DNA of 64,000 nt from Sphaerolaimus hirsutus (taxonomy: Eukaryota > Nematoda > Chromadorea > Monhysterida > Sphaerolaimidae). A program made the translations under genes and the position numbers. Numbering within the stretch: position 1 is the stretch's first letter; the number at the start of each line of letters is the position of its first letter. Shown here piece by piece: positions 1-64,000 of this stretch. Location: NCBI GenBank assembly GCA_964036195.1, contig OZ038453.1, forward strand, positions 28,648,997 through 28,712,996. The letters are read 5' to 3'. The notes below the pieces were generated by a model, which was not told where the DNA came from, made no database searches, and saw only the letters and a program-made list of their open reading frames with translations.

Positions 1-94
1 GCACTGGCATCATCGGGTAAAGGGGCTTCAACAGTGGCAAGCCCCAGGCCATTATAATACAGATAACAAGCCAGGTATTGTGGGCTTGTAGCAG
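1..94 (-). CDS. MAM-domain exon (second exon type), partial
   Basis: The minus strand shows an acceptor (TGCATTTCAG) followed by an open exon that runs off the window edge. Its frame, entered in phase 1, reads ATSPQYLACYLYYNG and onward. This is the middle of a MAM domain, where a conserved Ser-Pro precedes the third cysteine and an aromatic stretch. The exon is closely similar in sequence and phase to the one at 24709-25351, so the two are repeats of the same module in one gene. The preceding exon at 2757-2915 ends in phase 1, which fits. MAM domains are extracellular adhesion modules; the ligand is unknown. The exon is cut by the window start. Confidence 0.65.
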   Translation of the reverse strand, partial: MLQAHNTWLVICIIMAWGLPLLKPLYPMMPV

Positions 95-280
95 CTGAAA
101 TGCACAGTTGAAGTGTAACACAGAAGTACCAAAAAGCTAAAAGGGTCAGCATAGGCGGCGCACGGTCCCAATTTGTGCTTGTGACATTCACAATCACATT
201 AACCAAAATTTGACTTTGTGACACAATTTACGAGGTAATCATACATTATCATGCTTTCAGTTGGTATTTCTGCTTGTGAC

Positions 281-1224
281 TAGTGATGTAAAGGCACCGG
301 GGCACCGGGGCAACGGTGCCCCGGTGCTGGGCACCGAAGGGCACCAGCACCGGTGCTGGTGCGGTGCCATTGCAATCTTCAGGGGTGCCATGCCGGTGCC
401 GGTGCCATTTTTTTCAGAATAGCACCGGTGCCGGTGCGGTGCGGTGCCATTTTTTTGCCGGTGCCAAAGGTGCTAGCACCAGGGCAAAGTAAAAGGCACC
501 GGGAAAAGCACCGGCCAAGGCTTCATGTGCTGTGCATTTTGTCCATAGTATGTGCTTATTCATATTTCAAAAAACAGCGATATATTTACCCAACTGTTTT
601 TGCCTATTTTGTAAACCTCCCTATCAAATAAATATACCTACTGTGAAATCCATTATACCCGATACATGATCTGATGAGTGAATCTAAAATTTTGTTGAAT
701 TTTAAATCATTTTTATATTTTATATTTATCCTACTTTTTTGTTCAAAATTTGTTGTCAGTATATGACAGAGATAGTTCCATTCTCTGTACAGCAACGACT
801 CCGATCAGTAGACAATAGTGGCTATGGACATTGTAATGAATTAAATATTTTATCTTTCACTCGTAATCATTGTAATTGCTTCATAAAAGTGATTGCCACA
901 TCATTCTGATCATTTTAAGTGCTCAACCATCAAAATCGGTTGAAAATTCATGGAAATATGCACTTCCAAAGGTGAGACCACTGAGAAACTGCCCGATATT
1001 TACTTCAGAAGTTCCAGCCCGGTGCGGTGCCTTTCGGTGCTAGCACCGGCGACCCGCCGGTGCCCTTCGGTGCCGGTGCCATTTTTTCCAAAAGGCACCG
1101 GTGCCGGTGCGGTGCGGTGCCATTTTCTGGCCGGTGCCCCAGGGTGCCAGGTGCCCTTTTCATGCGTTGGCAAAGGTGCCGGTGCGGTGCGGTGCCATTT
1201 TTCCCGGTGCCTTTAACATCACTA
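281..1224. mobile_element. hAT-like MITE with GGTGCC word array
   Basis: The element is flanked by a perfect 8-bp duplication CTTGTGAC (273-280 and 1225-1232). Its ends are inverted: TAGTGATGTAAAGG and CCTTTAACATCACTA. Both outer thirds are arrays of GGTGCC-type words (about 281-500 and 1010-1224), and the centre is AT-rich and non-coding. The 8-bp duplication points to the hAT superfamily. The same termini are found at 41353-43201, where the word is GGCGCC instead. Open frames across it are artefacts of the repeat. Confidence 0.8.
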
Positions 1225-1449
1225 CTTGTGACACCGTAAATTCTGCTTGTGACATTCACAAGCGCACAAGCACTTACGCGCCTATGAGGGTCAGTGATGA
1301 AAAATGTGTCAGTGACACAGTCACAGTCACTGCCAGGTTTTGTGACGTCACTGTCACACAACATTATGTCATGGTATGTCAATCACCTCACCGCCAGATT
1401 CATTCATTGTCGGTCAGTAAGGAATTGCATTTTTCTACATTGGAGATTG

Positions 1450-1575
1450 TGTTATTTCATAAAATTTCTGGCGAAATAATATGCTCCCTCGAACAAGCCC
1501 TCCTTGAATTAACACCCGTCAAAATTTGCTGGTGAATAAATAAAACCCCATGGGGTTATTTTGAGGTAATATGGT
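1450..1575. repeat. Decayed copy of the CGAAATACCCCC repeat family
   Basis: The stretch AAAATTTCTGGCGAAATAAT and a degenerate end GGTTATTTTGAGGTAATATG match the better-preserved copies near 28999 and 30748. The remainder of 1233-2286 is AT-rich, with one run of C at about 1767, and I see no gene in it. Confidence 0.5.
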
Positions 1576-2286
1576 AGGCAACAACTTTTTTAGTGGTGTC
1601 ATCGAGCCTGTGCCATCCGACATCTAAACCCATCCCACATCTAGCATGACCGCACATTGAGTTTTGTGTCATCCATGTCAACGGAGGCGGGTAACCCTAC
1701 CCCAAACCGCCCAGTGATCTATCTATCCCTGGGGCAAATTTCGTTTGGCTACTCCCGTGAACACCCCCCCCCCCCACGAATTGCCTAGCTATCTAGCTAT
1801 CTGGAGCACTTTTGAGCAATTTTACTCTAATTTGCACCAAAAATTGCAAATTTTCTTACTTCTTATAGATTTTCACCTTCCAAATCATTAGGTCATGTGT
1901 TTTATTGCCTATTATCAGCATGCCAGGTATAATTAAATGTGTTCTGTGTCAACATGTTCCGTGTCCCTGTCTAGATGTGGGATGGGTTTAGATGTTGGTG
2001 AAGCATGGCCCATGTCACTGCCTCTAAAATACCTGTCACTCACTGTCACCGCCAGAAAGCTAGGACATTTGCCATGTATGCAAAGGGTAGAATATTGATT
2101 CTTAAGCCTGTACTGTACATCATCCAAAAGTGCGGAGTAAGAAAGTTACTTTTCCATCAATTTTTTCTGTGAAATCTATTACCATTATTATGTAACTCGA
2201 GTATAACTTAAGTGTAACTTTACTGCACCAAATTGTACAATGGCAAAAGGTTTTATGGAATGGAAAATAATAAAATTAAACATTCC

Positions 2287-2735
2287 CTGGTGGCAGTCCC
2301 AACCCCTGTAAAGTGTAAAGTCAAGTGTTAAATGCAAAGTAAACTGTCAATTGCCATGCAAAGTTCAGTAATAAAAGCTTTTCCTTGTTGTTTTGATTGA
2401 TACTTTACTTTGCATTTGACTTTACATTTAGGGCTTAGGACTGTGTTAGGTGTCACAAAGCAAAACATGAAAAGGTATTTTTTCATATTTTGGATACATT
2501 CTGAATCAAAAAAGTGACCCTTCGAATACGTGCAGTGGAGTAACTGGGAGTAGAACAAAAATTTGTCATCATGGCAGCAGTACCCTGCAAAGTGTAAAGT
2601 AATGTAAAATGTAAAGTCAAATATAAAATAAACTGTCAATTGTCATACAATGTTCAGTAATAAAATCCTTTCTTTTTTGTTTTGATTGACACTTTACTTT
2701 ACACTTAAGAGGGCTTGGAACTGCCCCCTGGTGTT
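2287..2735. mobile_element. MITE of the GTGGCAGTCCCA family
   Basis: The left end CTGGTGGCAGTCCCA is followed by TGTAAAGTGTAAAGT words, and the right end carries the inverted counterpart (GGAACTGCCCCCTGG). An additional internal end near 2585 suggests two overlapping insertions. The same family occurs at 33360-33520, 41197-43247 and 59606-59788. It lies just downstream of the donor of the MAM exon at 2757. Confidence 0.55.
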
Positions 2736-2756
2736 ATATCCGTGAAGAATACTCAC

Positions 2757-2915
2757 ATGTACCACGTTCAATGCCAGTTGCATGATTAGCATAGCCACCA
2801 TAAAGCAATTTCTGCCTGCCAGTTTGCAAAGTCCAAGGTTCACCATTGGTTGCAGGATTCACTTTCCAGCCATCACAAAGTTTATCAAAATTGCACCCAA
2901 ACTCTGGGATGGTTC
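2757..2915 (-). CDS. MAM-domain exon (first exon type)
   Basis: The exon lies between an acceptor (TACCCAG) and a strong donor (GTGAGT). Both boundaries are phase 1, so the module can be shuffled without breaking frame. The translation contains CNFDKLCDGWKV, then EPWTLQTGRQ. These are the first two cysteines and the tryptophan that open a MAM domain. A second exon at 28253-28399 has the same layout, and both begin with CNFDKLCDGWKV. The next exon of the gene is at 94-1. Only MAM exons and a Thr-rich linker are visible for this gene; the 5' end and the membrane anchor are not identified. Confidence 0.7.
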
Positions 2916-3391
2916 CTGGGTATGTGTCGTTCGTTGCAATTACACTTGAATTTTTGATTTATTTCTAACTTTTAAAGTTGTAGGTTGATACAGTGCATGT
3001 GTGATTATTTATTCATCAAAGAGTACATATGTGTGTAAACTGCAAATAACAAACATGCATAACTTTTGTGAACAAATGAAAAGCTGGCATTGTGATTTGC
3101 ATTGAGACATTTTATCTGTAAACTTTACCAGCAATTTTTTAGTGCATTTTTCATAATTTTATAAATTATCTGTGGGGGGGTGTTATTGGTGCTTGGGTAG
3201 TTATATAAACTACTGTGTAAAATAGTAGAGATTGTCCACCCATAAACAACTTTCAAGTGTTGTTAGGAATCATGTGTTGGGTTATCTAATGAATTGGTAG
3301 ACGGTATCTGACCTGACCCAAAATGTCATGAAGGTTTAAAGCATGATGAATGGTTTAAATTTATCTATACCCACACACAAATGCACCTAAG

Positions 3392-3513
3392 ATGATGTTG
3401 GGTTTGTTCTGGTGGCAACTGCTACTCAGCCAGGTTCGGAAACTGAGATGATTTCTGAGCTCTATGTGAGCACAAAAAGAATGATTACATTAGCTGGATA
3501 TGCAGCAGGACAG
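3392..3513 (+). other. Exon-like open segment on the plus strand
   Basis: An AG (CACCTAAG) precedes 122 open bases that end at a good donor (ACAG then GTATTTGTT). The frame reads GFVLVATATQPGSETEMISE and onward to LAGYAAGQ. It is opposite in strand to the neighbouring MAM exons and sits 27 bases from the LTR insertion. It looks protein-like, but I do not recognise it and no partner exon was found. It may be part of a gene in the MAM gene's intron or a chance frame. Confidence 0.25.
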
Positions 3514-3927
3514 GTATTTGTTTTTTTGTGGCTTGAGCATTGTCAGATATTTTACGTTTTTACTAATTTTACTAGTTTCCGTTTTTACCACAAAAATACG
3601 CCACTCGTCGAATTTGCCGCGGCGGAGAATTGTAAATTCCGGTCCCTTTGCGCTTTTAATTGTGTGCGTAATTAGATAAATGTTTGTTTTTATGGTACGG
3701 GGATTTTACACGCAAATCAGGAACAGCGCCAGTACCCCTTGGGGACCTGACAAGTTCCCGAGGACGGACACAGCAACTTACCAATCCCTTTCGTAACTGC
3801 AGCCGGCGGTTTACTTCGAGTAACTGTTAATAAGCCGTAAATAAAATAAAGCCGTAATTAATAAAATTCAAATTCAAATTCAAGCAGTTAGTATGCTTCA
3901 GGGGGACCAAGTTGGATTCACGGGAAC

Positions 3928-3933
3928 TTTATT
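3928..3933 (-). terminator. Polyadenylation signal AATAAA in the LTR
   Basis: The coding strand reads CTAAATAAAG about 430 bases downstream of the LTR TATA box. The copy in the other LTR lies near 20150. The position fits the end of the R region. Confidence 0.5.
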
Positions 3934-4357
3934 TAGCAATGTAGTCAGAGTCAATTTCACAATAACACAAGTGAGTCGTATAGCCTCTAGTGGGTGAAAA
4001 AATGTAAAATCAGCGCGTTTTATAATCACCAAAAGTCTACCATAATAGAAATGAATACTAAATCTGAGACACAACAATTAACCGTAATTAGAGAATTACA
4101 AGGCAAAATCAATGATCACTGGAAAACAATTAACATAGCGTACAAGGCATGGGAAAATTAATTGAATGCGGTAAATAAGAAAATACAGACATAAACTAAA
4201 CCAAGCGTAAGGTAACTGTGATTAATATGACGTAATTAAAATAAAATTATCTCAGAGGTGAGTGTCATAAACTGGGTTTCTATTCAGAGGTTACGGTACA
4301 ATTTAGAGCAGGTGGTGTGACACGTGTTATCAACCTGCGCCCCTTTAGGTGAAAAGA

Positions 4358-4366
4358 TATTTTATA
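4358..4366 (-). promoter_or_regulatory. LTR TATA box (3' LTR copy)
   Basis: The coding strand reads GCGCTATAAAATATC, a good TATA box inside an otherwise GC-rich segment. It is identical in the 5' LTR. In this position it would serve only read-out transcription towards lower coordinates. Confidence 0.55.
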
Positions 4367-5202
4367 GCGCGCCCGACCAAGGCCACAGAAAGAACGCTCA
4401 TTTGCGGGGGTTTGTTCAAGGTCATTGCATTGCCGGGTAAGGGTTGGAATTTCGGGCCTGAACACACGCTACAAAGACACTAGCACTTGTGAGTTCACCA
4501 ATCACCCTGGGTGATGGGAATAATTAATTGGCACTGCTGTGCTCTTCACTGTAGACTGTGCTCTGCATGTGTCTTGCAGTCGCATGTTGACAATAATTGC
4601 CGTTTGCCACTTTTCCACCCATTACCTAGTCCTAAATAAAAATGCACTTGGTCGAGGAATTTTCTGAATGTTATCTATCAGGGCGCCAAGGTGTTTAACA
4701 GAGTCGACACCTTTTAGCTGAACGGGAAACTTCAAAGCTTTTCTAACCCATTCCCAGACACTGCACCTTTTTGACCAAATATGTAAACTTGATAGAAACC
4801 TTAATAAATTTAACATTCAAAATTACATATCAGAAAGTGCATTTAGAAAACGAAAGTAATCACTTAATTAACTTAAAATGCGGGTAACTTAATTAGCTTA
4901 ATTAACTAAAACAGGAAATGACACAATTAAAATCACATGGGAAATAGTTACGTAATTAACGGAAAAGAAAAATACTTAATAAATTCATGGCCGCAGTAGT
5001 GTCCATTCGGGCGTACCGTCCTGGGGCTGCGGCTTTGTTGGCGGATTTGCAGTGCACAGCAAACCTCGCATTCACTGTGACTTCCCTGTGCACCGCGGGC
5101 CATCATTCGGTCACACATGGTCATTCTCGAGTCGTCGGAGCGTCTGCACAAAAAGGGTCATTACATTTTACGCATGATTAGCTAGCCATATTTCCACCTA
5201 CA

Positions 5203-5808
5203 ATCCCACCAGCCATTAATTTTTTACCTCCGGGCTAAAAACGACATGTTCAGAAAAAGTGTTTTGCACCGTTTTTTGGTTATTCAAAAGTCATGCCTTC
5301 TCTGCATTTTTCGGTGGATGGCCGTGGCAATCACATGCCCTGGGGGTGCAAATATGGCTCGTCTTTGTTCGAATTATGGCATCAGCTTTCTGCTGTTCCA
5401 GCTTTTTGTGCCCGAAACTTCGAAATTTTGGTTCCCGCACAGGGCTCGATGTGAGAAAAAGTTTTCTTTTTTATTTTCTTCAAAGACTAATTAAATAGAG
5501 TTCTAATTGGGTCACTTCGCAGCATTGTGCCACTGCTGGATGGGCAGTTTGGGATCAACATTCAGATTACCTGCTCGACCGACATGTCGCAGTCCGTGCA
5601 TGTGAAAATTGATCGTCAACAAGATTTTCTAATTATTTTCATGGAATATTAACAAGTATGTTGAATCGCTCGTTTTGTGTTACAAAGTTGTCTGTTTTTC
5701 CTGAAGACAAAAGTTATGCATAAAATGTCGCATTTTGAAACTTTACGTTGTATTCTAAAAATACTGTTTTCTATCAATTTTCACAATTACCATTTTCCAT
5801 GAAATATT
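5203..5808 (-). other. Untranslated stretch between helicase ORF and 3' LTR
   Basis: About 600 bases without a credible reading frame separate the helicase stop from the LTR. A short purine-biased tract (GGCTGGTGGGAT on the coding strand) directly abuts the LTR and may be a weak polypurine tract. Nothing else is recognised. Confidence 0.35.
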
Positions 5809-6869
5809 CTACCTGCTGCGCTGGAGCGGCGGCGAGGGGGGCTCAGCCATGTTCTGCAGTGCCATGGCCGCCATGTCGTTGCTAATGGAGGAATAATCTT
5901 CATTAGGGCGGTAAACTGGCTCAACAACGGGCACCACTTCCTCCACCACCGGCACAACCTCCTCCCGCGCGTCCGCGGAGGAGTCAGAGCCTGAGGAGGC
6001 AATTTCAATATCAGATTGAACTTCCACCAGCAGTTCTTCTTCAAGTGCCGGGTATCTATCCGGTCCGACTAGTTCTTTCAAGTCGGCCCGCGGGCGCCAC
6101 TCCGGTGGCCAGAATCCCAGCACATTTCCCCAGATCTGGCCCGATTCATACGTGTAAATTCTCTCGGTCAGGTGTTCGACCGTCAGAAACCGGTGGAAAA
6201 ACGTCGACCACAACATGGTCTCGGCGTTGGCCACCACCACGCGTACACACTTGGCACGGGAGGTGGCTACGTTTCCCCGGGGCAACTCTGCTACAAATCC
6301 AACTCTACCGTACGCCTTCCTGGGGTCGGCATCCAGCTGGGCGGAGTCGGTTGGCGGGCTGCCGCGCACGCAGGAAATGACGACCACTTCCGCTTCACGG
6401 GCCTGGGCCTTGTCGGCAGTAATTACGCGGGTGGCCCAGTAGGCCGCGTCGTGTTCTGTATGGGCTACTAGGCGACTAATTAGGGCGAGTGCCTGCGCCA
6501 CATAAAAGCACACAATTAGCAAACTAGCGGGGTCCGTGAGATCCGCCCAGGGTAGAGTGGGATCCTCTTTCACTGTGGCCACGAAGTAGTCGTACAGGTG
6601 CAGGATGATGCGCAGTACTTTCTTGTTGATAATTGACATGCCCTCTTTCGATTTGCAGCCTTGATGCACCAAAGTCGATGACAGCATGACGCCGTCCTCA
6701 AAGTCGCCAGGCGAGGGCAACATGGTGGCGCCGTGCACTGCTTTGTCATTGTAGGCGCGCAGCAGTCCATTGTACGCTGCCACAGAGTTCGCCTGAATGA
6801 GCTGGCAATGCCCGCGGAACACTGTTTCCAAGTGAACCACAGGGCATAGTTGGTACGCGCTCCAGGACG
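5809..6869 (-). CDS. Retroelement helicase, C-terminal part (motifs V and VI)
   Basis: This frame continues the helicase begun at 9535 after a one-base shift near 6850. Around residues 145-155 of the open frame VVVISCVRG resembles SF1 motif V, and near 190-200 RGNVATSRAK matches the motif VI signature of UPF1-like and viral SF1 helicases. An upstream segment LETVFRGHCQLI resembles the region after motif III. The last 80 residues are acidic, Ser- and Val-rich and probably disordered. The stop is at 5809. Without the shift the two frames would form one protein of roughly 1250 residues. The shift means this copy cannot make it unless frameshifting occurs. Confidence 0.75.
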
Positions 6870-9535
6870 GGCTCCACCCAGTCTTGCACGCGAATCATAC
6901 GCGTCAATTGTTTACTGTCTCCAAATAGAAGTAGCATGCCGTTCACTGGGAGCTGGGCCGCCTGAACCACGCTAATTACTGCAGCGTCAGACGCCAATGA
7001 CGCTTCGTCAATAATTACCGCACACGCAGTCACACTTTTTATACGGGCGTCGTGGGCGGAGTCTAAAGTGACATAGATTTGACCAGGCTGCACCACTTCT
7101 AAAAACACACGGTGCAGCCTGACCGTAGCCCTGACATATTTAGACAGCGCCCTATGCAGCACCTTACCCCAGAACCCTTGGTCAGCTAAACTAGCCGCTC
7201 CGGCCCGGGCGCCTGCCACGCCTTCCTCGAAGTCGTCAAATGGCTGTTTGTCCCCATCCTCGGCGGTGAGAAAGGGCACTTGTTTGGTCAGCTGCGCGCG
7301 GATAACGGCATCGTCTGTGCAGTTGTTGATGATCTCGTCCACTAGTTCGTAGTCCTTTTTGGCGCCGTTGTACTTTTCCAGCGCTGCCGTCCATTCGGGG
7401 CTGAGGCGGACAATGTTGTGGCCGGTTTGCTGTGCTAGGGTATGCAGGGTTGGTAATTGGGTCGCGGGAATGGTGCTATAAGTAGCATCACTTTCCCACA
7501 TGGGGCTCAAAACGCGCACCGGAAATGCCGCTCTTAATTTCAAAAAGTCTTCGAAACCCTCCAGTTTTTGCATTTCAGAAAATGGCGTATCAGCCATAGC
7601 GGTCCATTTCGCGCGTTCCCGCAGCAAAACTTCCAAAGCCCCAAAAATGTCCCGCTGCACTAATTTATTCAGGTTGGTCAGGGCCCTGCGCGCTCCTTCG
7701 TCGGCCGCCGAGTTGACGGTGCACGTGATGAGCGTCGAGTGGTATTTGGAGTTCGGCTGCTTGTCAGACGGCAAGTTGGAGCCCACGTGTACCCTGGGTC
7801 TCGTGTTGTAATAATTATAGCCGCGCGAACACACATACGCCAGTTGATTTTGTGTGGTCGTCTTCCCAGACCCGAAAGGCGAGTCACACATAATCAAAAG
7901 GGGTTTGCGCATGCGCACGGCTGTGATCACAGCTCCTAAAACTTCTACCTGTCCTTGTTGTGGCAGAAACTCACCTAATTTGGCCTGAATCATTTGTTCA
8001 TTTTTTCCCCTGAACAATGATTCATACAGCTCATTAGCCTCGCGGCTAATAAGCGCCCAGTCAGTTTCGTCATCCAGCAGACGCAAATTCAATATCACAG
8101 CTAATTGGATTTGCGCCTCCAGGGTGAGTACTTTTGACCCCTGAACCACTTTTGGCACCCAGCCGACCGGTGCTTTGTTCAGGGCGGCCTGCAGTGACCG
8201 CATGGTTCGGTCATAATTAGGCGAGTTGTTGGAGCCGCGCACCATGTACCTTCCATCTTCCAGGGTACGGGGCAGTGCGGACTGCGACTCGGTCATGTCC
8301 AATTTCGCACACAGCATTGTAGTGGTTGGCTCTGATTCCACACTGGTAATTCTCACTGACAGATTGGGGCTGCCCGCCGCTGGTTTGTCTTCGTCAGGTC
8401 GGGCCTGCACCAAGCTTAAAACTGACATGGGCGTCGCCTGGTTCAGCAGCTGTGTCTGTGTGTTCACCTGCTCTAATAACCGAACGCGCTGCTCTTCTGG
8501 TCCCTCAAAAGTGTCCGCTTGTAATTCCTCTGGGTCCGGGCGGCGCACCATAATGTTGCATGCAGTGCCCTGTGGCGTGTGTTCCCAGAACACATTTGCG
8601 CACACGTCCGTTGCGCGTTTCGCCTGAAACCGCAGGAATGACTCGTTGTAGCAGTGGGCCGCTGCTAAAATACTCATTTTGTACCTCAAAAATACGTCCA
8701 TGTTGTCTTGGTTCTCTGTGTCCGGCTGATTGCCCGTTGTGCTGATGTCCTTGGCCGTGGCGATCTGCAGCCCGTATGCATGGCCGTAAAATTCGTCACC
8801 AAACACATCCAAGTCGTTCAGGTCGTGATATTCGACATGGGCCAGCCCCAACTGCCCAGCGCTCAAGGTTTCCACTCTGGGGTCACTCACATATTCGCGA
8901 TGTAAAATGACCAACTTTTCCGGCCCTGCATCGCCTCGCTCCGCCGCGCCCAGCGGTTCCAGGTTCTTGTAATTTGAAAGCGTGAAGGCCGCTCGCAGCC
9001 GCGCTGTTTTCCAGTCGCTTGTGTACGGCTGGTAACCGGAAGTGTCGCCGCATGTCAACGTGCGCGCCACCTGAGTTATGCGCCGCGTGCCCTGCGTACT
9101 CACTACAATCGGGGCGGCAATGTTTAAGGGGCATTTTGTCTGGTTACCCCATATCGCAACACCGGTAAACTCCCAGTACCGCGGGTTTTCTATTTTCTGT
9201 GCAATCGCGGTCGCCGAAAAACGCATTCCATGGCGCACCAGGGGCAAAAACATCAAGGGGTGCTGTTTCTGAATTCTTGCACACAGATCCACCAGCTGGG
9301 TAGTCCGTTTGTCTCTGGCCGCTTTTGCCCGCTTTGTTGAATAATAAAAATACGGATATGCCTCATCCGCGTTCACCCATTGCTCATTTTCGCTGAGTAT
9401 TGCCATAGTCTGCTCCGAAATTCTCACATGGCACTGATACTCAACATGCCCGTCGGTACCCGTAGCAATATACACCCGGTCTACCCAACCTTCGAATTTC
9501 CCTCTGCTGGGGTAGACTTCCGGCCCGTTTTGCAT
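6746..9535 (-). CDS. Retroelement helicase ORF, N-terminal domain and SF1 motifs I-III
   Basis: The 929-codon frame has about 540 residues that I do not recognise, followed by a P-loop (FGSGKTTTQNQLAY, near 550-565). A DEAS motif II (VIIDEASLASDAA, near 840) and GDSKQL motif III (near 872) follow. The DEAx box, the GD-x-KQL motif and the roughly 285-residue insert between motifs I and II match UPF1-like SF1 helicases, which act on RNA or DNA in the 5'-3' direction. The ORF follows integrase after about 360 non-coding bases that carry a TATA box, so it is probably made from its own transcript. The true start may be ATG at 9591, one frame away, or ATG at 9535. Codon usage and intactness suggest it was under selection until recently. 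Confidence 0.8.
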   Translation of the reverse strand: MQNGPEVYPSRGKFEGWVDRVYIATGTDGHVEYQCHVRISEQTMAILSENEQWVNADEAYPYFYYSTKRAKAARDKRTTQLVDLCARIQKQHPLMFLPLVRHGMRFSATAIAQKIENPRYWEFTGVAIWGNQTKCPLNIAAPIVVSTQGTRRITQVARTLTCGDTSGYQPYTSDWKTARLRAAFTLSNYKNLEPLGAAERGDAGPEKLVILHREYVSDPRVETLSAGQLGLAHVEYHDLNDLDVFGDEFYGHAYGLQIATAKDISTTGNQPDTENQDNMDVFLRYKMSILAAAHCYNESFLRFQAKRATDVCANVFWEHTPQGTACNIMVRRPDPEELQADTFEGPEEQRVRLLEQVNTQTQLLNQATPMSVLSLVQARPDEDKPAAGSPNLSVRITSVESEPTTTMLCAKLDMTESQSALPRTLEDGRYMVRGSNNSPNYDRTMRSLQAALNKAPVGWVPKVVQGSKVLTLEAQIQLAVILNLRLLDDETDWALISREANELYESLFRGKNEQMIQAKLGEFLPQQGQVEVLGAVITAVRMRKPLLIMCDSPFGSGKTTTQNQLAYVCSRGYNYYNTRPRVHVGSNLPSDKQPNSKYHSTLITCTVNSAADEGARRALTNLNKLVQRDIFGALEVLLRERAKWTAMADTPFSEMQKLEGFEDFLKLRAAFPVRVLSPMWESDATYSTIPATQLPTLHTLAQQTGHNIVRLSPEWTAALEKYNGAKKDYELVDEIINNCTDDAVIRAQLTKQVPFLTAEDGDKQPFDDFEEGVAGARAGAASLADQGFWGKVLHRALSKYVRATVRLHRVFLEVVQPGQIYVTLDSAHDARIKSVTACAVIIDEASLASDAAVISVVQAAQLPVNGMLLLFGDSKQLTRMIRVQDWVEPVLERVPTMPCGSLGNSVPRALPAHSGELCGSVQWTAARLQ

Positions 9536-9892
9536 CTGCTGCGCGCGGTAAAGTTGTCGCGGGGGAATGGTTCCACCGCCACAGGCGCCATGTGTGTTTG
9601 TCTCCTAGGATTTGATGGGCAGGGCGTCTGCACCTTTGAATGGGCGTTTACGAGAGGCTGAAGCCATTATAATTATGTCAACGTGATAAAACAATTAATT
9701 ATGAAATTTTAATGAACGGGGAAAGTAATAAAAACTCGTGCGGTCCAGTTACCCGTGGGCAAAAGGGGTGCACGAGCTTCCTACGCACACACACACACTT
9801 TCACACACACATCACGCTTTTATACCTTGGTCTGGGTGACGTGGCGTGACGGCTGCAGTCATAACAGCTAATTAACACACAATTAATTAATT
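9536..9892 (-). other. Gap between pol and helicase ORF
   Basis: This 357-base gap contains a TATA box (9817-9824), an alternating CA/TG tract (about 9785-9812) and an ATG at 9591 that is out of frame with the main helicase ORF. I see no other gene. Confidence 0.5.
9817..9824 (-). promoter_or_regulatory. Internal TATA box upstream of the helicase ORF
   Basis: The coding strand reads AAGGTATAAAAGCG, a consensus TATA box. It lies 70 bases after the integrase stop and some 230-280 bases before the helicase start. Transcription would begin near 9790. Internal promoters for 3' accessory genes are known in spumaretroviruses, and that precedent is the basis of this inference. Confidence 0.5.
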
Positions 9893-11515
9893 CTAGTCGT
9901 TGCAGTATAATTCACTGTAAGAAGGGGGAATTAAATATTCACTGGTTGCCTTGCAACGATCTGCATGAACTACATATATTTTCCTATTAATATTGTTGAA
10001 CAAAGTCACTAATGGGTGGGCATAATCAATACACTCATACGGACTGATAAAGCGAGGCGCGAATTTCTTACTAGGGCCCGTCAACTGTGTAATACGCGGC
10101 GTGTACACGCGTACCGCTTGCCTGGGTTGCACATTTAATCGACGTGCACGGCGATTGGCGTAAAATTGTTCCTTTTGCTGCGCCTTTGCTAAAGCGGTGT
10201 GCGCAGCTTCGCGTGCTGTGGTCAGACACACGCCTAACTCATTTATAAGAGCGCGCTTATGCGGCAATGAGGGCAATGCCTCAGTGTCAGGGGGAGGCTC
10301 GATCATGCGCTCCCACATGGACGCAGCAGGCTTGCCAAATAGCAACGCATAGGGGGTGGTTTGCAAAGACTGGTGTTTCGATGTATTGTACGCATGTACA
10401 GCGGCTCCTAAATGTATGTCCCAATCAGGGACGTATCCAGGATTTTTGAGCGGGGGGGGCTGCTTGTTTACGGAGGCCGGCGAGGGGGGGGGGCTCAGCC
10501 CCCCCCCCCTAAATTTTTCCCTATATAGGGACGGAAAGGCGTTTTGGCGCTAGCGCCATACAAAGGCGGCACGCCATGGCGCTATTGGCGTTGGCGCCAG
10601 CGCCATGGAATGCTGTATATGTATGTAAATATACATACAAAACAGCGAAAAGTTCAACATTGAGTGTATTTATAGTGATTTGCGGCCACATGGAGCAAAT
10701 CTGATGACAATACCTTATGTCTGGTGAAGAATGCGCGCTTGCGCGCAAAATTTTTGACGCTGACGTTGAAAAAGTCGCATTTTCCGGTCACTTTCTGGTC
10801 CCGCCCCGGGAGGGGGGGGGGCTGCAGCCCCCCCCGCCCCCCCCTGGATACGGCCCTGGTCCCAATTGTCATGTGTATGATTTACGTAGTGGGATACTAT
10901 TTCCATCAGAACACCATTCCTTCGTTCCACCATTCCATTACTCTTAGGGGTGTACGCAAAAGACGTGTGTTGGGTCGCATCCAAATATTGCAAAAGCTTG
11001 GCAAACGTGCCCTCAGTAAAGCTAGGGGCGTTATCACTGAGTATAATAGCCGGCACACTAAATATGGGCAAAATATGCAATAAAAATGCAAATGATACTG
11101 TGTCTTGTTTTATGTCGGGAACGGGCACAGCAATTCAGAAACAAGTACACTGATCAACAAACACTAATACATGTCGGTTTCTGCGTTTCGTGGTTAATAA
11201 AGGTCCTATTGCGTCTACTGCTATCACATCACCTGGCCTTTTGGCTACCTGGCGGCACACCATTTGAGTTCGCATTGCCGCTCTGAGACCTTTCTTGGCG
11301 TTGCACGAAGGGCAAGTAGCAACCCAGCGCGCACTTTCCGGCCGCATTCCTGGGAACCACGCGAACTCCTGCAATCTTTCAAATGTTTTTATTATTCCTA
11401 AATGGCCCGCCGTGGGGTGATTGTGAGCTAATTCTAATACGAATGGAACTAATTCCGACGGAATACACACTGGGTCGTATAGCTGTATACCTGGTATCTG
11501 GGACGTTCCCGCCTG
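9893..11515 (-). CDS. Retroelement integrase (interrupted)
   Basis: The frame opens with an HHCC-type zinc segment (HNHPTAGHLGI, then CPSCN). The catalytic triad regions follow: VIAVDAIGPL (first Asp), ILSDNAPSF (second Asp) and GMVERRNG (Glu). After the inserted MITE at 10426-10858 it continues with YALLFGKPA and a GPY/F-like segment (KKFAPRFISPYECI). It ends at 9893. An in-frame TGA at 11135-11137 lies between the first two catalytic regions. The MITE plus its duplication adds 441 bases, a multiple of three, so the surrounding frame is kept. Integrase inserts the element DNA into host chromatin. Confidence 0.85.
10426..10858. mobile_element. hAT-like MITE nested in integrase
   Basis: The 433-bp insert is flanked by a perfect duplication GTCCCAAT (10418-10425 and 10859-10866). 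Inverted ends are CAGGGACGTATCCAGG and CCTGGATACGGCCCTG. The interior has G and C runs at both ends and a GGCGCC-word segment (10545-10610). The 8-bp duplication and CAGGG ends fit hAT. Confidence 0.88.
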
Positions 11516-12193
11516 TCAACATAGTAGACCGTATTGATCAATAAAATACGGCGCGGCACTGTAAAAATTATCTGCGCGACACACTTCTATAGTTGCGGCT
11601 ATGTACGGTTCTTCCACTTGTAATTGTTTCAACTTATCAACTGGAGTCATGGGAGGTAGCGCCATTATTGTACTGCGCTTGGTTACACTCGTTAAACCTG
11701 GAGCAACTTCATTTCCGGCTCCTGAACCACCAGCCATTGTTCCAGTTCCAGGCGCTTCCGCATTCTGCTGCCGCTCTCGCAGCCCAGGAGACTCCGCCTC
11801 TTTTTGCCCGCGCGTCCGGTCGCTGATTGGTCGCAGTAACTCCGCCTCCTCGTTTACGCCGCCTCGCTCGCTGATTGGCTGGTATGCTGCTCTGCTCGCC
11901 ACAGCTACCGTAACCTGCTTGTCGTGCGGGATAGCAATTTCACGGCACGTAACTTGTGCAAATTGCTCAAAGGCCTCATCCAGGTCCTTTTTCTCGTCGA
12001 ATACCACTGGCGCGTCCTGTCTTCTAGATAACGCATCTGCTAATTCATTGCTTTTTCCCCTCAAATGCTTGAACGTGATTTGATATGGCGTAATTGCTAA
12101 GGCAAACTTATGTAGCATGGCGTGCGGGGTGGTCTCTAAATTGGGATTCTTTACCCATGATATACTCTTGGCGTCGGTCCAGACTTCAAAGGG
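11516..12193 (-). CDS. Retroelement RNase H C-terminal part and RH-IN connector
   Basis: After an in-frame TGA at 12194-12196 the same frame continues with VWTDAKSISWV and LRGKSNELADALSRR, the characteristic end of the Ty3/Gypsy RNase H domain. About 150 residues of Gly/Glu/Ala-rich connector follow, then another in-frame TGA at 11516, after which integrase begins in the same frame. RNase H removes the RNA strand during reverse transcription. Confidence 0.8.
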   Translation of the reverse strand, partial: PFEVWTDAKSISWVKNPNLETTPHAMLHKFALAITPYQITFKHLRGKSNELADALSRRQDAPVVFDEKKDLDEAFEQFAQVTCREIAIPHDKQVTVAVASRAAYQPISERGGVNEEAELLRPISDRTRGQKEAESPGLRERQQNAEAPGTGTMAGGSGAGNEVAPGLTSVTKRSTIMALPPMTPVDKLKQLQVEEPYIAATIEVCRADNFYSAAPYFIDQYGLLC

Positions 12194-13605
12194 TCATCCC
12201 GCCAGATAACAATGCCAATTTCGTATACTTTCATAAATCGCACACGCTTCCAGTGAAATTGCTGGCCACTTGCTTTGGGTTGCACCTAACTTCCGGCTGT
12301 AAAAGGCACATGCATGTAGTATTTTTTCGTCCTCTGCTCGTTGTGCTAACACGCCTGCAACAGCGATTTTAGAGGCATCTGTAATAATTATAAACATACG
12401 CTTGGGATCGGGAAACTGCAAACACAGGCTTCCTAACAACGCTTCCTTGAGCTTATGAAAAGCTTCCAACGCCTTGGGTTTCGATGTCAGATCCACTGGG
12501 GTGTCACTGTTGTAATTTTCCCTTGGTCCCGTACGCGTGAGATTTGACAGGGGTACGGCCAGTTCTGCGCATCTGTGAATCATGCGTCTAAAAAAACCTA
12601 TAGCTCCTAGGAAACCCTTAACCTCTTTTACGGTAGTGGGCACCGGCCAATCCTGAATTATGTGCCGTTTATCATCTGGTACGCACACGCCGTCACGGCC
12701 AATCATAAATCCCAAAAAACGTACGGCTGTGACGCGTGCGAAAAAACACTTTTTTGGACTAATTTTGAAATTATTTCTAATTAACCTTTCCAACACTTGC
12801 CCTATGTCGTATAAATGGGTGTCCCATGTTGCACTGTAAATTAGTAAATCATCAATGTATAATAACACATTTCGATGTATTAATCCGGCCATAGCTAATT
12901 CGAAACAATGTTGCGCTAAACTAGGGGAGCATTTTAATCCCATTGGTAAACGTTTCAGTTGAAATTGCCCAAAAACATTCCTAAATGACGTAACGTGTCG
13001 ATCATCTGGATGCAAAGCAATGTTATAGAAAGCTTGATTTATGTCAGCGCTGCTAAAAATACTTGCAGCTGCATAAAGATTCGACTGTTTCATCTAAGCG
13101 GGGTAATGGGAATTGGGGAGTGTGCAAAACAGCGTTCAGGCGTCTGTAATCAATTACCATCCGCTTTGACCCATCCGGTTTGGATACCACCAGCGTGGGG
13201 GCACAATACGGGCTCGTACTGGGTTCCACGATGTTGTGCTCAATGACGCATCTCAAATGATTTTCTAAGTATTGCTGATCATCCAGACTCAATCGGTACA
13301 TTCTGCAGGCAATTGGTTTTTTGTCCACTAGTTGCAACCGGTAGTCCACTAATTCACTGTAGCCGATGTCATACTTGTGTCGAGCAAAAGCTTCTTTATA
13401 TTGCAAAATCACCTTTTTCAGTTCCTCCCTTCGTTCGTCCGTCAAAGTTTCTGGTACTGTAAATTCCATTATGTGTCCGTCTGGGCATGCAACTTGCAGT
13501 GGGGGCCCCAATTTGTCTTCAGCTACTTTGGGAGGAGGTTCAGTCGCTTGAACTTGCCGACACACATCTCTGTCATAACACTGCTTTACCCATTCAGCGG
13601 GGGGG
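12194..13605 (-). CDS. Retroelement reverse transcriptase and start of RNase H
   Basis: The first segment (to about 13075) carries PTLVVSKPDGSKRMVIDYRR, the fingers of RT. A one-base shift near 13075 moves to the frame that carries SSADINQAFYN, RLPMGLKCSPS and the catalytic YIDDLLIYS (near residue 79 of that segment). RNase H begins at FIIITDASKIAVAGVLAQ near residue 235. RT reaches the preceding protease frame across a run of eight C residues near 13600. Length and motif order are normal for Ty3/Gypsy pol. This copy is broken by the two shifts and by a terminal TGA. Confidence 0.88.
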
Positions 13606-14541
13606 GTCTCCAGGCTTCACCTTCAGCACGCAATCCACTGGCTCGACCACGGCAATGCGCTGTCCTACCTGTAACACTATGGGCTGATTGCGCACATTTG
13701 CACATCTCACCTGAAACACGGGGGCACTGGTTTCATAGGCCGCTGAAGCAGCCATAACTCCACAGCGTTCGCCTACCGTGTCCAATCCCATGACAGTGAA
13801 TAACGTTTCATCCAAAGGAGCAGATAATTTCGCCATTACTAGCGCTTCATGTCTAGCCAGAATTTCTATCTTTTCATTCACAAAAGCGTAAATTCTGCGC
13901 TGCTGAACTTCTCGGTCGGGGTTATCAAATGGAATTATCGCGTTAGCCATGGGAATCCGTAGTTCCCTTGCAGGTAAATCCACTACCATATGCCGCAATA
14001 CATCTGCGCCAATTAGAATTTGACCAGCTAACCCATTCACCGCCTGAAACACAATCCCGAAGGTGTGGTTTCCCATCGTTACAGGTATTTCCATCTGTCC
14101 CAATACCAACAGTTTTGAATCCGCTGCACACCTGAGGGCTCCAATAGGCGATACCTCATCGTGCTTGATAGCCTTTTCCCTGTGTCGCATCAACACGTCT
14201 CTGTTGCACAATGAGCGCATGGTGCCGGTGTCCAGCAGGCACCTTTGATATTCTCTCCCATCGATGGTTATGGTAATGGACGGACTGTAATACACATGCA
14301 CAATTTCTTCACGTCGATTGGCTACTTGATGTATGTTGTCCCTCTCTTCCGGCGAGAATGTAATCATGCATACCGATTCTTCTTCCAGATCGCATTTTCT
14401 GTTTATACTGTATTGAATAGCGGGAAAATGATGCGCGCCTGTGAGTGCGGGCATGCCATTTGGCATTCCCACACACGGGTTAATTACTGTTTGTACCTTC
14501 GCCTGTTCACTAGGGCGATCCTCAGCCAGCTCAACAATCAT
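13594..14541 (-). CDS. Retroelement aspartic protease region
   Basis: The catalytic LLDTGTMRSLC lies near residue 102 and the hydrophobic ILIGADVL near 177-184. These are the Asp-Thr-Gly active site and the C-terminal signature of retropepsins, which cleave the polyproteins. The frame is the same as that of the upstream envelope-like ORF. It follows that ORF's TGA (14590-14592) with only sense codons between, so expression might need readthrough, reinitiation or splicing. About 100 residues precede the active site and about 130 follow it. Confidence 0.8.
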   Translation of the reverse strand: MIVELAEDRPSEQAKVQTVINPCVGMPNGMPALTGAHHFPAIQYSINRKCDLEEESVCMITFSPEERDNIHQVANRREEIVHVYYSPSITITIDGREYQRCLLDTGTMRSLCNRDVLMRHREKAIKHDEVSPIGALRCAADSKLLVLGQMEIPVTMGNHTFGIVFQAVNGLAGQILIGADVLRHMVVDLPARELRIPMANAIIPFDNPDREVQQRRIYAFVNEKIEILARHEALVMAKLSAPLDETLFTVMGLDTVGERCGVMAASAAYETSAPVFQVRCANVRNQPIVLQVGQRIAVVEPVDCVLKVKPGDPPR

Positions 14542-14589
14542 GTTCAGCTTTTCTTCTTTATTTGGTCGTTTCTTGATTTTTTCCTTTGC

Positions 14590-16164
14590 TCAATTCACCA
14601 AAGTCACAGCCGTTTCCGGCGCTGCAGCCATGAGTGCGGCTAGTAAATATTGCATGGTGACTAGCGCACATATCAGGTAAATCCATACTTGTAACCAGGT
14701 GCGCCAGGTGTCAAAATCCCACCATCCCAGCGCCAATACCGATTTTGCCAAGGTTCAATGCCTTTGCATGTGTGATTCCACCTTCGGCTCCACCCCCTGC
14801 GTAATTTGCCGCACAATTGAATATGCATGCCATACGTCATTTAGGGTGGTCGTCAGCAATAATTCTGACAAATTGTACATGGTCGTGGCGGCAAAAATCT
14901 GATGATGCACATCCTTAACCTTTTCCTGTTGCCATTTCTGCGGGAAACTGTGTGTGTTATACATGGGTAAATGTTCCAGGCCACCTACCTCCAGCAGATA
15001 TCTGTACCATTGTCCATTTAACATTACCAAACGATTGTGCGCATTGGTGCATGATCCTGGGATCACTTGAAAGTGCAAAATGTTTGTCAACCTGTTCATG
15101 TGTAACGTCACATTCTGCCCATGCACACGAACTTGCACAGGTACTGTTTCATAACATTCTGGGGACTTTTCCTCTTTCATTATCTTGTATGTTTTGACCG
15201 CGAAACATTTGTGAACCAAAAATCCATCCGGCGCAGGTTTAGCAATTATTTCATTATTGTTCATGTACCAACAGGCTGTCGTAGTCGCATGTTCACTCAT
15301 AGCCAGGCGCACAAACTCTTGAAAGTGCTGCACGTTCTTGCAGGTGGCCACAGCCTGTGCACGCATGGTTTGTTCTGCTGTTTCATATACCGCCTGCATG
15401 CTAGCTGCTAATTGTCCTGCACTCACTATCCCTAACGTGGGTCGACCTTGCGCTCTTTTTTGTCTGATGCTTCGAATCACTGCTTTTTCAAATGGCGCCA
15501 CTACGATATCCTGATCTGATTTCCATAATTTGATGCCGCATGATTCAACCTCTTCATGTGCTCTGAAAGACAGTGATAGCGTGTGATCATCGGCTAGCCA
15601 GATATCCTGTCTAATGCGTCCATGCATTTCACGCCATTTTTCGTATGGACATTCCGCCTTTGGGTTTGGTTTCCATGTTAATTGGCTACCGTCCTCCAGC
15701 GTGCATGCACCCATTTCATAGTTGCACTTGCTAACCTCACCCAGCATACTTTGCATGGTACTGGCTCCATATCTCATTCGTACTTCCCCTCGAAACAGCC
15801 CGCAGTGGGGTGTGGTTTCAATCACCCATTTGCAACAATACAGTCCATGTCCTGAATAGCTAACATTGGTGGGGTATTGGGTGTCCCATGCGTTGTCCAG
15901 GTCATTCACAGGTGTCATGGGCCCATCATTGCATTTGTGGTATTTAATCATGCCTTCACATTCGGCTGCGCCCACTGACCGAGGGTTGGAATCAAACTTT
16001 TCCAGCGTGACATCGCCCCAAAAGTTCTGATACGTCCTCGCAGTTCTGGTAGAGGCCACACACCTGTAAGCTGCTGCACAATATTCTACCATATTTCGCT
16101 TGTAAATTGTCAACGTCAACTTTCGTGGCCGTTCTAATGACGCTGTGGTGTCTATGATAGCCAT
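14590..16164 (-). CDS. Envelope-like glycoprotein, ectodomain and anchor (broken)
   Basis: This frame is Cys-rich, with N-glycosylation sites (NVS near 98, NVT near 350, NLS near 427) and a furin-type RQKR near 232 that would divide it in two. An in-frame TGA near 14752 is followed in the same frame by a membrane segment (WIYLICALVTMQYLLAAL) and a second TGA at 14590-14592. The features are those of a viral entry glycoprotein; the family and fusion class are unresolved. The Cys spacing after the furin-type site recalls the fragment at 50501-51921. Its position between gag and protease is abnormal, because retroviral env normally follows pol. Confidence 0.6.
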
Positions 16165-16167
16165 GCA

Positions 16168-17245
16168 ATTTGGCAGGGGGGGGGTACGTGTATAGATCGT
16201 AGTGGTCCGTCAAGTCACTGCATAGCAATGGAAACGAGGGCATGGTAGTTGCGCCCGCGCCCAGTAATAAGGCTAATCCCATTATAATTAACCCAACTGC
16301 CAATACAAAAAACAGTGACTGTGCGACCTGGGGCATATATGGGGGTTCTGAATAAGCGCGCGGCGCGGGGTGCACCCCTTCCTCAGCAGACAGAAAACCC
16401 ATATACCTATCTACTTGGTTGCTGGATCCAGTGCGCGGCGGCAGCGCAGCCGGCGTGGCATACAGAAAGGGGTCCAAACTGATATTCATGAGCACGTCCA
16501 AGGGCACCTCAGTCAGCGTGTCTGAGTGGTCGTCTGCAGGGCAATTAGGCCACAGCGTGCAGTCCGTTTCTCTCAAGTCATGCATTCCGATCCTGCGTAA
16601 AAAGGCCAACCAGGTAGTTCGAAACAAATAACCTTTTTCGGTCCGCATGTATGCCCATGGTTTGATCCAGAATTCACGCTCTTGCGCGAGCACATGCATT
16701 CCCGCAGTGCGCTGCGGTTCTTCGGGTGGCTCTGGAACCAGTTCGTCAGGTTCCTCTGCTTCTAATTCCAAACCTTGCATCACAGGGATTAATTTATTAA
16801 CAGGACGTATCATCATGCAGCGGTCATCTTCGCGCACCCGCATGGTCATTCCAGTCGTACTGGTCACTCGTGTGGGGTTCAGCGACTCTACGTGGGGGTT
16901 ACTTACCTGTACCGGTTGCATGTTGTATTGTTGCATGCGCCCATCCGGTCCCATAGCCATCCAGGCCGGCGGCGCTTGATATGCCATCATCTGCGGTTGC
17001 ATGGGCATATCACCAGCCCTCTGTACCGTCTGCGCTGGCTGCGCGGGCATCGGCTGAGCTGGTTGCCACTGCGGGTATGCATATTGCATGGGCATCATAC
17101 CTGGCTGCATCGCTTGGGCTTGGTCATTCCTCTGATAACCACCACGTTGTCCTTGCCGCGCCCACGTCCATTTCCTCTGAACGCTCCACCGCCGCGGCTC
17201 CTTTTGAGGTATTGTTCCCTTTGTTCGGGGGTGAGTTTGGGACAT
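16168..17245 (-). CDS. Pro/Gln-rich ORF with signal-anchor, leading into the envelope-like ORF
   Basis: The first 110 residues are Pro, Gln and Met-rich (MQPGMMPMQYAYPQWQPAQP) and overlap the end of gag in another frame. They could extend Gag through a frameshift. An acidic segment follows near 175-195, then a hydrophobic segment near 307-331 (FFVLAVGLIIMGLALLLGAG). A C-rich run at 16171-16179 joins this frame to the glycoprotein frame by a one-base shift. The protein would be a long cytoplasmic leader with a membrane anchor ahead of the glycoprotein, somewhat like spumavirus leader peptides. I do not recognise the domain itself. Confidence 0.5.
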
Positions 17246-19713
17246 TTGTATCTAATGTGCTCTTCAGAGCCACATTCCCAACATCCTTTGTCAAATTTAC
17301 GTGGGGGCAATTTAGGGCGGTCCCTATTCAGTCCCAAAAGTTTACCTTCCAACGCGCCCAGTTGCGCTAATTTCTTCGCTATCTCATGATGCACAGAGTC
17401 AAATTTGGCAACACTCTCAGTCATTTTCTGTTCCATTGCCTCTAATGTTTTGTCGGCCTGGGACGGCAGTCCAGCCATTGCAGGCATATTTAAAGCCATC
17501 AACCTGTCCATCACTTTATCGGTAGCGCTGGCAACCACATCCTGTTTGGATTTTTCTCCTTTATTCTGGCTCTGTTCTGCTTCCAAAAAGCTCTCCTGCG
17601 CACGTGCGTTGTCAACCATCTCTTTCCAGGTGATAGAAGTTGTGACAGGTACATTGCGTCGAATCTCATTCCTCAGTCCTCCATGGAATTTTATCATGCA
17701 TGTGTCACCTCGTTTTTCATGACCCATGCCTGGATAGGCGCGTTTTATCAATTTTTCCAAACGTACCGCCCATTCCAGTACCAACTCATCTGCGCCCTGT
17801 CGCGTCTCGAAAATCTCTCTCTGCGCATGGTGCTTATCATTCGGATTTTCATAGAATTTTTCCAATGCTTGCATCATGTCCTTGTAGTTCAGGTCGCGCA
17901 ATTCTCTGTATCGAGTGTTAAAAATGGCCCTTGCACTGCCTTTTAAAAATAATTTTACCAGCGGCTTCCGTTCCGGTAATTTTATGTGCAGCGCGTCACA
18001 TACCGTGTCCCAGCTCCTTCTCCACTCCCTGAAGCCCTCATTTGGTTTGCCGCGAAAATATCCACATTGTTGTGCTAGGGCCGTAATGACCGCTGCATTG
18101 CTTTGTTCTAATTGCCAATTCTGTCCCGGGTCCGTAGGCATTCCCACTTCAGATGCAGCCAATGAGCTCCTTGAGGACGCCGGCGAGCAGGATCGAGCGC
18201 GTCGCTGCGTAACAGTTCTCACCTGATTTGTTCCAGCTGCCGACGGGGGCGCCACTGGTGCCGTCGATGATTGCAAAGGTGCCGCTTGACCATTGGTCAG
18301 CACTATTACCTGTTGACCACTGGCCGGTGAGTTTCCTCCCAGCGTTGCATTATGATTTTGTAGGGCTTGGTTATACTGTTGGTACGCTGTCGCCAGATCA
18401 GCTACATCATCGCTGTGTAAGCTATGGTGCGCTTCGAATTCCCTCAAATAATGTTCCACCCTCGGTACTTCGGTCACTGGGTCACTTCCCCATAAATTCA
18501 TAGTGATTTTAATTAATGCCACCATGCGCAAGTCACCTGCTTCACCATTCTGCGAAAATGCACCAACCGGTCTCGCCTGACTCATCATGTTTGCCCATTT
18601 CTTTGCAGCTTCACATGCTTTTTTGGGTGTCCATTGTACACAGGATGGCGTTACTTGCACCGGGTCAAGATCCATTATGGTAGCTTGGTAAATTAAATTC
18701 GCATTAGTGACATTTGCATATCTATCTTCCAACGCCGGACCCGCCGTCTGGTTTGCTCCATTATTGGCCATTCTGTCTGCAGGGCTGCTAATAATTATCA
18801 CGGGGGGATTACTTGAGGTTTCGGCCTTAATTAACTGGCGTCTAGCCCTTGCAGTTGCGCTCTGCGATCTCGACTGGTCACTCAATAAATTCCGACTGCT
18901 GTTGCCTGACACGTCCCTTGGCGTCGAAGTGCTCTTCGGTGGTCTCAACTGCAGCGCCGGGGAAGTGTCTCCACTCTGCGTCGCTGTCTCCAGTAGTTCC
19001 GCTACGGTATTTTCAATCACGGGAAATTGATCTGCAGTAGCTCCAAGCTCAGCTGCAATCAAAGGGTAATCACGTTGGATCGACGGCTGCCCTAGAGGCT
19101 CGCTGTCACCAACGTATCCGTCTGAACCGGCTTCAGAACCCGATCGCACTCCAGGCGATATGGATGAGCTGCCCGCGCTCCAACCCAATGTCCTTCGAAG
19201 CTTAGACCACTTACCTGTCTTTCCTGCTTCCTTTCCTGCAGCTCGTCTGCTTGTCCCCGGCGCTTCTTCTGCTTCTGCGCTGGACGTTAGCTGCCGTGCT
19301 GCTGCCGGTACAGCTGGCGTCTTCCACTGACTGAAACTGTCTGGCGCGGGCCCTGCGCCTCCAACCGTTGATAACCTGATTACCGGTGTATCCTTTGCTG
19401 TCTGCCCAGACCAGCGTTGACTTTCACTCTCCTCTAGCGCTTCCGGCGCGTCTGTTTCAGGGTTAACCAAGTCGTTTGACTCACTGTCTTCTGCTTGACT
19501 CTCAGCTGCAGCGGGTTGTGCGTCCACTTCTCGCCCAGCTTTTTGTTGTCGCGCGCGCCTTTGTGCTTGTTTTTGTTTCTCCAACGCAGCGTGCCAAACT
19601 TGTTCTATACTGTCCCCTTGTAAGCTTGCTGGCCCTCTTGATCTCAATTCCCTTTGGGGTGATTCGTTATCCGTGAAGCCGTTTTTTGTAGAGGCGTTGA
19701 TCAGGCGCCCCAA
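17095..19713 (-). CDS. Retroelement Gag
   Basis: The 872-codon frame starts 30 bases after the primer site. Residues 1-330 are Ser/Ala/Gln-rich and low in complexity. A capsid-like region lies near 550-715 (KPNEGFREWRRSWDTVCDAL through the segment ending QREIFETRQGADELVLEWAV), typical of Ty3/Gypsy Gag. A CCHC zinc knuckle (CWECGSEEHIRYKC) lies near 806-820, followed by an Arg/Gly-rich tail. Gag forms the particle and packages RNA. The frame is intact, unlike those downstream. It is longer than typical Gypsy Gag because of the N-terminal extension. Confidence 0.85.
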   Translation of the reverse strand: MGRLINASTKNGFTDNESPQRELRSRGPASLQGDSIEQVWHAALEKQKQAQRRARQQKAGREVDAQPAAAESQAEDSESNDLVNPETDAPEALEESESQRWSGQTAKDTPVIRLSTVGGAGPAPDSFSQWKTPAVPAAARQLTSSAEAEEAPGTSRRAAGKEAGKTGKWSKLRRTLGWSAGSSSISPGVRSGSEAGSDGYVGDSEPLGQPSIQRDYPLIAAELGATADQFPVIENTVAELLETATQSGDTSPALQLRPPKSTSTPRDVSGNSSRNLLSDQSRSQSATARARRQLIKAETSSNPPVIIISSPADRMANNGANQTAGPALEDRYANVTNANLIYQATIMDLDPVQVTPSCVQWTPKKACEAAKKWANMMSQARPVGAFSQNGEAGDLRMVALIKITMNLWGSDPVTEVPRVEHYLREFEAHHSLHSDDVADLATAYQQYNQALQNHNATLGGNSPASGQQVIVLTNGQAAPLQSSTAPVAPPSAAGTNQVRTVTQRRARSCSPASSRSSLAASEVGMPTDPGQNWQLEQSNAAVITALAQQCGYFRGKPNEGFREWRRSWDTVCDALHIKLPERKPLVKLFLKGSARAIFNTRYRELRDLNYKDMMQALEKFYENPNDKHHAQREIFETRQGADELVLEWAVRLEKLIKRAYPGMGHEKRGDTCMIKFHGGLRNEIRRNVPVTTSITWKEMVDNARAQESFLEAEQSQNKGEKSKQDVVASATDKVMDRLMALNMPAMAGLPSQADKTLEAMEQKMTESVAKFDSVHHEIAKKLAQLGALEGKLLGLNRDRPKLPPRKFDKGCWECGSEEHIRYKCPKLTPEQREQYLKRSRGGGAFRGNGRGRGKDNVVVIRGMTKPKRCSQV

Positions 19714-19742
19714 ACAGAAAACTTTATGACTTGCTTAGGAAA

Positions 19743-19760
19743 CCACTCGCTACGCTACCA
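19743..19760 (-). promoter_or_regulatory. Primer-binding site
   Basis: Two bases after the 5' LTR the coding strand reads TGGTAGCGTAGCGAGTGG. It begins with TGG, complementary to the CCA end of a tRNA. The first seven bases agree with initiator Met tRNA; the rest does not, so the primer tRNA is not assigned. Confidence 0.6.
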
Positions 19761-19762
19761 GT

Positions 19763-21425
19763 TGTCAGATATTTTACGTTTTTACTAATTTTACTAGTTT
19801 CCGTTTTTACCACAAAAATACGCCACTCGTCGAATTTGCCGCGGCGGAGAATTGTAAATTCCGGTCCCTTTGCGCTTTTAATTGCGTGTGTAATTAGATA
19901 AATGTTTGTTTTTATGGTACGGGGATTTTACACGCAAATCAGGAACAGCGCCAGTACCCCTTGGGGTCCTGACAAGTTCCCGAGGATGGACACGGCAACT
20001 TACCAACCCCTTTTGTAACTGCAGCCGGCGGTTTACTTCGAGTAACTGTTAATAAGCCGTAAATAAAATAAAGTCGTAATTAATAAAATTCAAATTAAAA
20101 TTCAAGCAGTTAGTATGCTTCAGGGGGACCAAGTTGGATTCACGGGAACTTTATTTAGCAATGTAGTCAGAGTCAATTTCACAATAACACAAGTGAGTCG
20201 TATAGCCTCTAGTGGGTGAAAAAATGTAAAATCAGCGCGTTTTATAATCACAAAAAGTCTACCATAATAGAAATGAATACTAAATCTGAGACACAACAAT
20301 TAACCGTAATTAGAGAATTACAAGGCAAAATCAATGATCACTGGAAAACAATTAACATAGCGTACAAGGCACGGGAAAATTAATTGAATGCGGTAAATAA
20401 AGAAAAAACAGACGTAAACTAAACCAAGCGTAAGGTAACTGTGACTAATATGACGTAATTAAAATAAAATTATCTCAGAGGTGAGTGTCATAAACTGGGT
20501 TTTTATTCAGAGGTTACGGTACAATTTAGAGCAGGTGGTGTGACACGTGTTATCAACCTGCGCCCCTTTAGGTGAAAAGATATTTTATAGCGCGCCCGAC
20601 CAAGGCCACAGAAAGAACGCTCATTTGCGGGGGTTTGTTCAAGGTCATTGCATTGCCGGGTAAGGGTTGGAATTTCGGGCCTGAACACACGCTACAAAGA
20701 CACTAGCACTTGTGAGTTCACCAATCACCCTGGGTGATGGGAATAATTAATTGGCACTGCTGTGCTCTTCACTGTAGACTGTGCTCTGCATGTGTCTTGC
20801 AGTCGCATGTCGACAATAATTGCCGTTTGCCACTTTTCCACCCATTACCTAGTCCTAAATAAAAATGCACTTGGTCGGGGAATTTTCTGAATGTTATCTA
20901 TCGGGGCACCAAGGTGTTTAACAGAGTCGACACCTTTTAGCTGAACGGGAAACTTCAAAGCTTTTCTAACCCATTCCCAGACACTGCACCTTTTTGACCA
21001 AATATGTAAACTTGATAGAAACCTTAATAAATTTAACATTCAAAATTACATATCAGAAAGTGCATTCAGAAAACGAAAGTAATCACTTAATTAACTTAAA
21101 ATGCGGGTAACTTAATTAGCTTAATTAACTAAAACAGGAAATGACACAATTAAAATCACACGGGAAATAGTTACGTAATTAACGGAAAAGAAAAATACTT
21201 AATAAATTCATGGCCGCAGTAGTGTCCATTCGGGCGTACCGTCCTGGGGCTGCAGCTTCGTTGGCGGATTTGCAGTGCACAGCGAACCTCGCGTTCACTG
21301 TGACTTCCCTGTGCACCGCGGGCCATCATTCAGTCACACATGGTCGTTCTCGAGTCGTCGGAGTGTCTGCACAAAAAGGGTCATTACATTTTACGCATGA
21401 TTAGCTAGCCATATTTCCACCTACA
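19763..21425 (-). repeat. 5' LTR of the large retroelement
   Basis: This LTR would drive the element. It differs from 3541-5202 at about thirty positions by eye. The TATA box is at 20581-20589 on the coding strand. Confidence 0.93.
20581..20589 (-). promoter_or_regulatory. LTR TATA box (5' LTR, promoter of the genomic transcript)
   Basis: TATAAAATA on the coding strand lies in the middle of the LTR. Transcription would start about 30 bases further along, giving a long U5 and leader before gag. Confidence 0.55.
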
Positions 21426-21892
21426 GCATCACAATTCACAGGAGACGTAATTGAGTCATGGTGCTTTTGAGTATCATGAAAACAAAAAAAAATGTTGTTT
21501 TTTTGTTGTATGAGGAGTTGTTTGGAGTGAAATCTATACCTGACAGGACTAATTGCAGAAGGGATAGTTTAATTCTGCTCACATGCATAATTGTGCATTG
21601 ATTGCAACAGTTCCCAAGCCATGAGGGGAATTGTATAAACAATATATTGCTGAAGATCACATTAATAGTCAAGTGGTAGAAGAAACTCTGATTTTGAATC
21701 TCAGCAAATTTTTATGTTCAAGTATAAAAAGTTTTTTTTGCAGAGTCAATTACAACTCAACATAAAATGCCTGAAGCATCCTGAAAAATTAATTTTACTG
21801 AAAGTTACGGTTTTGCTGCATTTGCAATGACAAGGCATTTTACACCAATATGTAGTCAACACCCAAAAACATGACTGAAGTGAAGTCAATAC

Positions 21893-22100
21893 TAGTGATG
21901 TGAAAAGCGCCAGAACTTTGGCGCCAAGCGCCAAAAGCGCCATGGCGCTTTCGCCATGAATAGCGCCAAGCGCCAATGGCGCCACAGCAATTTAGCGCCA
22001 AGCGCAATGGCGCCAAAAGTGCCATGGCGCTGTTCTAGACCACGACGCAAGCGCCAATGGCGCCAGGGGATGCTGGCGCCAAGCGCCAATAGCGCCAAAG
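21893..22100. repeat. Truncated hAT-like MITE with GGCGCC words
   Basis: The left end TAGTGATGTGAAAAGCGCC matches the family at 41353-43201, and the body is an array of GGCGCC and GCGCCAAGCGCC words. The matching right end is missing; the array stops just before the donor of the exon at 22116. Confidence 0.6.
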
Positions 22101-22115
22101 TCAAACCACACTCAC

Positions 22116-22242
22116 CAGCCTCAGTTTTTATGTCTTTAGTTGTTGTTGTTGTGTAGATGGGCATTGAAGTCGTGGTTTTTGTCGTCTTTTTTGTTGTCCT
22201 TTTGGTTGTGACTGCAGTTTCTGTTGTGCTTGCTGCATTTGG
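22116..22242 (-). CDS. Thr-rich linker exon of the MAM gene
   Basis: An acceptor (TTACTTCCAG) and a strong donor (GCTG then GTGAGTGTGG) bound 127 bases, phase 0 at entry and phase 1 at exit. The peptide is Thr/Lys-rich (TTKRTTKKTTKTTTSMPIYT), as expected of an O-glycosylated stalk or inter-domain linker. The exit phase fits the phase-1 MAM exon at 2915, and the retroelement lies in the intron between them. The TTTSMP motif recurs in the stalk of the protein at 63745-64000. Confidence 0.6.
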
Positions 22243-22563
22243 CTGGAAGTAATAATCAAATTTGACTATACTGAAGTGGTCCCCAGACAAAAATACAAAA
22301 AATATGATAAATACAAAGAAACCTCTAAAATTTGTACTTCATCTATGCCGCATGATCCCACTGTATCATTGTTGTTTTTACAGGAGAAAATTAGCTGCAA
22401 TGTGAGTATGAAAAATATGAATCAAAAAATATAAATCAAACAATGCTGATTGCTGACACATTGATCTGGCTGTTTACAGAACATAAAAATGGGGTTTGAA
22501 ATCTTATTAAAATTTGTTCCACTTCAATTTGAATTTAATTTCAATTTGAAATTGAATGAAAAC

Positions 22564-23395
22564 CAGAGTTGCGAAAACGTATTTACATTTACCCGAAATA
22601 CCCGGTTATTCGGGTATTTATACTTACGTTTACGTTTACGCTTTCCAAAAATACTGTTATGTTTTGTTACGTTTTCCTGGCACAATTACCCGGGTACCAG
22701 AGAAAACGTAAAAATATGCTACACAGAACCATATTGTTTGACGAATGTAGTGTATTATGATGAGTTCAACATGTTCTAATGTTGGAGAGTTTGAATTCCG
22801 CAATTGGAGAACTCAAACACCAATTTGCAAGTGAAAAGTAAAAAGTTGAAGGAAAGTATTTTTGTGAGGCAGAACTGCAATTTGGATAAAAAGTCGAAAC
22901 ATTTTTAGTGTTTTCTCATGACTGACCATTTGTCTTTTAACTCCCCATTCAACTTAAAAATTTACTTTTCTTTAAATTTTTACTTGCCATTCAACTTGCC
23001 ATTACTTCTCACTCATAATTTTTTTTAGTTCTCCTGTTACGGAATTGGCACCTTATGGCCCTACACCCAGTAGTTGACAATGATGCAAAATGTAAACTCC
23101 AATCCCAATTCAATATCCCGATCCCATCATTCTAAATATATATAAAAGACAGGTATTTAAGCAGAAAATGTTGATGGAGATCATATGAACATCCATAATG
23201 TTGTAAAAAACATTGTGTTTTTGTATTCTCTGATAACGTAAGCACTTAATGCAATTTTTACGTTTACGTTTTATTTTACGTTTTCCCCAGTATTTTAAAA
23301 ATACCTTACGTTTTAGTATTTATACTTTTGATTTGGAAAAGGTATTTACGTTTACGTTTACGTTTTCCAAAAATACCAGTATTGGTACAACTCTG
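22564..23395. mobile_element. hAT-like MITE with ACGTTTACG words
   Basis: A perfect duplication ATGAAAAC (22556-22563 and 23396-23403) flanks ends CAGAGTTG and CAACTCTG. Both sides carry repeated ACGTTT words, separated by an AT-rich centre. A closely related copy is at 39340-40168. Confidence 0.88.
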
Positions 23396-23605
23396 ATGAA
23401 AACATGTTTCACTTTTATTTCAGCAAAAGACCAGACAAGATTGACTGATCCTTTTTTGTAAACAATACATTTTTGTTCCAAAAGCAAACCACATCACAGC
23501 ATACAAAAGCCAAAATGTAAATATTTACATTATGCAAATCTGCAACAAACATGCTTTGGATCATAACTGAGATAATACCCCATCCCTATGTTACCTTATC
23601 AGGAT

Positions 23606-24097
23606 CAGAGTTGTTATAAATACCGAACTTTTTGAAAAGTACCCGTACTGGTAAATACTTTCATTTTTACCCATATTTCATTCAAATCATACCCTGGTAA
23701 AATATTTTGTTTTTTACCCAGTACTTGGGTAAAATTGCGCAAAAGTATTTTCTCAAGTATTTATCAGTATTTTCGAGTAAATTGAGTATTGTTCATCATG
23801 GGAGTATAAAATCAACTTTTTTTGCTACATGGCTCACATTTTTGGCTCGCATTATAAGGAATAAGTACATACAAAGTACATAAATATGAATGCAAGCACA
23901 GATATAGTCACTTTTTGCATTTTGCGTGCTTCAATTGAGTTTTCTGAAATACTCAAAGTATCCAGTACTTGTGAAAAATACTGGATACAGTGAGTACTGC
24001 TACTGGTACAATTGAAGTATTGTACCCATGGATATTTACTCAGTACCCTGTTTTACGCGTATTTTAGAGTAAAAGTAAATACCGAATATCAACTCTG
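23606..24097. mobile_element. hAT-like MITE with AGTACCCGTACTGG words
   Basis: Ends are CAGAGTTG and CAACTCTG. Flanks ATCAGGAT and ACCAGGAT match at seven of eight positions. The interior is full of AAGTACT and AAATACT words and is non-coding. Confidence 0.75.
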
Positions 24098-24708
24098 ACC
24101 AGGATCGAATCTTCCTGGCATGATAATGTAATCAGCCATCCAATCAGCATGAAAAAGAAAAAAACTTAAAAAACATAGAAAAGTAAGAAACCAGCTTTCT
24201 GTGTGCCTGGAAAACACTTGAACTCTCCTGTTTGCCACAGCTTATTTCTATGGTATGGTGACATGCAATCCCCAATGTGGAAAGAACACTGTGCTATAAA
24301 ACTGCATGGTTTGGGGGTAATATTCAATGTATTAGGGCGATTTAGGTATCTACTTCTCAAAATTAGTCAATCTCATAATTAAAAAGTTTAAAAAAATGGA
24401 TTTTTCATGCTTCATTTCAAAATGATATGTTCAAATGCAAATCAGTGTGAAGCAGAATCAATGGCAACCAGCTGAATTGCACATCCAATAGAACATCAGG
24501 TAAACAAATAAGACATCCACCATTCTATTGAAATAAATAGAGTACATAATTTTTGTGCCAATTGTTTTCTGAGGAAGAGAACACATTTTGTATCATCACA
24601 AAAATTTACTTTCACATTCATGCAACAAAATAGTTTTGTAAAAACTAACTCATAACAAGGGCCACTCAATTTTCCACAACAAGCCTTGAGAACTTGGTAC
24701 TGCGTAAC

Positions 24709-25351
24709 CTGGTAGAATTGGAATGTGATTTTCATGCCCGCAGTGGTCCCTCCGGGCACTTTGGCTTCCACAGTGGCTGACTCTCCATTGTGGATGTAAC
24801 AGGCCAGCAGAGTTGTTAAAAGTACCAAACTTTTTCAAAGTATATGTAGACATAAATAAAGTATATATTTTTACACCCCCCCCCCTGAGTACAGAAAACG
24901 TAAAGTAATTTTTGTACTTTTACCCATGAGTAAAAATAGTAAATTACTTTTCCACCTAGAAAACATAAAAGTGAGTATTTTTTCGGAATTTTGTTCCAAG
25001 TTTCAATCAAAATCACAAATTTTCATACCTTTTTGACAATTTTTACCTTCAAATTCACTACTTTGTGTGTTTTGTGCCCATTTTCAGAAATTGTATCCCT
25101 ATTTTTCACTTTGTTCTCCTTTCTTTGCTTTCTTCCCCATCTGTGCCATGAAAAAGCCTACAACAAAGCCTATCTGAAATATGTTTCCTGTACTTGAGTA
25201 CTTTTAAAAAGTATAAGTAAAAGCGAGTACAGATACTTTTTCCAAAGTATTTGTAAATGTATTTACTTAGTACCTGAATATACATACTTTTTGAGTAAAT
25301 GTAAATACGTGTTCACAACTATGCAGGCCAGGTATTGGGGACTTGTGGTGG
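24709..25351 (-). pseudogene. MAM-domain exon (second exon type) split by a MITE
   Basis: The two coding pieces are 25351-25324 and 24807-24709. The first follows an acceptor (ACATTCCAG) and reads TTSPQYLA; the second continues CYIHNGESATVEAKV to a donor (TACCAG then GTTACG). Removing the MITE and one copy of its duplication leaves 119 bases, phase 1 in and phase 0 out. This agrees with the phases of the neighbouring module exons. The intact sister exon is at 94-1. With the MITE present, neither piece can be joined in frame without a new splice site, so either this allele is damaged or the MITE is spliced out. Confidence 0.65.
24808..25323. mobile_element. hAT-like MITE inserted in a MAM exon
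   Basis: A perfect 8-bp duplication CAGGCCAG (24800-24807 and 25324-25331) flanks ends CAGAGTTG and CAACTATG. The interior carries AAAGTATATGTA and GAGTAAAAATAG words. The body resembles fragments at 28486, 38709, 43797 and 52750. Confidence 0.88.
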
Positions 25352-26428
25352 CTGGAATGTGTTAGAAATCATTGTCATCATACCATGTTATTGTTGCACA
25401 CTGCATACATTGTATTTGCACAGACTGCATTCACTCGAATGATCCCTCCCTAGAATGATTCCCCCTGTTTTATGTAATTTTGCTAGTGGCGAGCTTTTAT
25501 CGCAAAATATAAAATAGTTTATAATTTGTGGATTTCTTTTCTTTTCTCAGACAGTGAGGATAATTGAATTACAAGTCTACTTTTAGGCACTACTCACACA
25601 GTTTTTCTGTGATGACTAATTCTTAGTGAAATAAGAAATTGGTATTTTTTGCCATTTTTTGGGATGAAAATAAAATATGTTATGTACCTCATACCTCAAT
25701 TGAAGAGTTTACTTCCGAAACTCGAGATCTCCATTTTTAATTTTTTTTTGGAAATTGCATTTGAACCGCTGAAAATGGCCTGAAAAGGGAGCATTCGAGT
25801 GACAACCCTTGCCCACTTTAAAAAAAGGATTGTCACTCAAAGCGTGCCTTCTCAGGCTACTGTCAATGTTTTAAATGCAATTTTTCAAAAACTGACAAAA
25901 TGGAGATATCGAGTTTTGGAGAAAAAAAATCCTCAATTGTTTGTGATGTGATCAGCTTCATTGCCTAGGACAAACATCAAATTTCATAGATTATGTAATC
26001 ATACTAGATAAATTTGCATTAAATGCATGCAATAACACATTTTATTTTATTTCTTGGGGTTTGACACATATTTGAGGTGTTTGGTTGCGTAACCCGTTAA
26101 GTGCAAAAGTGAAAAAAAATGAGTTAAGTGCGGAACTGATATATATTTTCATTTTTCTTCATGATAAAAAAAATTACCTCAATATCTCATACCGTTCCCG
26201 AGATACAGAGATACCGATTTTTGAAAAAAATGCAACTTTGCATCCGAAACCCGTTATCTACAGCCCAAAATAGGTGAGTTTGCACTCAAAACCCGTTATC
26301 TACAAAAAAAACCTATCATTTTTTTCACCTAAAACCCGTTATCTGCAGATAAAAAAGTTTGCATCCGAAACCCATTAAGGATTTGATCAAGAGGTGTCAA
26401 AATCACCATACCAAAATGGAGTTTGCAC

Positions 26429-27177
26429 CAGAGTTGCAAAAGCGTATTTACGCTTACTCGAAATACCCGGGTAAATGGGTATTTATACTTACGCTTACGC
26501 TTACGCTTTCGTAAAATACTCGTACGCTTTATTACGCTTTCCCGGCGGAAATACCCGGGTACTAAAAGTGTAATTTTTTTTCACGCAACCCAGTTTTACG
26601 CCTTTGAAAAAGGAAGAAAGGAACAGAAAGTGATTGAGAAAGCGTACAAAAAAAACGTGTGTGCGCTAACGGAGTGAGAATAGTGGCACATGTGCAAATT
26701 GTGTTGACTAGCAATATCGTGGCTTAGGATAACGAATTTTGGGTCAGATAATGGATACCGTATTTCCTCGAAATACACCCATGGTTTTTCTCAAAGTGCA
26801 AAATATAAGCATCTAGGTATACACCTACATAAGTATGTACCTATTAACCTAGTTGATACAAGCCCTGTCCTAATATAATTCTGTATTCTTTTTAACATGT
26901 GTTTCGCATTGCACAGATACCAAACTGCAGTTTTTGGACATTATTAGACACATTTTGGGTAGGGGTATTTTAAGGGGGTATTTTGAATAAATACGGTAAT
27001 CTGATGCTCAACAGCAAGATCACCTTGTAAAACTTTTTTTACGCTTATGTTTTATTTTACGCTTTCCTAGGTATTTTAAAAATACCTTACGCTTTTAGTA
27101 TCCATACCCATAATTTGTAAAGTGTATTTATGCTTACGCTTACGCTTTCCAAAAATACCCGTATTTTAACAACTCTG
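26429..27177. mobile_element. hAT-like MITE with ACGCTTACG words
   Basis: A perfect duplication GTTTGCAC (26421-26428 and 27178-27185) flanks CAGAGTTG and CAACTCTG ends. It follows the plan of 22564-23395, but nearly every ACGTTT word is ACGCTT here. Confidence 0.88.
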
Positions 27178-27393
27178 GTTTGCACTCGAAACCCGTTAAG
27201 GAACAAATCTGCATGTACGTACGTTGATGTGATGTCAATCAAGTGGCCATAACTTAAACCATATTTGCCAGCCAGAGGGTTGTAAATATGGATAATGTAG
27301 ATAAAATCATGGCGTTTTCGAAAAGTTGTGTGTGAGCATTGTCACTCAAACCATGCTGGCTCGGGCCAATGTCAAAATTTTTAGTGCAATATT

Positions 27394-27982
27394 TAGGGTG
27401 TCAAATTTCCATTTTCTGTTTTCCATTTCCGTTTTTCGCAGGCAAATTTTTTCCGTTTTCCGTTCCGTTTTCCGGCTGCTGACATTTTTTTTTCCGTTTT
27501 CCATTTGTTTTCCGGCAACTTTTTTTTCTGTTTCCGTTTTTCCGGCTCATTTTCCATTTTCCAGCTAAATTTCCAGTTTTTCTGCCTGTTTTCCGCCTCA
27601 ATTTCCAGTTTTTCTGCTTTTTTTCCGTGTTCCGCCTCAATTTCCAGTTTTTCCGCCTTTTTTCCATTTTCCGCCTCAATTTTCCATTTTTCCACCACAT
27701 TTTACCTTTTTCTGGCTCAACTTTCTGTTTTCTGATCAGCCAAACTGGTAGAAATTCATGCAGATTGTCAACGATGTGAAAAACATTTCTGTTTCCAGCA
27801 AAATTACTGCAAATTTTTTCCACTTCCAGCAAAATTTCAGCAAATTTTTTCCATTCCTGTGCAAATTTGGTTTTTCCGTTTCCGTTTTTCCGGCCTTTTT
27901 TTCCGTTTTCCAGCGTATGAAAATTATTTTCCATTTCCGTTTCCATTTCCGTTTTCCGTAAAAAAAATTTTTTGACACCCTA
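27394..27982. mobile_element. hAT-like MITE with GGAAAACGG words
   Basis: Ends are TAGGGTGTCAAA and TTTGACACCCTA. Flanks GCAATATT and GCGATATT match at seven of eight positions. The body is an array of GGAAAACGGAAA words on the minus strand. Open frames rich in Lys, Asn and Glu (or Phe and Ser on the other strand) are artefacts of that array. Confidence 0.82.
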
Positions 27983-28252
27983 GCGATATTCAAAAATCCC
28001 AAAAACGTGCAGATAACGGGTTTCGGAATCAAACTCCTCATTTGTTATATGCTTCCTCGTCAACAACGCTCCACAATGTAATCTATAAAATTTGATTTTT
28101 GTCCTAGGTAAACGGGCTGATCAAACACTACTAAAGTTAGATTTTCCTGACAAAAAGGGTTGAAAAGCAATTTATTTATGATCGCAAAAAGCAAATGAGA
28201 ACATGCCCTTAATGGTGATCACTGCCAGAACATTTCCAAATCCGTTACTCAC

Positions 28253-28399
28253 ATGGACCTTTCAAAATGGCAGTCGCAAGATTAGTTATAGAGCCATTCT
28301 GTGCCATCTGCCTGCCTTTGTGCAACAACCAAGGTTGCCCACTTTTTGGAGTAATCACCTTCCAGCCATCACAAAGTTTGTCAAAATTACAGGAGGCAT
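28253..28399 (-). CDS. MAM-domain exon (first exon type)
   Basis: An acceptor (ATTACTTCAG) and a donor (GTGAGTAACG) bound 147 bases, phase 1 at both ends. The peptide opens with CNFDKLCDGWKV and continues QPWLLHKGRQ, parallel to 2757-2915. It pairs with the disrupted exon at 24709-25351 to form one MAM domain. The upstream half of the gene is expected at higher coordinates. Confidence 0.7.
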
Positions 28400-28485
28400 C
28401 TGAAGTAATTTTATTGGGGAAGAGTAATTTGCACAGTTATTTGCCAGAATCTAATTGCCTAAAATGTTTGTTTGTGCTGTGCCAC

Positions 28486-28960
28486 AGAGTTGTTCAAAGT
28501 ACTGAACTTTTTTCAAAGTATACGTAAATGTAAAGTATTCATTTTTTACTCACCCCTGAGTACAGAAAATGTAAAGTAAATTTTTTTTACTTATGAGTAA
28601 ACATCAGTAAATGTACTTTTTCTCCCAGAAAATGTAAACTTGAGTATTTTTGAGAAATGTGACCCCATTGTTTGCTCAAAATCACTAAACTCATTGAGTT
28701 TCTGTGTTTTTGTTTTACACAGAAACATGGAAACTCACAAATTTTGAAACTCAGAGTTTTTTTTGGAGAACACAGAAACACAGAAACATGGAAACACAGA
28801 AAAGTTTTTTGAGTTTTTGAGTTTTTTTCAGCGAATTGGTTGACCACATTTTCAGAATGCACATGAATTCAGTTTAACTAAACAAGATAAGATATGCATG
28901 TATATCATGTAAATATGTACATAATGTATTCATATTTTATAATCGAACAAAAAATAAATG
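28486..28960. repeat. AGAGTTGTT-type repeat fragment and ACAGAAACATGG words
   Basis: The segment starts ACAGAGTTGTTCAAAGTACT and carries GTAAATGTAAAGTA words to about 28650. Direct and inverted ACAGAAACATGG and GAGTTTTT words continue to 28840. No gene is seen. Confidence 0.5.
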
Positions 28961-28998
28961 AAAGATGGCATGCACATCTCCTGGTTGTTTAAATATAC

Positions 28999-29453
28999 CA
29001 TATTTCCTCGAAATACCCCCCCCCCCCTCGAAATAACCCCCCCCCCCTCGAAATACCCCCCTCAAAATGGACACTATGAACTTATAAACCCCCCCTCGAA
29101 CTACCCCCCCCCCCCAAATTTAGTGTATAGAGAACGTAAATGACAAAGGCTGCGGTTTGTCATCCTGACAATGCAGAACACACGTTAAAAACGATGACTC
29201 TGTTATGTGAGAACAGTGTTTGTACGTCTACACACTTATAAATGTCTTTAGAGTCTTATAAATGGCGATTTTTGTTGCATTTTTCGACGTCTGCGTACGT
29301 TTCAGACGACATTTGAGTACTGGGATTTCAAAACATTTCTGGCGAAATAATAAACCCCCCCTCGAAATACCCCCCCCCCTCGTTTAACCCCCCCTCAAAA
29401 TTCTCACTCTGAAACAATAAACCCCCCAGGGGTATTTCGAGGAAATACGGTAG
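28999..29453. mobile_element. MITE of the CGAAATACCCCCC family
   Basis: Inverted ends are ACCATATTTCCTCGAAATAC and GTATTTCGAGGAAATACGGT. CGAAATACCCCCC words sit next to both ends, and the non-coding core is shared with 30748, 40240, 48916 and 49345. No clear target duplication beyond TA is seen. Confidence 0.7.
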
Positions 29454-30747
29454 TTGTAGTTCAAATCAATTCTGTAGTCTTCCATACAGTGCACATCCAT
29501 TGAAGAATTTTGGAGTACTGCATAAATTTTCATTTGTGAGCATTTTGTTGATACTGGTGTTGTGATGTGGGTGCTGGGTGGATGTCCTCATTGAGGACAT
29601 TTTTATGGACTTTGTCGACACTTGAATGAATACACATATGTCATGTGGTGTTAAAACATGTGCAAAACCAAATTTTATATAAGAAAACCGCTGTTTCCAC
29701 ATCAAAATGCTGTAAATCAGAATTTTTTGGGGAAAACTCAAGTTTTTTGGACATAAACTTGAGTTTATTAAACAAAAACTTGAGTTTTTAGAAAAAAACC
29801 CTCAAAAACTCGAGTTTTAACAAAAAACACAGAAATAAAAACAGAGTTACTCAAGTTTTTTTCGATAAAAAAACTCAAAACACAGGTATTCATTTTTGAA
29901 AAACTCAAAACACAGAAAGTGTTTTTTTTTTGGAGAACTTACCCATCGTTGACAAAGACATCGTCCAGTGGAATGCACAGTGCCCGGGCACTATGCACAG
30001 CACTTGGAGAGTGTTTGAATAAAGCCCTCAAATGTGTACAGTGCCGATGGTTTTTTACACGGAGAAATACGGTAAATGTTGTGCTACACTTGGGTGTCAA
30101 CTTTTTGTTGTCCATTTTCTGTTTCCGTTTGCTGCAGGCAAATTTTTTGCTGTTTATGTTTTCATTTTCCAGCTGCTACTTTTTTTCCGTTTTCATTTCC
30201 GTTTTCCGCTACCTGCAAAGCTTTTTTTGTTTCGGTTTCCATTTTCAATACACTTTTTTGACACCCTAGCTACATACAACTGACAACACGTCATAGTTCA
30301 TACTACAGTTCAGAATAAAAAATCACGATATTTGCTTGAAAAATCCCCCTGGGGGATTATTATTTCATCAGACGATTGTAAGGGGGGATATTTCAAGGGG
30401 GCTGTGGAAGTATTCAAGTGGGGGGGGGGGTTATTATCTTGTCTAAGTTTTCAAGCAGGTATCTATATTATTTTTGCAAAATATGCTAGATTCACAAAAA
30501 AAGGTACAAAAAAGTTCAGATCAGGAATTGAGTATTTATTCCAAAACTATTTGCAAAATAATACATCCATAAATGAATGGGTTTGCTAAAAAATGGTGAT
30601 TGTTCAAAATAAATCGCCCACCAGTGGGTCTGGCAGGAGACTGCCTCTTCTGGCAGGGCCTTCGCAGTTGCTGCAGACGCCCAGTGCACAGTGGCAGTCT
30701 GCGGGGCGCTTTTGTCTATTATTAAAGTGTGATTGTAAAAGTATATT
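29454..30747. repeat. AT-rich stretch with AAACTCGAGTTTTT words and a GGAAAACGG-family fragment
   Basis: 29740-29930 holds repeated AACTTGAGTTTTT and ACTCGAGTTTT words. 30090-30270 is a short fragment of the family seen at 27394, ending in TTGACACCCTAG. 30330-30440 has a further G-run repeat end. I find no convincing exon. Confidence 0.4.
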
Positions 30748-31215
30748 CCGTATTTCCTCGAAATACCCCCGCCCTCGAAATACCCCCCCCCCCCTCGTTT
30801 GACCCCCCCCCCCCCTCTCGAGACCACTATGAAACAATCACCCCCCCCTCGAAATACCCCCCAGATTGAGTGTAAAGAGAACGTACATGACAAATACTGC
30901 AGTTTGTGTTCTGCGTAGTGCAGAACACCTCTTAACACAATGTCGGAATCACGTTAGTATTTACAGTGTTTATACCATCTACGTACTACTATTAGTCTAC
31001 AGGAATCTATACATGTCAGTTATTGATGCATTTTTCCACCCCAGCGCACATCACAAACAACGATTTTGGACTAGGGCTTCAAAAAATTTCTGGCGAAACA
31101 ATGACCCCCCCTCGAAATACCCCCCCCCCCCAACCTCGTTTAACCCCCCCCCCCCCCCCTCTCGGGAGCACTATGAAACAATCACCCCCGGGGGGTATTT
31201 CGAGGAAATACGGTA
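30748..31215. mobile_element. MITE of the CGAAATACCCCCC family
   Basis: Ends are CCGTATTTCCTCGAAATACC and GGTATTTCGAGGAAATACGG, with several C runs inside each. The central 150 bases resemble the copy at 28999. Pro-rich frames here come from the C runs. Confidence 0.72.
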
Positions 31216-31696
31216 TGTCTGTAGAGCCTACAGTGTGGCATTTCGATAAGCATTAGTTCATATTATTGAGAACATGAGAAAATATAAGAAACCAAAAATT
31301 TTATTGATATATACTTATATTTATTGATATTTAATCGAGTTTTTCGCCCAGAGAAATTTTAATATATTTATTTAATGAGAAGAATATATGAAAAATATCT
31401 GATTTATCTTTTGATTTATATTTTATCTGCATTTTTCAGAGATTTGATCATATTTTATTGGTTAAAATATTCTCTGAGATTGTATTTGATTACATTTTCT
31501 GAAAACAGACATTTTTGGAACACTCAGTGTTTTTTGCAGTGCATTAAAAATGAAATGAATACTTTTCTACAGGCAGTGTCCATTTATGAAGTATACATCT
31601 ACAGCCTTTCAAAAACTTTTTCAAAACTGACAAGTTACTGGTTTATGCTGGACTAAAAATGCTACTGAATTGATAGAAATGTGATTTTTAACTGAC

Positions 31697-31771
31697 CTTC
31701 TCACAGCAATTCTCTTGCACACAGAGAACTTTCTTTTTCCCAATCTTGACACCAAAACTTTCATCGATTGC
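31697..31771 (-). CDS. Probable MAM-domain exon (third exon type)
   Basis: A good acceptor (ATTTTACTTCAG) and donor (AGAAG then GTCAGT) bound 75 bases, phase 0 at both ends. The peptide includes ESFGVKIGKKKVLCVQ and then NCCEK. Phase 0 is what the exon after the second MAM exon type needs, and the position upstream of 28399 would make it part of the preceding MAM repeat. The assignment to MAM rests on phase, order and the single-strand context, not on a strong motif. Confidence 0.45.
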
Positions 31772-31789
31772 CTGAAGTAAAATACTTGC

Positions 31790-33096
31790 AGTTAGAGGTG
31801 TAAAAACATCATGGCACCATGGCAAAATGCATGGTACCCTTTGTGCTTTGCATTATAATCTTGCCATTTTTACATCACAAGTCCCGGTGTACAAAGTGAA
31901 CTAACGCTATTAATGAAAGTGTGAAAAGTGATGTTTTGTAGGTGTTTAACGCTGGAAATTTGCAGTTTGTGTTTTTGTACAATCATTTGATATCATCCAA
32001 TAAATCCCCTGAAATACCTGACCAAAGAGCATAAAAAATTTCAACATTTCCCTTTCGGATATTTTGTAGTACGCATGAATTGTGAATTTTAGTGATGAAA
32101 AGTGTTTTCCTGACAACTGCAGGAAAAATCAAAAGTTATTCCACATGTTCCTGCTTCATTTTCCTTTGAAAATATATACCTACCTATACTTCTTCATTAT
32201 TTGTTTCACTCATTTATTCAGACAAAGTATCGAATAGGTATTTAAGTGGTAAAATTATTAAAGTTAAAATTTTAAATAGTCTAATGATAATAAAATATTA
32301 CATAAAATTCTAATTTACCATGCCATTAACCAATAAACAAGCAGAAATCCGTTGAATAATCAATGACCACAATTAAATGCAAAAACTCCACAATTTTTGC
32401 ATAGTCACCAAACTCAACTCAAAAAGTAACGCTGTGGCAACACCTTTGGACATCTTCGGTACCTCCCAATGGGGTATTTCCTCTGTGCAACAGCTGGGTG
32501 GCCCCTGTTTTGAGCATTTGTGTTGCTGTTGATGAATGCAAAGAGACAATATGCAATGTTGCATGTTATGCATAGAAGAGATATGGTGTTCATCTTGAAA
32601 TATTGATGTTTTTTAAATGAATGTATATTTTGCATGATTTAACTGTAATAGGTCATTCGGTAAGAACATCTTCACATGAAGCTCCATCATTTTTTATCTG
32701 CCTTTTCATTTCCACTGATATAATGTGGGATTTTTTTCCTTTTGTCATCGTTGCTATTATGGGTGTGGATATCATCAAGTGAATTCTGGGATTGGATCCA
32801 TTGAACTTGATGGAACAAATGATTGAAAAACGTTTTTGCTAGTGATGTAAACACCTTCCCGGACAAGTTCACCACCCATTTATTTCATTCACTTCGGTTG
32901 TAATATCTATGTCTATAGGGGTGTGATAAAGCTGAAACTTTGAATATATACAGTTGTAACACCCACTACTCTGCTTCAATGGGGGGAGGTTGGGCAACTC
33001 ACTACTAGCTAGCTAGCAGCTAGCTGTATAAGGCTGCAGTGTGGTTGGCAGTGAGCTGTCAGCTTGCTGAAAGCGCGTATTTGATAAACACTGCAC
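31790..33096. other. AT-rich region with no recognised gene
   Basis: 31795-31881 is a small foldback with ATGGCACCATGG words and TTTTTACATCAC ends. 32690-32750 on the minus strand reads SGNEKADKK, faintly like a LINE RNase H end, but stops. Nothing else is supported. Confidence 0.35.
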
Positions 33097-34330
33097 TAAC
33101 GATGGCAAAAAAAAATTCGAAAACTCGAAAACATTTTCGAATTTTCGAATTTTTCCGGAATTTTCGAATTTTTATTTCACCCCTAGAAAAAACACTTAAA
33201 AATCGATTTATTTTTCAAAAAATTCGAAAATTCGAAAATACTTTTTCAGGCAATTCAAGGCACTCTTAAGTTCAACGTACTAAATACAATGAAAACTGAT
33301 ACGCGGTGCTTATGAAAAAGCGAAACAAAACAGAAAAAAGGTCCAAAAACGTTGAAATGTAAACTGCCCTGTAAAATGTGAAATGTCATGCAAAGTGTCA
33401 AAAGTTATGAAAATGCCCTGGAAAAATGGCAAACATATTTGCCATTTTCCACAGCATTTCCATGACTTTAAACACTTTGCATAACATTTGACATTTCACA
33501 GAGCATTTTACAGGTGTCTGGGACTGCACATAGGAACTGCACATATTTATAAGTAAAAGAGATGTGATCAAAGATATACTCCAGCGACATTACACTTTAT
33601 AATGAAACCTACCATATCCCATCTGAATAAAAGAACAAACATAAAATTTTTTCATCATATTAATCAAATTGCTTTGATAAATATGATGAAAATTTTTTTG
33701 TTTGTTCTTTTATTCAGATGGGTTATGGTAGATTTCATTGTAGGTGTAATGTCGCTGGAGTATAAGAGTGGTTTGAGTATTGGTTTGAGAAGTACCCATA
33801 TTTCATGCAGTTAGCACTGTATGCACTGAGTACGCTCAGTGTGCTATATTTGGGCGAAATTACACCCTACATTTTTCTGGTGGTAACACTCCATCATGAT
33901 GTCATAACCGCAGTCGGCAGCGAACTTACGGCTGACTGAACTGGTTTGGAGTCAGGATGAAATGGAGTGCAGTGGTGAATCAGTTCACAAGTTTTCAGTT
34001 GGTTGTCTGCCAGCCAAAGATATAAATCATATCTATTTGTAGATTAGCACATCTGCCAAGTATAGCCACTTCCAAAACAGTCCAAATTCTGTGTTTAAAG
34101 CTTAGATTCAATATTTTTCCACAAAAATTCGAAAAAAAATTTTGAAAAAATTTGCGAAATGGCCAAAAAAATTCAAAAATTGCCAAAAAAGATTCGAAAA
34201 TTCAAAAATTTGCAAATTAAATTCAAAATTTGAAAATTAATTTCAGGAAAAATTCGAAAATTCGAAAATTCATTTGGGAAAAAACACTTAAAAATTTAAA
34301 TACTTTTTTTTTGAGGGTTTGCCATCGTTA
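33097..34330. mobile_element. hAT-like element with TTCGAAAATTCG words
   Basis: Ends are TAACGATGGCAAA and TTTGCCATCGTTA, with flanks CACTGCAC and CACAGCAG (six of eight). Arrays of TTCGAAAA words lie at both ends. Inside are a hairpin (33576-33763) and a GTGGCAGTCCCA-type MITE (33360-33520). Confidence 0.6.
33576..33763. repeat. Near-perfect hairpin, about 80-base arms
   Basis: The arm beginning ATACTCCAGCGACATTACAC is inverted at the other end. It contains CATCTGAATAAAAGAACAAAC on both sides, with about 20 bases between the arms. Related ends recur near 37970-38110. Confidence 0.7.
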
Positions 34331-34582
34331 CACAGCAGAGCATTTTAGAAACATGTCAATGAGCTGGCAGTTAGGTGCAAACACGAAAATCTGTAAACTA
34401 GCGATGCCTGGTGACGATTTTGCTACTTTTGGTGTGTACAGCAACACATTTTCACATATGTTGCACAGATATTGAAAACTGGCATTGAAAACGTTGCCGT
34501 ACGTTGCTCTACATCAACGTCCACGCTCACTTTTCACAAATGTTATGCAAATTTGAAAACTGTAATGTACATTTTTGAAAAC

Positions 34583-35846
34583 TAAACTGGTGGAAAATAT
34601 AAATGAGAAAATCACTTTATTGTATTTTACAGATCCCACATGAAAGCTGTCAGGCTGTCATCTTGTGTGAGGGTGACCCCAAGTGTTCACTATATATACC
34701 CTAGGGGGCACCCCCCTCAGGCCACCCTTGGTGCAGAAAATAATTTTTTTATCATTTTTTTCTGGAAAATATAAATGAGAATTCCATACAAATTTTTGTT
34801 CCCAATGAAATTTATATTTTTAATAAATTTTTTTCTAGACACTTTAGACAAAAAAGTTTTTTTGACATTGGTAGAGTGTAAGTACGTGCAACTTTTCTAC
34901 CCCCTCAGAAACCCCAGAAGCCCCACACAATGATGGCGTTGTTGATCAAATTAAAAAAAAATTTTGGAGAAAAACGTAGGTTAGAAAAAGTGTACAATCC
35001 ACTATCCCAAGCTATTTATGGAGCACATGGGGGCCAGAATTGGCTCGCTCAGTGTCAGGGGCAACATATGGCTGCTCCTGGGCCCCGTTTTTGCACTTAT
35101 GTATTTTTTATAGCAAATGATAAAAACAGCCCTGTGTAAAGAGGGCACTCACGTGACAGCGCGTCCAGCGCCTGCAGTGTCTTGATGCTAATCACAAAAT
35201 ACTTGTGCCCATTCAATGTGGGCACTAATTATCTGATAACAACCTATAGGGGCCGATGGGCAATGTGCCCTGTATCTAGTGTGACTGGCCCAGACAAATA
35301 AAGAGGTCATGTCCAGAAAATCAAAAATCACAGTTTTTTAATTACAACCACAATTTAGGTAATCACAAAGTTTAAAATCATTGTTGACATGGCTTCGTGG
35401 CACATGTCTGTATATTGGGGGTAATTTTTGTGTGGGGGAGTGGTCTGGGGGTCAAAATATACCCCCTACTTACCAGTGGGTCAAAAAATGGCTTTGGGCA
35501 AGCCACAAGGAATTTTTATTTTTTGAAAAAGCACCAACACAAGTGTATTCATCGCTTGTGTTGTCAGCACACCAAAAAAAGGCTGCACACTTTATGGCAG
35601 CCATATTTTGTGTGGTTTTTTTGAAAATTCTCATTTATATTTTCCAGGAAAAAATTGGCAAAATTTTTTAATTTATCTGTAGCAGCAGAACAGGGGGGTG
35701 CCATGGGGTGCCACTTGGCATTTATGTAGGCAAATGTTGTGGGCACCCCCACAACAAATGGCAGCCATATTGGGCTGCACGTTTCCCTGTGAGATTGTTA
35801 TGAAAAATGAGGTACCTGATTTCTCATTTAAATGTGCCACCAGTTT
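34583..35846. mobile_element. Element with AAACTGGTGG inverted ends
   Basis: TAAACTGGTGGAAAATATAA at the left is inverted at the right (ATGTGCCACCAGTTTA). A second inverted pair, TTTCTGGAAAATATAAATGA, lies at about 34760 and 35620. The interior has GGGGTGCCA words and no credible gene. Confidence 0.5.
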
Positions 35847-37170
35847 ACATTATTCAATTTTAAGTTTTCAAAATTGTCTTCAGAGTATTATGTTGGCGAC
35901 GCGTTGCCGCTACAGAGGCGACGCGTCGCTGTACAGTTTTCAAAAATGTTCTGCAAATGTGAACTTTGAACAGCAAATGTGACTTGCCGAAACCAATATT
36001 CACGTATGCTTTCACTTATTGAAAAATAAAAGTGCAAATTGCACACTTTTGAAAAGCGTACAGCGACACTTTGCCCAGAAGAGTTTTCAAAAAGGAACAT
36101 TGAAAACCAGCTTGTGTGGCCACAATCGCTTGGGCCATGAATGTCTGAACGTTTTTGACAATGCTCCGGATTTCCTTTATATTTTTGCCGGATATTTGTA
36201 TCCAACCTCTGGTCCAATTCTGGTTTGATTTGAATCGATCAACACTTAAAATGCTCGGAAACATCTCCAGATTACAGATTTGTGGTCGGATTAGCAATAT
36301 CTAAGTTCTTTATGCCGATTTGACTCAGTTTTTCAACTCGAAAAATAATTAGTTGAACATGACAATTGACACTTTTTTTTGCATTTGACTTTACATTTGA
36401 AACTTTTAGATTTGGATACAAAGAACTTCACTGTCGGTAATATGTTTGCAAAATCTGGTGAAAACAGTATAATGTATACCTCTAATATAAGGTACCCTTT
36501 AATATGTATAATTTTTTATCAAAACGCTGAAAAAACTGATGAAATAAATATAAGGTATACCTTATATTTGAGATAATATGGTAGGTCCCAAATGCAGTGA
36601 CATGGATCACACAAAAACTAGTAATGGTGTAAAAATTCACCAAAGTTTTGCTTATAGCTTAATATCTGTGTAAACATATTTCATTTGATGTCTTCAGAGA
36701 GAGTACTTGAATGGAGAAAATGTGGCATTGCATATTGAAGAGGTTTCACTGAAATTGTATCACAGATCACAAAAGTATGCATTGGTGCTGTAAAGTTTTC
36801 ACAATGAAATCATAGCATTATTGAAATAGTTCATCACATGTTTAATTGACATGCAAAGAAAGATGGCAAACTCCTTAAATATAACTCTATATGATCAATA
36901 TTTTTTCCTATATAATTTTTTTGATGTACATGTCTTTTTAATTTTATGGAATAGATTTCAAATGTGTGAATTACTTTCAGCGACATTCTGTTTGTTTTTT
37001 CACTATCTGTTTGGAAACACTCTTGTATGAAAAATGTTGTATGAAACACATTATAGGTTTTGAACCACCAATTAGCTGAAATGGGGGTTTATATTAAGCA
37101 TTGGCATTATGTATTTCTCCGTATAAACCACCTGGGTGTTGTACAAAACTGAGGCACTTTTCAGCAACCT
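35847..37170. other. Repeat-rich stretch without genes
   Basis: It holds a GGCGACGCGTCGC palindrome (about 35895-35930), TTTTCAAAAATG-type words, and an ACCTCTAATATAAGG element (36455-36580) that has relatives at 57955-58080 and 58620-58750. No exon is recognised. Confidence 0.4.
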
Positions 37171-37174
37171 TTTT

Positions 37175-39066
37175 TTTAACTTGTAACCAGGCTGTCCGCG
37201 AGATTTAGGTTTTTTTGGCATACCACGTAACACGCTAATTATTCCATATGTACCCCGTGCTAACACGTCCTTTTGTTTATTACGTAAAAAGAGGTCACCT
37301 AGAAATCGATATCTTACCCGTCTAACGCGCAGATGAGCGCGTGCGCAGACAATTGATGTATCAATAACACGCAACAGGGCGGGTTATACGTATTTGTATA
37401 CCCCATTATTAGAAGACATGCGCGTTACAGAAAAACGTACACCCCATCCAATTATTTGTAAAAAGCAGAAAACGTGTTATACCAAGGTTGAATACCACGT
37501 AAACCAAATTTTACAACAAAAAAGCGCGCCAAAATGCGGCTCTGCTGCGACCACTCATTTCCTTACTTGGCACACCAAAATGTGGTTCTGCCGAAATCAG
37601 AATGCCAACTGATCGATGATTTCCAAGAAACGGGATTGGTATTTATAGAGGTCCGCGGTGCACGTGGCACTTGAGATTGGACAAAGATTTCCATCTGTTG
37701 TCCAATATTTAGGATCAAAAAAGTGTTTTCTCATGAGATTATCTCTTTGTTTTGAGTCAAAAATCAGGGCACATGGCATTTCTTTGTGACATAAGGGGAT
37801 CGGCATGTTTGATGTTACATAAGTGGGGGGTTTGTGGTCAACTTTTGAGCTGGGATTAATTGGCGAAAATAGAGATCAAATAGCACATGAAAATATCGGG
37901 ACAGGATTAACGTGGTGAAAATTGGCGCGTGGGAATACACTTGTACGCGGCGGACCGCAAAGTATGTGCAGAATCCTACCATAATTAAATGAATAAAATC
38001 TTGTCATAAATTTCACAATTAATTATTCCAAATTAAAAACGAAATATTATCATGGAAAAAACTGTATAATTTGTGGTTCATTATTCAGATGGGTTATGGT
38101 AGGTTTCCATACTGTCGTATGTGGCCCCAATTAAAAAAATTTCTGCCAGCGCATGTCACTTTGCCGCCGCCGCCTGCCCATTAGCAAATTTCCGGGGCAG
38201 TGGTGCGGCATGGGCCTTTCATTGGGGCGCCATTGTTTCCCATGGCGCATGTGCTCGGCCAGATTAGGCCCAAACAGCGCAGCTGAGCCGATCAACTCGG
38301 CGCGCCTGGCCGATTATTTTGATCGGCCACAGCGATCACTTTGTTGTGCAACAGGCTCGCAGCTGAGCCTGTGCACAGATTGCATCACATCAAAGTGATC
38401 GCAATCTTTTGGGAATGTTTTTCCCATGACTAGAGCCCAAATTGCCAACAGATGTTGTGCAATTTGGGATCGGCGCCACCTATAAATAGTGCGCCGCGGC
38501 ACCACCTATAAATAGTGTGCCGCGGCACCACCTTGGCAGTCGTCACCTATTTTTTTGAAGTTTTTTCCGTGTGAATGGGTGAATTTGGGAAAATTGTAAT
38601 ACTGGAAAAATTTCAGTACAGTTTTTACCTCAAAACAGTTGCAAAAATATCGGTGTCAATCAAAAATCTGTTCCGCATTTTATGCACATTGTAATTACAG
38701 CGAATTTAGCGCCACCAGAGTTGTTAAAAGTACTGAACTTTTTCAAAGTATACATAAATGTAAAATATTTGTTTTACTTTTACTAAGTTATCACACGCTC
38801 TAACCCGCAAAAAATATTTTCTTCGGGGTATGGCAAATGATGTAACACGATTTTTTCCGAATGATGCGTGTTAGTGAAAAAAAATACCGCGCTAAATGAT
38901 TGACCCCTATTACGCGCGCGCCTGCTTAACCCGTAGTGTGCGGGTTAGAGCATAAACAAAACCACACAAATAAATACTGGTGCGCGTTATAAAATATGAT
39001 GTTCGCGTGGCGGTATACCACGTACATATAACACGGGGTATACTTTCGCGGACAGCCTGCTTGTAA
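37175..39066. repeat. Composite region with AGGCTGTCCGCGA ends and nested elements
   Basis: CCAGGCTGTCCGCGAG near 37190 is inverted near 39045 (TCGCGGACAGCCTG). Both flanks carry TACCACGT and CGCGTTA words. Within it are a foldback relative (37970-38110), a GC-rich promoter-like segment (38150-38560), an AGAGTTG-type fragment (38709-38780) and a small element with CACACGCTCTAACCCGC ends (38781-38955). Confidence 0.45.
38481..38540 (+). promoter_or_regulatory. Duplicated TATA core promoter
   Basis: TATAAATAGTG occurs at 38481 and 38507 as a 26-bp tandem duplication that includes CGCCGCGGCACCACC. GGCAGTCGT, an initiator-like sequence, lies 31 bases after the second TATA. The upstream 300 bases are CpG-rich, unlike their surroundings. 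The transcript is unknown. It may be the promoter of a mobile element, because it sits inside a repeat cluster. Confidence 0.4.
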
Positions 39067-39339
39067 CACACCATGTGCCTAAATATTTGCATATTTTTTG
39101 TTCCCTCCCAAGGTGTAATGAATTAAATGGCAAAACGTGCATAATGCAGAATAACAATGTGTTTGGAAAGGCACAACATTGAAACACTTTAAACCAAGTG
39201 GACGTTTCACTACCGTTCAGCTTGATTTGTCATGTTGAATATTTCAACTTGGCTGATGTTTTTGCAACCAAGCACAGTGCCCCGGGGGCGCTTTAAAGCT
39301 GTATAATGCCCTGGGCGTTATGCACAGGGGGCAGTTAAC
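39067..39339. repeat. Dispersed repeat, one of a pair
   Basis: The segment from TTTGCATATTTTTTGTTCCC to CACAGGGGGCAGTT is repeated at about 57045-57290 in the same orientation with moderate divergence. Its nature is unknown. Confidence 0.55.
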
Positions 39340-40168
39340 CAGAGTTGCGAAAACGTATTTACGTTTACCCGAAATACCCGGTTATTCGGGTATTTATACT
39401 TACGTTTACATTTACGCTTTCCAAAAATACCGTTACACTTTGTTACATTTTCCTGGCACAATTACCCGGGTACCAGAGAAAACGTAAAAATATGCTACAC
39501 GGAACAATATTGTTTGACAAATGTAGTGTGATATCATGAGTTCAACATGTTCTAATGTTGAAGAGTTCTAATTCAGCAATTGGAGAACTCAACACCAATT
39601 TGTAAGTGAAAAGTAAAAAGTTGAAGGAAAGTATTTTTGTGAGGGAGAACTGAAATGCAATTAAAAAGTTAAAGACATTTATAGTGTTTTCTCATGACTG
39701 GCCATTTGTCTTTTAAGTTACCATTTCACTTACAAATTTACTTTTCTTTCAATTTTTACTTGCCATACAACTTGCCATTACTTCTCACACATAATTTTGT
39801 TAGTTCTCCTGTTATGGAATTGGCACCTTATGGCCCTACACCCACTAGTTGACAACGACGCAAAATTCCAACTTAAATCCCAATTCAATATCCCGATCCC
39901 ATCATTCTAAATATATATAAAATACAGGTAAGCAGAAAATGTCGATGGAGATCATATGCACATCCATAATGTTGTAAAAAACATTGTGTTTTTTTGTATT
40001 CTCTGATAGCGGAAGCACTTACTATAATTTTTATGTTTATGTTTTATTTTACGTTTTCCCCGGTATCTTAAAAATACCTTACATTTTAGTATTTATACTT
40101 TTGATTTGGAAAAGGTATTTACGTTTACGTTTATGTTTTCCAAAAATACCAGTATTTGTACAACTCTG
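39340..40168. mobile_element. hAT-like MITE with ACGTTTACG words
   Basis: Ends are CAGAGTTG and CAACTCTG, with flanks CAGTTAAC and CAGTTTAC (seven of eight). It is closely similar to 22564-23395 along its whole length, including the non-coding centre. Confidence 0.85.
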
Positions 40169-40239
40169 CAGTTTACACAAAGAAATTCGGTAAATGTTCT
40201 TTTCTGACTTGATCTGAAAAAATTTCCACATATTTTAAA

Positions 40240-40975
40240 TACAGTATTTCCTCGAAATACCCCCCTCCCCCCAATGGGCACTATGCATTTACCGTATTTA
40301 TTCTAATAGAAGAGCGCCATTCTGTTTTTTTTCGTCAAGTTTTTTACCTGCCGTTCTATTAAAGGTGCCGTTCTATTGGAGGCTGCTGTTCTATTTTTTT
40401 CACCAATATTTTTCAGACATTTTTCATTTTTTAAATGAATAATTAACTACATTTTACTATAAGAGCATCAATTCAAACAAAACCAAATGTGCAAATAACC
40501 CTAAATCATAGTTCTGAACACCTTGGATGTTCTCATCACCCATTTTTCTAATATTTGTGTGTTCTCGCACTCTTCCAATGTGATTTCTACCTGCTGTTCT
40601 ATTGGAGGCTGCTGTTCTAAAAATTTCGTGAATGCAAAGAAGTGCCAAAACCTGCCGTTCTATCGGAGGTGCCGTTCTATTAGAAGAAATACGGTATTGC
40701 CCCCCTCGAAATACCCCCCATTTTGAGTGTATGGGGAATGTAAATGACAAAAGCTACAGTACAGTTTGTGATCTGGGCAATGCAGAACAGACGTTAATAA
40801 CAATGACTGTGTTACGTTAATTCCTGTTTTATACCATCTACATTCTTATGTAAGTCTATACACTCTTTTACATGGTCCTTATTGTTGTGTTTTTCGACGC
40901 CTGCGTATGGTACAAACAACACAAAATTATCACTGTGAAACAATCACCCCCAGGGTGTATTCCGAGGAAATAGGT
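40240..40975. mobile_element. CGAAATACCCCCC-family MITE invaded by a GCCGTTCTATTGGAG-word MITE
   Basis: The outer copy begins CAGTATTTCCTCGAAATACC and ends near 40975. At 40290-40695 lies a second element with ACCGTATTTATTCTAATAGA and CTATTAGAAGAAATACGGTA ends and repeated CCGTTCTATTGGAGG words. Confidence 0.55.
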
Positions 40976-41666
40976 ATGGTATTCACTTTCAAATTTTTTA
41001 GATAAGAATATATGAAAATAATGTATTTTCATGGTGAAAATGATTATGTAATAAAAAAAAAATGGTTTGTCATTGTTACCTGCATCTACGTTTGTATATA
41101 TCCACGCCTAGCAATTAGACTACTCTCAGTCTCAGTCTGAGTGTAATTTTTTATACAATTTTTTCGGTAGTCAGAGGATTCTTCAAACCATGATCTGGTG
41201 GCAGTCCCAAGCCCTGTAAAGTGTGAAGTAAAGTGTCGAATGTAAAGTCAAATGCAAAGTCAAGTGTCATTCAAAATAAAAAATAAAATATTTTATTTCT
41301 GAACTGTGGACGAAAATTGACAGTTTACTTTGCATTTGCCCTTACATGTGACTAGTGATGTAAAAGCGTCATGGCGCTGGCGCTTGGCGCTAGCGCCAAA
41401 GCAAAAAGCGCCATGGCGCTTTTGGCGCTTGGCGCCTTTTTGCTGTGGCGCCATTGGCGCTTGGCGCTATGCTACCGAAAAGCGCCATGGCGCTTTTGGC
41501 GCTTGGCGCTATGATGTCGTGGCGCCATTGGCGCTTGGCGCTAGTGTTTTAGAAAGCACCAAAAAAGCGCCAAGTAGTACAAAAAAATAATCATTTTTCT
41601 ATATGTAAAAAGACCTTGCCTGCATGAGTTACATAAGTAAATGTGTTACTGTAAGTGTGTTACAGG

Positions 41667-42306
41667 TAGGGAGTCAAAACAAATTTTTTACGGAAAACGG
41701 AAATGGAAACGGAAAAAAAATTCAGCGGCCGGAAAACGGAAAAAAAATTTGAACTTGGCGGAAAATGGAAACGGAACAAAATTTTCAGTGGCTGGAAAAC
41801 GGAAAAAGGGGCTGGAAAAACGGAAACAGAAAAATGAAATTAGCATGGAAATGGAAAAATTTGCTGAAATTTTCCAGAAAACAGATAAAATTTGCAGAAA
41901 TTTTGCTGGAAGTGGAAAAAATTTGCAGAAATTTTGCTGGAAACAGGAAAAATTTACATAATTGACAATCTGCATGAATGTTTACCAGTTTGGCTGGAAC
42001 AGAAAACAGAAAGTTGAGCCAGAAAAAGGTAAAATGTGGCAGAAAAAAAGAAAATTGAGGCGGAAAACGGAATGAAGCCGGAAAAACTGGAAATTGAGCC
42101 GGAAAACGGAAAAAAGGTGGAAAAACCGAAAATTTAGCCGGAAAACGGAAAATGAGCCAGAAAAACAGAAACGGTAAAAAGTGGCCAGAAAACGGAACAG
42201 AAAACAGAAAAAAAATTTCAGCAGCTGGAAAATGGAACGGAAAACGGAAAAAATTTGCCTGCGGAAAACGGAAATAGGAAACAGAAAACGGAAATTAGAC
42301 ACCCTA
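41667..42306. mobile_element. hAT-like MITE with GGAAAACGG words, nested
   Basis: A perfect duplication GTTACAGG (41659-41666 and 42307-42314) flanks TAGGGAGTCAAAA and TTAGACACCCTA. It is the same family as 27394-27982 and 57336-57954. Confidence 0.88.
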
Positions 42307-42550
42307 GTTACAGGAAGAACAAACCCTCTATCTGCTTATTTTGTAAACCATGTCCATGCAATTGCAAGGATATTCAAAACTTTAACCAAAAAATGGGGCT
42401 ACACACTAGTTTTCAATGACATTTTATGTCAACTGGTTTTCATCCCAATTCAAGGCTTGATGACAAGCATTCAAATGCATAGTGTTGCATTATATTGCAA
42501 ATGAAGTTGTATTGTTGCTGTGGTATGAAGTACCGGCATGAAGTACCTTC

Positions 42551-42892
42551 CATATTTCCTCGAAATCCAGCCAGGGGGTTTATTTTTTCAGGGTGCAAAT
42601 TTTGAGGGGAGTTTCGAGGGGTGCTTGTTCGGGGGGAACTTTTTTGAAGGGTTGTAGTAAAGTATAGTTTTTTGTACCCAAAACGTAATTAGATAACCAA
42701 ATAGGATATATTTTGTTCATATTACCATAGTTCGTTCCATAAACAATGCCATGTAAATATAGCTGCGATGTAAATTCGCAGCTATAAATGTATCATGTTC
42801 ATTGGATACATGATCTACCTTATTCCAGACGGGGTGTATTTCGAGGGGGGGGGGGGTAATTGAAGGGGGGTATTTCGAGGAAATATGGTATA
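42551..42892. mobile_element. CGAAATACCCCCC-family MITE, nested
   Basis: CATATTTCCTCGAAATCCAG at the left is inverted at the right (GTATTTCGAGGAAATATGGT), with G runs near both ends. Confidence 0.6.
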
Positions 42893-43471
42893 TGTGTGTA
42901 CAATACTGGATAGTGTTACTTGTCAAGCAAGCTTTGAATTGGGATGGGAACCAGTTGACAAACAAATAGATAGCACTGCATTTGCATCGCTGCACATTAT
43001 GCAGCAAATTTTTTTGGCGCTGGCGCTATTGGCGCTTGGCGCCATCATCCCGTGGCGCCATTGGCGCTTGGCGCCATGGTCTAGAAAAGCGCCATGGCGC
43101 TATTTTGCTGTGGCGCCATTGGCGCTTGGCGCTCGCATGCCAAAAGCGCCACGGCGCTTTTGGCGCTTGGCGCCAAAAGTCTGGCGCTTTTTACATCACT
43201 ACATGTGACACTTTACTTAACACTTTACAGGGCTTGGGACTGCCACCTGGTGGCATCAGGAACACCTTCACAAGTGCTGCATATGTATTTGATAATTGTA
43301 TTTATACTATGATTTTTTTGAGTGTGCAGTTGTGAAAAATACCAGAATCCAAAAGATTTTTGTAACATTCCATGCAAACCTAATTTTTTTAATGAAACTA
43401 ATTTCACTGAAGTTTACATTTTATACACGAAAATTGAAAAATTAAAACCTTTCATTTTTATCAGCCATCAC

Positions 43472-43551
43472 ACAGCGACATTTCAATCCAGTGAGGTTTT
43501 GTGGAAAGTAACCCCCGTTGACACAAGTCACATTAGTAGCTTCCACTTTTG
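43472..43551 (-). CDS. EGF-like exon
   Basis: The open segment reads TCVNGGYFPQNLTGLKCRC. The C-x-NGG followed by C-x-C spacing is that of an EGF module. A TAG acceptor (ACTAAGATAG) precedes it and a GTGTGA donor follows; both would be phase 1. It could be the N-terminal part of the MAM gene or of another gene. No neighbouring exon was confirmed, and the acceptor has a poor pyrimidine tract. Confidence 0.4.
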
Positions 43552-43589
43552 CTATCTTAGTAGTATTATATGCAAAACAATTTTCACTT

Positions 43590-43935
43590 TTTCTACACTG
43601 CAATGTGCAGAAGTACCTGCGGTAAAATGGTAGACGATATTTACTTTTAAATGTAAATGGAAATTAAAAGTTTTTTTTTTTACTCATCGCTGAGTACAGA
43701 AAGTGTAAAGAATTTTGTTACTTTTACTCATGACTAAATGTGGGCAAAGTACTTTTGTCCCCTGAAAACATAAAATTTGGTATTTGTGGGTATTTGTCAG
43801 AGTTGTTAGAATTCCTGAACTTTTTAAAAACTATATGTAAACGTAAAGTATTTTATTTTTACACACCACAAAGTATATAAAACGTAATATACTTTTTTCA
43901 CTCGTACGTACGCGTAAGTGTGGGTACTTTTCTTG
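43590..43935. repeat. AGAGTTGTT-type repeat fragments
   Basis: GTAAATGTAAATGG-type words (43640-43780) and a second start TCAGAGTTGTTAGAATT (43797) with ACGTACGCGTAAG words match the element at 24808. No right end is seen. Confidence 0.45.
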
Positions 43936-44389
43936 TGAGTGTAGAGACAGCTACGTTTCTTCATCTCCACCTATACAATTTCGAGAGAACTGCACGCTAA
44001 GGATGCTTCAATGCAAAAGATAGGAGGCACAATTGCAGGCCTCATTGTGCCCAATTCGTGTGTGTTTTTGCACACAATGCAGTCACTATTTATTAGTACA
44101 AATGCCCTTTACAAACACGATCCACAATCTTGACAAACAGGGTTAGTAGATGGCAAAGTTGCTTCCCAAGAATGCAATTGCACATGTATAGGGGGTTGAC
44201 TTGAGTTTTTAGGGGCTGAGTTTACAATTCAGGGTTGAGTTGATGGGTGTTTTTAAATTAGGGTTGAGTTGACAGAAGTTTAAAAATAAGGGGCTGTTGA
44301 CACAAGTTCACAAATTAGAGGCCTAGTTTATGGGAGTTAAATTGATGGGTGTTTGCCAAATTAGGTGCTGAGTTTATGGGAGTTAACAA

Positions 44390-47240
44390 TAACATTACCA
44401 TAATTCTTAAGTGAGGCCCCCGGGGCTAAAAAATATAAATTGTGATATAATGCATTTGTGGGTTACTGATTACAATGATTTGAAATATGCACTCCATTCT
44501 GACAGTACATTACAATAACCCTGAAATTGAACCCAAAATGGGGCCAAAACTTTCAAATTGTGAAATGATGCATTGTGGGTTTCTGATTGCACTGATTTCA
44601 AATTTAGGTTTCTGATTGCACTGATTTGATATATAATGCACTCCATTTTGACACTACATTACCATAACCCTGAAAATGAACCACTGGGGCCAAAAACTTT
44701 CAATTTGTGAAATGATGCAATTTTGGGTTTCTGATTGCACTGATTTCAAATTTAGGTTTCTGATTGCACTGATTTGATATATGCACTCCATTGACACTAC
44801 ATTACCATAACCCTGAAAATGAACCACTGGGGCCAAAAACTTTCAATTTGTGAAATGATGCAATTTTGGGTTTCTGATTGCACTGATTTCAAATTTAGGT
44901 TTCTGATTGCACTGATTTGATATATGCACTCCATTGACACTACATTACCATAACCCGTTAATGAACCCATGGGGCCAAATACTTTCAATTTGAGAAATGA
45001 TGCATTTTCAGGTTTCTGATTGCACTCATTTGAAATATGCACTTCATTTTGACACTACATTACCATAACCCTGAAAATGAACCACTGGGGCCAAAAACTT
45101 TCAATTTGTGAAATGATGCAATTTTGGGTTTCTGATTGCACTGATTTCAAATTTAGGTTTCTGATTGCACTGATTTGATATATGCACTCCATTGACACTA
45201 CATTACCATAACCCTCAAAATGGACCCATGGGGTTAAATACTTTCAATTTGAGAAATGATGCATTTTCAGGTTTCTGATTGCACTCATTTGAAATATGCA
45301 CTTCATTTTGACACTACATTACCATAACCCTAAAATGAACCCCCTGGGCCAAAAACTTTCAAACCATAAAATGATGGATTTGTGGGTTTCTGAGTGTAGC
45401 GATTTCAAATATGCCCAGGGCTTAAAAAATTAGAAATTGTGAAATGATTCAATGTGGGTTTCTAATTGCACTGATTTGAAATATGCATTCTGTTTTGACA
45501 CTACATAACCCTGAAAACTACATAACCATAACCCTGAAAATGAACCTCTGGAGCCAAAAACTTTCAATTTGTGAAATCATTCATTTTTGGGTTTCTGATT
45601 GCACTGATTTCAAATTTGGGTCTCTGATTGCACCAATTTGATATATGCACTCCATTTTGACACTACATTACCATAACCCTAAAAATGAACCCATGGGGCC
45701 AAATACTTTCAATTTGAGAAATGATGCATTTTCGGGTTTCTGATAGCACTCATTTGAAATATGCACTTCATTTTGACACTACATTACCATAACCCTAAAA
45801 TGAACCCCCTGGGCCAAAAACTTTCAAACCATAAAATGATGGATTTGTGGGTTTCTGAGTGTAGCAATTTCAAATATGCCCAGGGCTTAAAAAATTAGAA
45901 ATTGTGAAATGATCCAATGTGGGTTTCTAATTGCACTGATTTGAAATATGCACTCTGTTTTGACACTACATAACCCTGAAAACTACATAACCATAACCCT
46001 GAAAATGAACCTCTGGAGCCAAAAAATTTCAATTTGTGAAATCATTCATTTTTGGGTTTCTGATTGCACTGATTTCAAATTTGGGTCTCTGATTGCACCA
46101 ATTTGATATATGCACTCCATTTTGACACTACATTACCATAACCCTAAAAATGAACCCATGGGGCCAAATACTTTCAATTTGAGAAATGATGCATTTTCGG
46201 GTTTCTGATAGCACTCATTTGAAATATGCACTTCATTTTGACACTACATTACCATAACCCTAAAAATGAACCCCCTGGGCCAAAAACTTTCAAACCATAA
46301 AATGATGGATTTGTGGGTTTCTGAGTGTAGCAATTTCAAATATGCCCAGGGCTTAAAAAATTTGAAATTGTGAAATGATTTGATGTGGGTTTCTAATTGC
46401 ACTGATTTGAAATATGCAATCCATTTTGACACTACATAACCCAGAAAACTACATAACCATAACCCTGAAAATGAACCTCTGGAGCCAAAAACTTTCAATT
46501 TGTGAAATCATAAATTTTCAGGTTTCTGATTTCACTCATTTGAAATATGCACTTCATTTTGACACTACATTACCATAACCATAAAAATGAACCCCCTAAG
46601 CCAAAAACTTTCAAATCATAAAATGATGCATTTGTGGGTTTCTGATTGTAGCGATTTCAAATATGCACTCCATTTTGACACTACATTACTAAAACCCTGA
46701 AATTGAACCCCTAGACCCAAAAATTTCTTATTGTGAAATGATGCATTTTGCAGGTTTCTAATTGCACTGATTTGAAATGACTCAATTTCAACTCTACATT
46801 ACTGTAAGCCTTAAATTGAACCCATGGGGCTAATAAATTAGAAATTGTGAAATGATGCATTTGTGGCTTTTTGATTGCCTTGATTTGAAATATGCACTTC
46901 ATTTTGACACTACATTACCATAACCCTGAAAATGAACCCCCAGGGCCAAAAATTTTCAAATCATAAAATGATGTGTTTGTGGGTTTCTGATTGTAGCGAT
47001 TTCAAATATGCACTCCATTTTGACACCACATTACTAAAACCCTGATAATGAACCCCTGGGCACAAAAACTTTCAATTTGTGAAATGATGCATTTGTGGGT
47101 TTTTTATTGCAGTGATTTGAAATGTGCACTCCATTTCTACTCTACATTACCATAACTTTTTAAGTCTAACCCCTGGGGCTAAAAAATTGAAAATTGTGAA
47201 TTGATGCATTTGTGGATTGATGATAGTGATTTTTTGAAAT
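44390..47240. repeat. Tandem array of about 115/143-bp units with higher-order period
   Basis: The unit contains ACATTACCATAACCCTGAAA, then CCAAAAACTTTCAATTTGTG, then GGTTTCTGATTGCACTGATT. Spacing of the ACCATAACCC landmark from 44661 is about 142, 144, 114, 143 and 116 bases; the longer form duplicates the GGTTTCTGATTGCACTGATT piece. From 45490 to 46440 a larger unit repeats about every 470 bases. Frames across it are artefacts. Confidence 0.85.
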
Positions 47241-47289
47241 ATTCATACCATTTTCCAAATTAGGGGCTGAGTTTACAGGAGTTTCCAAA

Positions 47290-48240
47290 CTAGGGGCTGT
47301 GTTTACAGGATTTAGAGGGGGTCCCCATGGGGTGCCATTTTTGGGGGGTCTCCAGGGGGTGCCATTTTCTGGAGGTACATATGGGGGTGCCATTTCAAGG
47401 GGGTCCACATGGGATGCCATTTTTTGGGTGGTCCCCAGGGGTGCCATTTTTTGGTGGTCCTCAGGGGGTGCTATAATTTTTTTTGCGGGGGGGTCCATAG
47501 GGGGTGCCATTTTGGGGGGGGGGGTCCCCAGGGGGGTGCCATTTTTGGAGAGTCCCCAGGGGGAGCCAACTTTGGGTGGGTCCCCAGGGGGTGCCATTTT
47601 TGTGGGGGTTCCTAGGGGGTGCCATGTTTGGGGGGTCCCAAGGGGGTGCCATTTTTGGGGGGTCCCTAAGGGGTGCCATTTTTTGGTGGTCCTCAGGGGG
47701 TGCCATATTTCTGGGGCCCTAGGGGGTCCCATTTTTGGGCAGTTCCCAGGGGGTGCCACTTTTGGGGGGTTCCCCGGGGGGTGCCCATTGGGGTGTCAGT
47801 TTTTGCAAGCCTCTGAGAAGTGGGTACCTATAGCAGGATTCTCTCCAACCTTCAGTTGGGTTTTGTAGAGTCCCCAGGGGGAGCCAACTTTGGGTGGGTC
47901 CCCAGGGGGTGCCATTTTTGTGGGGGTTCCTAGGGGGTGCCATGTTTGGGGGGTCCCCAGGGGGTGCTATTTTTGGGGGGTCCCAAGGGGGTGCCATTTT
48001 TGGGGGGTCCCTAAGGGGTGCCATTTTTTGGTGGTCCTCAGGGGGTGCCATATTTGTGGGGCCCTAGGGGGTCCCATTTTTGGGCGGTTCCCAGGGGGTG
48101 CCACTTTTGGGAGGTTCCCCAGGGGGTGCCATTTGGAGGGGGGTCCCCATTGGGGTGTCAGTTTTTGCAAGCCTCTGAGTAGTGGGTACCTATAGCAGGA
48201 TTCTCTCCAACCTTCAGTTGGGTTTTGTGGTTCTCTACAA
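47290..48240. repeat. G-rich minisatellite (GGGTGCCATTTTTGGGGGGT)
   Basis: Units of roughly 30 bases read GGGTCCCCAGGGGGTGCCAT with variants. A block of about 320-360 bases is itself duplicated (about 47549-47872 and 47870-48235). Each copy ends in TAGCAGGATTCTCTCCAACC, the start of the adjacent MITE end. Frames of nearly 200 codons on both strands are artefacts of the absence of stops. Confidence 0.85.
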
Positions 48241-48645
48241 TTTATACCACAAGGATTTACAAACACAAAAAGAACAGCAAAGCACAAATGTAACCAATTG
48301 AAGATTACAACAAAGTTTGACACCTTGCAAAAACCACACTATCATATCACAAAACCTATACCACACAGAATGCACACTGCACACCATCATACCAAATCGC
48401 AAACTGTCTACATTTTACTACCGAGTTTCATGCCCAACCATTTTACAGAAGTTTACAAAAATCCATTCCAAAACATTGCATCTTTGGTATTGGTCTTGTT
48501 ATTGTTGGTAGATTACATACCGCATTTCAAAACACATGCCTAGCATGTGGGCAAACTTAACTAAAGTATCATATTTTCTCCAATGGTATTAATTGTAGAG
48601 AACCACAAAACCCGACCGAAGGTCGGAGAGAATCCTGCTAGTATA
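48190..48645. mobile_element. MITE with about 50-base inverted ends
   Basis: TAGCAGGATTCTCTCCAACC at the left and the inverted GGTCGGAGAGAATCCTGCTA at the right enclose about 350 bases of AC-rich, non-coding sequence. Confidence 0.65.
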
Positions 48646-48915
48646 ATATGTAAGCAGTTTTTCACTGTTTCATGTGAGCACTTTTTCATACGTATACAGC
48701 ACAATGTATGTTTTTCTATAAGAAAATGACAGATAAAATAGTTTTCAAGGTATCTTTATTATAGGAGATAAAAATAATCGCTCTCCCGACTTGTTTTCAC
48801 TTCTATTGTCTCCACAACCATTTCGATTTGTTTGCGAATTTTAAAATTTTTAAGGCACTACCCCTGCGTATCCTTAATATTCAACGGAGACAGTTCTGTA
48901 AATACATAGCAGTGT
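48646..48915. other. Short unique AT-rich stretch
   Basis: I see no gene, repeat or regulatory site in it. Confidence 0.3.
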
Positions 48916-49341
48916 ACCGTATTTCCTGATTTACCCCCCCCCCCTTGAATTAACCCCCCTCCAAAATACCCCCAGGTGTTTTGGGCTGGGAAAAAATAAA
49001 CCCCCCTCGAAATACCCCCGTCTGGAAGTATGTTCATGATGTATGCAACGTACATTATGTATATATTGGTCGCAGTTTGCGTCGCAGCCACACATAACTA
49101 GTTTGTGTAGCGATTGACGTTCATATGTCCAAATATACCCTACTTGGACACGTTGATTACCTGTTTTGGGTGTAGAAAAGTGTACTCTTTACTATAAATT
49201 TCGTGAAAATTTCTGACGAAATAGTACCCCCCCCCCTCAAATAAGCCCCCCCTCGAAATACCCCCCCTCAAAATACCCCCCCTCAAAATTTCCATTCTGA
49301 AAAAATAAACCCCCTGAGGGTATTTCGAAGAAATATGGTTG
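48916..49341. mobile_element. CGAAATACCCCCC-family MITE
   Basis: It begins ACCGTATTTCCTGATTTACC and ends GGTATTTCGAAGAAATATGG, with C-run words inside both ends and the shared non-coding core. Confidence 0.62.
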
Positions 49342-49344
49342 TTA

Positions 49345-50060
49345 CCGTATTTCCTCGAAATACCCACCGGGGGTGATTGTTTCAGAGTGAGAATTTTGAG
49401 GGGGGGGGGGAAACGAGGGGGGGGGGGTATTTCGAGGGGGTTTATTATTTCACAAGAAATTTTTTTCCAACTCCCGGTACTAATTTTTTGTTTGTAATGT
49501 ACGTCGACGTAAAAAAATTCAACAATAAGCACCATGTATAATGGTCTATAGACTTCTATAAGTATGTAGATGGTAAAAACCATGTTCTAACGTAACACAG
49601 TCATTGTTTTTAACTGTGTTCAACATTGACCAGGTCACAAACCGCAGCTTTTTGGATCTACGTCCTCTTTAAGACGGAATTACAGCTCAGCGGCGTTTGA
49701 CGTGAAATGATGACGTTGTAAAATTGATTACATCAAAATAGACAAAGGTACAGCATTGCAATTTCAGAATTAGATAGTTCTACTAATGGTGTGTAATGTC
49801 CCAAAAAAAAATTCCCCAAATAATCATTATTTATGTAGTTATTTATTTAACGTCAAAATTTTTTGGTGACATAAATGTTTGATGTGAAATGTTGACGTAG
49901 AATGTGTAAATTTTGACGTAAAATTAATAACTAATTAAATGATAATTATTTTCTCAATTTGTCTATTTTGACGTAATCAATTTTACGACGTCATCATTTC
50001 ACGTCAAACACCGCTGAGCTGTAATTCCGGTTTTACACTCAATTTTTGGGGGGGGGGTAT
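49345..50060. mobile_element. CGAAATACCCCCC-family MITE containing a 355-bp inverted-repeat element
   Basis: The outer copy begins ACCGTATTTCCTCGAAATAC; its other end is degenerate near 50050. The inner element (49675-50029) has arms of about 75 bases that start CGGAATTACAGCTCAGCGG, with TTTGACGT and TTACGTCA motifs. Confidence 0.6.
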
Positions 50061-50123
50061 AAAATCCCTACGTTGATTGATTGTGAAATTGTAAGGATTC
50101 TAGCTAATGAGTTGAAGTTAACG

Positions 50124-50129
50124 TTTATT
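50124..50129 (-). terminator. Polyadenylation signal downstream of the glycoprotein fragment
   Basis: The minus strand reads TTGAATAAACG about 370 bases after the stop of the frame ending at 50501. Confidence 0.35.
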
Positions 50130-50500
50130 CAATAAATATTTCAATTCAAGGTTTTCTCATTTATTCGATCATGTCATTCAGACTAACTTCTTCAGGCAAC
50201 CCGCTAGCAGAACAGCACAGAATCACCTTTTACTAATAACCTTTACTAGCTTCAAAAGAATATTATCTCGTCTAGACACAGGTATGCAGCAAGCCTAAAA
50301 TATCAACAAAAATAATAGGTCGATCGCATTTCGTTCATAGAGGTGTAAATAAATGCAAAATAGATGTTAAATAACTGCCGTGCCTAAAATCATCGAGTTC
50401 GGCACACTCCCAACAACAAAAAGTGGGAAGAATTGAGCAAGCGTAAATTTAGCCTGAAATTAAAAACCCTAAATTAATTATAACAACGTGATGACACAGT

Positions 50501-51225
50501 TTATTCTGGTGGCAATAAATCATCACCCGAATTCTCTAACTCTCCCTCCTCCTCAGGTTCTTCCATCCTTTTTCGAGATGTTAAATGTGATTTTGTTTCG
50601 AGCACTTTGGTCGACTTTTGTTTGCGATGTCTGTCGCTGCGACTCGAACTGCGTGAAGAGGTGGTTGAGCTGCTGCTGGAGGATGACGATGTGGAAGAGT
50701 GTCTCCTTTTCTTTTGTTTGGGAGAAGTTTGACAGCCCACTGATTTTGGCCTTGAGAACAACTTTTGTCGATCGCTCTCGGAAAGTTGAGTGAGGGGGTC
50801 GACGTGTGAAGATTGTCCGGTTCCAGTGGGATGTGAATTTGATCCAGGGATTTTAGGGACTCCATGGACATTTGTGTCATCGGTTGCAATGGTGTTAAAA
50901 GTGATGTGCAAGTCTCGGGAGGAATCGACTCGGCCCACGTGTTTGGCCTTGGTCTCATCCTTAAGATGGGCAATTTGTACGGCGTGTTTGGAAGATCGGC
51001 TTCCAGATGAGTCGTGTGAGCATTGCTGAGTGGTGTGAGATTGTGAATTCCGCTCTCGAGGTCGGCTAGTTCGATCTCGGGGACTCTCGCTGTGATTTTG
51101 TTTGTCTGTGAATTTTGTGTTCTCAGACACATCGCTCTCCTTGCCAACGCTTGAATTCGATTCTTTGCTTGGCCTCCGGGACTTCCTCTGCGCGTGCCGC
51201 AAATTTGGCTCTTGAACAGCTTCCA
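50501..51225 (-). CDS. Ser/Arg-rich second frame overlapping the glycoprotein tail
   Basis: About 240 codons are open in a frame different from that of 50581-51921. The product is polar, with an SSSSSSSSTTSSRSSSR tract, a KQKKRRH basic patch (a possible nuclear signal) and an acidic end (EEPEEEGELENSGDD). The first start-like codon is GTG at 51226, overlapping a textbook acceptor (TTATTTATCATTTCAG). Either a spliced accessory protein uses this frame or a one-base change moved the glycoprotein tail into it. I do not recognise the protein. Confidence 0.4.
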
Positions 51226-51921
51226 CTGAAATGATAAATAAATTAAATAGCCAATTGCCATAACAGATGCGCCAATTATTATGACAGTTAACAACGTTTG
51301 CAGTGGTCCCGTCAGAAGTACATCTAAAATCGATGCACTTCCCTGTGAAGTGCCTTGAATGATGTGACCGAGTTCTTTACCCACGCCTTCAAAATATGCT
51401 CCAATACCTTGACCTACTCCAGCTACAAATGCTTGTACTGCTTTCGGGTCGTTTGACATTGAAGAAAAATGTTCCACTGAGCGACTAAGTTGTTTTTCTA
51501 TATTGTGAATTTTTTCAAAGTGATGCCTAGCCGCAATGATACTAAATGCCACATCAGTCATGCTTTTACTTGGTCATCCTGAAATGTTCAGTGTGAAAGG
51601 TCTCCATGATCCTTCCCACACTAATTCTAATGGGACCTTGGTGATGTGCAAATTAGTAGGGCCATTTTCATTCGCCCACATGTTATTTTCCAGGTGGTAG
51701 TATTTGTGGTCTTTGTATTCACAATGTTCTTGTGGTGATTGAGTTATCAAGTCGCGACTCCCTGGTGACACGAACATGGTGTGAGTGTGATTTTCAATTT
51801 GAACTGGCAAAAATTTAAAACATGTGCCATTGACCTTATGGTTGAAGTGAATGTGACTTGCTTTCACAGTGATACATTCCCAAAACATCAGGACTTCTCC
51901 AGAGCCTGTAGCTGTACGCAC
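50581..51921 (-). pseudogene. Viral-type envelope glycoprotein fragment
   Basis: The frame runs from 51921, passes one TGA at 51574 and continues to 50581. The first part has paired Cys and glycosylation sites (NHT, NIS). After the TGA come a helical segment, a Gly-rich amphipathic stretch (VGQGIGAYFEGVGKELG) and a membrane span (LLTVIIIGASVMAIGYLIYL). A cytoplasmic tail of about 215 residues follows. The Gly-rich pre-membrane region recalls class III fusion glycoproteins such as those of chuviruses or herpesviruses. The N-terminal half is missing; a foldback repeat begins at 51912. No gag, pol or LTR is adjacent. It is an endogenous viral or retroelement relic. Confidence 0.55.
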
Positions 51922-52445
51922 AGAAACTCGGCACGCACAGAAGCCCGTTACGCACAGAAGTTAACTCGGTGCGCACAGAAACTTGGCCCGCACATAGCTG
52001 ATGCCATGTGCGTGCCGAGTTTCTGTGCCTACAAAGTTTATGTGATTTTTCACATTCTCTTCTATTCGATTCCCTATGTATAGCAGTAGTTGACACCCGA
52101 AATTTTGCCAACCGTTACATCTGTTTTCTACATATTTGACTTTTGCGATTGCGAATGTAAAATATGTAGAAAACAGCTGTAACAGTTGATGAAATTTCAG
52201 GTGTCAACTATTAGGTTGTCAACTAAGTAACCTTAATTTTTTGCGTATTTGTGATCGCAAAAAATTAATGTTACTTAGTTGACAACCTAATACTTCAACA
52301 CACATGAAAATCCTGAACTCAGATGGCCGACTTGTCCGACAGGGCCCAGTTGTGTGCGTAATGGGCATCTGTGCGTGGCGGGTTTTGATTCTGTGCGTAA
52401 CGGGCACGTGTGCGTAACGGGTTTCTGTGCGTAATGAGCCTGGCC
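51912..52445. repeat. Foldback cluster with CGCACAGAA words and two hairpins
   Basis: CGCACAGAAACTCGG-type words (51912-52040) reappear inverted at 52340-52445. Between them lie two hairpins: 52087-52210 with AGTTGACACC ends, and 52209-52292 with TATTAGGTTGTCAACTAAG ends. Confidence 0.65.
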
Positions 52446-52599
52446 CACTTCTCCATGCCATTCAGCATATATGTTATTTTTTCCTAGAAGTGCCCTCAAT
52501 CCCAACGTGGGGTTGAATGTGATTATTTGGATAATTATATTCAATTGGTTTTGTCTTAGGTGACACAGTTGTTGCCACACTAAAGAAAACTGTTGAGCT

Positions 52600-53460
52600 T
52601 CTAGTTGTGCAAGGGGGTAGGTCATTATTTCATAGTAGGTATTTCAAGGGGGTAGGTCATTATTTCATAGTGACCATTTTGAGGGGGGTATTTCAAGACA
52701 GGGTTATTTCAGGGGGGGTATTTCAAGGAAATACGGTACTTTATAAATAATGTCACACATTGTATTTTCTGAAATACATTTTCTGTACGCGTATGCTTTA
52801 AATGTGTACGAGTACAAGTGCATACAGTTTTTTTTTGAAAAGTACCATATTTCCTCAAAATACCCCCAGGGGGGTTTATTTTTTCAGAGTGGAAATTTTG
52901 GGAGAAAAACGTGAACAATGCAACAATAACCACCATTTATAAGTTTTTACAGTTTTATATAAGTATGTAGATGGTATAAACAATGTTCTAACGTAACACA
53001 GTAAGTGTTTTGAATGTCTGTTATGCATTTCCCGGACCACAAATACATAGTGCCCATTTTGAGGGGGGTATTTCGAGGAAATACGGTATGTGTAAATGTA
53101 TTTACCGCGTACTCGCGTATGCTTATTTTTCGAGTAAACGTACGTACCTTTCAACAACTCTGGTATTTGTGAGCAATTTTGCACAAATTTACGCTCAAAA
53201 TCACTATATTTCCAAAACATTCACACCCAAATTCAATATTTAATGTGTTTTGCCTATTTTTAAGCTATTTTAGCTAATAGTTTTTAAGCTTTTTCCATTG
53301 TTTTGGTTTTTTCTTCCTTTTTTCCCATATGCTTCAAAAAAGCCTACCATATTTCATTGAATTACCCCCTTCAGGGTGTTATATTTCTGGTAATTTTGGC
53401 AATTTTTGTGGGGGGGGGCGTTAATGAGGGGTATTTCGAAGGGGATTTATTTTTGAGGGC
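52600..53460. repeat. Three degraded CGAAATACCCCCC copies around an AGAGTTG-type element
   Basis: Ends GGTATTTCAAGGAAATACGG (52737), CCATATTTCCTCAAAATACC (52848), GGTATTTCGAGGAAATACGG (53087) and a further piece at 53345-53460 are visible. AAACGTACGTAC-type words end in CAACAACTCTGG at 53163. Confidence 0.55.
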
Positions 53461-53569
53461 TTTGCCACACCACTTACTCAACTCTATGTATTCTTATTTA
53501 TGACTGAAAGAAATATGAAAACAATAAAAAGAAAATTGACACAGGGGGAAACGCTCTCTGACAACTCGC

Positions 53570-53765
53570 TCCCAGCTTGCCTGCCAAACACATTAAAAAC
53601 AGTGCTGGTGATCTGCTGTGATCTGCAGTGAAGTGTCATCACGCGAGCCCTGTGCATGCACTTCGACGCACTTCACAAATTTCTGTTTTGTTATTTCTGT
53701 AGACAATTTAGTAAAACATTCCGTAAAGTGTTGGTGAAGTGCATTCCACTGGTCATCAGCAGAGT
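53570..53765. repeat. Dispersed repeat with GATCTGCAGTGAAGTG words
   Basis: A related and longer copy is at 58225-58500. There GAAGTGTGATCAC and GTGATCACGTGTG words are amplified. The function is unknown. Confidence 0.55.
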
Positions 53766-55180
53766 TGCAAGGCTATTTACACAGGTCCCGGCCGGGGACC
53801 GGTCCCTGGCAAAAACAAAATTTTTCAAAAGTCTATAATTGGCGTGTATGGGTTGTTTGCATGTTAATAAGGTCAATTAACACCAAATTAGCATGCACAA
53901 AATTTTTGCAAGATGGTTACATGCACTGATGCATTTTCTTTGGGGGAGTGTATAATTTTTTTTTTGATTTGTCTGAATTTTGGCATGTGTGTACTCCTTC
54001 GCTTAGTGAGTTTGCATGCCAAATTTCAGCTCAGGGCGATTAATGAATCCTATTTGATTTACACTTTAATTTTCATCAATCACTGTATTTTTGTATAGTG
54101 AACGAAATCCTTTCTGGGCTGCGATGATAAGATCCGACCTAAGGCCTTACAATCTGACTTTCTGTCACTATATGTCTATCAAATCAAATCATTCTCTAAT
54201 AAAAGTCGGATTGAATAAAATATATCTGAACCGAATGGAATCCGCCCATTCAAGTTCAAATTAAAAAAAACATACAGCATTGGTAACCAAGGGCCAAATC
54301 ACTGATTCGTTTCATGTCCGCCACGTTTACCAATTTCATGCAAATTTCTGACAAAATAATAAACCCCCCCTCGAATAAGCCCCCCTCGAAATATCCTCCC
54401 CAAAATTTCCACTCTGAATTTCCATCCTGAAAAAATAAACCCCCTGGGGGTATTTCGACGAAATTATATTTATATTTATGCTTATGCTTATGCTTTTATA
54501 AAATGCCTGTGCACTTTTTTACACCTTCCCAGCCAAATTACCTGGGTACTAAAAGCGTAAAAAGAATTTCACATGGGCTGATTTTAAACTTTTGAAAAAT
54601 TGTAAAACCACAAAAAAATTGAATGAGAATGTGTGTCAAAAAACAAACTGCGTGTGTGTGCAATAGCTTGCTGAAAATAACAACAGAAGTATAAATTGTG
54701 TTGAAATATGAGTGTGTCATATAAAAATGTCTCTCAAATATTATTGTGGCATGAGATTGGGAATTTTGGGTTGGATGGGTGATTCCGATGACAATGGTCC
54801 ATAATTACTTTTACTGGGATCGTGACTGGGATGAGTACTGGGTGGTTTGAACTCAATGCACTCCACAAACATGATTTGAATTTTTTTTCTCTCAGGACAT
54901 ACCAAGACAGCATCTGCAAGACAGAATCTGCAAGTGCAAAAACTTTTCTGTTTCCATTTCTGTTTTCCATAAAAAAAGTTTTGTTGACACCCTAACCAGG
55001 AATTTGCCAGGAACCCAGAAATCTGCCAAATTTCCAATGCACCGGGACCATGGTCCCATCTGAACCCTACTGTCAACCCACTGCTACACTGACAAACTGC
55101 TGACAAATGCAAACAAACTTATGTCAGCAAGTTGGCACTGAGTTGTCAGAGACGTGCATTTCCCTGCGTGAAAAACCAGT
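53766..55180. other. Gene-poor stretch with repeat fragments
   Basis: 54355-54465 is a CGAAATACCCCCC-family fragment, 54465-54560 resembles the ACGCTTACG family, and 54940-54995 is an end of the GGAAAACGG family. No exon is recognised. Confidence 0.35.
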
Positions 55181-55182
55181 TA

Positions 55183-55349
55183 CAGGAGGAAATCAAATGG
55201 GATTGGGTCTCTATATTTTACATCTTGCATCAGTCCTCCAAAAGTCACTGTGTGATTCTGATCCTTCCAGTTGCGGTGAACAAGCCTAGCACACTCAATG
55301 GCCATATACCCACGCCTTAGGTGAGTAACTTCTGCCTTGTAAGCTGCAC
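55183..55349 (-). CDS. Candidate exon of unrecognised gene
   Basis: After an acceptor-like TGTGCCAG the minus strand is open to a TAA at 55180-55182. It reads LRRGYMAIECARLVHRNW and then NHTVTFGGLMQDVKYRD, which looks like real protein. Possible donors are GTAAAA after CAAGAT and GTAACT near the end. The opposite strand has a GTGAGT at 55321, so a plus-strand exon is the alternative. The family is unknown to me. Confidence 0.3.
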
Positions 55350-55433
55350 CTGGCACATTTGTATTTACAGATTAGTTACAGTAACAATGGTATGGTGATT
55401 TTTACACGGTATGGGGGTTAAGAAAGGTTCAGT

Positions 55434-57004
55434 TGTGGGTGAAAATATGGCAGGTTAATCATGCATGAAAAATAAACGACCGACCCGCGCAGATACACAA
55501 CTGGGCGCAAACAACTAAACAACGTTTTGCAGTGCACAGTGAAGGTAACAAGGAACTTCTGGTTCGCTGTGCACCGCAACGCCAACGTCAAGCTGCAGCC
55601 CCACGAAGGCACGCCCGACTGGACCTGCTGCAGCCATGAACATTTTTGCTTGTTTTATGCATTTTCCCCGTTAATTAAAAAAAAATTTGGCATGTAATTA
55701 CGACATAATATGTTAGATTTCCCACATGTTTTACTGCAGTGTCATCCGAAATTAATTACATTTCCGTTTTTTAGCCATATTTAGAAATTTTGTGTAAATG
55801 TAAAGCTGATTGAGCTAAGGTATTATGTCTAGATTTGGGCTTGTCAAACATATTTAAACTTTATCATTGAAAATGGTGTATTGCTAGTTAAAGTATTTAG
55901 TGCTCCGAGGCAACCTTTATTCCCAACCGACCAAATATTTTATGTTTAGGCAGTGAGTAATGGGCGGATAAGGTGGCTAATTAAAATTTTAGAACATGTT
56001 CACTCAGCACACACAGAGCACAACATAAGTGAGAGGCACAGTGGTGCCCACCAAAAACACTTCCCATTACCTAGGGTGATCTGGTGAAATCGAAAGTGCT
56101 AGTGTTGAGTTTGAGCGTGCAAAGCCCGTGAGTTTCCAGCCAGAACCCCGTGACTGTTATGAACTTGCCAAATTCTCAATGGAACACCTTTTCTCTCTAA
56201 CCTTGGTCAGGCGGAAGACTGAACATTTGCTTCATGGCGAGGTGTGATAACAAAATGACATGCCACCTGTTCCATGTTACAGTAAACAACAAAATTGAAG
56301 CCCATTTCTTGACACTTATTGGCAAGTATTTAATTAGTGATGTAACATATGCATTTGTTTTTTCACGCTCCACTATGTCTTAATTACGCTGTTTAGTGAC
56401 CTTACTTTGTACTGAGATATTGGGCTGTCATTTCATTTCGCCCTTGTCATGTAGTTTTCACGTGATTCATATTTCATTTTTTTTTTTATTCCTGTTTTTA
56501 TTATATTCGTTAGTGTTATCGTAAGCTAGGAGTGATTATAAAAAAAATTATTTTGTCATTTTTGGACCAGCTAGTGCTTCTACGATCCACTTGTGCTAAC
56601 TGCGTATTGACTCCGAAAGATCCACTATAATAAATTCCCGTGCAAACTAACTTGGTCCCCCTGAATAATTACTAACTATTTATTTGATAATTTTTGCTTT
56701 TTCGACTCTAGCTAGCTGATTAACCCAGTAATTAACTAATTTGACAGGAAGCGGTGCAAAGAACGGTTGGTAAGTTGATGTGTCTGTCCGCAGGAACTAG
56801 CCAGAGCCTCAAGGGGTTCTGGTGCCTGTTCCTGTATTGCGTGTAACTTCCACGTACCCAAAACTCTCTCATAAATTAACAACGGCTCGCGCACGCAAAA
56901 TGATTGGAGATGCCGATTTTCCGCTGTATAAACCCGACGAGTGGAGTATTAGTGGGAATAAATATGTAATTAGGATAAATTGAATTTTGGTAAAATATCT
57001 GACA
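55434..57004 (+). repeat. Solo LTR related to the large element
   Basis: It begins TGTGGGTGAAAATATGGC and ends TAAAATATCTGACA. These match the coding-strand ends of the LTRs at 3541 and 19763. Internal blocks also match, for example CAACTTGGTCCCCCTGAA and a GTTCCTG-TGCGTGTAA region. Divergence is high, so it is a different family or an old copy. It is in plus orientation. Flanks CAGT and CAAT may be a decayed 4-bp duplication. No internal region remains. Confidence 0.75.
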
Positions 57005-57044
57005 CAATTATTGGGGGGACATTATGCACAGCAAATTTTTGCTT

Positions 57045-57300
57045 AAGTATTAGCATATTTTCTGTTCCCACCCAATGTGAAATGAATTCAATGGAATAAC
57101 ATACATAATGCAGAAAGGCACAACATTCAAGCACTTTAAACCAAGTGGACATTTCACTACTGTTCAGTTTGATTTGTCATGTTCAATATTTCAACTTGGC
57201 TAACATTTTTGTAACCAAGCATAGTGCCCTGGGGTGCTATAAAGCTGTATAACACCCTGCTTGTTGTACACAGGGTGGGGGGGCAGTTTACATGGAGAAA
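57045..57300. repeat. Dispersed repeat paired with 39067-39339
   Basis: It shares AAACCAAGTGGAC, TTTGATTTGTCATGTT and AAGCTGTATAA blocks with the other copy, in the same order. Confidence 0.55.
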
Positions 57301-57335
57301 CATGGTAAATTTCATTAATAATTAGTGGTAGTACC

Positions 57336-57954
57336 TAGGGTGTCAAAAAAATTTTTTTGACGGAAAACGGAAACGGAAACGGAAAACATTTTTCAGCGGC
57401 CGGAAAACGGAAAAAAAATTTGCACTTGGCGGAAAACGGAAACAGAAAAAAAATTTCAGCAGCCGGAAAATGGAAAAAGAGGCCGGAAAAACGGAAACGG
57501 AAAAATCAAATTTGCACGGAAAAAACTTGCTGAAATTTTGCCGGAAAACAGATAATCTTTGCTGTAATTTTGCAGGAAGTGGACAGAATTTGCAGTAATT
57601 TTGCTGGAAACAGAAATTTTTTTACATCATTGACAATCTGCATGAATTTTAACCAGTTTGGCTGATCAGAAAACAGAAAGTTGAGCCAGAAAAAAGTAAA
57701 ATGAGGCAGAAAACAGAAAAAAAGGCGGAAAAACTGAAAATTGAGGCGGAAAACGGAAAAAAGGCAGAAAAACTGAAAATTTAGCCGGAAAACGGAAAAT
57801 GAGCCAAAAAAACGGAAACGGAAAAAAAGTTGCCGGAAAACAGAACGGAAAACGGAAAAAAAATTTCAGCAGCCGGAAAACGGAATGGAAAATGGAAAAA
57901 ATTTGCCTGCGGAAAATGGAAATGGAAAACGGAAAACGGAAATTTGACACCCTA
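57336..57954. mobile_element. hAT-like MITE with GGAAAACGG words
   Basis: Ends are TAGGGTGTCAAAA and TTTGACACCCTA. The structure is as at 41667-42306, but no matching flanking duplication is visible. Confidence 0.75.
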
Positions 57955-59000
57955 CTACCATATTAACTCCAGTATAAGGTACCCTCTACTATAGGGTATA
58001 ACTTTTGGCGATTTTTGAACAAGACAAGGTAAATATAATGCATACCTCCAATATAAGGTGTACCTCTAATATAAGACACAGCTGGCTACATGCCAAAACA
58101 CAAATTTCTAAAAAATGAATGCAAACATGGTGGACACCAATGAAAATTGTGCTGAATGGCACCCAGACAACTGTTGCACCTGCTGAGCTCAGAGCAATGG
58201 CAGTCTGTACCTGCACAGCAAAAAATAATCTGGTGATCTGATGTGATCTGCAGTGAAGTGCCTTCATGCAGATGCTCGCAGGCACTTCAATGCATGTCAC
58301 GAATTTCTGATTTTCATTTCTGTAAACAATTTAGTAAACAAATTCGTGAAGTGTCAGTGAAGTGCACTCCATCAGTGATCAGGCTCTGAAGTGTGATCAC
58401 AGGCGGTGAAGTGCTTGGTGATCACGTGTGATCACGTGTGTGGCTCTGAAGTGTGATCACAAGGGGTACTTCAGACCACTTCAGTGCACTTCACAAGCAC
58501 GTATTCTGCTGTGCTGGAGTGCCACAACTTTGTGCAGCTTGTATTAAGCCTGGTTCATAATTTTCTTATTCCAGTTAAAAAAAAAATTGTGTTGTTGTTC
58601 ACTACTGGTAATATTTTTGAAAATTGTGGCGAAAACAATATAGGGTATACCTGTAATATAAAGTACCCTGTACTTTAAGGTTTATCAAAACGTTGAATAA
58701 AGCCTCTTACATCAATATAAGATATACCTTATATTGAAGGTAATGCAGTATTTTCTTTTTCTGGTCTGTCTTGTTTCATGTAGTGTTTGCACATGAAAGA
58801 TTTTTCCCACCCATCACAGAGGAGTGACATTTCAAGTGACCTATTTCTTCTTCACTCAGACTTTGGTGCGCTTTTTTATATACCGCATTTCCTCAAAATA
58901 CCCTGTCGAAATATGCTCTCCAATTACCCCCTTCGAAATCCCCCTCAAAATGGCCACTATGAATTTATAAACCCCCCTCGAAATCCCCCCCCCCCCCCGA
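57955..59000. repeat. ATACCTCTAATATAAGG elements, GATCAC-word repeat and a C-run MITE end
   Basis: 57955-58080 and 58620-58750 carry TATAAGGTATACC words like those at 36455. 58225-58500 is the longer GAAGTGTGATCAC repeat. 58880-59000 is a CGAAATACCCCCC-family fragment. No exon is recognised. Confidence 0.5.
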
Positions 59001-59310
59001 GTAGAATATAAATGACAAAAAATGTTGTTTGTGATCCAGGAAACGCAGAAAGCAGAATACTGGGGCCTTTTAACCTATGGGGAAGGTGGTTATCGTCCAC
59101 TACGTTCCAAGTAAAGAAAAAAGTGTATTATGGTAGTATTTTTTCCGGAATTGAATTCATCTGGAATTGTCACTCTAAATTTTGGCAAAGTTTTGCCATC
59201 TCTAGCAGGACTATGAGTCGACGCTAGATGGCGAAAATCTGGGGGGCGGGGCAGGCAATACGAAAACAACGGTTAAATATGAAAAAATGCATGAAAACTT
59301 AACAACACTA

Positions 59311-59624
59311 CTAACTATCTTGATCGTGCAGAAACTTTTTGATGCAGGTGGAAATTAACGTATCTGTTTGTTGCGGGGTGAGTGTCAATGCCAGGTGTTT
59401 CATAAAACGCTTGGGAATCGAAATGTGCACTTCTGGGGGCAGTTGCACATCTTCTATACTCTTGAAAACCTGAAAATAAAATCCCACATACCGCAGATGT
59501 CGACGCTGTCGTGATGGGGGAACACACCTCAATTTGTGCCGACATGCCGTTGTGTTCCAGCTGGATTTTGCCCGTCTCGGGAATGATGGAGGATTGGATG
59601 GTGGCCTGGGTGTTGTCCCAGACC
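59311..59624 (-). CDS. Last two exons of an unrecognised gene
   Basis: Exon 59624-59528 (phase 1 start) reads VWDNTQATIQSSIIPETGK and onward to GMSAQIE. It joins in frame across a 58-base intron (GTGTGT to TTATTTTCAG) to exon 59469-59311, which reads VFKSIEDVQLPPEVHISIPK and onward to HDQDS before TAG. The joined C-terminus is 84 residues, soluble-looking and rich in Thr and Gln near LTLTPQQTDTL. The acceptor of the first exon is ATTTTACAG inside the end of a MITE (59606-59788), and the first 19 coding bases overlap that MITE end. The family is not recognised, and upstream exons are not identified. Confidence 0.6.
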
Positions 59625-59788
59625 CTGTAAAATGTCAAGTAAAGTGTCAAGTATTGTGTAAAATGACATAAAGTGTCAAGTTAATGACTTTTTACTTGGT
59701 TGTTTTCATGAAAAAATTTGTTTTATGCTGTTTTACACAACACTTGACACTTTGCTTGACATTTTACAGGGTCTGGGACAGTCACCAG
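59606..59788. mobile_element. GTGGCAGTCCCA-family MITE providing a splice acceptor
   Basis: Ends CTGGGTGTTGTCCCAGACCC and GGGTCTGGGACAGTCACCAG are inverted. TGTAAAATGTCAAG words follow each end. The inner side of the left end supplies the acceptor of the exon at 59528-59624. Confidence 0.65.
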
Positions 59789-60009
59789 ACTGTAGACAGC
59801 TGTTTTGAGAGGCTGCTCATGAAATGTGAGAGCCTGTGATAATTTTTCTTTCATCAACTGTGATTTTTTCTTCTTATTTATACGCAAAATTTGGGATGTC
59901 ATTTTCAATGGGACACCCTGTAGTATGGTATTGCACAAGGACGGAAACAGGCAGGCAAAATTGCAACTGCCTGGGCCGGCAAAATTACCGGCATTTTGCA
60001 GATTTTTTT

Positions 60010-60200
60010 TATGAAAATTAAAGATGGCGGACTTTTCGGAGGGGGAGGTAGTTAAAAATTGAGCAGCCCGCTCTGCACCTGCGCGACAGTTACATGATCT
60101 CTCGGAGAGATTATGTACTGTCGGAGTTTTATTACCGTTCCGTTTGGGTTCGTTCTTTTTTGTAAAACGTCAGCCGCTCAGCCACGCATGCAACATGGCA
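60010..60200 (+). promoter_or_regulatory. CpG-containing, YY1-like promoter candidate with short ATG segment
   Basis: AAAGATGGCGGAC at 60021 matches a YY1-type initiator motif. The ATG opens eight codons (MADFSEGE) up to a donor GAG then GTAGTT. An imperfect 36-base palindrome with GATCTCTC and GAGAGAT arms lies at about 60088-60124. The exit phase does not fit the exon at 61687, so no gene is assigned. Confidence 0.25.
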
Positions 60201-60841
60201 CTGGGGCTGGATTTAATTTGCCTGCCTTTTGGGTAATTTTTCTATCATCCGTTTTTGTATGAAAACACCTTTCAAAAAGTCTTTTGACAAATGTCCATAT
60301 GAGGTAATCTCAAAATTGGCTGTTTTCTATGAAAAAATATCACATAAAAAAGTGAATGTGATAGCTAAAAAATAGGGTATTGGGAGTTAAACGTTTTCCT
60401 TAGAGCTTTTTGTATGTATTTTTTTACAGGGTAAAAAATAAACAGGAAGGGATAATGTGTATTGTGGTTGCATTTTTTATAATAAATGAAACGTAAATGT
60501 CTTTTGCGACAAATGCCATGGGTACATTAGGTTTGGGTCAAATGCCAAAAATGTAATTTTTGTGCTTCTTTATGGCATTGTAAAAAAACAGGGTCGTTCT
60601 GTTTAGTGCAGGCGGGCTGTCAATTGCTCCGCTATAATTGGATTAATGGTGCAATGATTCTATATGGCAATGTCCAAAGTTACAAAAAATCACAGCAACC
60701 ATTAAAAACAGGGTTTCCATCCGATAATAGAATTAATGTCCTCATAATGAGTGTAAATATCTTTTTGTGACTTTTGATGTTCCGATGACGACGTTTACCA
60801 ATGCAATTCAAACGTAAATGTATTACACACATCATGTTTTT
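60201..60841. other. AT-rich stretch with no recognised feature
   Basis: Only scattered short frames are visible and I can support none of them. Confidence 0.3.
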
Positions 60842-61192
60842 CAAAATGCCCCCCGGCTTGAATATTGTCCCCACCCCCCCAAAAAGCGTAAAGAATGGAG
60901 TTTTGGCAACAGATTTTGTTTTTGTTCTGTTTTCCAGATAAAGGTAATATGTTCAACGATAAAATTGGATTTTGCAATTAGGTGTACAAAAACGCTACAT
61001 TGAACGATAAAACTGAAGAATTTTTAATGTGTATAAAAAGAGAAAATTATATTGATTTTTTATTATACTCTTGCTGTATTTTAACATCTTTTGTCTGGAA
61101 AATAGAATAAAAACAAAATCCGTTGCCAAAACTCCATTCTTTACGCTTTTTGGGGGGGTGGGGACAATATTCAAGCCGGGGGACATTTTGAA
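60842..61192. mobile_element. MITE with about 100-base inverted arms
   Basis: The arm with GGCTTGAATATTGTCCCCAC and TAAAGAATGGAGTTTTGGCA is inverted at 61098-61190. The centre is about 150 bases of AT-rich sequence. Confidence 0.8.
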
Positions 61193-61686
61193 GAAAGGTA
61201 CTGTATACTAAACAGATTTCATTCGTACGACTGGATTTTGCTCACTGGGTTTTGCTCTGCATTTTACTTGTAACATATGTGGTGGTAAAAATTGATATAA
61301 AGAATGTTTTATGCAAAATATGTATAAATATAAATCGTTTTTAGAAAGAAAATAAATAGTGATACAAATGGATATGGTTTAAAACGAACGTTGGGAAAAG
61401 GATAAAATTGGGTGTTCGAATTATGTTGTTTTTTAGAATGATTTAAGACGTTTTAGCGTATGTTTTTTAGAAAGGTTTGTTCCAGAATCCATAATTCGAG
61501 CAAGCAAATGTATGAGCAAATGCAAACACGCAATAGCATATCTAAAAACGTCTTTTTGAAACGTTGAAACGTTGCATTGGCGTATTATGTTTTTCAAGTT
61601 AAGAAACGTTTTTATTTTTAGATATGCTGGTTAGTGTTTTCCATCTCTAGTCTAACCCCACATGTGACATTTTCTTTTCTGAGCAG

Positions 61687-61813
61687 GCGGCCGGCGGTGA
61701 TAAATAAAATGAATGGTTTCACGAGTGCAATTATTTCGGGGGCCGTGTTTTTGATTTTGCAATTTTTTAAAATCAGCCGGTTTTTTAATGAACCTCCCCC
61801 CTCCCCACAAAAG
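61687..61813 (+). CDS. Exon with hydrophobic segment, unrecognised gene
   Basis: A strong acceptor (TTTTCTTTTCTGAGCAG) and a donor (AAAAG then GTAAAA) bound 127 bases. The frame contains an ATG at 61709 and reads MNGFTSAIISGAVFLILQFF, then KISRFFNEPPPSPQK. It has the look of an N-terminal signal-anchor followed by a Pro-rich stretch. It could be the first coding exon or an internal one, since the frame is also open upstream of the ATG. A CLPTM1-like membrane protein N-terminus is a possibility, but I cannot confirm it. Confidence 0.4.
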
Positions 61814-62190
61814 GTAAAAAATGCGTAAACAAGGCCGCCGGAATAGTATTTAATGGGTCGCCGGTTTGCCCAAACGGCACAAAGTGACTCTCAACTCTGG
61901 CGGCGACACCGGAAACTCGACCATTTCTGGAAAGGCATCTTTTTTACGCTTCATTCGAAATCATGTTGACATTGTTACGGTTATATCTCTTGTTTTGCCT
62001 CTCCGGGTGCTTGGATAGATAGGAAATCGCATTTCCTGAACAATGGATAGATAGCTATTTTTTTCTGGGGTGGGGGATAAGGATTTGGGATTTGTGGGTT
62101 TTCGACATATTGTTTTTAAGGGATATAGAAGGAAGAAATGGGAGAAAAACTAGGGATTTTGAGAGAAAAGTTTTTCTCCGGGAATAGGTG
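61814..62190. other. Non-coding stretch before the tandem array
   Basis: It is partly CpG-rich near 61835-61920 (GGCCGCCGG, CGGCGGCGAC). No exon is supported. It may be intron of the plus-strand gene. Confidence 0.3.
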
Positions 62191-62194
62191 AATA

Positions 62195-62960
62195 GTTGAG
62201 CGACATTCGGGGATAAGCGGATAGATAGATAGCTGGGCGGTTTGGGGGGGGGGGGGGGTTTAGGGGGTATTTTTTCGTTTGTTTGTCTCGGGCGGGGATA
62301 AACAGTTGAGCGACATTCGGGGATAAACGGATAGATAGATAGATAGCTGGGCGGTTTGGGGGGGGGGGATTTAGGGGGTATTTTTTCGATTGTTTGTCTC
62401 GTGCGGGGATAAACAGTTGAGCGACATTCGGGGATAAGCGGATAGATAGATAGCTGGGCGGTTTGGGGGGGGGGTTTAGGGGGTATTTTTTCGATTGTTT
62501 GTCTTGGGGTGGGGATAAACAGTTGAGCGACATTCGGGGATAAGCGGATAGATAGATAGCTGGGCGGTTTGGGGGGGGGGGTTTAGGGGGTATTTTTTCG
62601 ATTGTTTGTCTTGGGGTGGGGATAAACAGTTGAGCGACATTCGGGGATAAGCGGATAGATAGATAGCTGGGGGTTTGGGGGGGGGGATTTAGGGGGTATT
62701 TTTTCGATTGTTTGTCTCGTGCGGGGATAAACAGTTGAGCGACATTCGGGGATAAGCGGATAGATAGATAGCTGGGCGGTTTGGGGGGGGGTTTAGGGGG
62801 TATTTTTTCGATTGTTTGTCTCGGGGTGGGGATAAACAGTTGAGCGACATTCGGGGATAAGCGGATAGATAGATAGCTGGGGGTTTGGGGGGGGGGGATT
62901 TAGGGGGGTGCTTTTTCAAAACTTTGGAGCGGGATTGATAGTTGAGCGACCTTTGAGATA
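62195..62960. repeat. Tandem array, about 102-111-bp unit, eight copies
   Basis: GAGCGACATTCGGGGATAA recurs at 62198, 62308, 62419, 62525, 62632, 62737 and 62842, with a degenerate copy at 62944. Each unit also has GATAGATAGATAG, a run of 7-13 G and TTTTTTCGATTGTTTGTCT. Unit length varies mostly through the G run and GATA count. Confidence 0.9.
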
Positions 62961-63421
62961 GATGTGATAACACCCTTTCCAAGTACGCCATTCGAAATCC
63001 TTAATAGCCATGCTAGCTAACCGGTGGTGTTCTCCACTTCATCATAAGTGCGGTTTAGGCTTGTTATCGCGGCCGTTTCTTGAGTGTCTTGCATGTGTCC
63101 ATGCGGCGGTATGGCGGCCTGCATTTTTGTTTATTTATGATGTGGATATGTTGTTATTTTGAGAATTATTTCGGAAATGGTTTTCTGTCTAGTTGAAAGA
63201 ATCGTTTACATTGTTTTTCTCTGTTTTTTTACATGATAAATTAAGAGCTTTTAAAAATCGCAAAGTACAAACCGCAAAATCTGTAGGCACTCTATGTGTG
63301 GTCGCAAAGCGATCGCTTGTCAGATCGGCCAATGCCGATAGTGCCGCCACTTGGCTGAAACGTTTTGGAGTTTATGTATAGATTGTTAGAAGAAGATGTT
63401 TAAGTTTAAGTTTAAGTCATC
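62961..63421. other. Region downstream of the membrane-protein gene
   Basis: It contains GCGGCCGTTTC and GGCGGTATGGCGGCC segments and probably the 3' untranslated region of the minus-strand gene at 63422. TTTAAGTTTAAGTTTAAG words lie at about 63399-63417. No exon is supported. Confidence 0.35.
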
Positions 63422-63562
63422 TTACGTTTGTGCCATTTCAACATCCCTTGCCATGGCCCTGTTTCCCTTCACAAAAATGCGATAGCCAAATATCAGTGCA
63501 ATTACCGCTGTAAATGTGAGGCATCCAAATAGAACGTTCAAGCTGAGCATTATCATATGGCT
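63422..63562 (-). CDS. Terminal exon: membrane anchor of a mucin-like protein
   Basis: After an acceptor (CCTTTTCAG) the exon encodes SHMIMLSLNVLFGCLTFTAV and continues IALIFGYRIF, a single membrane span. A short basic tail (VKGNRAMARD) follows and the TAA is at 63422. It joins in frame (phase 0) to the exon ending at 63745 across a 182-base intron. The stop makes this the C-terminus of a type I membrane protein. Confidence 0.7.
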   Translation of the reverse strand, partial: SHMIMLSLNVLFGCLTFTAVIALIFGYRIFVKGNRAMARDVEMAQT

Positions 63563-63744
63563 CTGAAAAGGTATTTTTTGATGATTTGTATAGTGATTTT
63601 TGTTGAAAAACCGCTCTCCCCCCGAAAATACTGATATGTTCTCACATTCATATCCCCATTCCGCTCCCCCCCAAAATACTTTTTATGTACAATTTGATGA
63701 AATAATCCCTTTGTTGAGGGTTTTTTGTGGAAATATTAAGAGAC

Positions 63745-64000
63745 CTTGTTGTTTTCATCCAGTTTAGTGTTAAATTGCTTTTCCATTTGATTCAACTTCT
63801 CCATAAAAATTGTTTTGAAATCACTCTCAATGGATTGCCATTTTTCACTTTGAGCATCCGTTTTTTTCAGAGCCGCGGTGGAATGATACCATTCAGTGTT
63901 GGAGGTTGTTGAAGGCATGGAAGTGGTTGTAGGTTGAGTTGTTGAAGGCATGGAAGTGGTAGTAGGCTGAGTTGTTGTGGCCATGCTTTGATGTCTGTGT
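63745..64000 (-). CDS. Exon: Thr/Ser-rich stalk of a membrane protein (partial)
   Basis: The exon runs off the window edge. It has two copies of an 11-residue TTTSMPSTTQP repeat, a polar segment, and a helical stretch (IFMEKLNQMEKQFNTKLDEN) that ends at a donor (AACAAG then GTCTCT). This is a mucin-like stalk with a possible coiled coil just before the membrane. The repeat resembles TTTSMP in the MAM gene's linker exon at 22116. The two genes are therefore probably tandem relatives on the same strand, and this one may also carry MAM domains upstream. Confidence 0.65.

Follow-up and report, generated by a model that had tools for sequence, protein, structure and literature searches.

A family of Ty3-like LTR retroelements in the nematode Sphaerolaimus hirsutus that encodes its own predicted superfamily 1 helicase

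HIV-1 and similar viruses borrow helicases from their hosts, and because viruses of this type must do so, a helicase encoded by a retrovirus-like element itself is unusual. Among other retroelements, the R1/TRAS-clade LINEs of moths (Lazareva et al. 2015, PMC4686597) carry, according to the available portion of that paper, a full superfamily 1 (SF1) helicase in many copies, located 3' of the other enzymes and preceded by a long stretch without known similarity. The nematode family described here shares these features; however, the moth elements are non-LTR and have a tobamovirus-like helicase fused to ORF2, whereas here an LTR element carries a putative UPF1/SEN1-type helicase in a separate ORF. 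The planarian Burro and GYPSM1 elements (PMC6431247, available in part) are likewise very large and Ty3-like, and a fusion glycoprotein resembling those of mononegaviruses lies between their gag and pol. Their extra domains are AIR1, Smc, MATH, BIR, ankyrin, BCL2, SUMO-like, dUTPase and midasin-like ones, and within the available text the word helicase is used three times, for Helitrons, giant viruses and Teratorn. The LTR elements of bdelloid rotifers (PMC5408684) share the addition of an enzyme gene downstream of pol, but in the accessible portion of that source their ORF3 encodes a GDSL esterase or a DEDDy exonuclease rather than a helicase, and the sole mention of helicase is a reference title. 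Another retroelement has likewise acquired a glycoprotein from this viral group, and no helicase was seen in it at the level of a literature listing. The titles and abstracts of the searched literature contained no LTR element with an SF1 helicase, which is weak evidence as most subscription papers and preprints lie outside that scope.

The window, a stretch of 64,000 nucleotides of contig OZ038453.1, contains a 17.9-kb element on the minus strand between 3541 and 21425. Its LTRs are 98.26% identical (direct-repeat alignment over 1664 columns) and end in TG...CA, and the element is flanked by the short target-site duplication GCAT. The Ty3-like label is based on RVT_1 and RT_RNaseH_2 matches, the LTRs and the gene order, the last being protease, RT, RNase H and integrase, with the protease placed by a weak match (0.085) and by position and the integrase core scoring below cut-off. 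The helicase ORF lies inside the LTRs, between integrase and the 3' LTR, just as the original prediction had it; the presence of LTRs also removes the candidate reading of an SF1-bearing LINE. The features are as follows.

3537..3540, no strand: target-site duplication GCAT, left (sequence read)
3541..5202, minus: 3' LTR with TG...CA ends (direct repeat against the 5' LTR)
5203..5808, minus: 3' noncoding stretch, helicase to 3' LTR (comparison with fetched copies)
5809..6894, minus: second helicase part with motifs IV to VI plus an acidic tail, out of frame with the first part in the window copy (AAA_12 7.6e-20)
6746..9604, minus: helicase first part, N-terminal region and motifs I to III (motifs FGSGKTTT, DEAS, GDSKQL)
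9893..10549, minus: integrase C-terminal part (open frame, comparison with intact copies)
10715..11134, minus: integrase core, interrupted by a short inserted repeat in the window copy (rve at 1.5e-4 with 22.4 bits against a cut-off of 32.6)
11135..11515, minus: integrase zinc-binding domain (Integrase_H2C2 2.2e-16)
11516..12193, minus: remaining RNase H and linker (open frame; no Pfam match)
12194..13093, minus: RT from motif A onward, together with RNase H (RVT_1 2.3e-22, RT_RNaseH_2 4.3e-26)
13053..13064, minus: AAG UAU UUU UAG, site where RT resumes in the +1 frame (copy comparison)
13053..13616, minus: RT N-terminal part, ending at a stop within RT (open frame)
13594..14589, minus: aspartyl protease region (Asp_protease_2 0.085 only, below cut-off; DTG by eye)
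14755..16209, minus: fusion glycoprotein of mononegavirus type, encoded between gag and pol (Monjiviricetes_fusion, below cut-off)
15992..17251, minus: frame overlapping the gag end, linker and hydrophobic glycoprotein start (open frame; hydrophobic stretch by eye)
17095..19734, minus: gag frame, capsid region and CCHC knuckle (Pfam matches, all below cut-off)
19743..19760, minus: probable primer-binding site, TGG..., 2 nt past the LTR (sequence read)
19763..21425, minus: 5' LTR (direct repeat; exact ends read from the sequence)
21426..21429, no strand: target-site duplication GCAT, right (sequence read)

The gag frame was matched by Retrotrans_gag (4.6e-5; 24.0 bits against a cut-off of 24.1), PNMA (2.3e-4) and zf-CCHC (0.12), and the glycoprotein by Monjiviricetes_fusion at 1.7e-5 (23.5 bits, under the cut-off of 27); Pfam gave no match for the frame between them and no RT match for the N-terminal RT piece taken alone. 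In 14 of 20 other copies the glycoprotein frame is continuous through the protease up to the RT stop. The sequence at that stop, AAG UAU UUU UAG, is invariant in the window and in all 19 copies in which blastn found it (20 fetched). In the gag overlap of the window, no correctly phased slippery heptamer was found. The integrase core is uninterrupted in another copy (L004), and the 3' noncoding stretch was found at 85–87% identity, followed by the LTR at 88–90%, in 10/10 fetched copies. Neither Rfam at gathering scores nor a tRNA search gave a hit in the window, and PHROGs gave no match for the five frames queried.

Walker A, DExx and motifs III to VI, as usually named, are present in order in the helicase. 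The motifs originally read from the window are all on the minus strand, FGSGKTTT, DEAS and GDSKQL in frame 9604–6746 and VVVISCVRG and RGNVATSRAK in frame 6894–5809. The gene had been described as a single large ORF with about 540 residues of N-terminal region; in the window it occupies two frames (9604–6746 and 6894–5809), and intact copies have about 597 aa ahead of the P-loop. The window copy is thus a damaged gene, with an early stop and with its reading frame broken in the interval from motif III to motif IV. The proposed search for other copies with intact frames was fruitful: many have the gene as one uninterrupted frame of about 1,323 aa. The gene ends at 5809, and its start in intact copies lies 63 nt upstream of the position matching 9604. 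Motifs I, III, IV, V and VI are invariant in 24/24 intact copies; motif II keeps its D in all 24 and is exactly DEAS in 22, the other two having DEVS and DKAS. The distance from motif I to motif II, about 285 aa in intact copies, is wider than is known for the UPF1/SEN1 group. Pfam AAA_12 scored over its cut-off in 3/3 intact copies (86.4–88.5 bits against 27; 5.9e-25 in one copy), but AAA_11 stayed under it in the same three (19.8, 20.0 and 15.9 bits against 27) and was a weak match below cut-off on the window frames. The low AAA_11 scores, the wide motif spacing and the two altered motifs II weigh against the reading given below. The N-terminal region matches nothing, and a single-sequence structure model of the first window part had a mean pLDDT of 33.7, too low to use.

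As judged from its many copies, the helicase is a fixed and strongly selected component of the family. It accompanies 128 of 131 scored RT copies, the other three being unsettled, and none is shown to lack the ORF, the finding that had been named in advance as the mark of a one-off capture. The AAA_12 region is present at 148 scored element places, with a frame open over at least 1,285 aa in 102 of them, and the first window part (residues 1–920) is 93–95% identical to 47 other scored places. Among copies picked for open frames and high score, the pooled pN/pS of the helicase was 0.063 (24 intact copies; 0.048–0.076 on resampling of copies), and in 22 intact copies it was 0.058 versus 0.129 for integrase. 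The N-terminal region was the most constrained of the three helicase parts (0.048). The idea that the gene is a one-off capture or a passenger of a single copy draws on the broken state of the window copy; it is refuted by these counts and by the strong purifying selection, and we give it practically no weight.

The predicted helicase is a divergent protein of the UPF1/SEN1 type, at 27–28% identity. Its closest solved structure was 8ftm, a "5'-3' RNA helicase-like protein" (3.1e-6), followed by UPF1 (0.02) and NAM7 (0.31), and a profile of 13 helicase copies matched only the 8ftm group (0.0053). The closest match among 5.8e9 proteins was SEN1 (27%, 2e-5); the first window part had no match in this set, whole (E up to 0.01) or as the core alone (E up to 0.1). 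UPF1, SEN1 and NAM7 share with it motifs I–VI, AAA_12 and the 27–28% identity over the second half; it differs from them in the large matchless N-terminal region, the wide motif I–II spacing, an AAA_11 score below cut-off and in being encoded by a retroelement. The view that UPF1 is its nearest cellular type stands at the level of the group but not for UPF1 itself, as a SEN1-type protein scores better and both are far. An orthologue of UPF1 was rejected because SEN1-type chains outscore UPF1 and Pfam gave no match to the UPF1 N-terminal (CH) domain at E up to 1 in intact copies. The host genome holds a UPF1-like gene of its own, and a recent copy of it was rejected as well, the helicase being only 28% identical over 96 aa to the UPF1-like exon; that exon matches SEN1 and two metagenome SF1 proteins at 39–44%. 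A viral-type SF1 helicase (nidovirus, tobamovirus) was also set aside, with Viral_helicase1 at 0.06, below cut-off, and no viral helicases among the nine PDB sequences matched to E 0.5. The IMG/VR viral contigs gave no match for both helicase parts, the RT, the helicase alignment or the helicase piece of the second family described below. In NCBIfam and PADLOC the second part matched an IGHMBP2-family model (8.3e-6, far below cut-off) and MkoA (1.4e-11), other matches being weak. A scan of bacterial and archaeal genomes found a single SF1 protein (24%), which we regard as a general helicase. In the PDB, the first window part matched only a co-chaperone and 3C-like proteases of viruses, all at 0.34 or worse and regarded as chance.

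These results make it very probable that this Ty3-like family, in which a glycoprotein of mononegavirus type stands between gag and pol, has an SF1 helicase of its own of the UPF1/SEN1 type (about 1,323 aa), encoded downstream of integrase by a separate gene that is fixed and strongly selected. The purifying selection does not point to the step that the protein serves. Helicases of the UPF1/SEN1 group run 5'-3', a direction stated for UPF1 in the available part of PMC3484045. In the mechanism that we tentatively prefer to its rivals, at a little under even odds, the helicase would be translated from its own mRNA, spliced or internally started, and its N-terminal region would bind element RNA or proteins, a substrate that is a guess because the region matches nothing. 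ATP-driven 5' to 3' movement on RNA or an RNA/DNA hybrid may then clear away structure and attached host proteins, which would allow the 17.9-kb genome to be translated, packaged and reverse transcribed. Such a role would match the use of SF1 helicases by large RNA viruses. Taken as a whole, the family as described together with this mechanism has, in our estimate, a probability of roughly 0.6.

The helicase could instead be an antagonist or decoy that displaces or mimics UPF1 and shields the element RNA from nonsense-mediated decay. The UPF1/SEN1 type of the helicase and the host's own UPF1-like gene fit this proposal, and the stops after gag and inside RT, each many kilobases from the downstream end, should invite such decay; in the portion available, PMC3484045 describes UPF1 on the long 3'UTR of HIV-1 and a possible retroviral protection. 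The better scores of SEN1-type proteins speak against it, as does the lack of any Pfam match up to E 1 to a UPF1 N-terminal domain, and an unrelated-looking SF1 helicase in a second family would suit a general role in replication equally; we consider the decoy unlikely, though the stronger of the remaining rivals. Suppression of the piRNA or siRNA machinery is less likely still. It has been put forward for the moth R1 LINEs and their tobamovirus-like SF1 domain, with a complementation assay that its authors, in the part of PMC4686597 available, call preliminary, but the present helicase is not of tobamovirus type, given its sub-threshold Viral_helicase1 score, and nothing in this analysis ties it to small RNAs. 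A retrovirus-like element with a conserved helicase of its own would allow a direct test of what such an enzyme adds when RNA is reverse transcribed or packaged, or to the survival of that RNA.

The available part of PMC4686597 also quotes a rule that a plus-RNA virus whose genome exceeds 7 kb encodes a helicase, and this rule would then reach reverse-transcribing elements. It is an even bet, in our judgement, that in a group of large Ty3-like retroelements bearing glycoproteins an SF1 helicase of their own recurs as a replication gene, present at different places in at least two unrelated lineages of one genome. These elements would replicate more like the large RNA viruses that bring a helicase than like HIV-1, and the first lineage would in addition make its RT through +1 recoding at a stop codon within the RT itself. 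The same genome holds a second, unrelated Ty3-like family with an SF1 helicase between gag and the viral glycoprotein, its helicase piece scoring above the AAA_11 cut-off at 53.6 bits. A glycoprotein of mononegavirus type lies between gag and pol in both families, and their gene orders are gag-env-pol-helicase in the first and gag-helicase-env-pol in the second.

The helicase is part of a Ty3-like LTR retroelement, which lies on the minus strand of the window (C4:28648997-28712996 in the 348-Mb genome). The features of this copy, in window coordinates, are:

3541-21425, minus strand: LTR element, recognized by its LTR pair and flanking GCAT
14755-17251, minus strand: mononegavirus-type fusion glycoprotein between gag and pol (Pfam Monjiviricetes_fusion, 1.7e-5, under the cut-off), led into by a frame overlapping the end of gag
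~10480-10890, minus strand: integrase interrupted by a short repeat; another copy, L004, has an unbroken integrase at this place
9605-9892, minus strand: spacer from integrase to helicase, compared in up to 28 copies

The two LTRs, each about 1.66 kb, start with TG, end with CA and are 98.26% identical in a direct-repeat alignment; the pair is flanked by GCAT. Between them the coding order is gag, an overlapping frame leading into the glycoprotein, the protease region, RT, RNase H, integrase and helicase, followed by 600 noncoding nucleotides and the 3' LTR; gag shows a CCHC knuckle and a Pfam capsid match slightly under the cut-off. A separate fusion glycoprotein relic is found at 50501-51960 on the minus strand (Monjiviricetes_fusion 4.1e-7 on 51574-51960, above the cut-off); the next frame carries its hydrophobic stretch and tail. 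A related LTR remnant, 68-80% identical to the element LTR, lies in the opposite orientation at 55529-56858, and GC-rich repeats (GGTGCGGTGC and related units) are dispersed at 409-470, 1082-1218, 21892-22338 and 42864-43335.

The place of the gene between integrase and 3' LTR, as originally predicted, is seen in all ten copies fetched on the 3' side, where a noncoding stretch and then the LTR directly follow the helicase. A genome search with the first part of the helicase gave 739 first-look candidates, 48 of them scored; one is the window itself, and the other 47, of which 30 were fetched as loci for sequence analysis, are 93-95% identical across residues 1-920. In most of these copies the large ORF that had been proposed is a single open frame some 1,330 codons long, but in the window it falls into two frames, 9604-6746 and 6894-5809, and the break comes between motifs III and IV. 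The first of these frames opens directly behind an in-frame stop close to residue 21, and the glycoprotein-protease-RT region is likewise broken. The window copy is damaged, and the other copies give the gene's usual state.

The original prediction had also asked whether copies exist without the helicase ORF. A search starting from RT gave 1,494 first-look candidates, of which 131 were scored; every one of the 131 has 96% identity or more to the window RT. A scored helicase was found downstream on the same strand in 117 of these copies. Among the other 14, the helicase of L003 sits three bases past the distance limit. For the remaining 13, a 400-base probe of the place where the gene should lie gave helicase sequence in ten, with L066 rearranged. 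In the last three the probe hit LTR (L065), integrase (L067) or no part of the element (L074, on whose contig a scored helicase lies 18 kb further on), so that 128 of the 131 scored copies are shown to bear the gene. Intact copies elsewhere in the genome, which the prediction had proposed to look for, are plentiful: a search with AAA_12, the profile of the second helicase half, had 150 scored of 454 candidates, assigned by matched range and score to the element (148) or to host UPF1-like exons (2), and at 102 of the 148 places the frame stays open for 1,285 aa or more. Frames of at least 900 aa are found at 105 of the 131 RT places.

As to type, AAA_12 matches an intact copy at 5.9e-25, while AAA_11 stays under the cut-off. 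The prediction of UPF1 as the nearest cellular type holds for the group and not for the rank, since the top PDB chains are 8ftm and its kin ("5'-3' RNA helicase-like protein", 3.1e-6; a fungal Sen1), with UPF1 next at 0.02; a profile of 13 copies matched the 8ftm group alone, at 0.0053. The spacing from P-loop to DExx motif is about 285 residues, and it is narrower in UPF1. Residues 840-1190 matched three of 5.8 billion proteins, a set that includes UniRef: SEN1 at 27% and 2e-5, and two SF1 proteins from metagenomes at 1.4e-4 and 0.014. The first 952 residues of the window frame, whole or core alone, matched none in a search that relies on shared 5-residue words and may overlook distant kin. 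A host UPF1-like exon is 39-44% identical to these three proteins and 28% identical, over 96 aa, to the element helicase, which is thus the outlier. On the same figures a recent copy of the host UPF1-like gene is ruled out.

The coding sequence is under strong constraint. The 30 loci include 24 copies with intact frames, which have a mean dS of 0.145, a mean dN of 0.008 and a pooled helicase pN/pS of 0.063 (0.048-0.076 when copies are resampled), values obtained by pairwise counting among related copies in a sample of open, high-scoring frames. By region, pN/pS is 0.048 before the P-loop, 0.067 in the core and 0.164 in the acidic tail. Variants common to several copies (0.043) are more silent than singletons (0.235), which fits selection during multiplication of the element. 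In the 22 copies with a readable integrase frame as well, the helicase has 0.058 versus 0.129 for integrase; being at least as constrained as integrase, it must serve the element's own cycle. RT gives 0.037 upstream of the putative recoding site described below (15 of 19 copies, four with stops left out) and 0.041 downstream (16 of 19, three left out), so the constraint on the helicase is of the same order.

As to the part it plays in that cycle, the simplest reading would be that the protein moves 5'-3' as a translocase and unfolds the element's long RNA, or strips proteins from it, at translation, packaging or reverse transcription. Alternatively, the helicase might shield the element RNA from nonsense-mediated decay, a role favored by the stops that lie upstream of long downstream stretches, or it might suppress silencing.

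One such stop lies inside RT, which is divided between two frames: AAG UAU UUU is followed by UAG, and motif A resumes exactly one base on (+1; window 13053-13064, minus strand). The site is identical in the window and in 19 copies found by blastn (20 fetched, L031-L050), and looks like a candidate programmed +1 recoding site, although silent diversity nearby shows no unique dip. Up to this stop the glycoprotein frame continues through the protease in 14 of 20 other copies, in L044 as a single 1,174-aa frame. Divergence in the spacer before the helicase ranges from 0.058 per site in 22 copies, a figure that takes in the first 63 coding bases, to 0.078 in 28 copies. This is about half the divergence at silent sites and hints that a cis signal for producing helicase mRNA lies here. 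The spacer possibly holds a splice acceptor or promoter; a TTT(T)AGGAAGCTCGTG segment, present in 24 of 28 copies and absent from the window copy, is a possible candidate acceptor.

Published precedents are SF1 helicases in the moth R1 LINEs, also retrotransposons (PMC4686597), env between gag and pol in Burro (PMC6431247), and extra enzymes downstream of pol in rotifer LTR elements (PMC5408684). A literature search by title and abstract, covering few subscription papers and preprints, listed none that describes an SF1 helicase in an LTR element.

The same genome has a second such family. An AAA_11 search gave 28 matches among 98 scored candidates; 18 of them, at 14 places, each lie within one uninterrupted frame, 604-1,183 aa long. 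Its loci were sampled as pieces (L077-L085), and those near 19.29 Mb of contig C2 have the order gag, SF1 helicase, glycoprotein, protease, RT:

C2:19285700-19294850 (genome G000), plus strand: second-family copy, region spanned by the pieces, from Pfam matches on them
C2 ~19.29 Mb, plus strand: gag (Retrotrans_gag 6.6e-7, above cut-off)
C2 ~19.29 Mb, plus strand: SF1 helicase (AAA_11 3.6e-14, above cut-off; frame 1,159 aa)
C2 ~19.29 Mb, plus strand: glycoprotein (Monjiviricetes_fusion 4.9e-9, above cut-off)
C2 ~19.29 Mb, plus strand: aspartyl protease (3.3e-8, above cut-off)
C2 ~19.29 Mb, plus strand: RT (4.6e-23, above cut-off)

A sister copy at 8.33 Mb (C2:8325200-8334120) has a helicase piece above the AAA_11 cut-off, with gag- and protease-like pieces, judged by eye alone, on the expected sides. 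This family, also Ty3-like, is unrelated to the window element: the RTs are 37% identical over 109 aa, and pairwise BLAST of the helicases (a 267-aa piece of the second) matched the P-loop alone. With 72 of 72 candidates scored, the second-family helicase piece matches the genome at 63 stretches; 26 of these, 45-100% identical, sit in frames no shorter than 900 aa. Among the weaker matches, several are pieces of one gene, at 37-41%, and the short ones may be host exons.
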